Notes under the pieces: generated by a model | Databases searched by the model: none | What the model saw: only the letters and a program-made list of their open reading frames with translations | Told to the model about the DNA's origin: nothing | In this document: positions 1 through 64,000 of the stretch, piece by piece | Numbering within the stretch: the first letter of the stretch is position 1 | How the letters are laid out: each line of letters opens with the position of its first letter | Translations under genes and position numbers: made by a program | Assembly: GCA_026874595.1 (NCBI GenBank) | Contig: CM049306.1 | Coordinates: 89,880,642-89,944,641 of the forward strand | Direction: 5' to 3' | Source: Sipunculus nudus | Taxonomy: Eukaryota > Annelida > Sipuncula > Golfingiida > Sipunculidae | DNA length: 64,000 nt

Positions 1-1500
1 TGAAATAAAAACGCTTCTTACAATGTCCCCTTCTATATACACCCTCCGCTAATCACAGACTCTTTAAGAATGCACGATTTGATTCCGTCTCCGTCCATTG
101 AAAAATGTTATAAATTTAAATAATATATAACATGTTATGAACAATATGTTATGTATCAAATATACAGGGACTTCTCTAGAAACTATTAAAACAAAAGAAA
201 ATATGAAAATATATACACATTGCCCATACGTTGTATACTCAGCAAACTTATGTAGCGCAATATCTAAGAAAGAAGCAATTGTCTTTACTATGAAATTTTG
301 GATAACAAATGCAGACTTTACCGAATATATGTATTTGTAAAAAAGACTGCATGTGTAAGCTTACGACACCCGCTTATTAGTTCGGTAAAACTACGCATAT
401 AGCATGGGGGGGGGGGGGTTGACGCAATTACCCCACCCCTATAGTCTTGACGCCCTTCCAATTATCTATTGTTATAAAATCATGCAGAGACAGAAACTGG
501 AATTGAGCACACGCAAGCAAAACTTTATAAACTTTTTAAAATTATTTTAAAAGACCCTCATCTATTTATAAAATGAGACAAACAAATGTAAACATGCAAA
601 AGAATTAAACAACATTGAAACATTAAAATATTAATGTAAGACAAACCACACCCCATTATAATCGATGCTATACTCCATTTTACTCACTCGCGTTTATCTT
701 GAATACAACCAGTAGCTTCAATTGTTTGTGATGACTACATTTATTGAAAGTTAAATTATCTGTTGCATACTCTGACGCATCGTCACGTGAATACACTCAT
801 AAAGTATGACTGAAAAGGGAAGATATTCTGCTCGGGGATAATTTCATACATAACAGTGCAACATTGGGCGGTTATTAGGAGAAAATACGTAAGTTACTAT
901 GCAACCCATGGATAGGATGTTCCATAGAGAAAGAATAGGACCATTCATTATTTTGTATAATTTTACCTAATTTGATAATTAAAAAAGTAAACAACCTAAG
1001 AAAACATATTGATACATCGGAAAACTTAATGTAAAATGAAAATGACACAATAATTCATTTTAAGTCTTTCATTCTTTATCACTATTTTCAATCATACGTA
1101 CTGATAAAACGTCTGTATCAAGGAAGATCCTAATACAATTGAAACACGAACAAAGAAATGTGCCAAATAATAAAACTTTACAAATCTCACTCTCTGAACA
1201 CATCACGAAAATTGTAGTGTAAAACGAATGTACAAAATTGTTTTAACAGTAACATAACAAAGAGCAATTTGTTTGCAATTTGCCTAAACATGATATGTGT
1301 AACAATAATGACATGGTTATTAACTCAAGGAAATTTGGTTGTTTGATTACAATTTTACATGCTGATGGATTCAAGCCAGATAACATCAGCAGCAAATATA
1401 TACATATACATGTATATATAGCTAAAGCTCTCATGGGATATTGCTAATAAACAGCAGCAAACATATTTATAGCTACATGTGCAGCTTTCTTTGGAAAATA
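1..1500. other. No gene seen
   Basis: A+T-rich sequence with a poly(G) run near 405-418. The short open frames carry no recognisable domain. Confidence 0.6.
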
Positions 1501-4500
1501 GGGTCACACCCTGCAAATGTTGTAGTTTTATGGCTTTATAAATATTCACCATCAAGATATATATAGCTAAATATATTTCTTTGATGAACCACAAGCAGAT
1601 ATAGATGTCACTTTGAAGAAATGGCGTATATAGGATAATGTTACATTTTATAGTGATAACTACTGAATATACAGAAAGAGTGAATATAGTCCATCACAAA
1701 GACAGGTGATTATTTTAACGCTGCCCGTAAACGGGGCCAAAATGTATTTAGGTGATCAACCAGTCCGTCTCCTGGCCATTCTATGTACGTGTGTGATCGT
1801 AACATGGTCACCAGGGTGCGCGGCATTTCCGACAGTGGGACGTCTTCCAGGAGGACAAGAACTATTCTGTCGATTCCTCGTTCTATCAGGTCCAGTCGAG
1901 CCATGTGTACCTCAAACTTACACCAGCTACTTCGGACAAAACTTCGGGATAAGATAAACACAGTCCTGCGGCTGTTTGAGATGCTGTTCAGGATGTTGTC
2001 TTCTATAGGGACGCCGGGAATGAAGTCTCTCTGGTGAAGGCACAAACGCAGAGGTTCTTCTCCATCTTCAATATTAGGGACCAGTTGGTCGTACACCCAG
2101 GGACTATCATGGTCACAGTGCGAGACAAAAACATCATATTTAAAGTCAATCAGCTCTTGTTCAAGCTCCCTGTACAAAATCCGCCTCATCTTAATCTGGA
2201 GACAGGCATACTTTATATCCCATCTGTGCCTGTAAGCCAGTGCTGACACAGTTAGTAGGACTGCAAATGTGATAAGTAATCCGAGGATTGCATACAACCA
2301 CTGAAGCTTAAGACAACGCCTTTCTAAAGTTGGCAAAATAAATGACTTGACTCTGGTGAATGCAACGTGCTCATCGTTCAGTTGACAAAATACTCGATTA
2401 AGCGATACTAAATTTTTCTTATTTCTCTGAATCCATCGTAAGAAAGACAGTGTGTTGCAGGTGCATTCCATAGGGTTTCCTTCAAGGTTAAGTCTAAAAC
2501 TTGTTCTCTTTCGGCCAAAAGCTGTGCTGATGGAGCTCATGGCACTGAATGAGAGTGCACGCAGTCTGTTATGGGACAAATCAAGATGTGTGAGATTATT
2601 GAGGTTAGTAATATCAAATGTGAACTCAGTTATCAGATTATAAGACAATATCAACCTGTTCAGCTTTTTGTTTGCGCGTGATCCAAATATGTTTGGCGAT
2701 AAAATTGTAATATCGTTCTGGGACAGTTCCAGAAGTGCCAGGTTGGTCAAATATGGCAGCGGCCCTCCATTATAGGACAACAGCTTACCCAAACGGTTGT
2801 TGTTCAAAATTAACTTGGATATTGCAAGAGCCAGGGTGCCACCGAAAAACGAAGCAGATATGTTCCTACAATTATTATTTGACATATTAAATGTTAGCTC
2901 AGCCATAGGTTGATCGGCATGAATCCTCCCCATCAGTTGCATAATGTTATTATTAGAAGCATCTACGTAATTCAAATGAAATGGTTGTTTTCCGGCTAAT
3001 GTAATGGTAAAGTCTGACTTCATTAAATCAACGTTAAACACGCTTCTTGCATACAGCCTTTTTAGGCTTGATGGCAAATTCGATGTTATGTTTTGACCAA
3101 TATTTTTATTCGTACCATGGTAACCAATATTCTGCGTTTGATAGCTTAGGTTTATCACTTGAACGGATGTCAGTCTATGCAGTCCAAGCAATAGATTGAC
3201 ATTCAAGTTATTCTCACTGACATCATAGACTTCCAAGTTGGGAACACTTTGGCTGATACTTATCGCCATATTACTTATTCTGTTTCTTTTGATTCGTAGT
3301 ATTTTCAAAGATTTGGATTTAATAGAGTTCCAAAAATCATCGGTTATTGTGACCTCGCAATACCTTGCCCAGTGTCCGACGATTTCGGTTAAAATCAACT
3401 CATTCAAATTACCCTTTGGAAGCACTTTCAGGGCAGAGTTAAGTTGAAAAAACCTGTCTCGTGTCAGGTTTACATTGTAGGACAGATCCAGGAGTTTAAG
3501 ATTCTTTAACGGACGAAATGTCCCTCGAGAGACATTCGTGAGGTTATTATTGTTCAGTATCAAAGTTTCTAGCCTGGCAAGGCCATTGAAAGACTGTTCG
3601 TACAAATGCAGTATAGAACATCTGTCCAGCTTGAGTATATGTAGATTTGTGCAGTTAATGAATGAATTATTATTAATCTGTTTAAAGCTGTTACCTGAAA
3701 GATCGATGTTTACGACCCTTTTGTTGCACAGGTATGTTGGCAGCTTACTAAGTGACTTCGAGGAACAGTTGACAATCACGGAGCTGTTTAATAATCTGTC
3801 GCAAATGCAAGGTCCACAAGGGTACCAGGTTGATCCGTCTGCTCCGGTGCTTATCAATACAACCAGAATCACAATAACTGCTCTCATTTTGACCGGTTTC
3901 TTCCTTCAAATGATGTACCTCACGCGCATTTAAAAAAGACTAAATCATCCCCTTCCCAGAAAGGAAGCGCGCATTCAGATGTCCATGTCGTGACGTGATA
4001 TCGCACAACGACAACGCTTTTTGTGTATCTGTATAGGCAGGAGTATGCGTCTAATTGTAAGCTAGCTATCCGCTGCATAAAGTGCTTGGTTGGGTTAGCA
4101 GTGATTGACCTGAAAAACAATAAGACCCCGAGTCATGTTCAAGTACTTTTCAATGGAGGCTTTTAAGAGTGTAAGGCAACGCCATTCCACGCTCACTATG
4201 AAAAAAAGCCATATTTACCAAGCGCGGATCCACGATTTTTTGCAGGGAGGGGTCAACGGGTGTCATGTTTAAAGATTGCTGGTTTAGAGGGAGGGGGGGG
4301 GGGGGGGTCTAAAGCGCGTAACACATGTCCACGTGAATCTTTTAACAGGGAGCACTTTTCCGTTGAGTGGGCATAAAGAGCTGAGACCCTGTACACTATA
4401 ACCGTTTTAAAGGTGTACAGGTATGTTGATTTTTATACATTCAGAAGTATCTTTCCATGAGAACCATGGTTTTAATAGTTCGGCCGATTTATGGGTTGTT

Positions 4501-5450
4501 TGAAAAAAGTTTTTCATAAGAAGCCTGTGGGGGGGGGGGGGGGGACCTGAGTTACATTTTTAAAGTCTTACTAAATTCTCTCGCACTTGAAACTAATGGC
4601 TGGAAGTGCTGCGGATATTTTAAACACCATATAATGGAATTTTTCATTACAAAATTTTTACGATTTCACAAGAGACTGAGTCCGGTGCGTAAAACCGAAC
4701 TATAAGACCTTAAAAATAATCCGAACACACTTAAATATGTCGCACTTTCCTCTGGGTTTTACAATATGAATTGCCGATATATACAGCAGTTGATGGCGTC
4801 TTCCTATACGGACCCGGACGTTTGACGCCATATACTGTTGGATAATTTTCATATCACTTAAATATGCTATGTGCAATGCTATAAAATTGATGGACTCTGA
4901 ATCGCCCCTGTTTCGAGTATTACTAATTTACAGAAGAACTGACTAGTTGCCATCGCCAGAGAGGTCTGCCTTCATCTCCTTTCGTGTGTGTGTGTGTTTG
5001 TATGTGTTTCTTCGTAATATAACCCACGCATTCATGAATGGAATCACACGAAATTTCAGGATATTTCGAAAACATAGTCCTAGGAAGAATCGATTAGATT
5101 TTAGTGTGGATCCGGCCCATGATCCGGATTCATGAAAGTAAAAAAAAATATTCACAAAGGTGAACTCACTTATGCACGAATGCTCCTGGAATATTGGCCG
5201 AATAGGTGAATGCAAACATTAAGTGGAGGATTGCATTCTTATGAATGCAGAATTATAGTATGATAAATTAATTAATCCGCAAGGTTTTAACACCAACTAA
5301 GTGTTATAGTAGAACAAAAACTGATTACGTTAATCTAAATGCGCGTATACAGGAGTTTATGCCCGCGGATAGGATGCCTTCGGTGGGATAATTACTACGT
5401 GTTCAGGCCTAGAACCTGTCGTGATCACGAGGTGTCATTTTATTACACAC
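1500..5450. repeat. Segmental duplication, copy A (with intact TLR)
   Basis: The TLR and its flanks recur at 16.05-25.1 kb in the same orientation. Shared flank blocks include 1549-1740 with 16070-16290 (3' of the TLR), 3960-4206 with 18240-18498 (5' of it), 4680-5320 with 23125-23760, and 5318-5440 with 24962-25090. The last match ends at the word tcacgaggtgtcattttatt in this copy. Copy A is compact, so it is probably closer to the ancestral arrangement. Part of 4950-5220 also resembles dispersed repeats at 43500-43610 and 53330-53570. Confidence 0.85.
1710..3887 (-). CDS. Toll-like receptor, intact, single exon
   Basis: An uninterrupted 725-codon reading frame encodes a type I membrane Toll-like receptor. 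Residues 1-18 are a hydrophobic signal peptide ending near TGADG. A Cys-rich N-terminal LRR cap follows (CGPCICD), then roughly a dozen leucine-rich repeats with LxxLxLxxN periodicity, and one C-terminal cap (CTC...C...C, about residues 470-527). The membrane span is near 531-553. The TIR domain covers about 582-725: box 1 is YDVFVSH, the BB loop is RDFIPG with its conserved proline, and box 3 is the FW near the C terminus. A single cysteine cluster makes this an sccTLR. The start is chosen because an in-frame TGA lies eight codons upstream (position 3906-3908 region) and the signal peptide begins there. In the TLR family the TIR recruits MyD88-type adaptors; the ligand cannot be read. Lack of introns is common in mollusc TLRs. 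A broken duplicate lies at 16.2-18.2 kb in the same orientation. Confidence 0.95.
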   Translation of the reverse strand: MRAVIVILVVLISTGADGSTWYPCGPCICDRLLNSSVIVNCSSKSLSKLPTYLCNKRVVNIDLSGNSFKQINNNSFINCTNLHILKLDRCSILHLYEQSFNGLARLETLILNNNNLTNVSRGTFRPLKNLKLLDLSYNVNLTRDRFFQLNSALKVLPKGNLNELILTEIVGHWARYCEVTITDDFWNSIKSKSLKILRIKRNRISNMAISISQSVPNLEVYDVSENNLNVNLLLGLHRLTSVQVINLSYQTQNIGYHGTNKNIGQNITSNLPSSLKRLYARSVFNVDLMKSDFTITLAGKQPFHLNYVDASNNNIMQLMGRIHADQPMAELTFNMSNNNCRNISASFFGGTLALAISKLILNNNRLGKLLSYNGGPLPYLTNLALLELSQNDITILSPNIFGSRANKKLNRLILSYNLITEFTFDITNLNNLTHLDLSHNRLRALSFSAMSSISTAFGRKRTSFRLNLEGNPMECTCNTLSFLRWIQRNKKNLVSLNRVFCQLNDEHVAFTRVKSFILPTLERRCLKLQWLYAILGLLITFAVLLTVSALAYRHRWDIKYACLQIKMRRILYRELEQELIDFKYDVFVSHCDHDSPWVYDQLVPNIEDGEEPLRLCLHQRDFIPGVPIEDNILNSISNSRRTVFILSRSFVRSSWCKFEVHMARLDLIERGIDRIVLVLLEDVPLSEMPRTLVTMLRSHTYIEWPGDGLVDHLNTFWPRLRAALK

Positions 5451-6110
5451 CTCACTTTTACACCACGTCATGGCTGAGGAAGCCAGTGATATATCTGCCA
5501 ACACACTCAACTGAAATGGCATAAATTAAGTATTATACAATAGTTCACATAATGCAGGGAAAGGTATCAGTGTCATGCAAAAATGAGTGCATGCTGCAAT
5601 CTTACTTGACAACTAACAAATTATAATCTGTAATTATGGACCAGTCATCTTGAACATTTCCTACATATCTGGGGGTTAGCGCGTGCTTTCAAGGGCGGAT
5701 GCTGACCCCGGTGTTTACACTGTGGTCCAGATTCATCTGCATTGTGAACAACTTATAGCGTTTTCTATGATAGGCCTTCATACACAGACATGTTATATAT
5801 ATGTGACGGGGTTCAAGAGGCGCACACCTGCGTGGACAGTAGATACAACCCGAATAAGTGACGTGACAGTGTCGCTGGCCTTTATTCTGAAAGTAGCATA
5901 CAGAATATAAATGAGAGACGTGTTGTCCTCAAGTTCGAATACCAGGGTCATAGTGCAATTAACGGACTTACACATACAATAAAACAACTATATGAGGCCC
6001 ATGCGACATGGAAATAAATATACAGAAATATCAAGAGTGTGGTGACATCTTATAATATTATATATAGTATATCGTGGCCACATGATCTAGCTGGTCATTA
6101 TTACTAACAA

Positions 6111-6725
6111 GGAAGTGGCTAAACAGCCGGCAGAATAACGGCAGTTTAGTCCATAGGCTCAACAGCCGGCAGGGAAAATTGACCATGTTGGCAGTCTAGC
6201 CTACAAGCTAAACTGCATGCCAGCAAATAAATGCATGTTCTGTTTCAGAGTTTCAGTGTGATACTCCGAACTTTCCATTATTATTTTGACAATGAGCGGA
6301 CAATATAGTACCAAATTAGATATTTTGCTGGTCTATGTGAAATAAGTATGTTGAGTAGATATTAAAAGATACACATTTTGTTATATTAACTGTTTACAAG
6401 GTAGCTTTATATAGATTTATAGGAATTTAACTGAAGTTGACTGGCACATCAGCTGCTCAAAGAGGCTTAAGACCTGACAATGGGTAACGTTTGAAAGCAC
6501 AAAAAACTCATAATAGTCATATCAAAGGTAATTCTTACATATAGTCCAGCAAAATATCATATTTGGTAAGTCAGCACTATATTTTCATTGTTTCACTCAT
6601 TGTCAAAATAATAATGAAAAGAAACTCTGAAATAGTGCATGCATTCATTTGCTAGCAGTATGTCCAAACTGTGGGTTAGACTGCCGGCAAGGTCAGTTTT
6701 CCCTGCCGGCTGTTTAGCCACTCCC
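6111..6725. mobile_element. Foldback/MITE-like element, 0.6 kb
   Basis: The left end ggaagtggctaaacagccgg and the right end ccggctgtttagccactccc are inverted. Further inverted matches run inward, for example cattattattttgacaatga near 6277 with its complement near 6600. Together the arms make up most of the element. No open frame of note. Confidence 0.7.
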
Positions 6726-6964
6726 TACTACAACTTGGCGCCATGACCGAATTGGGCATTCAATATTACCAATTACGTGGCCCCGTGCTTAACTGGGCCT
6801 TATTACTTACACCTTGGCGCTACACCCGAACTGTGCATGAAAATGTAACAGCGTTCCTAGAAAATAGTCACCAATTCATATATAAAGTTATTATAATTTA
6901 ATATTAAACGAGGTATGAATAAATAACACGCTTACCTGAAAGACTACAGAATATGAATGAGGAA

Positions 6965-9900
6965 TTTGTTGTGGCAAGAAATTCATAATTCGATAAGTTT
7001 ACCTTGAAGCTCTTGTCAGTGATGATGTTTACATTGACGAACAAGAATGGGACGCGAGGGCATCAAATTTTCGAAGATCTTTGACTTGTTACATATATTA
7101 TTTTTTTATAATGGACCTTTAAAGAATAGATTGATGTCAGGAAGATATAAAAGATGAATTTAATGTATGTTTTAACTTTTAAGGCAAGGAAGCTGTTCCT
7201 AAATAGAGAAACGGGAATATGCATACTTCCTTAGTTGACTTAGCGGAACCAAGGGGGTCCTGACCCCCCTCCGCCGACTCCCAATCCTTTTCAGCCGCCG
7301 CAACCTTTTTGAAAAGTTTCAGACCAATTTGTGGAACTGTTTTGCTTGTGAGACCAAACATTCTCCCATCCGTGACCGACAGCAGGGGTGATTCATGTTC
7401 ACAATAGTCTTTAATCCTTCACTGGAGGTTTCTGTGTCAGGTGGTGTTTGTGTACGCACTATACGTAGGTATTCCGATTATTGCCGGAGTCAGTTCGGCA
7501 GTTCTCGGTGCATAGTAGCCTCCACACATTGCAGAAATCACGAAAAATCATTGAAAATGATGTGTTCATTATATAATATTTATTGTCATATCGGCGAGGT
7601 CACTGCGTGAAAAAAAACTCTTTAAACTGAGGTATGGCACAGTGTCATACGCAACGCGGTTATAGAGAACATTGCGAACGAAAGTGGACCGAAAACCTTT
7701 TATAAGTATTGGATAGAATTATAGACTTGGGTCCCATTTATGAGTTTACTATTAAAATTTATATGTAAAATTAGTTTAGAAATAACTGTTACTGGAAACA
7801 ATAACTTATTTTCTAAAACCTTACAGTTAATTGTTACATATTTGGATTGTGATTAAGAATATATATGATTGTAATGTGTCATAGAGACTATAAAAAATGT
7901 TTTCTATGTGTGCTGTGTGAGCACGCGTCCGCGAGTCACCCCCTCCTTTGGAAGATAATTGACGCCACTAATTGCTGAAAGCTGAACCAAACAAAATTTA
8001 CTCATTTATTTAAGACACCAGAGTGACATCTGGTGGGATACATAGTTTTAGGGTTGCGAAATGACAGGGTCCAACGTGACAAGGGTCCAGCATTTGTGCT
8101 GTGAATTCGGGCTTTCTTCGAAGGTAGTTGGGTTGTTTTTGGTCGTAATTTGTACGAAACTGTTTATAAACATACAGCCGATAATATAGGCATTTCAATC
8201 TTTGCCGAAACCAGATTGGCTGTTTTCGGTGATAACGTGCACGCAGATTAGAAACCATGCATAAATCACTCAAAATGATGTGTACATTAAAATAATTCTT
8301 AATCATAACGGCGAGGTAACTGCGCAAATTCCGAACAATAACCTTTGAAATGAGTTACAGCAGTGTGTAACCTACATGATGGTTTCAGGTCCCCAGGTCT
8401 GGAAGGGGGGGGGGGGGGTTCCAGGTCACAAATTTTCTGAAAAGAAGGGCGGGGGGGGGGGGGGGGTAGACCCCCATCGCCACCCATCGATCCGCTTCTA
8501 CCATTTATGTATGCTGATATGAGTAATGAGTGCTAAATGACCGAGAATCACCTGTTGTATACATTTATTGACCCTGGAAATGGGAAAGTGACAGCAGGGT
8601 TCATTCACATTCACAATAGGCCTTAATCGCGTGCTGGAGGTCGATTGTTGTGAATAACCACAAGGCCGCATTCCGGTCTTTGTCGAAGACAGTTCGGCTG
8701 TTTTCGGTACATGGTAACCTGCCCGCAATGGCAAAGGCAGGGAAAATCACTTAAAATTTGGGTACATGAACAATTATTGATTTTAATAGCGGCGATGTAA
8801 CAGGGGGAAGAATAGCCTTTAAAATGAGATAGGGCACCATGACATATATGCAATGTGGTTTCAGAAAACATTGCGAACAAAAGTAGAGCGAATTCCTTTT
8901 ATAAGTATAATAACTAGCTGAGAGACCCGGTATACCGGGCTTATTACCGGGGTTGGGGAGATTTATTAACTGAGATGTGAAATGTTGGCTCATTTTTTTT
9001 ATTCTAAAAGTTAACAGAAAATATAGGTTTTCAGTGGGAAACTGTCTCCGTAAGATATGTATAAACATTTTGGCACGACTGCAGAATAACTCACGCACCT
9101 CTTCTGTGAACAGAAAACGTTTCTATGTACAGCCGGTTGTATCTTAATTTTGTCACTTACTTTTAAATTACATGAATCCTTAACATCATACCGTCCGTCC
9201 GTATAAACTCATTACCTTGTGGAGACAGTGCGTGAGTGATCCTGCAGTCGCTCGAATATTTTTAACATTTATTTTGTGGGGCTGTCCTCGTGGCAAGAAA
9301 TTTATACCCCGGTATGTTTACCTTGATGACCTGGTCAGTGATGGTGTTGACATTGCGAACCGGAATGAGACGCGGGGGCATTCAGGTTTTCGATAATATA
9401 TGACTTGATTCTATTGGCGGACGTATAAAGATAAGGTTGATGTGAGGAACACATGAAATATTTATTAAATGTACGTTGCAAGGAAACTGTTCCTGAAGAA
9501 AGAAACAGAAATATGCATACCTCGTAAGTAGCAGAAGCGGACCGAACGGGACTTCATGCAGAGGGTCCGTATTCATTTCCACCGCCGCAATTTTTTTAAT
9601 CGTATCAGACAATTTTTGAGGCCTGAAACCCCAGACACCACTCCACCCCACCCCACCCTACGTCTGTTCGTGAAATTGGGACCTGGTATTAGGTTTTGTC
9701 ATTATTCCTCCTGGGTTGAGCTCTCCATTTCATAAAGCGAGAAACATGTGTTTTTCTCTTTTACTGACCACGCACGTGGGTGAGAGCCTCGTTCAAATGT
9801 AAGGCCCGACAGGCCTAAATCCTTCACTGAAAGCAAGCTTTATTCATATGAACAATAGTAGTGTTTGAGGTTGAAAGACCACGATGCATGCGTTCCGGTC

Positions 9901-10135
9901 ATTGCCGAAGGCAGTTCGGCTGTGCTCTGTCTTACCTCTGTGCAAGTCTGTAAAAACGGAAAAAATAACTCAAAATAATATGTAAATTAAAAATTATTTA
10001 TTCTCATATCGCCTATGTCACTGCGGGCATAATAACCTTTAAAATGATGTAAGGCCCAATATTGTACACAACGCGGTTTCAGAGAACATTGCGAACAGAC
10101 GTGAACCTAATTCCTTTTATAAGTATTAGATAAGA
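6965..10135. repeat. 2.3 kb direct duplication with related sub-repeats
   Basis: 6971-7730 matches 9291-10130: gtggcaagaaat, ttaccttgaag/tga, the cgccgcaa block at 7300/9585, and the gcggttt(a)...gaacattgcgaac block at 7655/10075. A shorter related module around ttcggctgttttcggt and taacggcgaggtaactgcg recurs at 8100-8330 and 8590-8830. No credible gene. Confidence 0.7.
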
Positions 10136-10146
10136 TATATATATAT

Positions 10147-10195
<49 letters not shown>
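10134..10195. repeat. (TA)n microsatellite
   Basis: Pure ta tract. Similar tracts lie at 15394-15448, 18655-18710, 26467-26532, 48040-48095, 57213-57256, 59850-59940 and 63260-63302. Confidence 0.95.
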
Positions 10196-10197
<2 letters not shown>

Positions 10198-10959
10198 ACC
10201 GGGCGTGTGTGGATCTGCGTAAAGCTTTCACAGGCCTGTGAGTGGGTACGGGAAATGGCAGGCTCCGAGACCAGAACACAAAAGTGGTTGACCACGTTTA
10301 ATGCCCGTAGAGTGACAAAAAGTGCAACAATATAAATGCTGTGTAGCCATCGGGTATCGACTGCACATAAAATACATATCTAAATACATATCAATAATAA
10401 AGGGGACTTTCATTACACTTGTTAAGCACAAACATTGGATACCCTTCAATACATCCTTCAAACATTTAAAGTGCAATAATTATCAGTACAATGCAACACA
10501 TTTAAATACTAAATTCTCGATACCATGCTCATATACATGCCCATATACACATTATATGCAAAAGCTTTTCCATAATGAGGTAGGTCTACAGGTATAGTTA
10601 TAATATACCCAGTTTGCAATATACACACTTTATAATAACGAATACGTTTTCCATAAAGAGGTAGTTCTACAGGTATTACAGAATTATATATGTGAGACTT
10701 GAAACTGCAGGTAAATACAAATACAAATAACAAACGGGAAGGTCTACAGGTAGGTACAACAAAGTTGGTCTGTATTACAGTATTACGTACAAGGCAACCA
10801 GCTAACAGGTAAGTACAAATAGTGAATGGAAAAAGTCTACAGGTAAGTATAACAGAGAAGGGTTTGTATAACAGTTTTGCGTACGAGGCAACCAGCTTAC
10901 CAGTAAAACTTGCGGGCTGCGATTGCATGGTTTGCCTTGTCAAAATCTACTGTATTTGA

Positions 10960-12300
10960 TGGGGAAGTGACTTGTCTAGTTAACGAGAAAATTTTCCAAG
11001 ATGGATGGACATGCCAAATTTCAGACCAATACCTTGAACCCCTGCTGAGATATGAGCAATTTACACCCAAAGTGCATGTACGGATCGACGCCACGGAAAA
11101 ACGATTGCAGATGGCGCCACCAGTCTTGATTACAAGATGGAGGAATCCAAAATATATGAACATCCACAATATCAGGAAAATACGGCACACCACTCCTAGG
11201 AAAAGAGTAATAATTTATTCTACTGAAATGGGAAGGTAGGTGACGCCGACTACCTTGTTTACGAGAAAATATTCCAAGATGGATGGAAATGCCAAATTTC
11301 CGACCAATACCTTGAACCACTCCGGAGATATGAACAATTTTCACCCAAAGCACATGTACGGATGGACACAACGGGAAAAAAAATTTGGAGATGGCGACAC
11401 CAAGGGAAATGATTCCAGATGTCCCCACAAGTCTTGAGTACAAGATGGAGAAGTCCAAGATCTATGGATATGCCCAATTTCTGGCCAATACGGCAAATCA
11501 CTACTGAAAAATGGGCATTCATTTATTATACAAAAACGGGAAGGTAGGTGACGCCACTTGTCTGGTTTACGAGAAAACTCTCCAAGATGGATAAACATGC
11601 CAAATTTCCGACCAATACCTTGAACCATTCCGGAGATATGAGCAATTTTCACCCAAAGCACATGTACGGATGGACGCAACGGGAAAATAATTGCAGATGG
11701 CACCACCAATCTACAGTACAAGATAGATGAGTCCAAGATCTATGGGTATGCACCATTTCAGGCCCATACGGCAAATCACTCCTTAGAAAAGGGCATTAAT
11801 TTATTCTACAAAACTGGAATTGTAGGTGGCGCCACCTGTCTTGTTTACGAGAAAATTTTCTAGATGGATTGACACGCCTAATTTCAGACCAATACCTTGA
11901 TCCACCCTGGAGATATGAGCAATTTTCTCCAAAAGCAAATATATGGATGGACGGCACGCGCAAATGACTGCAGATGGCGCCACCAGTCTTGTTTACGAGA
12001 TGGAGGTGTCGAGGATCTATGAATATGCACAATTTTAACCCAATACATTGAAGTACCACTAAGACGAACAGATGGCAAATGCACAGATGGATGCTACGCT
12101 AAAAGTATTATAGGTTGCGCCAACAGTAGTGATTACAAGATAGAGAGATCCAAGATCAATGGTCATTCAAATTTTCAGCTCAATACATTAAACAACTCCT
12201 GAGATAGAGTCTGTTATCTAAAAGACACCCAGATTCAGACTACACAGAGAGGATTGCAGGTGGTGCAACCTGTCTTTGTTACGCACAACTACATAGATGA
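10960..12300. repeat. Tandem repeat of about 280-307 bp, 4-5 units
   Basis: Units restart with acgagaaaattttccaagat at about 10983, 11260, 11570 and 11848, each followed by accttgaacc and cacatgtacggatgga. The last unit (about 12260) is weak. Several overlapping open frames of 60-145 codons on both strands arise from this periodicity and are not supported as genes. Confidence 0.8.
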
Positions 12301-12379
12301 GAGAACAACTATGATGGGTTTTGGAAAGATCGGTCCAAGGGTCTCAGAGGAGTTCTCCGGAAACGAACTCGTTTTTGTA

Positions 12380-13735
12380 TCACATCTTTAATTATTCTGG
12401 GGGTACTGACGAGCCCCATAGCTCAAATGATATGGGTAACAGAGACCAAATTTCAGATTTCCATGAAGACTTTTCTTTAGGTGATAAGTAAGAAGATTCT
12501 AGGTAGAACACTGATGATTTGTGCCCTGTTAACAGATGAAGCTTTATTTTAAGGTCTCAAACATAGAGAATAAAATGCGAAATGTTCGAAAAAAATACAG
12601 GTGGCACCACCAGTCTGCAAGAACTGATGAAACACTCCATGATCAATATGCATGCAAAGAATCATGGCAATCAATGCATTAGTTATTCATATACGGGAGC
12701 TTTTGTATTAAATTTTGAATTATGTAGGGGGATACTTACGAGATCAATAGCTGAGAGGATATGGGTAACAGAGACCTGAATATTATTTCAGATTTCCATT
12801 AAGACTTTTCATGGACCTCCCTAGATGTCACGTATGAGGGTTCTTGGTCCAGGGGTTACGATTTGTGCCAAGTTACAAGATGAGGTTTTATTTGAAGGTC
12901 TCAAGAATAGAGAAAAAATATGTAAAAATTAAAAAAAAAATGGTGGCGCCGCCAGTCTGTAGAAACTGATGAAGCACTCCATGATCAATATGCACGCAAA
13001 AAAATATGGCCAACAGTTCATTTGTTGTTCAGATATTGAAGATTTTGTATCACATTTTTAATAATTCTGAGTGGTTCTTACGAGCCCCATAGCTCGAAGA
13101 ATATGGGTAAAAAAAGGTTATATGAATATGGGTTTCAAAAGAGCCTTTTCATAGACCTCCGGTCCCGTATTGTCAAGTTAGAAGATTCCAGATAGATAGA
13201 GGATATTGGTAAAAGAGACCTTAATATTATTTCAGATTTCTATGAAGACTTTTCTTTGACCTCCCTTGATGTCAAGTTGGAAGATTCCCGGTCCAGTGGT
13301 TACGATATGTGCTCTGTTAACAGATGACAGCTTCTTTGAAGGTATCAAAAATGAGGGAAAAACTTTCGTAAAAATTAGAAAAAAATACAGGTGGCACCAA
13401 CAGTTTGCGAGAACTGATGGAACACTCCATGATCATTATTCATGCACAAAACCATGGTGATTAATGCAGTGATTATTCAGATACTTGAGCTTTGTATCAA
13501 TTTTTTTTATTATTCTGAGGGGTACTTTCGAGCCCCTTAGCTCGGAGAATATGAGTAACAGAGACCTAATTTCAGGTTTTCAAAGAGATTTTTCATGGAC
13601 CTCCCTGGATGTCAAGTATGAAGATTCCAGGTCCAGCTGTTATGATTTGTGCTCTGTTAACGGACGGCCGGACAGACGACGGACGAAGAGTGATCGCTAT
13701 AGCTCAGATGACTTTCAGTCAGCTGAGCTAAAAAT
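12380..13735. repeat. Dispersed repeat with internal units of about 340-440 bp
   Basis: The phrase gagccccatagctc followed by gggtaacagagacct, cctccctggatgtcaag and tttgtgccctgttaacagat recurs at about 12410, 12750, 13090 and 13530. The block ends in ggacgg-rich sequence and cagtcagctgagc. Relatives lie at 23765-24960 and 63785-64000. Confidence 0.75.
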
Positions 13736-13799
13736 GAAAAGCTTAATTTTTTTCCATATAAATTTTACAAATGATTAAATGAATAGATATGAGCTAATT

Positions 13800-15391
13800 A
13801 AAAATGCATGACTTTTAACTTTTTTTTTAAATAAAGTGTTATTGATTTAAATCAACTGTTAATAAATTAACATTTTTGTACAACCAATCAGTCCACTAAA
13901 ACAGTTCTTACTAAAACAGCTGGAAAGTTTATAATGACCTGTATAGGAGACTGGTTACAAAATAAACAGCTAACTTTGCAGTATGTTATATGGTCAGTGG
14001 AAATACAGAGCTTACAACAAATAAAGGAAAGTTAAGGCAAATGAAATGGCCATGCAATATACCATTAAAAACAAACCCACATTAAAGAGATGTCAGGATT
14101 CATCAGGGTCACTCAGTCAGATATAGATCAAGAAAAAATAAAAGCAAACAGTCATTTTTATTTAAAATATGAATGAGATAATCGTTAAGATATGATCTGT
14201 TGTCAATCATTAAAAAACACCTCAGAAACACAATATATCAATTATGGTAAAAGTATACATCTCAGAATTTAACCAAATATATCAAATGAAGTAAAAGTAA
14301 ACCCTCAGAAATGTTAACAATTGTAAATAAAAAAATCCAGCTAATATAAACAAATGTTTCAAACCTAAGTACATAACGATTAACATCATTTTAGAATGTT
14401 TTGCAATAAGGTTCGTACATCTGCCACTTGACAGCGGCTTTACGTGGTAGCGGTAAGACGCAGTATTGGCCACTGTAAAATAACTCACTTGCAGGTGGCC
14501 AATGCTATTTTTAGTGTTTCACTTTGTGAAAATTTGATTGACATTTTATTTGCTTGTGACAACCTTTAAGGGCTTCAGCGCGATTGGCGGAAAGAGACCC
14601 CGCCCAGCAGCCATAGAAAAAGAGCAAATCAGAGATTCATGGTATACTACGCGCATGCGTGTTTAGTACGTTTCATTCATGTGATTTCATGGCGGAAAAT
14701 AGTCCGTGTGCAACAATTCCAGTGCTCGCAAATGTGATGCTAGAAGCATACATACGTCGATCGGATACCCAAATGACCGAAAGTAGCTTATTTCATACTG
14801 AATCTTCATAATCAAACCTCGTAGTGACATGTTCGCAGCCATTTTAACGAAGATATTTAAATAAAGGAAATAATAAGAAACAATTAAAAATGATAGAGAA
14901 AGTGATCAGCTGATAAAAATAAAGACATTTCACTGAGTTTACCCTTAAATCAAAGCTGTATAACAAAACGTCAACGATCGAGCGTCTCTCCCTGTCGAGC
15001 GTCTCTCAAAATTAAAAAGACGGAAGTCGTCATTGGCCTTGTACTGGTGGTGGCGAATAGTGATCATTTAGAAAACAATCGTAATCAGAAAGATATGCCG
15101 GTATCAGCGGCGGCGCCTAGTGGCCGTTTAAGAGACTATTGTTTAACCTATACATGTGTATATGGTCGGATGCCACGTACTTGTCACCGCTAAATTACGG
15201 ACGCTTGTGGAATTCGAACTTATTTTATTTTTGGAATTCAAAAGTAAATGAAATGTCCAGCACGAATTGCATTTTTATACAAATAATTTTAGTTCGCACT
15301 TCGCATTGACTGCTATGCAAATTTTCTTTTGCTTCACAGGACTGTCAAATTGATCAGCCAACGGCGATGCGAACCCTACTAAATTATTCCC

Positions 15392-15454
<63 letters not shown>

Positions 15455-16050
15455 GTGTGTGTGTGTGTTTGTCGGTGTTCAGTGCTTTGAATATATATAT
15501 ATATAGATATAAATATATATATATAAATTTGTGTCTGTCTGTCGGTGTTTAGTGCTATGACCTTGAGAAATGACCTAGACCTTAAGGATAGTTTATCCTG
15601 CCACTGACCAGGGATATGTCAAGGGAGCGGGATCCTTGGAGTTCATATTTTCTTGAGTTAAAATTCGAGAAATATTGAATGCCATGGCCTTGGCCTTGTC
15701 TGATGACCTTGAACCTACCAGAAATATTGAAACATGTATTTTAGTCCGATATTGTTATAAGCTCGTTATGATGTATATGGTCAACTTTCATCATGAAATC
15801 CCCACATAATTTACAGCTGACCCTAGAACAGATTTATGAAATATCAAAACCAACGACCTTGACCTTTTTTACCTTTGATATACAGAAAAGATATAGGAAC
15901 ATATAGTTTTCGATTGTTTTTTGTTATAAGCTTTAAAAGTAGGCCTTAAAAGGTAGCCAGTTCCCTCATATCGATCTGGTTAAGAGGAAATTTACACCCC
16001 GATATACTTATTGAAAAATAATGTAATAACATGTACGCAGATATCCAACA
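13800..16050. other. No firm gene
   Basis: Apart from the promoter-like island at 14.6 kb and a (TA)n tract at 15.4 kb, the stretch holds low-complexity and gacctt-rich repeat sequence. Confidence 0.55.
14583..14811 (+). promoter_or_regulatory. Promoter-like island with 40-codon open frame
   Basis: Within 110 bp lie attgg (inverted CCAAT, 14583), ccccgccc (GC box, 14598), gcgcatgcg (NRF-1-like, 14651) and atggcgg (YY1-like, 14689). The ATG in the last opens a 40-codon frame, MAENSPCATIPVLANV..., closing at 14811. This cluster is what a TATA-less housekeeping promoter looks like. No downstream exons were identified, so it may be a gene relic, a non-coding RNA start or chance. Confidence 0.3.
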
Positions 16051-16246
16051 CCTTTTAGAGGTAAATATGCACCATCAAGATATATCTAGCTAAACATATA
16101 ACTTTGAAATCCCACAAGCAGATATACCCATCACTTTGAAGACGATCATGTCCTTATCATATGGCGTAATACGATAATGTTACATTGTACAATGAGAAAT
16201 ACTGAATATACAGAGAGTGAATACAGCCACTCACAAAGACAGGTGA

Positions 16247-18177
16247 TTATTTTAACGCTGCGCGTAAACGGGGCCAAAATGTATTCAGATGATCGACCAT
16301 TTCGTCTCCTGGCCATTCTAAGTACGTGTGTTATCGTAACATGGCCACAAGGGTGCGTGGCATTTCCATGAGTGGAACGTTTACCAGAAGGACAAGAACT
16401 ATTCGGTCAATTCCTCGTTCTATCAGGTCCAGTCGAGCCATGTGCACCTCAAACTTACACCAGCTACTTCGGACAAAACTTCGGGATAAGATAAACACAG
16501 TCCTGCGGCTGTTTGAGATGCTGTTCAGGATGTTGTCTTCTATAGGGACGCCGGGGATGAAGTCTCTCTGGTGAAGGCACAGACGCAAAGGTTCTTTTCC
16601 ACCTTCCAAATTAGGAACCAGTTGGTCGTACACCCAGGGACTATCATGGTCACAGTGCGAGACAAAAACATCATATTTAAAGTCCATTTGTTCTTGTTTA
16701 AGCTCCCTGTACAAAGTCCGCCTCATCTTAATCTGGAGACAGGCATACTTTATATTCCATCTGTACCTGTAAACCAGTGCTGACACAGTTAGAAGAACTG
16801 CAAATGTGATAAGCAATCCGATTGCGTACAACCAATGCAGCTTAAGACAACGCTTTTCCAAAGTCGGCAAAATAAGTGACTTGACACTCGTGAATGCAAC
16901 ATGAACTTCGTTCAGTTGACAAAATACTCGATTAAGCGACACTAATTTTTTTTATTTCTCTGAATCCATCGTAAGAAAGACAGTGTGTTGCAGGTGCATT
17001 CCATAGGGTTTCCTTCTAGGTTAAGTCTAAAACTTGTTATCTTTCGGCCAAAAGCTGTGCTGATGGAGTCCATGGCACTTGATGATAGTGCACGCAGTCT
17101 GTTATGGGACAAATCAAGATGTGTGAGATTATTGAGGTTGGTAATATTTAACGTGAATTCAGTTATAAGATTATTAAAAAACGTAATCTCGTTCTTGGAC
17201 AGGTCTATATGTGTTAGGTTGGTCAAATATGGCAGCGGCCCTCCATTATAGAACAACAGATTACCCAAACGGTTATTGTTCAAAGTTAACTTGGATAGTG
17301 CTAGGGTGCCACCGAAAAACGAAGCAGATATGTTCCTACAATTATTATTTGACAAATTAAATGTTATCTCAGCCATCGGTTGATTGGCATCGATCCTCCC
17401 CATCAGTTGCATGATGTTATTATTTGAAGCAACTACGTATTTCTAATGAATTGCTTGTTTTCCGGCTAATGTAATGTCTGACTTCATTATAATAACGTTA
17501 TACACGCTTCTTGCATACAGCCTTTTTAGGCTTGATGGCAAATTCGATGTTATGTTTTGACCAATATTTTTATTCGTATCAGGGTTACCGATATCCTGCG
17601 TTTGATAGCTTAGGTTTATCACTTGAATGGATGTCAGTTTATGCAGTCCAAGCAATAAATTGACATTCAGGTTATTCTCACTGACATCATAGAACTCCAA
17701 GTTGGGAACACTTTGAATGATACTTATCGCCATATTACTTATTCTGTTTCTGTTGATTCGTAGTATTTAGGACAGATCCAGGTGTTTAAGTTTCTTTAAC
17801 GGACGAAATGTCCCTCGAGAGACATTCGTGAGGTTATTATTATTCAGTATCAAAGTTTCTAGCCTGGCAAGGCCATTGAAAGACTGTTCGTACAAATGCA
17901 GTATAGAACATCTATCCAGCTTGAGTATATGTAGATTTGTGCAGTTATTGAATGAATTATTATTTATCTGTTTAAAGCTGTTACCTGAAAGATCGATGTT
18001 TACGACCCTTTTGTTGCACAGGTTTGTTGGCAGCTTACTTAGTGACTTCGAAGAACAGTTGACAATCACGGAGCTGTTTAATCTGTCACAAATGCAAGGT
18101 CCACACGGGTACCAGGTTGATCCGTTTGCTCCGGTGCTTATCATCAATACAACTAGAACCACTTCAACTGCTCTCAT
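16247..18177 (-). pseudogene. Toll-like receptor pseudogene, duplicate of the intact TLR
   Basis: This is a close paralogue of the TLR at 1710-3887, aligning from the signal peptide to the final AALK. Reading 5' to 3' on the minus strand it carries: a 174-bp deletion (equivalent to 3305-3478 of the intact copy) that keeps frame but creates a TAA at 17767-17769; a TAG at 17443-17445; an in-frame loss of about 19 codons in the LRRs near 17180; a 1-bp deletion in the T-run near 16945 that shifts frame before the membrane span; and a TCA-to-TAA nonsense change at 16331-16333, removing the last 28 residues including the box 3 FW. The frame upstream of the usual start is open for 14 more codons, with two Met codons. 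The region from the C-terminal cap through most of the TIR (16331-16942) is still open and well conserved, so decay appears recent. It could be transcribed, but no full receptor can be made. Confidence 0.93.
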
Positions 18178-18738
18178 TTTGACTGGCTTCTTCCTTAAAA
18201 TGATGTTTCTCATGCTCATATAAAATAGACTAAATTATCCTCTTCACTACAAGTAAGCGCGCATTCATATGTTCATGTCTTGACGGGATATCGAGCAACA
18301 ACAATGCCTGTTTTTGTATCTGAATAGACAGCGGTATGTGTCTTATTGTAAGCTACCTTTCCGCTGCAAAAAGTGCATGGTTGATTGGCTCAACAGTGAT
18401 TGACTTAAAAACAACGAAAACCCGAGTCATGTTCAAGTACTTTTCAATTGGGGGTTTTAAGAGTGTAAGGCAACGCCATTCCGCGCTCACTATGAAAAAA
18501 GCCATATCAAGTTAACTGTAAGACCCCCATTTGATTGTTCAACTGAACAACCATACAGTATAACCATGTGCGTCAATTTTGTCTTCAAGGGTGGGAGGAT
18601 GACTCGCAACTTTTTTTTCAAACACAAACACAAGCTCAAAAAAACACACACTATATATATATATTAATATATATATATATATTTATATATAAATATATAT
18701 ATATATATTTATACATCTTTTATTGTCTGTGTGAAACA

Positions 18739-18892
18739 TTTAAATATATAGCAATAAAGTATAAGATTTTAGAAAATAAGGTATTCTGTTTCCAGTATAT
18801 GTTAATTCAGAAACGTTTAAATATATAGCAATAAAGTATAAGATTTTAGAAAATAAGGTATTCTGTTTCCAGTATATGTTAATTCTAAATCA
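18739..18892. repeat. 77-bp perfect tandem duplication
   Basis: The stretch beginning tttaaatatatagcaataaa and ending cagtatatgttaattc occurs twice in a row (18739 and 18816) with no visible difference over most of its length. The end of the unit is shared with a repeat at 63340-63390. Confidence 0.85.
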
Positions 18893-19121
18893 GGTTTAGA
18901 TATAAAGTATTTCATAGAAATAGAACTAAAGTGCATAATTCTAATTATGATATATTTCATTTCCAATATATAAATATTATTCTCTGAAATTCAGGGGGTG
19001 GGGATGATTACAAAGATCATCCCCCTTTGCTAAAAAAGTTGGGGGTATATACCCCCCATCCGTCCTATATTGAAGCCCCTGCGTATAACTAGTAATATAG
19101 TTACAGATGTCTTTTTAATTG

Positions 19122-19942
19122 TGTGACACGGGCGTAAAACGGGTTGTAGCGGCCTCGCCTGGCCGGGTGTTGCACTTTCAGTTTAATTCGTACTGGTTGA
19201 ACTCTAGCTGTCATGCTAGTCATGGGCTTTCTCGGCTGGCCGGACCGGCTCACGTGTGAACCCTGACATGTATAGACACAGCGTCCTTTTTCTAGATGTT
19301 TCCTGTAACGCGTGTCTACTGTGTATCATGTTAGATTCTTTGGATTGTTCGAGAAATGGAAGGATAACGGCCGGGGGTGAGAAGTTATAAATAGGGGGCT
19401 GTGTTTTAGAGCCGAGAGAAAGGTGAGAGAATATTCCAGCGGACATAGGAGAGTGGACCTTTTCCTATAGTTGCGGCAGTTACAGCTTTTCTTCTAAATT
19501 TGTGACGGATTTTATATAGTCTTCATTTGCTTTTCGGATCACTGCCAGGATTTCACTTTGGATTACAGTAGAATGATTTTGTGATTACATTGGACTTTTA
19601 TTATCTGAGAACATTTGTTTGAACCGTTCACCCGGTTTATACATTTTAAAGGACTTGTCGCTATGACAGTGGTGGTATCCAGGTACTGTGCACTTTGTTT
19701 ATTACGCTGTATGATTATATTGATTTGCTGTTATACTGTTGTTGTACTGTGTAATTGTATTGATTTAGTGTATGGTAAAGTTAGGGTTGTTTTAAGAATA
19801 AATTACAGTTATTTGTTAACAAAGAAAATCACTGACTTCTTGATACATTCCCCTAGACATTTCACGCTGCCTAGTGTTACAGAATCTGATTTTTTTATCT
19901 CCATTCACGCATACATGATCTGTTGATATTAGGTTCCGTAAC
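19122..19942 (+). mobile_element. Solo-LTR-like element, copy 1
   Basis: A block of about 820 bp starts TGTGACACGG and ends GGTTCCGTAAC. It has LTR-like internal signals: ttataaatag at 19385-19394 as a TATA box, AATAAA at 19797-19802, and the shared tail ctgacttctt...cattcccctagacatttc. Similar blocks lie at 25152-25925 (minus), 38738-39551 (minus) and about 57945-58684 (plus). No internal retroelement genes flank any copy. Confidence 0.65.
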
Positions 19943-19949
19943 TATATAA

Positions 19950-22340
19950 ATAAAGATACCTGGGATTAGATCCTTTAATTTACTTTGCCGATTTAGCTAT
20001 AATGATTTTTAATTCGATCTTATTTTAGATCTTATATATAATCTAAGATATCTGGAATGTAAAGATGTATAGTTCAGTATATTAGAATCTTGTTATTTTT
20101 TTGTGTTTACATTCTTCATTTATGTTGTTACAAACATACCTGGTCTAAGTATAGTTACGCCTTTTATTATTGAAATGTGTTGCCAAGAAGCAGGAGTGAT
20201 ACATAATTCCCGTAATATGGACATTTCTAATTGTTATGTTTTCTTTTCAGGAGCAGATCCAGGATCTATGAAAAGGACCCAGGAGGACTAATAATAAAAC
20301 CTAAAAAGGGTCCCCTGGGCGGGGGGCGGGGGTGCGGGCGGGGGGGGGGGGGGGCGGGGTGATCTAGGTCGAAAAACTAGGGCAATAACCCTTAAAGGTG
20401 TCCATTCACCTATCCTTTGAACAAAAAATTTATATGATTTCTGGCTTCCTCTGTGTATATATAAGGGTAACTTTGGTTTTGAACAGTTCTTATAAGGCCT
20501 TCGTGAAGGATGTATGAACTTGTTTATCAACAACATGTTTGTAAACACAGCAATGTTGACAAACGGGAAAACACATGTATCCTAAGGTGGTAGTTTCCTT
20601 TTATGCGGAGGTAGGAAGGTCTCTTGTTGCAGAACGCCATTTGCAAAGCTCTGGCTTCTCTGACTTGCTGCCAGATGCCCTTGTTAATTTTTTTTTATTA
20701 TTTTGGCCGCCCCCCCCCCCCCCAAATATTATAAATACGTTGATTTAAACAAAAAAAGCAGCCTGTGTGCAATAATATCTACGTTTTCTTGCCATGTTTT
20801 TATAAAAGCTCCATGGGATTATCTTTACTTTACAGAGCTCAGTTATGTGATTAGGCACCCTTAAAAAGATGGTTGTGGCTAAAAAAGGGGCGGGGTCCGG
20901 ACCCCCCCGGGTCCGCTTATGCTTTCATGTATTTATATGTAATACCAATACCATGTGTGCCTGGATACACTGACGCGTCTATTAAGACATTTGGAAAAGC
21001 CAAATAGATTTAATAAGAATAATGGTAAGTAGGGCCTAACAATATTATTTTTGGTCAGATATTAACATTACATCCAAAAAGCACCGAACACCCTCGCCGC
21101 CTCAAGCTAATAACAATATTGAGAGTCTGTATAAAAGTCATGTAAAGACACACTGTCTTTCGTTCTCAGGTTTTAGTTTAACTGGCATTATTATCTTCAC
21201 CTTTCCATGTTTTCCTTGGCATATTTATTATTCTGTCACTTTATCGTCCGATTTCATTCATACTTACTGAGGATATAGCCTACCATGGTTCCAAATAATA
21301 AGACCCAGTTTCGGTGACCTTGACCCATTTTTCAAGGTCACAGGGGTCAAAAAGTGCAATTTTCAATATCGATTTTCTTCTTATCTATAAGGGATACAGG
21401 CAAATGGATGAAAAATTACCAATAATATTTGATTCCCGACATTTATCAGGGTTCCCCATCGAATTCACTTATGCGGAACCATATGAAATAGGTGACTCAG
21501 CACTTTTCTCCAAAGCTACGCTTCCGGAAAAAAACATATGGCCTAACCATAATGAAAGTCGAAACGTTAACAGATATGTGCTATTTACATCGTCGGAGTG
21601 CAGTGGTTAATGAAAAATATGCAAATTACAAAAACTCTACGTCACCTTTTTCAGCTCATCGGAGAAACCTCAAGAAGGAACCACCAAATTTCATTTGTTT
21701 TACAGGAATATATTTCCTTTCAAACTGTTATAGGTGGATAAGAAATAACTGGGAGATTCGTGGGACGGGGCGTGGGTGTGGGGTGTTGAGGGGGGGGGGA
21801 TAGTTGAAATTCCGTAACTGTTCAATGACAGTTGGAAGAAGTCTAGATATTTATAAAGTGGTAAAAACCAGCTTCAGGTTGGTCCCTAGTGGGTCACCCT
21901 TGATTAGGTGACATAATTTATAACATATCCATTGGCCCCTGACTATGAGCTGACCATGCGGACAACGCCTTACATGGTAAAAGTTGTTAAACAGTATATA
22001 AGAGAGCTAACCATTGGTCTTTTTTATCATTTATGTCAATTGACTGTATACAATATTTGCATCTTCATAGAGGCTTACCTTTCGGCCCTCGTTGGGGGAT
22101 TTAAAGGCACTCTGATCCCAGTACTCTGGCTCCTGAGGGTTAGAGGCTAGAAGGCTACCTACGCCCCCCCCCCCCTTCCTATGGTCTATGGACAGAGCCA
22201 CAGTTAACCCACGAGGGGGGGGGGGGCGAAGCCCCTAGAAATATAAAATATTGATATTTTGGGACAAATTAACTGCGCTTTCTATGTATAACATTTTTAT
22301 AAATATTCAATTAAACAGTTGTTTTCTCTTCAATATACAT
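19950..22340. other. No gene; insertion-derived DNA
   Basis: Poly(G)/poly(C) tracts at about 20337, 20709 and 22165, and a gtgaccttga/tcaaggtcac inverted pair at 21315-21344. The open frames of 60-100 codons show no domain. Confidence 0.5.
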
Positions 22341-22343
22341 GAA

Positions 22344-22474
22344 TCTTCTGGATCATTAAGGATGTCCGGGAGAATTTTTTGATTAATCAAGGATATTACA
22401 AAAAATTGTAAAGGAGTGTGCATTGAGAAAACCAGGAAGATTGTTCTCCCGGACATCCTTAATGATCCAGAAGA
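22344..22474. repeat. Perfect 31-bp inverted repeat with 69-bp loop
   Basis: Arm 22344-22374 begins tcttctggatcattaagg and its exact complement is at 22444-22474. The loop is A+T-rich. It may be the remnant ends of a tiny transposon or a transcribed hairpin. Confidence 0.85.
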
Positions 22475-23764
22475 TGTATGTACATAAAGGCTAGAGTTTT
22501 CAACCTCGTTTGACCCATAGTTGACCTGAGATAGATTTTTTAAAGTTTCACTAAGCTAATGCTTCTCTCGCATCCGCAACTGGTGACAGGAAGTAATGCG
22601 GATATTTTCCACAATATATGATGGTATTTTTCAAAACAAAATTTCAACGTTTCAATAATAGTCTGAGCTGCTGCATGCATTGTATACACACACTTTGGGC
22701 ACTGGCTGGAGCAGAATGGGTTTGGGTTTTCAGTTTTTTCATAAATAAAAACGAAAAATAGATGGAAATAAATGATATTGGGGATGAAAGTGACCAAAAT
22801 TGATTTGAAATATTAGTAAAAGGGACCAGGATTGGTTTGAATTCTTGACATAAAAAAATATTAAATTGGGGTAAACGGGGGGAGGGGGGAGCCCCCTTTG
22901 CCCCTATCTGGATCCGCAACTTAAACCACCCTCCTTTGTTGCTTCCCTGTCACGAACACAGCAGCGCCATCAATATGGTTTCTTCCAAACTCTTTGTACC
23001 TAGTTCATTGTACCTGCCCATGGAGGAGAGCTCCAATATGTGTACCATTCATTTGTTGTTTTAAACCATTTCATCAAAACTGGCTTGACAGTAGTCCTTG
23101 CAAGTTCTTGGAATATTCCACTCTTGCGTCAGAGACCGGTGCGAAAACCGAGCTGTAAGACCTTAAAATTTATCCGAACACACTTATGTATGTCGCCCGT
23201 ACCTTCGGGTCTTACAATATGTATTGCCGATATATACAGCAGTTGATGGTTTCTCCTAATACGAACCCGGAAGTTTGACGCTATATACTATTTGGTAATT
23301 TTCATATCACTTAAATATGCGATGTATAATGCTATGAAATTGATCGACTCAACATCCCCCTGTTTCATGTATTAATTATCTACAGAACTGACTTGTCGCC
23401 TCCGTCAGACGGGTCTGCCTTCATCCCCTGTCGTGTTTGTGTATGTTTTTATTCGTAATATATCTCCCACATTCATGAACGGAATCACACGGAGTTTTCA
23501 GGGCATTTCGAAAAAAAAAAATAGTCCAAGGAAGAATCGATTAGATTTAAGTGTGGATCCAGCACATGATCCGAATTCTTTCAAGTAAAAAAAAAAATAT
23601 TTACAAAGGCGCACTCACTTTTGCACGAATGCACCTTGCATATGGGCCGAATTGTTGAATGCAAACATAAGGTGGAGGATTGCATTCGAATGCCGCATTC
23701 TATTATTTTTTATTAATCCGCAAGGTTTCTGATCACAACTAAGGTGTTATAGCAGAACAACAAG

Positions 23765-24960
23765 TGACCCATGGGTCATGACGCTCAGCCAACTGACATG
23801 TTGACAATATGTCCTTGCACAGGCAACTAATTAAGATAATGTGAATGGCATCATCGTCATGCATATTAGCTTAAGTTCATCAAGACCCATAAGCACACCA
23901 AATTGATGACAACCCAACAAGCCTTTCCTGTGGAATCATGCATTTTGTGGGTATTTTGCATTATTTCTGGGGTGCTCAAACATACCCCGAAACTCTGAGA
24001 ATATAGGTCAGAGTGACCCAATTTCAGCTATCTGGGGAAAAACTTTTGAGGAACTCTCAGGATGTCAAGTTATTCTGGGTCCAATGCTTATGATTTATTC
24101 CCTACTTTGGTATCAAATCTTCAATTATTCTTGGGGTGCTTATAAGCCCCATAGCTCGGAGAATATAGGTAACAGAGACCTAATTTCAGGTTTAAAAGGA
24201 GACTTTTCATGGATCTCCCTGGATTTTAAGTTAAAAGATTCTAGGTCTAATGGTTATGATTTGTGCCCTGCTTTGGTATCAAACTTTCAATTATGCTGGA
24301 GGTGCTTATAAGACACATAGCTCAGAGGATACGAGTAACAGAGACCTAATTTAGGTTTCCAAGGGTATTTTTCTTGAACTCCCTGGACGTCAAGTTAGAA
24401 GATTCTAGGACCAACGGTTATGATTTGTGCCCTGTTAACAGATGACCACATCTTTAAAGGTCTCAAAACAGAAAAAAAAATTGCAAAAATTCGAAAAAAA
24501 AATACAGGTGCTCTATTCTGGGGGAAGGGATATTTCGAAGCCCCATAGCTCAGAGGTTATGGGTAAAGGAGACCTTATTTTACGTTTCTAAGGAGACTTT
24601 TAATGGGCCTCCCTTCATGTCAAGAAAGAAGATTCTAGGTCCAGTTGTTACAATTTGTGCCCTGTTAACAGATGCTCACATCTTTAAAGGTCTCAAAAAA
24701 AAGAAAATCGTAAAAAAATTGAAAAAATAAAGGTTCTTCAGAGCCCCATAGCTCAAAGAATATGGGTAACAGAAACCTAATTTCAGGTTTCCTAGGAGAT
24801 CTTTCATCGTCCTCTCTGGATGTCAAGTAAGAGGATTCCAGGTCCAGCAGTTACGATTTGTGCCTGGTTAACGGGCAGACGGACGGACGGACGGCTAGAC
24901 GGACAGACGGACGGACGACGGACAAAGAGTGATTGATAAAGCTCAGCTGACTGTCTGCAG
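23765..24960. mobile_element. Copy of the same dispersed repeat with preserved empty site
   Basis: This copy starts gggtcatgacgctcagcc and ends acaaagagtgattgataaag and ctcagctgac, with (acgg)n just before. It interrupts duplication copy B between gcagaac and agaactgatt, whereas copy A reads straight through (tagaacaaaaactgatt, about 5310-5326). The repeated agaac at both edges may be the target-site duplication. Confidence 0.7.
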
Positions 24961-25151
24961 ACTAAGAACTGATTACATTCATCTAAATACGCGTATACAG
25001 GAGTTTATGCCCGCTGAATAGGATGCCTTCGGTGGGATAATTACTACGATGTGTTCAGGTCTAGAACTTGTCGTGATCACGAGGTGTCATTTTTTTTTCT
25101 TTTGGTGGAGGTAACCGCCTCCATTTCTTTATGTATTGCTTAACTAAATAT

Positions 25152-25925
25152 TGTTACGGAACCTTATATACACAGATCACGTATGCGAGATGAACACAAA
25201 TTTTGTAATGGAGACAAAAAAAATCAGATTCCGTAACGCTAGGCAGCGTGAAATGTCTAGGGGAATGAATAAAGAAGTCAGTGTTTTTTTTGTTAACAAA
25301 TAACCTTAATTTATTCTTAAAACAACCTTAACATTACAATACACTAAATCAATACAATTATACAGTAAAACGGCGGTATACAACAAATCAAAACAATCAC
25401 ACCGAAAAATAAAATGTGCATAGTACCTGGATACCAACACCGTCACAACGATAAGTTCTTTAAATGTATACTCTCGGAGAATTACAGTCCCATGTAAAGC
25501 TCTTTTAAAAATTCAAATATTAAACTGAAGTCCAAACAAGACCCGTCATAAAATCCAGGAGAAAGTCTGAAGAAAATGTATAATTGCGCACTCGTCTGAT
25601 AAGGTCCCAGAAACTGAGACACACACTTCTGCGTCCGCTGGAATCTTCTCTGTTGCCCCAGCTCCAAAACACAGCCCTTTTATAAACTCTTCACCCCAAG
25701 CCGAGAATGTTCCACTTCTCGAACAGTCCAAAAGATCTTACACAACACAGTAAACACGCGTTACAGGAATCATCTAGAAGAACATCGCTGTGTGATTCTC
25801 CACATACCAGGGTCCACGTGACCTCGGCCAGGCGAGAAAGCCCCTAGCTAGCATGACAACGATAGTCCAACCAGTACGGACCAAACATAGAGTGCAACAA
25901 CAACACGAGTTAGAACCGTGTCACA
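25152..25925 (-). mobile_element. Solo-LTR-like element, copy 2
   Basis: This copy is in reverse orientation to copy 1 and keeps both ends (TGTGACACGG and CCGTAACA) as well as the TATA-like tttataaaag at about 25676-25686. It lies just outside the TLR segmental duplication. I could not settle on a target-site duplication. Confidence 0.65.
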
Positions 25926-25929
25926 CAAT

Positions 25930-26464
25930 AAAAAGAGCACCTGTAACAGTATATGTACATCTGCAGAGTTCCATTCCGGTTTCGGACAGGGGCTTATAAC
26001 CGAATTTTCCATGTGTTATATAGGTTCGGTATACCACTCCTGCTGACCGTGGGTGTGTGTCATCCACATTACTGGGTCATAACACCGCGGGACTCCCGAT
26101 ATGCCCACTGGTTTGTGAGTGAACCACGACTGATGGGCAGTCTTCCCGAACAGGCCTGCAGAGCGCTTCCCCTGGGAGGGGGCCGACCGTGAAAAACCTC
26201 ACCGCCTCGGCTGAGATTCGAATGTGCACTTTAAAGGCATGTCATCATTTTTTTCATATTAAGTTTCATTCTAAGTTAGCATATTAATATGACAAGGCTA
26301 TTTTTTTTAATTATATAATTTTGTTTCATAACTAGTAAATTGCTGCTAGTAGTATGTTTGTGTAACGTAGCCAGAGTCATCTTTATTATGTTAGCTGAAG
26401 GGAAATATGGAAATAAGTATTTTGCGTTTTAACAACACTTTTAGTGCTCCTTATTCATGGCTGC

Positions 26465-26534
<70 letters not shown>

Positions 26535-28270
26535 CCGTCATATTGTATCATCAATCATGAATAAAGTATAACCAATCAATCAAAACACTAGGTTATATTC
26601 ATGTCGCCAGGGCAACGAACTCGTGGGGGGCTCTTTAACTCAAAATAGCTTGTACTACCACAATATCTCCAGAATATAATTTCGACGTTCAAGTGGCAGG
26701 CTGCCGCAAGTGAAGGAAGCGATACTATTTTGGCATGAAGAATCACAGCCGCTTGAATCTTTACAATATGGGAACTCGGAAGAAAGCGACAGAGCGTAGG
26801 ACAAATACGGGTTTTGGGCGCCACGCAGGGGCGTAGATAGCGGTGGGGGGGGGGGGATGCCTACCCCTCTCCCCCCAGAATTTTAGATGGGGGGTATGCT
26901 GTGTACAATCACACCCCCCCCCCCAGGTTTCTATCGGGAAAAAAAGCAAAACTATCGCAATTATGCAATACATGCCTAGTAATAGTAATAATATTTATAA
27001 CGAACATTGTGAGGTATTAGAAGTAACAACTGTCTCGCGTCATCAAACATTCAAGGATCGTTAATTCGTTATTCAGAGTTTTACCACAGGTTTCCGTATA
27101 TTTTGTTTCTGCAATTGAGATACGCTCAAAATATTTAAATATAGTGTGACCCTTATTACTATTATCGTTAAGTATAAAATTTAATATGCAGACTAGGACC
27201 TCCACAGCTCCATAGCTGTAAAATAATCGATTAATCATATGAATTACAATGTTTATTTATTCTACAAATAATCCATTCTCATAATGCATTCGGAAAAAGC
27301 AGAGTAAACCAGCAAAAGAGTAAACGATTGTATCCAAAAAAAATTTACGGTATCTTTGTATTCCATACATAATTCTTTTCCTTAGGTTCTCTTGTTTGTT
27401 GTTTGAATAGGGAAAATAAATTCTAGTGTATTTTAAGATTTTTAAAAATTTTATTGAAGGAAAATCATATATTCAAAATAATTCCAACATTAAGAGGTCA
27501 GACTAGATGACAAGCAACTTCTGCGACATCTTGCGCTTAAAGCGTCCAAACGACTGCACCGTTTAAGAGATTAAAAACTTGACAAGTATGTTTCTCTCCT
27601 GCGTTTTACCTGATTACGGCATGTGATCATCATCACATGGCATAATAAGACATGACTCGAATCAAGGTAAAAATATATCTATACAGTTTACTTCCGACAA
27701 CCCATTGGGTTTTATTTCATTATTTACCGTGCTTGATAGAACCCTTTTTAATCAAGCTTTGTACACAGAGTTTGCTTAGCATTTCATTTTCTGCATATTT
27801 GCAGGATGATAAGGAATATAATTTTGATCATTTTAATTTTACCCCGTTTATTATTTATTATCGTTCTTGATATTATGATTTTCTTTCGAGTAATTTATCA
27901 TTTATCTGTATATTGGTTTATTCATTTAGTTGTGGATTCATTTATTTGTTCATAATCAATATCACTTCTTCTACACTTGAACACTTAAAGGAATACATGA
28001 TACTAGTTTTATTCTAAATCATGTAGCAGTGTACACTGTCATGATCAAGATCATATCTAGATACCTGATCATATGACCATCGATTCACATGGTTATAATT
28101 CAAAACAGAAACAAAATACAAAATATTACTATCATGAAATAACATGCAGGACAATATGTTTATTGTTGAAAGTATAGTAATAGACTGGGAGTTTTTAAAA
28201 TGCACGAGGTAATAATCATTCTACAATGTCCACTTATGATTTTTTTATCACTTTAAATTATTTAATGAAC
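25930..28270. other. No gene seen
   Basis: A+T-rich, with a long (TA)n tract and G/C runs at 26845-26925. Nothing recognisable is encoded. Confidence 0.55.
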
Positions 28271-28273
28271 AAA

Positions 28274-28365
28274 CACCCACACACATATATGTATATATAT
28301 ATTTATATATATATATATTTATATATATATATATACATACACACACGCAATTATATAGATGTGTG

Positions 28366-28454
<89 letters not shown>
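28274..28454. repeat. Compound microsatellite (TA)n-(GA)n
   Basis: Alternating ta runs are followed by about 26 ga units at 28402-28454, then a C run. Confidence 0.95.
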
Positions 28455-28458
<4 letters not shown>

Positions 28459-28459
28459 C

Positions 28460-30370
28460 CCCCCCTGAAGACCTGTCTACGCTACTGGCACCACGTTTGT
28501 GATACACGCCATCACAGTTCTGTACGTAAGGCACACCGATATACTCATTTATTGCACATTCTCGTCCATTTCAATAAACCACAGCCACATAAAGGGATTC
28601 GAGCGACTATGCATGGGTGAACTGCGTATCCTGGATCGCCACATCATTAGTGTATCACCGGTCTCCTGGCACATCAACTCCTGCCCAAGACTCTTATTAT
28701 CACGGAAACTAAGCATTGTATAGACACGTTATTCACAGTTAAGCATTCACATTAAATACACACAAGTTATTGTTTGTAGAACGTGCACAGCTACCGCTCT
28801 GATCAAAAGTTCTCTCTCAGTATCAAGATGTTGGGTGAGTACAATAAGGCGAATTAAATTTGGCTGGAATATGGTTATAAAGTCATCATTTTGACTTTTT
28901 TATGCGTTACTTTACAAAGTAAGGGATAATGTGTTATATACTGTGAAATATTATAAAGAATTTTAGCTCAGATTACTTATAGTCATGGTCCTTTGTCCGT
29001 CGTCCCTCGGGCCGGCCGTCGTGCCGTCCGTTAACAGGGCACGTTTTAAAACCGTTGGACCTACGAATCCAAAAATTCGCATACAGTTAGATGTCCCCGA
29101 ATTCTGGGTCCTTCGTTCCTTTGAGATATTAAGGAAAACCTCAATTTTCCATTAAACACCTACTGTTACACTTCATGGCGGCCTTAGATTAAAACCACAG
29201 ATCTGTTTTTGATCATATTTCAAATACATATACCTCCATATATTTCCTATATACATACATGAAATTATTCCAGCATTTTGTACTTTTATTAAATTATGGG
29301 CCGGAACGTTATGCACTTAAATATATTAACCTACTGCAAATGAGAAATGGTGAAGCAATAGAATTTTTTCAGGGATATTAATTTATTTAATCTAGATTCA
29401 ATAGTATAATGAAAATAAGATCTGAATTTTGAATTTTTTTAAGTTATTAGTAATAATTTAAATTAAGCACATTAAATTTTGCCCAGATTAAGTCATGGCA
29501 CGTTTAATCCCTGTAAGGCACTGTTGATTTAATTCTCATACCTTGCATATGTAAGGAATTAAAGTTCTTAATTCTAAATTTCAAAAAGAATTGGCCACAA
29601 ACTGTAGCTTTTATTAAAGTTTTTATGAGACATTGTCACACCTAAGCTATACTTAACCACTCAATATGTCCTCTTGTTGACCTTTCGGCCAATAATGCAT
29701 GCTTGAAGCTAAGCATACTCTGCAGGATGCCAGCTCTTGGGTGGCTACAGCTGGATATAACTGTCCATCCCCCTCCCCCTCCTCTAGTAGTTGTTTTGGC
29801 CAAAAACATAGCAATAAACAATAATTATAAAAATTATGTTTATAAAAACAACTTTAAGAAAAACAAATAATGGAAAAGGAATTTTATAGTTAATGATTAA
29901 CAGTGAATAATATTGCAATTACTAATGTTTTATGGCTCTTCCATGGATGGTCGAAAATGTATACCAAATAAAACCATGCAGTCACCATCGGGAATTTTTT
30001 ATTTCGATAATATAATGAAAAATTAATAATTAAATCAAAGTGTTTATTACTATTAGGGATAATATGAAGCAAATTAATGATAGACAAGGCTGAGTTGATT
30101 ATATAATTAATCTTAATTTCCAGGTCTTTTCAATGTTTTTAATTTGTTGGTATATATTTGTTACAATATTTAAAAACATTGAAATATGTCAAAAATTTAA
30201 AAATATTTGTGTGCTCAAGTACCCATTAAAGATGTCAATATGTTTCACAAATGACATTAAGACGCATGGCTGTATCAGCATGAGCTGTTACATGTTACTG
30301 GGTGAATAATAAAAATTCATAGTAATGATTACTTTATTTCATTTAATAAAATTAAACAGTCCTAACTCCA
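28460..30370. other. No gene seen
   Basis: A fragment at 28985-29045 (gtccgtcgtccctcgg...gttaacagggcac) is the complement of the dispersed repeat ending at 13.7 kb. The rest is A+T-rich. Confidence 0.55.
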
Positions 30371-30377
30371 GTTTGCT

Positions 30378-31452
30378 CCTTATATGGGTAATCGTGCAAT
30401 ATAACGGACCCATATTTCATGGTCTCACAAAAAAGTGTGACCACATTTCAATGAAAAAACTGTTTCATGTAAAAGTTGAAGATCCGGCGCATCTAATGAT
30501 ACAATATTTTTGTATGTTTGATATAAATATATTTTGCTACAAACTGTCGAAAAGGGTAGTTTGCTGAAAATACCCAAAATGACGTCGTGTCAAAGACGTT
30601 CTCAGCCGACGTCATGAATCCACAGTACTGTACATGCATACCATGTTAAACAAAAGGATGATGTCTAACAAAATTACAGTCAATATATCTTTTTATGCAT
30701 AGATAGAGAGACAATTTTACCTCCCTCTAAATATCCATATTTCCCAAGATTTAATAAAAGTTGACGACGTCGTGCCGCCAAAAACATAAACATGCAACTG
30801 TCGTCTGTGAATGTATTCGACTGATCACGTTAACTCTTGCTCTTTTCAGCTTTGTCTCTATGTACGTTTTATATGTCAAATAAATATAAATTGTGTAATA
30901 AACAGTCATTTTTGTGGACAGAGTATAAAGACTACATTTTAGACATGTCATTTATCTTATTTATTTTTTTTTTTGTCCTGTTAGACTACTTTATGTAAGG
31001 ACAATCAGATGGGAACATCCCCTCCCCATGAGTAACAGACCGGTAGCCCTTAAAATCAAGACGAACGCGGGAGAAACACGGGACCATGTTGGGCATATCA
31101 TCCATATGTGACCACATTTTATAATATTATGTATATAATACAAACTTATATGGCTGGTCAAATAAAATGTGGTCACACCTTATTTTTGTTAATATTTATT
31201 GGTAATAAATGTGGTCATGCCATATGTGACCTTATTTTATAATATTATATATATAATACAAACATATATGGCTGTCCAAATAAAATGTGGTCACACCTTA
31301 TTTTTGTCAATATTTATTGTAAAAAATGTGGTCACACCATATGTGACCACATTCTAAAATAATTTATATTTATTACAAACTTATATGGCTTGTCAAATAA
31401 AATGTGGTCACACCTAATTTTTGTTAATATGTGACCACATTTTATAATATAT

Positions 31453-31509
<57 letters not shown>

Positions 31510-32074
31510 CAAACTTATATGGCTGGTCAAATAAAATATGGTCACACCTAATTTTTGTTAATATTTATTGGTAATAAATGTGGTCACGCCATATGTGACC
31601 ATATTTTATAATATTAAATATATAATACAAACATGTATGGCTGGTCAAATAAAATGTGGTCACACCTTATTTTTGTCAATATTAATTGTGAAAAATGTGG
31701 TCACACCATATGTGACAACATTTTATAATATTATATATATAATACAAACTTATTAGGCTGGTCAAATAAAATGTGGTTACACCTAATTTTTGTCAATATT
31801 CTTTGGTGAAAAATGTGGTCACACCATATGTGACCACATTTTATAATATTCTATATATAATACAAACTTATTAGGCTGGTCAAATGAAATGTGGTCACAC
31901 CTTATTTTTGTCAATATTCTTTGGTGAAAAATGTGGTCACACCATATGTGACCACATTTTATAATATTCTATATATAATACAAACTTATATGGCTGGTCA
32001 AATAAAATATGGTCACACCTTATTTTTGTTAATATTTATTGGTAATAAATGTGGTCACACCAAGTGACCACATT

Positions 32075-32135
<61 letters not shown>

Positions 32136-34330
32136 CAAACTTATATGGCTGGTCAAATAAAATATGGTCACACCTTATTTTTTGTTAATATTTATTGGTA
32201 ATAAATGTGGTCACGCCATATGTGACCATATTTTATAATATTATATATATAATACAAACATATATGGCTGGTCAAATAAAATGTGGTCACACCTTATTTT
32301 TGTCAATATTTATTGTGAAAAATGTGGTCACACCATATGTGACAACATTTTATAATATTATATATATAATACAAACATATATGGCTGGTCAAATAAAATG
32401 TGGTCACACCTTATTTTTGTCAATATTCTTTGGTGAAAAATGTGGTCACACCATATGTGACCACATTTTATAATATTCTATATATAATACAAACTTATAT
32501 GGCTGGTCAAGTAAAATGTGGTAACAACTTATTTTTGGCAAAGTTTATTGTAAAAAATGTGTTCACACCATGTGACCACATTTTATAATATATTAGATAT
32601 ATATATAATACAAACTTATATGGCTTGTCAAATAAAATGTGGTCACACCTTATTTTTGTTAATATTTATTGTTAAAAAATTTGGTCACACTGATGTGACC
32701 ACATTTTATAATATTCTATTTATAATACAAATTTATATGGCTGGTCAGATAAAATGTGGTCACACCTTATTTTTGTCAATATTTATTGTGAAAAATGTGG
32801 TCACCCCATATTCGACAACATTTTATAATATTATAAATATAATACAAACTTATTAGGCTGGTCAAATAAAATGTGGTCACACCTTATTTTTGTCAATATT
32901 CTTTGGTGAAAAATGTGGTCACACCATATGTGACCACATTTTATAATATTCTAAATATAATACAAACTTATATGGCTGGTTAAGTAAATTGTGGTCACAA
33001 CTTATTTTTGGCAAAATTAATTTTTAAAAATGTGGTCACACCATATGTGACCACATTTTATAATATTCCATATATAATACAAACTTATATGGCTGGTCAG
33101 ATAAAATGTGGTCACAACTTATTTTTTTATTGGTAAAAAATATGGTCACACTTATGTGACCACAATTTCATATTCTATTTATAATACAAACTTATATGGC
33201 TGGTCAAATAAAATGTGGTCACACCTTATTTTTGTCAATATTTATTGTGAAAAATGTGGTCACTCCATATGTGACAACATTTTATAATATTATATATATA
33301 TTACAAACTTATTAGGCTGGTAAAATAAAATTTGGTCACACCTTATTTTTGTCAATATTCTTTGGTGAAAAATGTGGTCAAAACATATGTGACAACATTT
33401 TATAATATTCTATATATAATACAAACTTATATGGCTGGTCAAGTAAAATGTGGTCACGACTTATTTTTGGCAAAATTTATTTTTAAAAATGTGGTCACAC
33501 CATATGTGACCACATTTTATAATATTCTATATATAATACAAACTTATATGGCTGGTCAAATAAAATGTGGTCACAACTTATTTTTTTATTGGTTTGAAAA
33601 AAATTCAGGATTAAATTTAGAAAAAAATAAGGGATATGATGATGTAAGAATATATTTAAATGTGGTCACAACACCTTTTTTTACTATTTCTAACTACTAT
33701 ATATGGTCACACAATTTATAAAAAAGAGATCACACCTTAATAATGTCATTCATTATAACTAATAAATGTTGTCACACTTAATAATTATTTTATTAAAAAA
33801 TAAGGATATTATTATGTTAGTATAACAAAAAATGTTGTAACATAATGCGGACGAACGTGTTTCTCCCGTGTCTCTCTTGATTTTAAGTGCATGACTTGTC
33901 ACGTGACACTCGACATTTGTTTACGTTCTGGCGGCAGGGCGTCGTCACATTGAACGTACATCAAGTGAAATGTGGATAAAAAGAGGTAAAAAAGTATAAA
34001 CATATATGGGTAATATTATATATTGACTGTAAATTTTATAAGACATCATCTAAATGTTTAACATGGTATATATGTATATTACTGTGGATTCATGACGTCG
34101 GCTCAGAACGTCTTTGACACGACGTCATTTTGGGTATTTTCGGCAAACTACCCTATTTCGACAGTTTGTAGCAAAATAAATATATAAATAACATACAAAA
34201 ATATGATATCATTAGATGCGCCGGATCGTCAACTTTATCATGCAAAAATATTTTAGTGAAATGTGGTCACACTTATTTGTGAGAGAGAGTAACATGGGTC
34301 CGTTATATTGCACGATTACCCTTATATAAT
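30378..34330. mobile_element. Foldback element with long inverted arms and a 118-bp tandem core
   Basis: The left arm (about 30378-31075) and right arm (about 33848-34330) are inverted copies. Matching landmarks are gggtaatcgtgcaatataac at 30387 with its complement near 34307, a block with tgaatccacagta and gacgtc at 30590-30640 with 34080-34130, ggcggca near 33930 against tgccgcc at 30773, and cttaaaatcaagacgaac at 31048 with 33875. The left arm has about 200 bp extra. Between them lies the tandem array at 31085-33595. No transposase frame was seen. Confidence 0.75.
31085..33595. repeat. 118-bp tandem array, about 21 units
   Basis: Each unit contains atgtgaccacattttataat, then tacaaacttatatggctggt, then ataaaatgtggtcacacc and a second gtggtcacaccat. 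Thus each unit is itself an imperfect palindrome built on TGTGACCACA/TGTGGTCACA. Runs of (TA)n expand single units at about 31453-31505 and 32082-32133. Repeated open frames across the array follow from unit periodicity and are not genes. Confidence 0.9.
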
Positions 34331-35476
34331 ATATTGGGTCTTTTGATCCTTTGGTTATTTTTAACATATGTATTAGTTTCATAGCTGAGATTACTTTTCT
34401 TTTTTCTGATACACGTTTTAAAAATATTAAAATATTTAATTGTGATAAAAAATCAGATCTTAGACAAGTTCTCATTATGATGTCTATATTGTTAATAATT
34501 GTCATATGTGTCTTGCAATGTTATGTGTGTAGACAGTGATGGACAATATTCAAAAGTGAATATATTTTTTTATAAATTAAAGCCAGGTATTATGATAGTT
34601 ATTTAAATTTGTGAAATTTGAATATCGTGGATTCTCAACAGTTTCGTTTGACTGAAACTAAATAAATATGAGACATTGAGTGAATACATTACAATTGTAG
34701 TTGAATATGAATACAACAATTCAATATTCGGTATTAAAAAATGAATAAAAATACAGGTAAAAAGAAAGTATTTGAATGCGAGTGCAAATACTTTCAAAAT
34801 GTATTCATGAATGCATTCATGAATACAATTTATAATATGTTTTTAATAATCATTTATTTCAATAAGATTATTTAAAAATCTTTTCAGATGATACTGTTAG
34901 TATTTTCAATTAATATTATTTATTGCCCAATAATTGCAATTAATTTTTAATAAATCGCTGAGCGCCGTGACCCATAGATCCATTTCAACCAACGATTGTG
35001 TATATTACCACATCTATAAATAAGATTATATAAAAACGGGGGGGGGGGGGTTCTATTCCGCCTTTTGCAGCCGCCCCAATCTTTTCGGACACCCCCTTTA
35101 ACGGAACGGGAGACTTCTTTTTTAAGGATTTGTCATCAGTCCTATAACATTTAAAAGTTGGGACGCCTGAATTGTGACTTCAAGATTTAAACCCCAAAAC
35201 ATGATAATTATATTACCGTTTAATTCCATTGACAAAAAAAATAATTTCTCTCCCAAAGAATAGTATTATAAATAACAAAATTGTGTTTACTTGGCAATTT
35301 CTGTTTTTTCTAAGAAGCCTGTTGCGTTTGTTATAATAAAGTGTATACTCGGATAACCTTGGAAGATATTGTGATTTAAATTTCGATTAACTCTCATATC
35401 ATTTCATTTCATTTTTATAGCCCAAACATTTTACGTAATCTTTTTTCTACAGAGTTTTCTATTATTTCTCCAGCAG

Positions 35477-38400
35477 GTCCAAATATGCCCGAGATAAGTC
35501 AAAACAGCTACAACGAGCTGCAGCTTGGCCGAAACAAAGATGCTCATACCTATGAGGATTTGAGTGCAAGAAGCTCCAAGTGGTGTGATGAACCGGTCAG
35601 CAGAAAACAGTTCTGTGGAAGCCTGCTCTCTGCTCTGTTCGTGACCCTGGTCTTGTTCGGGGTCGCATTTTATTTTCTGATAGGTAATGTATACAGTTAA
35701 TTCGTATCAATAACAAATAAGAGGGGCACAAATACTGAAAAGGTTTTACCTGGCGTGTAAAGCTAGCTGTACATGGCACCGCGAGGCGGAGCCGATCGTG
35801 CCATGGTAAATTATATTGACACGAGTGAAATTTTACGATTTGCATATCATTACTACTGGACTAAAATTGATTTGTCTCACCTGTCCCGCCTTCAGGTCGA
35901 ATGTCATTTCTATCAGCTGTTTTGTTGTAACACTCCGCTCATAATTGAACCTATACAATGTCTTGTGCTTGCTTAGACTCAGGTTGGTAAACTTTTAGTC
36001 CAGTCGTGTAAATGTAAAGGAACAAGACGGGTGTCAGCGAGTTTCCACGATGTTAGCAGTAAAAATGTAATACATGTACACGCTTGCTAAAGCCTCGGTC
36101 ACAACCCGCCGCGGTCACCGCAAACCGTAGAGTACCGTACGGTTTTGGGGACCGCAGGAATACTTAAGCCTCGGTCACAACCCGCTGCGGTCACCGCACA
36201 CCGTAGATCACTGTTCGGTTTTTGAAACCACAGTTATACTTATGCGGCCGACGTGCGGGAACGGCAAGGTGTCTTCCTCATTCTTACGGCCATCGCACGG
36301 TAAAGTAAGCTAACCCTGCGGACGCCGCAAGCTAACCTTGCGGAAGCCGTAAAGACCCCTACGACAGCCGCAGGTACACCGTCAATCTCTCGGGTGACCG
36401 AGTAGGCGTTAAAAATCGCACGGGCATCCTACGACATCCATACGTCTACTGTACGGTGCCCGTATGGAGCCCGTAGGTGGCTGCCTGACGTACGGCCGCC
36501 GCATCAACTTAAGGGGCCTTTACACAGAATGAGGACCTTTGTGCCTCCTGTGTGCGACCACAAAATTTACCAGGTCGTCGTTGGAGGCTCAAAGAAGGCA
36601 GAATGGTCGCCTGAGTCGTTCAAAGGTGGTACACAGGAGGTTCAAACATCGCCATGGACGCCATGGTAGCCGTGAATTTTTGAACATGCTCAAAACAGTC
36701 GCACAAAGATTGCCGAGGGGGCGGGTTGCTCAAAGGTGGCCCAAGGGAGGCAGAAGGGAGGCACGGGCATTGCCGTGGTTGTAGAATGGAGGCAGAGTGG
36801 TCGCGCTGGTGGCACGGGGGAGGCAGAGGGGAGGCAGGCATGAAAATGCCCTAATGCTGCATTTTGGGAGGTTCAAGGGAAGCACAAGTATCGCTGAAAC
36901 ATTTATGGAGCATTTACACAGAAACAGGATTTTCTGGGGTTAGGCGACCATTGAGCGTCCTGGTCATTTTTTGGTTGCTCCAAGGTGACACAAAGGTGGC
37001 AGCCCTGTGTAAAATGGCCTTTAAGCGCAGTGCTAATGTCAGTTTCGGTCGTTGCGTTCGGAGCCCCTGCGGTCTTTTAAAAACGCACGGTTGCCGTGCG
37101 TCTACCGCACGGAATAGCCCAAAACACTCACCGTACGGCGACCGTATCCCGGTTGTGACCGAGGCTTTAGACAATCGTTTGTTGGGAGTGGCTAGGAGAT
37201 CCAATACACGATGTCACATGTGTTAAGCCTGTTATCCCTTCTGAGGGTCGAGTACCTATCATTATAAAATCGTTGCGATAGAGTCCACAGTGAATTTACA
37301 TGTGGCCCGTGGAAAGTGATGTCTTTGCAAACGAGGTTAATCATAGGCCATGAAAAGCCATGTATTGATAAATGAAACGGATGACTAGTCTTTCCCATGA
37401 TGTTTCAAAGTATGAAGCTCGATTTGTTATGGGTTCATAATTGAAATGAGCATGGAGTCCTCCCCACTCAGTGAGTTATTCTTAATTTTGCACCAGGGCA
37501 AGATTCGGACACAGAGCACAATTTAATCTGTTTCATGATATTATGGAAGACTTTAATTTTGATTTTCTCTATGGTTCACAAACTCGGACAGTGACTCTGA
37601 TGGGTCGTAACAATGCATGCATGTTACTTACGCAACAGGCTGTTATGGATTTGAATAATTCAGTTAGTGCAAAGAAAAAAGCGCCACATATGGGTCAATT
37701 ATTGATGGACAGGAAGACATCCGCCAATTCACTTGGAACATCTTTAAATTAACATTCAACTAGTTCAAATTCTGTAGCAGCTGTGAGTTACTGTTATTGT
37801 TAAATGTCCAATCTTGGGCTTTCACTACCAGAAAAAAAAACATGCATGTATTCTCATTAGATATTCTTACAGAAAAAACAGGGCACCCGCAGTATCCAGC
37901 AGTTTACGTAAGGAAATACCATCACTGCAGGTTACCCTGGCTGGTTCGAAATTTCATCTTATAGTGATTAGGCGACTTCATGACAAATATGTCAATTTTT
38001 TTTACCAACAAACATGAATACGCCTCCAATTATTCAAACTTAGGCACTCAATGTATACTATTTCCCTAGTGGTATATAAAGACTTTTAAGCGTTTTAATA
38101 CACTATTGTATTAATGTTAGAACTACACAAGTATCGGTATACATCACAGTTTGCACAGGATGATGAATACATTGTCGCACCACATGTACGGTTCAGTAAT
38201 AGCAATAACACTATCCTTACGCAAGTACAGTTGAATACATTGTCGCACCACATGTACGGTTCAGTAATCACAATAACACTATCCTTACGCAAGTACGTAC
38301 AATACAGAAGTGGTTCCAAGGGGGGGGGGTCTGGACTCCCCCCCCCCTTTTTTTTCAGCCACTGCAATATTTTTTTAAGGTTCCAGACTATTAATGGCGG

Positions 38401-41400
38401 CCTCCCCCTTTCTTTTCCCTGGGGACCATTTTATAGATTTTATCGTTAGGCCTCCTGCAAGGGTTGAACCCCTCCTTTTCCTAAATCATGGATCCGCCCC
38501 TGTATTACACCAGATAAAGAGATGTTTCTCTGGCTGGGTGAGCACATGCAAAACACTGACAGAATTTTAGGATGTATACACAAAGACCATTTATTTCAGG
38601 ACGGTGCAGTATGTGCAGGCTTGAATGATAATCATTAATGCAAACTGCATTTACAAAGCATACTTTAACACTGTAACAATGTACGCACTCACATGCACTA
38701 ATTATATGCAACTGTTGACAGCATCTCTAAAACAGGTTGTCACGAAACCTAATAACAACAGATCACGTAATCCTGACGAGCATAAATTTTGTTACGGAGA
38801 TAAAAAAAAATCAGATTCGCAAAACTAGGCAGCGTGAAATGTATAGGGGAATGAATAAAGAAGTCAGTGTTTTTTTTGTTAACAAATAATTAAAATTTAT
38901 TCTTAGAACAATCCTAACATTGCCAAACACTAAATCAATACAATTACACAGTATAACAACAATAAAAATGTACAGTTCCAGAATGTCCGGATCCTAAGCT
39001 TTGATTTCTGGATACCTCCACTTTCACAGCTCAACAAGAGCCCTTTAACACAAATATTCCAGATGAACAGTTCAAGTAAATCATCCGAGAGATTAGTCCG
39101 ATTTAATCGCGAAAACAATATGTTGTAATCCAAAAGTAAATTTGTGGTAATAATCCCAAATGCAAACTGAAGACAATCCGTATATAAAGTCTGTATAAAA
39201 TTGTTCTGCAATTATCGGAAAGGTCCCAAAACACTATGACACGAGAGTCACACTCTCCCGTGTCCGCTGTTAATTTTCTCTCTGCCGGCTCTCAACAGCC
39301 CCCATTTAAAGCTTTTTCACCTAAAGCCCAGAACTTTCCATTCTGGAGCATTCCACAGAAAAACAATACACGTGCGCCCACAGCGCCTTATCAGACCCGA
39401 ACCATCCAGAACACAAAGAACGCTGTGTCTCCACGTTTCACACTTCACTCACAAGCCAGAGCCCACCTTGGGCGTCTCCCATAGCTACGCACAGGGTTAG
39501 CGCCTAACACGAATCAGAATGCCTGCGCATTATTAACAGATACATGTAACAAAGTACCCACAACCCCGTTCCTTTAACCAAATAAAAAAGATCATCTTTT
39601 TTAGATTAAAAAAATACAAGAACAGCTAAAGACAAGGAAGGACTAGATAACGGTCGATAAATGAAAGCGGCCACTAAATATTTGTCCTTCTTGATAATCT
39701 AGCGACAGTAGGCTTAAAGACTGAATTTTCACAAAGTTTAAGCTGTGGCAGGAAATATGCAGCTTCAACCTGTATTAGAGCAAGCTTAAGTGAATGTTTG
39801 TAATGCCGAACTCTTAGGAACTGCTCAGGTGTGTTTATAATAAATTTAATCACATTGAAGAAATCTATGTTAGTTTACACTCAGGTTCGCGTGTGCACTG
39901 AAAGAAATACGGACTAAACCTTTTGCAGTCAGGTTACAAAATGTAGTTAAAATATACTTAGTTAATTAGTCGCCGGTTTACCACGTTTATGATGTTATAA
40001 AAAAATTAAAGTTTTATTTACGATCGACAGCTTATTTTGAAGAGATTGAAGCACTCCTGGATACATAATACATAATGATAAAAATTTATAAATAATGTTA
40101 CTACAAAAAATTTGAAGTAAAACATGGTGCATTAATCATTTCCTTTCTTAGAAGCAGGTACAAGAAACGTGGAAGCTACGGAAACAGCAAGGAAGTCGTA
40201 AACTACAGGAAAATATGAGGCTCCCATGAACTATACAGCCAGCATGAAACTCCTGTTAAATACAACCACTCATATGGCTCTCGTAAACAACAACGAAACA
40301 TGAGGCTCCCGTAAACTACAATCAAACATGAGGCCCCCGTAAACTATAACGAAACATGAGGCTCCAGTAAACTACAATCAAACATGAGGCTCCAGTAAAC
40401 TACAACGAAACATGAGACTCCCGTAAACTACAATCAAACATGAGGCTCCCGTAAACTGTAACGAAACATGAGGCTCCCGTTAACTACAATCAAACATGAG
40501 GCTCCAATAAACTACAATCAAACATGAGGTTCCCGTAAACTACAATCAAACATGAGGCTCCCGTATACTGCAATCAAACATGAGGCCCCTGTAAACTACA
40601 ATCAAACATGAGCCCCCCGTAAACTACAATCAAATATGAGGCTCCCGTAAACTACAACCAAACATGTAATTCGAAGAATATACTCTCCAATATTATGCAC
40701 CCATAACCTTTACCTTTGGATGATCAGTAATATATTTAATCTTTTTAACAAAGTGCTTAAGCCTTATTTTTCTTTATCACCAGGGACCACAAAGTCGGTT
40801 TCAAACGATAAAGAAACAACAAAACCAGAGGGAAAGTCCCAAAACATGTTCTTTAGTGGAAACATAACTACATGGCCCAAGGCCCAGACGTACTGTCAAA
40901 GCAAAGGTGCAAATTTGGCTGCGATTGAGACGGAGGAAGAATGGCTGGAGATATATGGAATCCTTTATAAAAGTGTGTGTGCTTAAAAGTCTTTATCTGT
41001 TCAAATTTATTTATTTTTATTTATATACTTCTTTGGTGTGTTTACAGTCGGAACAGAGCTTTGAGCACAGTTGATACAAATTGTTTTAATAACGTGTTCA
41101 GCGATATTTTTATCTTTAATTTTTTCTCACACATATCATTTACACCCGCTCATGGCATCATTTGAAATATGAATAATGGGATTACTTGCATTATAACAGT
41201 GATAAATAGAAAAAATTAAAATAATTGGTCATGATTTAATTACTTTGGTATAATTATAATAATAATTATTAAAATTATTGATTATTATTAACATAATTAT
41301 TATCATTATTGATTCTATCATTATTATAGTTTTAATTATTACTTTTATTATTATTATTATTATTATAATTATTATTATTATTATTATTATTATATTATTA

Positions 41401-41430
41401 TTATTATTATTATAAGTAGTAGTACTATCT

Positions 41431-41461
<31 letters not shown>

Positions 41462-41962
41462 TTATAATTATTATTATTATTACCATATCATTTGTATCTA
41501 CTTCATATAGTACTAGCCATTAAACCATATTCTTAAACCGTCTTTTATAACTTGAACGTTTATAATACAGTAGTAGTGGTAATAGTAGTAGTAACAGTAG
41601 TAGTAGTTGAAACAGCAGTAGCAGTAGCAGTAGCAGAAGTAGTAGCAGATTTCGTTATCACACCAAGTAATTAAATACTATAGAGAATTTATTATAACAA
41701 GGTATTTCATTTATTGGCCTTTCAAATTGCAGGTGATTCCAGTCTTTGGCTCGGGGGAACTAATGCTGCCACAACAAACGGAGAATACAGATGGATTCCT
41801 CACCAAATACCGGTCACCTTCACAAACTGGTATCCTGGTAATCCCAGGAATAGCAGTGGTGAAGCAAGATGTATTCTTGCCAATATCTATTTTAGTTATC
41901 GCTGGACGACTGATCATTGCTTTTATTCTTCCGGGAAAGCATTGTGTGAACGGAAATTCTGA
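35477..41962 (+). CDS. Type II transmembrane C-type lectin with ITAM-like tail (3 exons)
   Basis: Exons are 35477-35683, 40784-40972 and 41733-41962; both introns are phase 1 and all junctions are GT-AG. The ATG at 35485 opens a cytoplasmic tail with Y9-NEL and Y23-EDL separated by 10 residues, resembling an ITAM. An uncharged membrane span follows at about residues 46-66, then a short stalk (GTTKSVSND...) and a C-type lectin domain in exons 2-3. Conserved features are TYCQSKGANLAAIE, WLGG and four cysteines (in TYC, ARC, DHC, ALC), ending in CERKF-stop. The mature product is about 205 residues. The Ca-site motifs are atypical: NPR replaces EPN/QPD, and WTTD replaces WND, so classical calcium-dependent sugar binding is doubtful. 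The acceptor just before the ATG implies at least one upstream 5' exon, which I could not place; translation might begin there. In family terms, paired YxxL motifs recruit SYK-type kinases; that role here is inference. Confidence 0.85.
36087..37170. mobile_element. Terminal-inverted-repeat element (CTAAAGCCTCGGTCACAACC ends)
   Basis: The ends CTAAAGCCTCGGTCACAACC and its complement delimit a locally G+C-rich 1.1 kb block. The end sequence recurs at about 36169, and CGN-rich words such as ccgtacgg recur inside. It has no transposase and is likely a non-autonomous DNA transposon. It lies in the lectin gene's first intron. Confidence 0.7.
36508..37025. mobile_element. Second, nested terminal-inverted-repeat element
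   Basis: Inside the previous element, CTTAAGGGGCC...TTACACAG on the left faces CTGTGTAAAATGGCC...TTTAAG on the right. The interior is rich in gggaggca and gtggc words. It looks like a second non-autonomous element inserted into the first. Confidence 0.55.
37175..38730. other. Lectin intron sequence, no exon seen
   Basis: Includes a two-copy direct repeat and a G/C/T run near 38322-38355. The 69-codon open frame at 37543-37752 has no recognised domain. Confidence 0.5.
38164..38297. repeat. Direct repeat, 69-bp period, two copies
   Basis: gaatacattgtcgcaccaca through cttacgcaagta occurs at 38164 and again at 38233 with one or two differences. Confidence 0.8.
38738..39551 (-). mobile_element. 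Solo-LTR-like element, copy 3
   Basis: On the minus strand it runs from TGTTACATGTATC to CGTGACA, with ctttaaatggggg as the TATA-like site and the shared tail cactgacttctttattc. It lies in the first intron of the lectin gene, antisense to it, and is closer in its first half to copy 4 than to copies 1 and 2. Confidence 0.6.
40190..40670. repeat. 28-bp minisatellite, array 1 (about 15 units)
   Basis: The unit is aaactacaat + caaacatgag + gctcccgt, with degenerate copies at the left edge. It lies in the first intron of the lectin gene, ending about 110 bp before the first lectin-domain exon. Confidence 0.9.
41230..41480. repeat. (ATT)n/(AAT)n microsatellite
   Basis: Trinucleotide tract in the second intron of the lectin gene, switching strand sense near 41420. 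A related but separate gta/gtagca-rich tract follows at 41570-41650. Confidence 0.95.
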
Positions 41963-41969
41963 AATGACA

Positions 41970-43560
41970 CAAACATATCAATATGCACTGTAACTATTTA
42001 TATATCTATGTTATAACTGACGGTGGTCGCACTTGACTTCCTCTGTGTCCAAGGCTTGTTTCTGACGTTAAAGACTACATGATAGAATAATCCGTTAACA
42101 TTCACAACAATATAAGCCACATAAACTCAATACAAATCATATGAACACAAACATACCATAGCCGAAACTAAATTCGTTTCTCCTCTGCACATACTCCTAC
42201 CAAACCATGTGTAGAACAATACTTAACGTCACATCAACTAAGCCAGCAGACTAGCTGGTTAAGTGAGCCGGATTGTGCGTCGCATCAATCAACATTCATA
42301 AATCTTAGATTTCCTCCTCTACCCCTTCTTAATTTTTTCTTATCGTGAAGCCTAATAGTCACACATTCACTTAGCTGTCAGCTTCCTCGTTGCTAGGGGC
42401 GACTAAGGCCAAGGACTTCGTCGACTATGGCACTCGAGCGCCACCTTTTCCTTCTTTAGTTTAATTTCTTAGCTGTTAAAAGAAGTGGGTGCTGTGACCT
42501 TTATTATTTACCTTGTGGCCTCAAAATGTATCAGTTTCTTTCCCTTTTAGTAGGTGATCCATTCGTGAAGGGGGAAATATCATATACTATGGCATCAAAT
42601 GTGTCGACATGCTTTATTAAAGAAATGGTTACTTTGACCTTTGATCTAGTGGTATCAAAATCATTTGGCTTCTTCCCCCATCCCTGGTAAGTGACAGATG
42701 GAACGTTTGGGCTGAAAAGTTTGGCTGAAAATGAATCAACAATCTTTTTGCAGAAATGGGTCCTGCGGCCGTGACCTTTGAACATGTAAGCAATCAAGTT
42801 TGTTCTTACTTCCTTAGTTGGGCATATATGCCAAGTTGTTAACCAATTATAACTTGGTGTAGTTTCTTTAGGGCACCCTCTCTTTCAAGCGGTTCTCTTG
42901 AAACCATAAAATTCTCCTTTCCCTTAAATGTGAGATATATAATATGATTTTTCCTTTCGAATAGCCATGAGTGAGAGATTCATCTGGCTGACAATAATTC
43001 CGTCCTTGTGTGTTGAAAATCGAAAAAAGTCGAAATCGTGCAATGCTTTCGGAGAACAGATTTATGAAGCGTCTCAACAATACCATCCAGCTTGAAACAT
43101 CATGAGTACAAATTTGATGAAATGTGTTGTAAACAATTTGAAAAAAATAAAGAGTTCCGCACATATCAAAACTGGTCCTCTGTAATTTGAACATATTTTC
43201 TAGCAAACGTTTTATTCTCATTTTGTTTCAATATCAACAGTATATATCCTAGTGTTAATAAACCAAAAGCGTGACATGTCGAGTCCTTAAATACATATCT
43301 TACCATAAATACATGACCACCCAATGCCCCCCCCCCCCCCCCCTCTGTAACAGACCTGTTTATTATCAAAATGAACACGATACTCACATTCTCTGGTGCT
43401 TGCATGTATAGCACCTACAAAACACGATAAACTGATTTTTTTCAACGGCCAAATGCTTCCTGGTTTTTAAAGTTTGCTGAGAGTACTCAACTGTCATTCA
43501 TTATTGCCTCTGCTAGGAGGGTATGTCGCCATCGCCGTTCGTGTGTATGTTTCTGTGTTT
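41970..43560. other. Downstream of the lectin gene, no gene seen
   Basis: Holds a dispersed repeat (42470-42870) and a long C run at about 43326-43343. I saw no clear polyadenylation signal within the first 200 bases after the lectin stop. Confidence 0.5.
42470..42870. repeat. Dispersed repeat rich in nuclear-receptor-like half-sites, copy 1
   Basis: It shares agaagtgggt, gtgaccttt and gtttctttcccttttag.aggtga with 56740-57150. No coding content. Confidence 0.55.
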
Positions 43561-43869
43561 GTGCACAACATATCTCACGCTATCATACAAACGCAAATAC
43601 AAATATATATTTCTATAGCGCAACTTATAAAGTATGCTATAATTTTCTTAGGGCGCTTTACAAATTGTCTGGTTGATTATAAAATAATTAAAATAATCAA
43701 AAGACAGATAAAGATATATCAAGAATATCACAGACACTATCATTTAAAAATGTCACATTATTTGTACGATTTTTAAAATAAAAAACGTTTTCAACTGCTT
43801 TTTCAATTATGTTATGTTTTCAAGGTACAACAGTCTCTGTGGGAGAGCATTCCAAGGTCTAGGTGCTGA

Positions 43870-46800
43870 ATTTCTGATAGAACTGATTGATGTTATGGTT
43901 AATGTACCACCAAGAACTGGAAGATTACCATTCCTCTCTGAGCGAAGAGATCTAGTGTGATCAGTCCAATGAGTCCTTTTAAATACTCTAGAGCAGATCC
44001 TTTTTCACATTGAAACAGTATAGTTAACACTTTATACTGAATTCTCTCATTAATTCTTAACCAGTGTAAACGTTTCATATGTCCACTCACTTTGTCGTAT
44101 TTTCTGAGGCAGTATATGACCCTGCAGGCCATATTTTGTATTCTCTGTAACCTGTTAAGCTCAGACTGAGTTATTCCCAGAAGTAGAGAGTTACAATATT
44201 CCAGTTTTGACATTCCAAATGCTTGAACAAGGATGTTTGCTGTTGGTAAATCAATGTTCTTTCGTATTGATGATTTTTTTTTTAATTCAAGAAAAACACA
44301 GCTGCAGATCTTGCTTACATGAACCTTGTTGTTCAACAGTTTGTCGAAGTGAAAGCCTAGTTTGCAATTGCGAAAAGATTCACTAGGGGCAATTTGTTCA
44401 CCTCCAATGAAAATAGACGGTGTGTGAATGGTTGACAGACGATGACGTGTTCCAAAGGTAATGCATTCAGTTTTATCATTAGATAATTTCAACTTGTTCG
44501 TAGCCATCCATCTACGTATATGTCAGCGAGACTACATTGAAACTTAAATGTATGTGCAGCTTGGTCATTTGGAGTTTTAGCACAGAAAGAATGATAAATT
44601 TGATGATCATCTGCATATCCTTCCATATTCACTTGATGTTTAGCACAGATATCACCAATGGGTGCTAAATAGAGATTGAACAATATGGGGCCCAATGCAG
44701 ACCCCTGAGGACACCCCACTGTTAAATTTCTGTTTTGGACTTGGTACCATCGACATCTGGATCACCAATTACCACTGATTGAGCTCTGTCACGAAGATAT
44801 GATTTTACTCAGGGAAAGATGTTACCATCCAGACCATATCTTTATTTCATTCTGTCTAGTAGCAACTCTTGGGAACCTGTGTCAAATGCAGCGCTAAGAT
44901 CAAGCATAATAAAAATAATATTATCAAAAGCATCCAGTATATCTGTTTTGACCTTAAGTAAAGCTGTTTCTGTGCTGTGAAATTTCTTATTTGCACTTTG
45001 GTGGATTCCTATTTTTCCTGATTTTTCTGTAAGTGATAAAAGTTTATCTGATACTGCGGCTTTTATAATTTTACCCAAAATAAGCCCAGTTGGACACTGG
45101 TCTATAATTATTGTGCACAAGTGGAAGATTTGTCTTTTTCAGAAGTGGTTTAACCTCAGCTAATTTGAAGCTAGACTGGGATTGTCCAGTGATCATCTAC
45201 TTGTTTATAACATCCTGTTTAGACCTCAAAAGCAAAGCAATGTGCAGGGGCGTCAGTATAGGGGGGGGGGGATGGGGGTATATATCCCCCCACACTTTTT
45301 GGCAAGGGGGGGGGGATGGTCAATGTAATCTTCCCCCCACTATTCAGAGAATAATATTTATATATTTCAAATGAAATATATAAATAGATATAATTAAAGA
45401 CTTTGGTTCCATTTATGATTCGACTATGAAATATATATATGTAAATGGTTTAGAATTCACGTATACCTTATTTTTTAAAACCTTATACTTATTTGATATA
45501 TATTTGATGTGTCACACAGACAATAAAAGGTATATATATATATATATATTATATATATGTATAAACATGTCTGTTTAATCCCAATTTTGACTACTCTCCA
45601 CGCCTGTCATCCCCCCCCCCCCCCTTGTGAGTCATCTCCCCACCCTGCGAGTCACCCCCCCCCCCCCCCCCCAGGCTTGAAGATGACCCAGACGACCCAT
45701 TGCACATGATTATGTTGCAGACTTCCTTAATAGGTTTTCTTTATCAGCTTTATCTGGTTCAGCAAATGTGCCTTGCCTGTTGTTAATTTCGTATATGTTT
45801 TCAATAAAGCCACAGAAAAGTTCTGGTTTTGCATTCATTTGAAGCCCATTCATGATGTTAGTAAACTTTTCAATGAGGAAATTAAAATTGTCAGCTAGAT
45901 CCTGGGAACTGTGTGCTTTTTGCAGAGGTTATTTCTCTTATAGAATAGTACCTGATTAGTTAATCTAAATATTTCTCTGTAATTAACTCTGCGGAAGTGA
46001 ACATTAAGCTCTATTGTTTTCACTCGATTCTCCGTGTTTGTATGTCCTGACGATATCTGGAGACGGTATAATAGATGTTATTGAAATTTATCATATAGGC
46101 TGGTGTTGTGAAAGTGTTGATGAAGTTCAGTTTTGGTGTAAATCCAAGAGTAAATAATCTCAGAATGTGTATACTATGGGTTTTTAATAGCACATTTTAC
46201 CACTTGCACATGTTGCATGTGACCTTACGGCCATCTGTCGAGCGTGATCCGTAACGTCACAGGCGACAATGACGTCACGCCATGTGCCGTTTCCCTGAAT
46301 GGTGTCCGTAAACAAACGTACATCATGGGGTAGGGGAGGGGGGGGGGGGGCGGCCTGGTTGTTGTTCGTTATGTTTATAGGAGAGTACAGCAATACCACA
46401 ATATCAAGAGCGTTTTTCAAGATATTCACATAAAAAGTTTCCAGGAATAACACAGGTTTAAATAAAAATTCCATATCATTAGTTTCCGCTCAGCGTTAGC
46501 GTCCGCATATGGGACGCTTTTTTAATTGTTTTTGTTTTCTTCAAAAAGCTATTTGTAGTTTCCCCATTTGGCTTACCATAAATCATATGCTGTTATCCTT
46601 CGTTGGCAAATGAAAGCAGGATAATCCCATTTTAATTTTGATCTTAACAAGTTTCTTTTCATTTTTCTGCATTTTTCTGGAAAATACTATTTGCAATTTC
46701 CTCATCACACCAAGGTTGTCGCTTCTGCGGTTTTGCCTTCTTTTAACGCGTGCATGTTCATCGCGTTAGGCTCAAAACTGAATTATAGATTTTTACCATT

Positions 46801-47030
46801 GACTCTAAGTTATCGTGACATGTCCGGTTTTCAAAAGCACATCTGAGGCCCTCCTCAAACTTGGCATTGTATCTTGTATAGTATCCGAGATCTTACATAC
46901 TGCAAATGTGGTCTTTCTGACTCAATTTCAACAGTACTCTCCACAAAGCAGTGATCAGATATCCGATGTCTTTGTGCCACATTTTGCACAAAATGTTTAA
47001 TGTTTTAATCTATAGCTTGAGGATATCAAA
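43870..47030 (-). mobile_element. Degenerate CR1/L2-like non-LTR retrotransposon
   Basis: Fragments occur in the right order on the minus strand but in several frames. At 46950-46900 is the end of an AP-type endonuclease (RISDHCFVES). At 46740-46690 the linker QPWCDEEI appears. At 45120-44842 is the reverse transcriptase start with LDLSAAFDT. At 44719-44489 is the block CPQGSALGP followed by the catalytic GYADDHQIY. At 44507-43899 the C-terminal thumb region includes LEYCNSLLLGI, RLQRIQNMACRVI and LHWLRINERIQYK. Frameshifts and stops, plus a foreign insert at about 45240-45690, make it inactive. The stretch 43590-43870 with ctatagcgca and gcgctttaca may be its 3' tail. It lies immediately beside the decayed lectin exon. 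Confidence 0.8.
45240..45690. mobile_element. Insert in the LINE with poly(G)/poly(C) ends
   Basis: It starts aggggcgtcagtata plus a G run and ends in C runs; its middle (tggttccatttatgattc, tgatgtgtcacacagac) resembles 7730-7960. LINE-derived sequence resumes on both sides, so this is a later insertion. Confidence 0.5.
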
Positions 47031-47222
47031 GTCAAAACTTGTTCCTTATGATTAATCCTATTTAGTCTATTCCTTAATTATTTTTTAGCAAATTACGGGT
47101 GAAAAGTTCTGTTATATATAATGTGCATGTATGGTATATCAATGCATGTGGATTCGTTTATCATATAAATGCAACTTTTAACGCGATCAATACTGCTGAG
47201 TTATATTTTCTTTCTTCGGCAG

Positions 47223-47430
47223 GACCGAATACACCTGAGAGCAGCAAGAACACGTTTGATGAGCTACAGTTGAACCGAAACAAAGGCCCTAATTTTATGA
47301 TCGTGTGAGGACAATGGGCCCAAAGTAGTGCGATGAGCCAGTCAGTAGGACACTGTTCTGTGGAAGCCTGCTCACTTTCCTATATATTGTGATCCTGGTT
47401 TAATTGGGGTCACATTTCATCTTCTGATAG
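47223..47430 (+). pseudogene. Decayed copy of the lectin tail/membrane exon
   Basis: This 208-bp block aligns along its whole length with the first coding exon of the lectin (35477-35683, 207 bp) and keeps both splice signals (cag before, GTAAAA after). The start ATG has become ACA, the first ITAM-like tyrosine is now phenylalanine (FDEL), and a net 1-bp change brings an in-frame TGA soon after NRNKGPNF. No matching lectin-domain exons were found before 51 kb. A related 28-bp minisatellite follows at 48.7 kb, just as one follows the intact exon, so a larger segment was probably duplicated. Confidence 0.85.
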
Positions 47431-48035
47431 GTAAAATCTTATCTTTATTTAGGTAATAAAAATTTGGAGACACGCTCCTCATCAAGCGGTTATACACCAG
47501 ATCTCCTTCGTTTAAACCGCTGCTTTGTATTGCTTTGTATTGTAAGACTACAAAGTGATTAGTGGTTACACCAGTTGTGGCACAGGGATAAGAATCAGAC
47601 CAACGAGACCAACTGTCGTATGTTTAAATTGCCCAATGCGATACCATGCTATCATTTGTCTTATAACAGGTCTTTGGTCTGTGCCAGCCTTGCACTGTAT
47701 AACCGCTGCGGAAGGAACGTATAAATTGGACCATGTATAATGCTTGTAGACCAGATTTATTCAGCGAATAAGCCTTTAAAATGACAGTCATTTAGTCTCA
47801 CCTTTGTCACGTGTACAACTTCTCTCTACTTAGCTCCTGTAGAATGCATGCTCATACTCGAAGACTGCGTTCCAAATAGTAATGTATGACACTAGTAAGA
47901 ACGATAATGCCAGGGTTTCTAGGAAGAAATACAACAGGTTTGCCTTAATTTGCATGCTGTAGGGCGTATCCAAGATTTGAAGGGGCAGCACCACATTCGG
48001 GGCCGAGGGCCTTTACCTCCTTTCTGCTAGTAAGG

Positions 48036-48099
<64 letters not shown>

Positions 48100-48714
48100 G
48101 GTCAATTTTAATGATTCAAATCAATACGTAGATTGTATTTCAAAATTTCTTATATTTAGGAAACACGTATGTAAGGGTAAATATGGTATCCCAAGTTTAG
48201 AATGACGCTGTGTTCTACATTGCAAAAATACTGCGCACACAACAGAACGTCTGTGACTTCAAAACATGCGCGAAATGAACACAGGTGGTCATGATTTTAG
48301 GCAGTATTACTTGGACTGCTCCATCACAGTGAGAGAGGACTGTTTGTCAAAATTGAGTTTTTTTTCTAAGTTTGTGTGTGTATATATTCATTATGTCCAA
48401 GTGGCTACTTTCCTGGCGTCTGATTTTGGTTACTTCCCTTTGTGTCCACCCCCCCCCCCCCCTCCCCCATGAACACGACCCTTGTGTTCGAGTTAACTTC
48501 ACGGTATCATATTATTAGTAGATTATGAAAGGACCAAGAATGAACGACATGGAAATCTAAATGCAGCTTGATTGACCGCCACAGCAGGAGGGATTTAAAA
48601 ATAGCGCAGTTATAAAATTAGTCCATTGATTCTGGCTCTCCACGCTGACCTTTCGTTATGGATTCTGCATCTTGTACAGTTCAGTAATTGCTATCACTAT
48701 CTATGCAAATGTAC

Positions 48715-49910
48715 ATATAGCGTGTTCGAACCTCATGATGCTTCCGTAACCTCCAACCGAACATGATGCTGCGTAACCTCAAACTTTACATGATGCTCCC
48801 GCAACATCAAACCTTACATGATGCTCCCGTGACCTCAAACTTTACATGATGCTCCCACAACCTCCAACCTTAAATGATGCTCCCGTAACCTCAAACCTTA
48901 CATATTGCTCCCGCAGCCTCAAACCTTACATGGTGCTCTTGTAACCTCCAACCTTACATGATGCTCCCGTAACCTCAAACCTTACATGATGCTCCCGTAA
49001 CCTAAAACCTTACATGGTGCTCTTGTACCTTCAAACCTTGCATGATGCTCCCGTACTCTCAAACATTACATGGTGCACCCGTAACCTTAAACTTTACATG
49101 ATGCTCCCGCAACTACCGACCTTAATGATGCTCCCGTAACCTCCAACCTTACATGATGCTCCCGTAACCTCCAACCTTACATGATGCTCCCGTAACCTCA
49201 AACCTTACATGGTGCTCCCGTAACCTCCAACCTTACATGGTGCTCCCGTAACCTCCAACCTTACATGGTGCTCCCGTAACTTCAAACCTTACATGATACT
49301 CCCGTAACCTTCAACCTTACATGGTGCTCCCGTAACCTCCAACCTTACATGATGCTCCCGTAGCCTGAAACCTTACATGGTGCTCCCGTAACCTCCAACC
49401 TTACATGGTGCTCCCGTAACCTCCAACCTTACATGATACTCCCGTAACCTCAAACCTTACATGGTGCTCACGTAACCTCAAACTTTACATGATGCTCCCG
49501 TAGCCTGAAACCTTACATGATGCTCCCGTACCCTCAAACTTAACATGGTGCTCCCGTACCATCAAACTTAACATGGTGCTCCCGTACCCTCAAATTTTAC
49601 ATGGTACACCCGTAACCTCAAACTTTACATGATGCTCCCGTAACCCCAAACCTTATATGAAACCTTATATGATGCTCCCGTAACCTCAAACTTGACATGA
49701 TGCCCCGTAACCTCAAACTTTACATGGTGCTCCCGTAGCCTCAAACCTTACATGGTGCTCTAGTAACCTCTATCTTTACATGATGCTCCTGTAACCTCAA
49801 ACTTTACATGGTGCTCCTGTAACCTCAAACTTCACATGGTACTCCCGTAACCTCAAACTTTACATGGTGCTTCCGTAACCTCAAACTTTACATGATGCTC
49901 GCGTTATTTA
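48715..49910. repeat. 28-bp minisatellite, array 2 (about 42 units)
   Basis: The unit is aacctcaaac + cttacatgat + gctcccgt, the same length as array 1 and sharing the acatgaNgctcccgtaa core. It lies about 1.3 kb downstream of the decayed lectin exon. Confidence 0.92.
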
Positions 49911-49914
49911 CTAA

Positions 49915-50850
49915 AAGTCCTTGACAAATGTATATATATATATGTGTGTGTGTGTGTGTGCGTGTGTGTGTGTCATAGTGTGTGGGGTTGCGCGGGTGCG
50001 CGCGTTAATTTGCTTTACGTTGCCGCATACACTACAAAGGTAATTGGAGCTTGAGTGCGATATAAATATGATTTGTAATTATTAAAATCATATTTACACA
50101 CGTTTACGTTAAGATCAGATATAATCCCTTCGATATTTCAATAATTTTATGTATGCAAATAATGAACAGACGTATGTCCTAAAGACACAAATGTATCGTT
50201 CAATGTCGAAGCACATTCTTAGAATGCCTTAACGAAAGGAATAAACTAAAAACATTAATTGTTTAATAGTCCGGCTGTTGAAGATATTTATTTTTATTCT
50301 TCCTTTGGCGGTTGTTGAAAGCGTCATCAGTATTCCCATAGGATTTGTCAGATCACATGTGCACGCTTTATGAATTAGGTAAAAAATAATCAGCGTTTAA
50401 CGAAATGGATTATGCGCTGACATATTATTTTCCGGGTTGATCCTTAGTGGGTAATAAATAAGTGCTCTCTGGATATGTATATTTCCATTCTACATCTATA
50501 TATATTACTGAAGTATGCCAGGCGTCTAGTAAACATGTTCATTTTTAAAGTGGTTGGCTTCAATAGCGATCACCTGGACAGCACTTTATGTAGATCCAGG
50601 ACGTACCCTCATTTTCCCACCCAGAATTCCGCTGCAAATAAAAAATAATATCACTGAATACGCAAATATTTTTATGTTGTAAATCAACAAAATACATTGA
50701 GCATTTATAACATTTTATCTTTAATTAAGACGCAAGTAAACGTATTTTAGACATGTGAAACATTTTAAATCTGCACTGAAGATTGTAAAGCTTACAAAAT
50801 ATAAAATATTTAAAAGCTGGCTCCCTAAAATGTCAATACTACTAAAGTTT
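49915..50850. other. No gene seen
   Basis: A (TG)n tract at 49940-49985 follows the minisatellite; the remainder is A+T-rich with no lectin-domain exon. Confidence 0.6.
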
Positions 50851-50852
50851 TA

Positions 50853-51062
50853 CTATCTTTTTACATATACTGTGAAGCCATTCCAGAGTTTTTGCCCTGC
50901 ATAGCGAAAGGATTTTCTCACATGCTCGAAGTTAGCCATCAAAACTGACAGCTTTTTATCATTCTTAGTGCACAGGCACTTGATACAATTTATTTTCCGG
51001 GTGAGCGATATTACAAGCATCACTTGGCCAATCCCCATCACCTGTCTAACCCACTTTTCCAC
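50853..51062 (-). mobile_element. Probable LINE reverse-transcriptase C-terminal fragment
   Basis: A 69-codon open frame ends NFEHVRKSFRYAGQKLWNGF, which resembles the closing segment of CR1/L2-type LINE polyproteins (RSFRYxGxxLWNxLP). No catalytic motif is near. It lies just downstream of the receptor gene's stop codon, on the same strand, and could form part of its 3' UTR. Confidence 0.45.
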
Positions 51063-51223
51063 TAATTAAAAATGGTTCTCCTACTTTGACGGCCCATCAA
51101 CCTAAATTATGCTTCAATCACCTCTCTGTAAGGCTTATACAACTTTTCATTCTTCCTCCTTGGCTGCTTCCGCCCAGAGCATGAGTGGAAGCAACCAAGT
51201 GGGGGAGCCACATGTCATATTAT

Positions 51224-54200
51224 TTACCGTTTCACTGCGTATGCGTATTGTATGGCCACGGCGGAGGTCGTAACAACAATCACAGCACATGCTGTATACA
51301 TTGTCGGATACACCCAGGCCCCGATTTCACAATCAGGAAGGTCCGTGTCCGACTGCTTGGCCGTGACCGCGCCACTATGTCCCACCTCATCGCACGTGGT
51401 CTCCTCACACACCGGACAGTCCTTCTTACAAACCGGTCCACTGCCGGTTACTATAAAAATAAAAAATTTAGGATGCAGAGTAATCATACATTAATTAGAG
51501 AAAATAAATAACAAACGTGCACTGTAAATACAGGAAATATCAATACAGGCTGATTGCCTGCCACTACAGATACTGAATATAATGGGCACAACTACACCTT
51601 ATAATAAAGGTGATAATGTCTTCATGAAAAGAACTTTTACATGTTAAAAGAAGAATGTACTACAATATCACGATACAAGCCTCGTCCTGAAAATATCAAC
51701 AACAAAAAATGAAACTGACAGTATACACTCCTCATTTAATCATATCAATATATAGATCACCGTTAAGGTGCGTAGTACTCCCGTCCTATGTCTTGTGAGC
51801 TCTGACCTCATTAAAGATGCGTGAATTTTGGCGAGAATTTAAATAAGGATATTCATAGTATTGTTTAACATTTACAATTGGTTTCATGAAAATCCACCAG
51901 GTTTTTGGTAAGTCATCACGACGCCACCAAGGTCTGATGACCTCTGACCTCATGGCATGAATTTTGCCGGGAATCAAAGGTAGGTGAAATATTATATTTC
52001 TTTCGAGTGTCATTAAAATCGATCATATTCCTGAAAAGTTATATTATCGAGGCGACACCACAAAGTAGCCTCTAACATCTGACCTCATTTGCCTCTAATG
52101 AACTCGGGTGAGGTAATCTAAGGATTAATCATAAAAACGATCAGCTTTTGATCAGGATATTAGGCCTACCTGTGTCACATCGGTCACCATGGAAACCTTC
52201 CTGGCAGGCACCGTCAGAGCATTTTCCGTCAACCTTGTCACAAGTGCCGGAGCACTTGCCGCATCTCTTTGTACAGTTTGGTCCCCACCAGCCCACGGGG
52301 CAAGCTGTCAATGATTATGATAATGATAATAATAATTGATAATGATAAATGATAATAATAAAATTATAATAATGATTATAACAATTATAATAATAATGGT
52401 GATAATAATGAAAATAATAATAATAATTATTATTATTATCATTATTATTATTATTGTTATTATATTTAATAACGTTGAGCGTTACATACTGCAAAGGCCA
52501 TATAAGGTCAACATTTTAAGCTAATCTGTTACATCAATTATTAATTTTAATAAATGCTGCAAAATCTGCTTATATAAATCTGAATCCTTAATAAGAGCAG
52601 AGTAACTCATATATGTGTGTGTTTCTGTGCTTGTCTGTCTGTCCGTCAGTTAATGTATAAGGTATGTCAAGGAAGGTTTGATGGAGATTTGTGTTCAAAT
52701 CCCAATACGAATGGAAGCCCTTACTAAAAGAGAAGTCGGCGCTCGAGCCAGAGACAGTTCTCTGGAAAGTCTGGCCCGCACTGGCTCCCTGAGCAACGAC
52801 AAAGTTTGACAGACTGAGTCGGTTTTACAGTTAGATATTGAAGGCGAAAGTAGAAAACACCGATAGAATTGAAGATCGCAGTGAGAGAGGTTAAGGAAGC
52901 CGGAGAAGACGGAGAACCCGGAGAGAACCACCGACCTTGGATGGACCGATTATAACCCACTCTCATGGCAGCACCAGGGATCGAACCCGTTTTACCGCTC
53001 AGCAGTCCAGGCCCTTCCAATGGAAGCCCGCTGATGAAGAAAATCTGTTGTCCTTTTCCCTTTTAAAAACTTTACATGTATCTTTATTGCAAAATAAATA
53101 GCCTGTTAACGGTCCGTCCCAGTTTAACACTTTTATTTATTGTTCGAACAATATGACATTTTTACGAATATATAATGTTTATTAAGGAGGCCGTAAATTA
53201 CAACACAAGCAATAATCGTATAAGGAGCCTGTAAGAAACTTCCATAAAATATCCTTGCAGTTGGCGACATTAGATCTATACATGTAATAATGTATGACAG
53301 CCTCCAACATTCACTGATTAGATCCATATTCCCAGGTTCATTCGTGCATAAGTGACCATACATTTGTGAATATTCCTTGATGTCGTTCCTTGATTCGGAC
53401 CTTGTGCCGGATCAACACCAAAATCTAATCGGTGCTTCATTGCCCCATTCCAAAAGTGCCCTGGGATTTTTATGTGATTCCGTTCAAGATTAAACGAGTT
53501 TTGTTGCAAACAGACACACGAACGGGTATGAACGCATACCATCTTCGGGAGGCAATTATAAAGTGATTTTCACCTTGTAAACATTTCTCGCCAAAGTAAC
53601 CTTCTTGACAGGCGCCGGACAGACAGACTCCCGTTGTGACATCACATGTGAGACCACTGCAGTTTCCACACTGATTGGTGCAGTTAGGACCCCAGGTTGA
53701 AATATTGCATGCTGAAAACAAAGTCAAATTCCTATACACGTTATGATATATTTATTGTTAATATTTTTTATCAGATTGAAGTGTATTATTTGAAAATTCT
53801 AATGAAAATTATTTTATAACTTTTTCCAAGATAAACAAAAAAAGGATAAAGCTTTACAATTTTTTTTCTCACACAGTGGAAACTGTGTCAAAAACATAAT
53901 CATAATCCAATACCAGAAAATAAAAGGTTCTTTTCCCAGCAGCCTTTTATAACCGCTCCGTATAAAATATATTTGGTACTTATTAGAAATTTACTTAAAT
54001 TGAGCTCAGACCACCCGGAATATTTTTTTAACGGAAATAAGACAATATAATTTTCTTTTGTTATATTATTTAAACAAAACATTTTAAATTCGCCCGCCCG
54101 CTCTCAACGGTGTCTCAAGTATTTCCACAATAGGGAGCGCTTATTCTCGGACCTGTGTCACACCTTTCGCCTAGGTAACCATCCACACACCTGCCCGTCA

Positions 54201-56327
54201 GACATCTACCGTCTGTGACGTCACAAACACCTCGGCTACATTCTCCACACATGTTGCTGCACTCTGGACCCCATCTACCGGAGGGACATGCTAAACAGAC
54301 AAAATACAGACATGTGGTCTTATAATATTAAACAGGCCTGTGAATTGTGAGGGGCCATTTTCTATAGTTTCAATTCAATTCTCGATTCAATTCTTAAGTA
54401 GTAAATTTTAGACCTTTAACAAAATAAAAGCAATTTTAATAGATGTTTAATTTTTATGCTTGTATATTTCAATAAAGATAATGCTAAAATGTAGCTGTTC
54501 CTCTGTTTTTCGCAACCAAATCTGTTTCTATGCAGGCGGAGTGGTCCACCAGCGAACGTTTAATTAAAGTAGATTTATGTGAATGTAACATACAAGGTAA
54601 AGAACGACGTCACCACAAACTGCTCGGTCAGAACTGGTCCATGCAAAAATATAACAATGGAAATGAATCGACTCAGAGGTCAATAATCGATTACTATTCA
54701 ATCGAGGGCTTGAACATTAATACATCGATTCTTCGGTGCATTATAACACCCCTGATATTTAACCCCCCATCCTCACCCTATTCTACCAAAGGGAGCGAAG
54801 CGTATAGGGTTTGATTATTTATTCCTATATCCATATTTTCATAAACCAATTTCTTTTTTGTTGACTTTCTTAGGTCCCCCATAGAGCAAAATCGTTAAAT
54901 ACAAAATAAAATTTATATTTTTCTTCTTATTTTTCTTTTTAATTTATTTTGCCATATTAGTGCTAGAACTCTTATATATCTGATTTTCAAAAGCTAAAAT
55001 TTGGACACAGTATTAATCCTGGGTCATAGACTGGCACATAATATTGATTTTAAACCTTGACCGTATTTCCAAGCTGGTGCACGCCAGAGCCGATTCCCCA
55101 TTTTCGCTCAGCCTCGGTTTCAGTGGAAGGCTTCCATTGGTCGCTCGGCAATTTTAATATCGAGGAAATGTATCAACTTTATGATGACAATTAAGTTATA
55201 CAATGACTCAGAAACAAGGTCTATCCCACGTGTATATATGATACGAACTGTTTCATTAACACTTGTCTGATTTAAATAAGGAAAAGATGGCGCTCGAGCG
55301 CCGTAGCTGAGGAAGTCAGGGACTCCCGCCCTGGGCGTTCCTTCAACAATGATAAAGATGATATCTAAATGAATGTTTAACTATAAGGCCATAAAGTTTA
55401 ATAGGAATTCAGAGGAGATATAAATAAAAGGTGAGGTCTATTAATATAATATATAATTGATGCAAGGCCTAATCCTGCTGACTTAACAAGATTGCCTGTT
55501 TAGTGGAGGTGATTTTAGTATTTTTCTAAACAGGATTTTGTAATATTATGTCTAGAGAAGAAAAGAAATTATTTTTGTCTATTGTTGCTTGTGGTCATTT
55601 TTTTGTGGTTTGTTTTGAGTGTATGTGTTTATCCTGTTGTAAGTGTTGACGGATTGTTCTATTCATTACCACTCACGTCTATTACACCGGGGCCCAAGAT
55701 ATCCATCCTGACACGTTCCGGAGCACCTGCCGCTGATGACGTCACATGGCAGCTCTGTACAATTTCCACACTGTTCCCTGCAGTTTATTCCCCAGTGTCC
55801 TTCTTGGCACACTAAAAATAGCACAGAGCGATATTCAAGACAGACGGAATAGCCCATTTAAAATAAAACTAGAAATTCAAAGCAATGACCCTAGAATACA
55901 TAACGATTATATTCTTGTATCAAAGACTTGGAAATATGTATATTTTTACAAATATAAGTAGTTTTTATGATGGCCAAGGTTTTAGACGCAGGTATTCTGT
56001 CAATGTGTCGGGTTTACCTATAGTGCTGGATTTTCATTTTGTATTTCCTTAGGGGTCCGTCAGTAAAGTAAACACTCAACATGTAGTAATAACAAGTTAA
56101 TGATGACGTAAAACTAACATAGTTATATCCTTTATATGGATCTAGATAGACTGTTTGTGGAAACTTTAAAAAAAATTATTGCCTTGGTCACACTTGCTTC
56201 CTTTGTATCCTGCTCTACATCCTCCAGCCGGGCACTGGCCGTCACGTGACGAGCATCTGCCCCCGGCACACTGACCACACACATCACTACAGTCATTACC
56301 GTAACGGTCCCGGGCACACGTTTTTAC
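51224..56327 (-). CDS. Receptor exons: EGF-like repeats, membrane span and short tail
   Basis: Five exons each encode one EGF-like unit of about 45 residues. Four are flanked by phase-1 introns on both sides, the classic arrangement for shuffled modules. The first (56183-56327) starts in phase 0 and needs a GC donor at 56181-56182 to meet the phase-1 acceptor of the next exon. The last exon starts in a sixth, incomplete EGF (VCKKDCPVCEETTC), then a span from about GAWVYPTMYTACAVIVV to VAIQYAY, and stops after AVKR. Intron sequence holds (AAT)n at 52310-52460 and dispersed repeats. Confidence 0.85.
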
Positions 56328-57208
56328 CTGTTCCAATAAAATTTCATAATTAGTAAATAAAAAATATAGCAAATTATTTATTATACCATATAATGATATT
56401 TATTATAGTATTTTATAATTAAATAATATTGATTGTATTGAGTCTTGATTTGGTCTTGCGCCACACACTGATTAATGTAAAAAAATTGTGGAATGATATG
56501 GTAAGGATAATGACGCTTTTAAAAGATGATTATGATGTTAAAGATGAAAATGATGATGCTAAAGATGATGAGATTAATGATATCGATTTTGATACATTTA
56601 ATTACGCCTGCAGTAAGACATGAGGATTTACATTTTGGTATATTCTCAGTTAACATTATAGCATTGAATAAAAACTGGAACACCGACAGATCACGAAGGG
56701 TCCCGCAAAAGACCCATAGCCTTCCAGTGCGGGCTTAGCTTTAGCAAAGCTTGGGATGAAAAATGTTGGCTCAAAATGCAACCACAACCTACTTGAAGAA
56801 GTGGGTCATGTGACCTTGACCTTTGACATTGTGCCATAAAAATGTAAAGGTTTCTTTCCCTTTTGGCAGGTGAGCAATGTTACAGATGAAAGGTTTGGAA
56901 TCTTTTTTTTTTTTAAATGGGACCTGTGGCCCTGACCTTTAATCCTGTGACCCGAAAATCAGTCGGCGCGTTTCCCTTTTAGCAGATTAACCATAAACGA
57001 AACAAAGAAAGCTTTGGGTGAATTTTTTTTATTAAAATGCCATCTAAATTCTTTTTGAAGAAGTGAGCCATGTGACCTGACCTTGGACAATGTGCCCCTA
57101 AATCAATAGGGATAATGGCATACCTTGTAACTCGAGATAACTAGTTGATTCTTGCATTAAATGAAGTGATATGTCATATGCCGAAGATAGTCTTTACAGG
57201 TCGAAGAG

Positions 57209-57260
<52 letters not shown>

Positions 57261-59853
57261 GTCGTTTATCTGTTACCCTCTTTAATTATAGGCCTACTCC
57301 CTATATCGTAAGCGCTGCTTGTTATGACCTCGTATCCTGAATTGCTACACCAGGGGGGAGCACTGTATTTTCGTCCAACAGATGAGACCTTGTGCTGGAA
57401 GAAACGGCTTAGCGAGAAATACACGGTGCCAATCATCTTCATTTCGTTTTGAGTGACATCTCATCGCCCCAGTAACCGTCTGAACAGGCCACAGGCTTAA
57501 AGAGAATTGCCCAAGACGTGGTTTGCTTAGGGCCTTTGGCACATAGGATGCCCGGCCGGTGAGTTGTAATTCAAACGAAACGTAACAACAAAGTCTGCGT
57601 GCACACCTCGCTGGCTGGTTTCAGTTCTGCAGACAACAGATACATGGCACAGTCATAATGTCATAATCGAATCGGTCGATGATACGAGAATACAGCGGGA
57701 GCAATTAAAATTCGACCGTTACCTCTCATCAAGCGGCGCTTGAAGCGCAGCTATGGGCGGAGCAAGTATGCCTGTCGAGTTTTTGTTTATTTGCATCTGG
57801 TTGGCTGCTTGTCACATCATACGCACGTTTTTTAGCGGACAATGAACCGCCATCTGGTGTCTAAATATATCATAAACGGTTAAAGCTGGCAGCGTGAAAA
57901 TCAGTTGCTTCTTTAGAAGCGCAAGATTTCCGCTGCCTCGGGAGCGTATTTATCTGTTTATTTTGCGCCTGGTATTCTGATTCGTGTTAGGCTCAAGCCC
58001 TTGGAATTGTTACGTGAACCGTGCCTGTTGAACCCTGGCTTGTAGAGACACAGCGCTCGTTGTAGTCTAGAATTTTCGGGTCTGTTCATGCGCTATGGGC
58101 GCGTGTGTATTGTTGTGTTCTTTGGAATGTTCGTGAAAATGGAAGTTTCTGGGCTTCGGGTGAAAAAACTTTAAATAGGGGCAGTGTTTAGAGCCGGCAG
58201 AGAGGAATATACCAGCGGACGTGGAAAGTGTGACTCTCTCGTCAGTTTTTTGGACCTATTCCGATAATTGCAGAACTTACAGATATTCTACGGATTTTAT
58301 ACATACTTTATTTGGAATTATTACCAGAACTTCACTTTTGGATTACAACAGATTGTTTTCAAGATTAAATCGGACTATTCTCTGAGACGATTTAGATGAA
58401 CTGTCCACCTGGATTATTTATGCTAAAAGACTCTTGTGGCACTGTGACAATGGTGGTATCCAGAAATCAAAGTCTTGGATCCGGACTCAATTTATTAATT
58501 TATTATTTACTAATTTATTATTGTTATACTGTGTAATTGTATTAATTTAATGTATTATATATATATATAATGTTAGGATTGTCCTAAGATTAAATTGTAA
58601 TTATTTGTTAACAAAAAATCACTGACTTCTTTATTCATTCCCCTAGACATTTCCCGCTGCATAGTGTTGCGAAATTGGATATTTTTTTATCTATATATAT
58701 ATGTCAGCAAACATAATATGAAGGTTTTAAATACCGACAATGCTGTGAATGTACCTCAAAAACAATGTAACTTCCGTAAAAAAGACGAATGTTCTAAGAA
58801 TGGTCAATGTCAACTGAAATGCATTGTCTATAAGGCAACAGTTAGAACAAACAATGACGTGAAACACTACATAGGGTGTACTGAAGGTGATTTCAAGACA
58901 AGATACAATAACCACAAGCAATCCTTTCGGAACAGATCCCACGCTAAAAATACTGAACTGTCTAAACACATTTGGTCACTAAAAGACAACAATATCAATT
59001 ACAAGCTCTCCTGGGAAATATCTGCTAAAGCAGCACCTTACCTCTGTAGGACTAGGAAGTGTGATCTCTGCTTGTCTGAAAAGCTACATATAGGAACAGC
59101 CCCCCCCCCCCCCCCCCCCCCCCGGATCATTGTTGAACTCAAGAGCTGAAATTCTCTCCAAGTGCCGCCATCAAAACAAATTCACCCTGAAATATTATAA
59201 AACCTAGCATTCGTACTAATATTCAGCGTTCCCCCTTAACCCCCCCCCCCCCCCAACGAGGATCCGCTTGGCAGACTTACCTGTTCAGGTAGTTGTTCTC
59301 TCACTGCTTTGCAGTGATGAGGGACATGGCGTTACCACTACATCACGGTGAGTTTACCGAGTGGATTGCATTTAGTATGAGTAAAGTATAGTATATTTGC
59401 CTTTTATATTGTATATTTGCCTTGTATATTGTGTATTTTCATAGTATATGTGTATTTTAATCAAATGTATACTACTGACATGTTCACTGCTTCCAAGACC
59501 CTATTAGAAATCAGTTCAATATGCTAATTGAGCATCCTTGTATATATCTTTGTATTATATATAAAATTTACAACAATAAATAAGCTCTTTGCCCCGCCCT
59601 GTTATGTTCCAGTATCGCACGTGTACCCGACCAATCCTATTGTGTACCCATGGACAATAGGATCAGTGTCAGTCTTTCACATGCCCCCCCCCCCCCGCGC
59701 CCCGAATCGCACAAAGCATAATCTTGTAATCTCGTAAAGTCTCGGCTTTTCAAATCACGCCGTTAGCTTCATTCTAACCACATTCACCTGATGATCGGGT
59801 CGCATCCCGTGAAACAGACTGTTGTGAATTAACAGTGTTGTTTTTCTTCAGAG

Positions 59854-59918
<65 letters not shown>

Positions 59919-62900
59919 TATAAATATATATATATATATAAAACTAATATCATAAATATTATAAATTCGTATTAATATTAATCTTCATAATATCGTAATG
60001 TTATATCTATGATATAATAATTTATATATTATTATTTATCATTATTTTATATATTCGGTTGTTGATTCACTGTTATAATGATGTTACCATTTTTATTGTA
60101 CATACATTGTGATGAAGAAGTATATATTTATTGTTACGGCGTACATTTTGATTCGTTCATAACCATGTCGACGGCGTGCAATAAAAGCGTAAAACTAAAG
60201 AACCAGAGTTGGAATAAAGATTGATTCTAAAGTGATTACCTGGTTGCAGGTGATTTCACGTGGTTCCTCTGGACATATGTAGTCCCCGGGCTGCCGTGGC
60301 TTACAAACAGCCTCCCCAGTCAGTCCTCCATGACACCCAGCCTCATACTGGAAGACTTTCTCTGTTTTATGTACGGAGAAAGGTAAATTAGAAGCATACA
60401 TGCAGGGGGGATTAAAAATGGCTTTATATTTACTATGATACATGCATGGTAACCTAAAAAACTATACTTCTTTTTACTGTCATAGGACAGTTACGGATCT
60501 CCACAGGTCAATATAACTTTTTCTCCATCTCTAATGGTTTGGGATGAACTACGGTTACTTCTTAAACTTGCAGAGATAATAGTAACATGAAGTCTTGATT
60601 ATTGTTTTGGCAAATATTTATTTGTCGTGTGCTTGGTGTAGTGCATGTAGTATGAGCATTCTATAGGTCTATTGTTTCAGGTTTGTTGTGATTACTATCA
60701 ATTATATTGTATTATGGAAGTGTTTGGATACGAGTGCACATTTTTTCATCATCAGAACCGAGGTTAAGACCAGTATTTCAAACTTTCATAGCTCAGAACA
60801 ATCTTATCAATTTTTTAAATGCCCTGGTACATTTATTCGTAAACACGGGTACTGAAAGCGGAAAGAGTTCAAGAACTAATGTAGTTTTACCACTTCGTCA
60901 GAAGTGTACTACATTTAATGCTAAGACAAGCTACTGAATGAGAGTCAGATAACTACCTGGATATGCAGATAATGGAACAGATGCACTCACTGCGGAATGG
61001 GAGATGACCAAATTTTATCTTAGAATCATTCAAGCCCTAATTTAGACCCTTTGAATGAGCAAAATAGTAAAACGTCTCATTAGCCTCTCACTGTTAAGAA
61101 TTGCAACAGTTTCACCGCCCCCGTTCTTCTTGGTCATAATTACCCTATAGGCTGGGACGGGGAGTCCAGCTTCTCACAACAACATTGGCTAGCGTAACTT
61201 GCAGTAATTGTAATTTCACTTGACTAACCTTGGCTAAAGCCTGTCAGATTGTGCATGATATGAGGAACGTTCCTCAGTTGACGACACGCAACCTGGCTGT
61301 CACGAAGGTCGAAGTTGTCGTCACAGACATAACGCCAGGTATTAGAGTGGTACACCTGTAGGACGCCCTTGTACGTTGTAGTGGCGCGAAAACCCGACTT
61401 CTGCTTTCTATCATTCTGCAACCGTATGTCATCAAATCATTCACCCTGCATTGTTATACAAGACAACCGAAAACATGTTATTGATACAATCAGATTCTCA
61501 AATGTGGTTTGATCAAGAGTCCTAGAACCTGGTGTGTTTATTAGGACCGTGCTTGAATAAGCGGGTGCCCTGCAGTAATCACCCTGTCGTCCGTCCGTCT
61601 ATCCGTCTGTCCGTCTATCTGTCTGTCCACAAATTCGTTTCCGGATTTTAAGTCGAGTTTGGATTAACATATGGATTTCAAACTTGATTTGTATATGGCC
61701 CACCACTTCAGCAAAGACCTTGTTGATTTAGGGCTCATGAGCTCTTAGGTCAAGATCAAAGGACCAACTTCTCCAAGGGGATTATGGATGCATTAAAGCC
61801 AAACATTTCATCCGAAACCTTCGATCTTCAAGAGACTTTTGTTTCTTTTCTGCCTTTCTGCTTGACCATGCTATTTAACTTTATACTTTAGTTGTTATAA
61901 TTAAAATATATTAACCCCCCCCCTTGAAGATAAATTGACGCCCATAGGTAATACTGGCGGGGATGTTTCAAGCCAGCACAGCCCGATAGAATTCTCTTAA
62001 AAATATTACTTTAAATTCATCAACTTGGGCAATAAACATATTTTAGAAATAGAAAATAAATAACTACGTTACTAACCTGGCTAATTTCATATGAGCAGCT
62101 GACCCTCACGTGATCATTTTCTCCACAGTTATGGGTCCCCATGCCATTGCTGAAGCAGTCCGAGATCCTAGCCTCGTTTCCAGTACACCTCACCTCATCC
62201 AGCAAGAAGTCATCCGTCACTGTTAAAACCCATCATACGTAACCGGAAGTAATAGAAAACTTATCTGAATAATTATATATAGAAATTCTAAATATTAATA
62301 TGGGTGTTCACTACGAGAGAGCAAATTAGCAAAATGCCCTATTCCTTGTTTATTATATATAAAAAATAAAGAGCTCTAACAATGATATTAGAACAACCAT
62401 GATTACTCTAATTTATATCTCTCTCTCACTTGTTCATACATACGTTTGTCTCTTGAGCAAAGCATTTGAAATGTCCAGGAGCATGGAACATCGAACCAGA
62501 CGCCCGACGTGTCCACGGCGACGCATTGCTCCGGAGAGTGTTGGTTATCTGGCTCCCCGTCTTTTCCTTGCTGCCAGTTGTTAAAGGTCAACTAAAAAAA
62601 ATCAGGACAATCAAAATACCCAACAGCAATCACAGTAAATGCCGGTCAAAGAGGGTTTTTAACATATAAACGACAGCTTTTTTCAGCGTTTCCGCTATTT
62701 CGCTTGACATATAAACATATGTCATTCAGGCCTATTAAAAGCAAGATAGCCATTAGAACGTCCGCACGAAAAAACACGAGTTTTTTACTTTCAAAAGTGT
62801 AAACTTACTCGATCCCTGGAACCATATTCAAATTCGCGATCTTTTCTGAGACAGTTTGCCAAAATAAATGAATGGTTCCTTATAAGCGTCTTGATAAAAT

Positions 62901-63257
62901 CATTGGTGCCTGTATCCGGTATCCTTGCAAGGTCCCCACCAAGTTCTTGACATTTCTTGCGGGCGGCGGTTCTGTCGTATTGTCCGGGCACATATCGGAA
63001 ACACAAACTTCCAAACCCGCGCCAGAAAAGTGGACATGCTGTTAAAATAGAGTCAATCGAAAAATGTACATAATGCAGCTAGCATGCCATGTGCAGGTGT
63101 ACACATTTGTAGTCAGTGGCGTCAATTTGTCTTCAAGGATATGGGGATTACTTGCACCTTTACACACCCACACACCCACACACACCTTCACCATTACCCA
63201 CACACACCATCACACACATATAAATTCCAGCATTCCACAATAAAAGGTATATGCTAG

Positions 63258-63314
<57 letters not shown>

Positions 63315-63610
63315 TTATCATAAAATACACGGTTTTAAAAAAATCAGGTATTATGTTTCAAGTATATGTTAATTCTAAATTAGATTTAGACAATAAATTT
63401 TGTTTTCAACTTACAAGCGGACTTCTGATCAATCTCTATCGGTCCACTTGTGTGTCCCCCTGTGTCAGGTGAGGTACACGGAGTCCTTGTGTCCGCCTGC
63501 AGAATGTACATCTGGCCTGCGCACACGTATGATGACGTCATGTTTCTTGACACCTGTACCCCGTGTGTTATCTCTTCTGCCTCCACCAGTCGGAGGTCAC
63601 CCGGCATCGC
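51224..63610 (-). CDS. CTLD-SRCR-EGF-like transmembrane receptor, 12 exons, 5' end outside window
   Basis: Twelve minus-strand exons join with consistent phases: 63415-63610 (0 to 1), 62809-63038 (1-0), 62444-62591 (0-1), 62077-62219 (1-0), 61229-61415 (0-1), 60240-60361 (1-0), 56183-56327 (0-1), 55677-55811, 54153-54290, 53574-53711, 52170-52304 (each 1-1) and 51224-51450 (to TAA). Order of domains: unassigned N-terminal segment; C-type lectin domain; SRCR C-half; SRCR N-half; short Cys-rich segment; five 8-cysteine EGF-like repeats of the MEGF/SR-F kind (WGxxC...CGxC...GxC...GyxGxxC); partial EGF; membrane span; tail AVKR. The architecture suggests a phagocytic or scavenger receptor that recognises microbial or altered-self surfaces. 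With virtually no tail it would need a signalling partner. The two SRCR halves are in reversed order and one donor is GC. Linking all exons into one gene rests on phase agreement, not transcripts; two adjacent genes remain possible. Confidence 0.78.
52310..52465. repeat. (AAT)n microsatellite
   Basis: Imperfect tgataataat tract beginning a few bases upstream of the acceptor of the fifth EGF exon. Confidence 0.95.
52690..53030 (-). repeat. Possible tRNA-derived SINE
   Basis: On the minus strand, near 52990, GGGTTCGATCCCTGGTGC resembles an RNA polymerase III B box, with ctgctgagcggtaaaac just before it. About 300 bp of G+C-richer sequence follows. The A box is not convincing. It lies in the intron between the fourth and fifth EGF exons. 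Confidence 0.35.
53330..53570 (-). repeat. Dispersed repeat also found in the TLR duplication
   Basis: On the minus strand, ggaatcacat...attagattttggtgttgatccggcac...cactta.gcacgaatg matches 5040-5180 and 23480-23630. It sits in an intron, immediately downstream of an EGF exon. Confidence 0.65.
56740..57150. repeat. Dispersed repeat rich in nuclear-receptor-like half-sites, copy 2
   Basis: It contains tgaccttgacctttgac at 56811-56827 and repeated gacctt words, and lies in the receptor gene's long intron. It matches 42470-42870. Confidence 0.55.
57945..58684 (+). mobile_element. Solo-LTR-like element, copy 4 (3' end lost)
   Basis: It shares with copy 3 the region gattcgtgttaggct, the TATA-like ctttaaataggg and the tail cattcccctagacatttc. 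It breaks off after the equivalent of tttttttatct, where the Penelope-like fragment begins, so one element probably inserted into or beside the other. It lies in an intron of the receptor gene. Confidence 0.55.
58727..59205 (+). mobile_element. Penelope-like element GIY-YIG endonuclease fragment
   Basis: The open frame from about 58727 encodes a Cys-rich lead-in (CNFRKKDEC...C...C), then IVYKATV, the YIG motif in HYIGCTEGDFKTRYNNHK, TELSKHIW and the Cys-rich CRTRKCDLCLSEKLHI. This order is typical of the endonuclease of Penelope-like retroelements. A run of C at about 59100-59122 shifts the frame; the expected C terminus (SKCRHQNKF...) continues in another frame and stops at about 59205. No reverse transcriptase was found upstream, so this is a 5'-truncated dead copy. 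It lies inside an intron of the receptor gene, antisense to it, beside an LTR-like repeat. Confidence 0.8.
59786..59845 (+). ncRNA. Possible hammerhead-ribozyme-like motif of the Penelope-like element
   Basis: The word CTGATGA is followed by a CGGG/CCCG hairpin and then GAAAC, the order of a hammerhead catalytic core. After it, ACTGTT pairs with AACAGT to give a possible stem III. The base pair closing stem II is T-T rather than G-C or A-U, and stem I is unconvincing, so activity is doubtful. Penelope-like elements are known to carry such motifs, and this one lies about 580 bp after the endonuclease remnant. Confidence 0.35.
60240..60361 (-). CDS. Receptor exon: short Cys-rich (sushi-like?) segment
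   Basis: This 122-bp exon encodes EKVFQYEAGCHGGLTGEAVC...YICPEEPREITC, with four cysteines. It has loose resemblance to a sushi/CCP module (F/Y near a Cys, G-L-x-G) but is too short to assign. Phases 1 and 0 fit the SRCR N-half before it and the first EGF exon after it. Confidence 0.6.
61229..62219 (-). CDS. Receptor exons: two SRCR half-domains in swapped order
   Basis: The upstream exon 62077-62219 encodes the C-terminal half of an SRCR domain (LLDEVRCTGNE, ISDC, HNCGENDHVRVSC). The downstream exon 61229-61415 encodes an N-terminal half (GVLQVYHSNTWRYVCDD, DSQVACRQL). Between the lectin exon and the C-half there are only about 220 bp with no N-half; after the N-half no C-half was found. 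Phases (C-half 1-0, N-half 0-1) permit the order as found, but also the canonical N-then-C order. Gene decay, exon shuffling or misassembly could explain it. Confidence 0.8.
62444..63038 (-). CDS. Receptor exons: C-type lectin domain
   Basis: Exons 62809-63038 and 62444-62591 together give a complete long-form lectin domain. It starts CPLFW...CFRYV, continues with CQELGGDLARIPD, then NNWQQG, an EPD tripeptide in the Ca-site position, CVAVDTSGVWFDVPC and the final CS. The usual WIGL is replaced by ILANCL. The EPD and WFD motifs are nearer to the canonical EPN/WND calcium-site set than those of the lectin at 35-42 kb, so this domain is the better candidate for calcium-dependent sugar binding. 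Confidence 0.85.
63105..63410. repeat. Dispersed repeat with cacacaccc and (TA)n core
   Basis: It starts ggcgtcaatttgtcttcaag, like 18569-18590, and ends tatgttaattctaaatta, like 18880. It forms most of the intron between the N-terminal exon and the lectin exon. The related copy at 18560-19085 ends in ggggtatataccccc and gaagcccctg. Confidence 0.6.
63415..63610 (-). CDS. Receptor exon: N-terminal segment of unknown family
   Basis: Acceptor ctgaag and donor GTAAGT bound 196 bp encoding AMPGDLRLVEAEEITHG... through ...IEIDQKSA. It has two cysteines and a possible N-glycosylation site (NMT). I do not recognise the fold. Further 5' exons and the signal peptide must lie beyond position 63640; 63641-64000 shows no exon, only repeat. 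Confidence 0.65.
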
Positions 63611-63784
63611 CTTCAGAGGAAAAAAAAATAAAACAGGCATTTGGGCCTATTTACCTGTTAACGTTGAGCTACATTTAATTTACTTGTGATCGGTGGCTGA
63701 TTTAGGACACCGAAAGAATTATCTCCAGATTTCAAGATATAATTTCATTAAAAAATGTGGGACCCAGAAAATAAAAAGTGACCA

Positions 63785-64000
63785 AGGGTTCATGACGCTC
63801 AGCTGACTAGGAAAACATTCACAAAAGGATTTTTATCAATACCAAATTTTGTAGGTGGTATTCCCATTCAACTTAAGCACAACTCAGATGATATTGGTAA
63901 CAGAGACCTTATTTCAGGTTTCGAAGGAGATTTTTCATGGGCCTCCCTTGATGTCAAGTTAGAAGATTCCAGGTGCTATGGTTACAATTTGTGCCTTGCT
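63785..64000. repeat. Dispersed repeat copy running off the window
   Basis: It begins catgacgctcagctgac and continues with gtaacagagacctt, catgggcctcccttgatgtc and gttacaatttgtgcc, matching 23778-24660. Confidence 0.75.

Follow-up and report, generated by a model that had tools for sequence, protein, structure and literature searches.

A gene in the 64,000-nucleotide stretch of Sipunculus nudus DNA analyzed here (the window) is best read, judging from its sequence, as encoding an activating lectin receptor that would couple to a Syk-family kinase, and on balance we lean modestly toward this reading. The locus appears to be a real three-exon gene, predicted to specify a small C-type lectin-like receptor of type II transmembrane layout, with two YxxL motifs in its tail. 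The relevant features of the window are as follows.

35477–35683, + strand: exon A, with presumed 5′ UTR, start codon, predicted cytoplasmic tail and transmembrane segment; ends in phase 1
35477–35484, + strand: presumed 5′ UTR of exon A, short
35509–35520, + strand: first motif, YNEL (Tyr9); Tyr in the copy at locus L043, Phe in the window copy
35551–35562, + strand: second motif, YEDL (Tyr23); Tyr codon in 3/3 exon copies; blastp partner is the YEDL of a relative on contig C9
35620–35682, + strand: transmembrane segment, residues 46–66, SLLSALFVTLVLFGVAFYFLI, from hydropathy and reading of the translation
40784–40972, + strand: exon B, encoding the stalk and the N-terminal half of the C-type lectin domain; begins and ends in phase 1; donor AAAA/GTGTGT
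41733–41962, + strand: exon C, encoding the C-terminal half of the lectin domain; stop codon TGA at 41960–41962
47222–47424, + strand: dead duplicate of exon A, about 11.5 kb downstream, with a frameshift, stops and no ATG; its two matching pieces in the genome search cover 47207–47424

Gene Structure and Lectin Domain

Exon A lies on the + strand between an acceptor CAG ahead of 35477 and a donor GT at 35684. The interval 35485–35683, which the initial annotation had singled out, runs exactly from the ATG at 35485 to the last base ahead of that donor. The translation begins MPEISQNSYNELQLGRNKDAHTYEDL, and the reading frame is MPEISQNSYNELQLGRNKDAHTYEDLSARSSKWCDEPVSRKQFCG followed by a 21-residue hydrophobic span. 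Exons A, B and C join in phase to give a protein of 205 residues. Exon B alone scored 20.1 bits against Pfam Lectin_C, under the cut-off of 22.6 bits, and exon C alone yielded no lectin match in a Pfam search, whereas the joined exons scored 46.9 bits over residues 96–203. With exons B and C spliced, the lectin domain is clear.

The layout of an N-terminal tail, one span and one C-terminal lectin domain is that of a type II C-type lectin, the class that had been proposed for this gene. We infer an N-in orientation of the predicted span because the lectin domain is C-terminal; the charges on either side of the span, judged by eye, leave the topology undecided. The domain has the four usual cysteines, as read from the translation. 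The usual calcium-sugar site is most likely absent, since NPR and WTT stand where calcium-dependent sugar-binding domains have the motifs EPN/QPD and WND. Solved lectin domains align with residues from about 83 to 204, with multi-domain mannose-receptor-type proteins at the top, followed by CLEC4-type, collectin, selectin and CD23 domains; neither Dectin-1 nor CLEC-2 is named among the best 60 of the 127 solved-structure matches.

We also considered that exon A might read through into an upstream coding exon, and hold this to be less likely because the distance from acceptor to ATG is 8 bases here and 4 bases in the related contig C9 loci L019 and L050 (close copies, and so one independent case), so that differing phases would be needed. 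Against dismissing read-through is the loss of the ATG from both dead copies of exon A, which have ACA (window copy) or an Arg codon (L043) at that position; since neither keeps the ATG, the dead copies lend the start codon of exon A no support.

Tail Motifs and Their Chance Expectation

The tail was originally described as having YNEL and YEDL ten residues apart, followed by a membrane span, and this arrangement is present. The ten intervening residues are QLGRNKDAHT, and the motifs lie 33 (YNEL) and 19 (YEDL) residues from the span, as read from the translation. YNEL-x10-YEDL agrees with the ITAM pattern of two YxxL/I motifs spaced by 6–12 residues, as the initial annotation had held. An ITIM reading ([SIVL]xYxx[IVL]) was rejected on the −2 residues, which are Asn and His. 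A hemITAM has a single YxxL with an acidic lead-in, DEDG in vertebrates, and the exon A tail has two motifs with the non-acidic lead-ins QNS and AHT. Both motifs are also compatible with YxxPhi endocytic signals.

When the 45-residue tail was shuffled 200,000 times, the pattern Y..[LI]x(6-12)Y..[LI] occurred in 0.145% of the shuffles, and in random 45-residue tails it occurred in 0.40%; these figures are uncorrected for the choice of this case out of many in the initial annotation. A single Y..[LI] in the tail is unremarkable because 16.5% of shuffled tails have at least one. In the window, a hydrophobic 19-mer follows at least 25 residues in 29 open frames, of which exon A alone carries the YxxL pair (1 of 26 when YIYI repeats are left out). 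The bare pattern is frequent elsewhere in the six frames of the window, mostly in TA repeats among the matches listed.

Exon A as Probable Coding Sequence

Searching the 1.43 Gb assembly (153 contigs) with exon A turned up six matches with E no higher than 10, namely exon A itself, L043 (C1:80.97 Mb), two pieces of the one broken copy in the window and two weak matches (L046, E 1.6; L047, E 1.8) that were discounted as copies. A match at 364–423 of L001 (E 0.054), which has a stop, led nowhere. The L043 copy is 54% identical and contains a stop; its motif pattern is Y-x-x-I-x10-Y. In the window copy the first tyrosine has become Phe, and the codon for the second remains beside the frameshift. 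The Tyr9 codon is therefore found in two of the three exon copies in the genome. Neither dead copy has YxxL at the second motif. A search downstream of L043, over 7 kb plus flank, detected no lectin exon.

Substitutions were counted over the 56 of 66 codons that are ungapped in intact exon A and the two dead copies, so the test covers three sequences and exon A only. Changes private to intact exon A were 10 silent to 7 replacing, against a neutral silent fraction of 0.241 (p = 0.0023). Those private to the dead copies were near neutral, at 7:16 (p = 0.31) and 7:19 (p = 0.44). The contrast between intact and dead copies gave p = 0.027 in a one-sided Fisher test on a small sample. From these counts, exon A is most likely translated in the frame originally noted and under purifying selection, with its sisters decaying, which upholds the earlier view of the tail exon as coding. 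A chance YxxL pair in a non-coding frame was rejected on the shuffles, the frame count and the substitution pattern together.

Relatives Elsewhere in the Genome

For exon C the genome contains at least 150 matches with E no higher than 1, a count that covers the 150 scored out of 395 candidates; the best apart from itself has E 9e-11. L019, on contig C9, is built of three exons that agree with those of the window gene in order and phases. Its protein is 31% identical to the window protein over 208 aligned positions (window residues 21–204, E 3e-28), and it is 43% identical to exon B over 46 residues. The L019 tail, MSSVTDHKYEDLKH, has a single YxxL (YEDL) with the lead-in TDHK. A copy at C9:25.44 Mb, whose tail MSSVTDHEYVDLKH has YVDL, is frameshifted in exon B, and a relic at L039/L010, SSVTNHEYEDLKH, has YEDL and is without ATG or span. 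The motif pair is thus not general even in this genome, because the C9 relatives have one motif. Either window motif could be the common one, since the alignments pair them differently: blastp sets the second window motif against the C9 motif (YEDL to YEDL), and MAFFT sets the first against it, with both tyrosines at residue 9.

Constraint on the tails of L019 and L050 was not significant (10 silent, 20 replacing, p = 0.29). A scan of the other lectin loci, mostly 1.5 kb on each side, a range that misses tail exons beyond long introns, found no credible YxxL tail exon besides that of L019. The Lectin_C profile matches listed are spread over contigs C1 to C17. Open frames of about 360–382 residues on many contigs (e.g., C1:89681632–89681949) contain dozens of Lectin_C matches that are nearly equal, and these scattered frames are perhaps a mobile element carrying a lectin domain.

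Neighboring Features in the Window

Several other features were observed in the window. A Toll-like receptor occupies one 731-residue open frame at 1713–3905 (− strand), with leucine-rich repeats and TIR by Pfam and a span by eye. A broken second copy of it lies at 16331–18234 (− strand), where the TIR portion and the leucine-rich fragments fall in different frames. Five cysteine-rich exons, EGF-like by eye, at 52.1–56.4 kb (− strand) are on the same strand as a lectin exon at 62451–62591 (Lectin_C E 3e-5), and the exons of 52144–62591 are perhaps one lectin-EGF receptor gene. A retroelement reverse transcriptase fragment lies at 44492–44761 (− strand, RVT_1 E 1e-8), with a weaker piece, under the cut-off, at 44845–45138. 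From 30900 to 33700 there is a long array of repeat units, accompanied by TA microsatellites, whose translations in several frames resemble one another (MWSH..., GHT...).

Candidate Syk-Type Partner Kinases

A Pfam SH2 search of the genome gave 49 matches, 20 of them with loci translated. Three exons at C4:71.54, 71.61 and 71.64 Mb (L068, L067 and L064) resemble the N-terminal SH2 domain of Syk. Solved-structure searches with two of these exons ranked SYK and ZAP-70 first (E 2e-15 and 2e-18), well ahead of the next families, Grb7 (6e-9) and SHP-2 (6e-8). We regard these exons as probably Syk-type, a class within which this SH2 comparison does not distinguish Shark/HTK16 from Syk. The N-SH2 exons are the part of these genes that was located here. 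The three Syk-like first exons lie on one strand within about 100 kb, which suggests a tandem Syk-family array at C4:71.54–71.64 Mb. This contrasts with the statement of a review that invertebrates have one Syk-like gene plus HTK16/SHARK (PMC10253181).

Comparison with Known Receptors

Dectin-1 and CLEC-2 resemble the window protein in their type II layout, short YxxL tail and lectin domain without the usual calcium motifs, and differ in having a single motif with an acidic lead-in. The ITAMs of FcγRIIA and CD3-zeta have two YxxL/I per chain, spaced by 12 and 7 residues versus 10 here. The wording YNELxLGR of the exon A tail is also that of CD3-zeta; the two proteins are unrelated.

The initial annotation had further proposed that receptor and activating module are united in one chain, and had presented this as special for an invertebrate. 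The two-motif tail and the lectin domain do fall in one predicted protein, but the novelty of a single chain was overstated, because Draper and the oyster receptor CgIgIT2 already combine receptor and ITAM. Draper is an EGF-repeat receptor of the CED-1 family rather than a C-type lectin. In Drosophila it is a single-chain receptor whose ITAM feeds the Syk-related kinase Shark (PMC4503800). CgIgIT2, whose tail is called a classic ITAM in a review (PMC11999971), is a molluscan single-chain receptor, but has five Ig domains, a reported ERK route and no lectin domain. The claim was also too strong because the oyster lectins CgCLec-TM1 and CgCLec-HTM have already been described as hemITAM lectins that act through Syk and ERK (PMC13027682; for HTM also PMC12842671). 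Like the window protein, these bivalve proteins are transmembrane C-type lectins with a tyrosine tail; they differ, by description rather than by sequence, in having one tyrosine motif against two here, and CgCLec-HTM is described with a C-terminal span. The window gene is plausibly a two-motif version of these one-motif receptors reported in oysters. That type II lectin receptors in general can carry an ITAM or ITIM is stated in a marine immunity review (PMC9505182). We found no description of an invertebrate C-type lectin that carries a full ITAM in the literature searched, which comprised titles and abstract openings, with subscription papers mostly outside it.

Proposed Mechanism and Alternatives

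In the reading that we favor, membrane orientation, phosphorylation, Syk docking and output are deduced steps. The lectin-like domain would bind a ligand outside the cell, most likely by something other than the usual calcium-sugar site. Once receptors cluster, Src-family kinases could act on Tyr9 and Tyr23. The resulting pair of pYxxL motifs would serve as a docking site for the SH2 domains of a Syk-family kinase that this genome encodes. Docking may start an activating signal; the outputs in oysters are ERK, IL-17, TNF and phagocytosis. The fullest form of this proposal is a single-chain invertebrate C-type lectin whose complete two-tyrosine ITAM engages both SH2 domains of one Syk with no partner or dimer, and which evolved beside one-motif sisters. 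We put that forward tentatively, as a possibility that falls short of probable.

It is rather unlikely, though well worth weighing, that one tyrosine only matters and that the receptor is hemITAM-like, a dimer in which Syk would meet two single pYxxL motifs while the other motif is incidental. The single YxxL of the C9 relatives fits such a receptor, as do the oyster precedents and, in vertebrates, CLEC-2, and a YxxL at residue 9 and a YEDL are both common to the window and L019 proteins. However, L043 has both tyrosines at the 10-residue spacing, so the pair is older than that duplication, and two or more Y..[LI] were found in just 0.57% of shuffled tails. The motifs might instead be YxxPhi sorting signals that direct AP-2 endocytosis of a scavenger lectin, without kinase signaling. 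Such signals are common in lectin receptors, and YNEL and YEDL fit the pattern at their distances from the span, but the pair spacing is within the ITAM range and acidic residues follow the tyrosines; we consider this explanation unlikely.

It would be quite improbable, in our estimation, that exon A belongs to a different gene from the lectin exons, or that the gene is decaying like its neighbors and the tail is not made as described. The 5.1 kb intron, the weak GTGTGT donor of exon B, the ATG-less dead copies and the broken C9 copies all point that way. Exon order and phases are nonetheless as in L019, there are no stops, splicing lifts the domain score and exon A bears the mark of purifying selection.

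If both tyrosines work as the activating reading proposes, one genome would hold one-YxxL lectins, a two-YxxL lectin and Syk-type kinases. Whether full ITAMs arose from half motifs, or half motifs from full ITAMs, could then be tested directly outside vertebrates and in one animal, and an activating receptor would be added to the immune system of an animal that has no antibodies.
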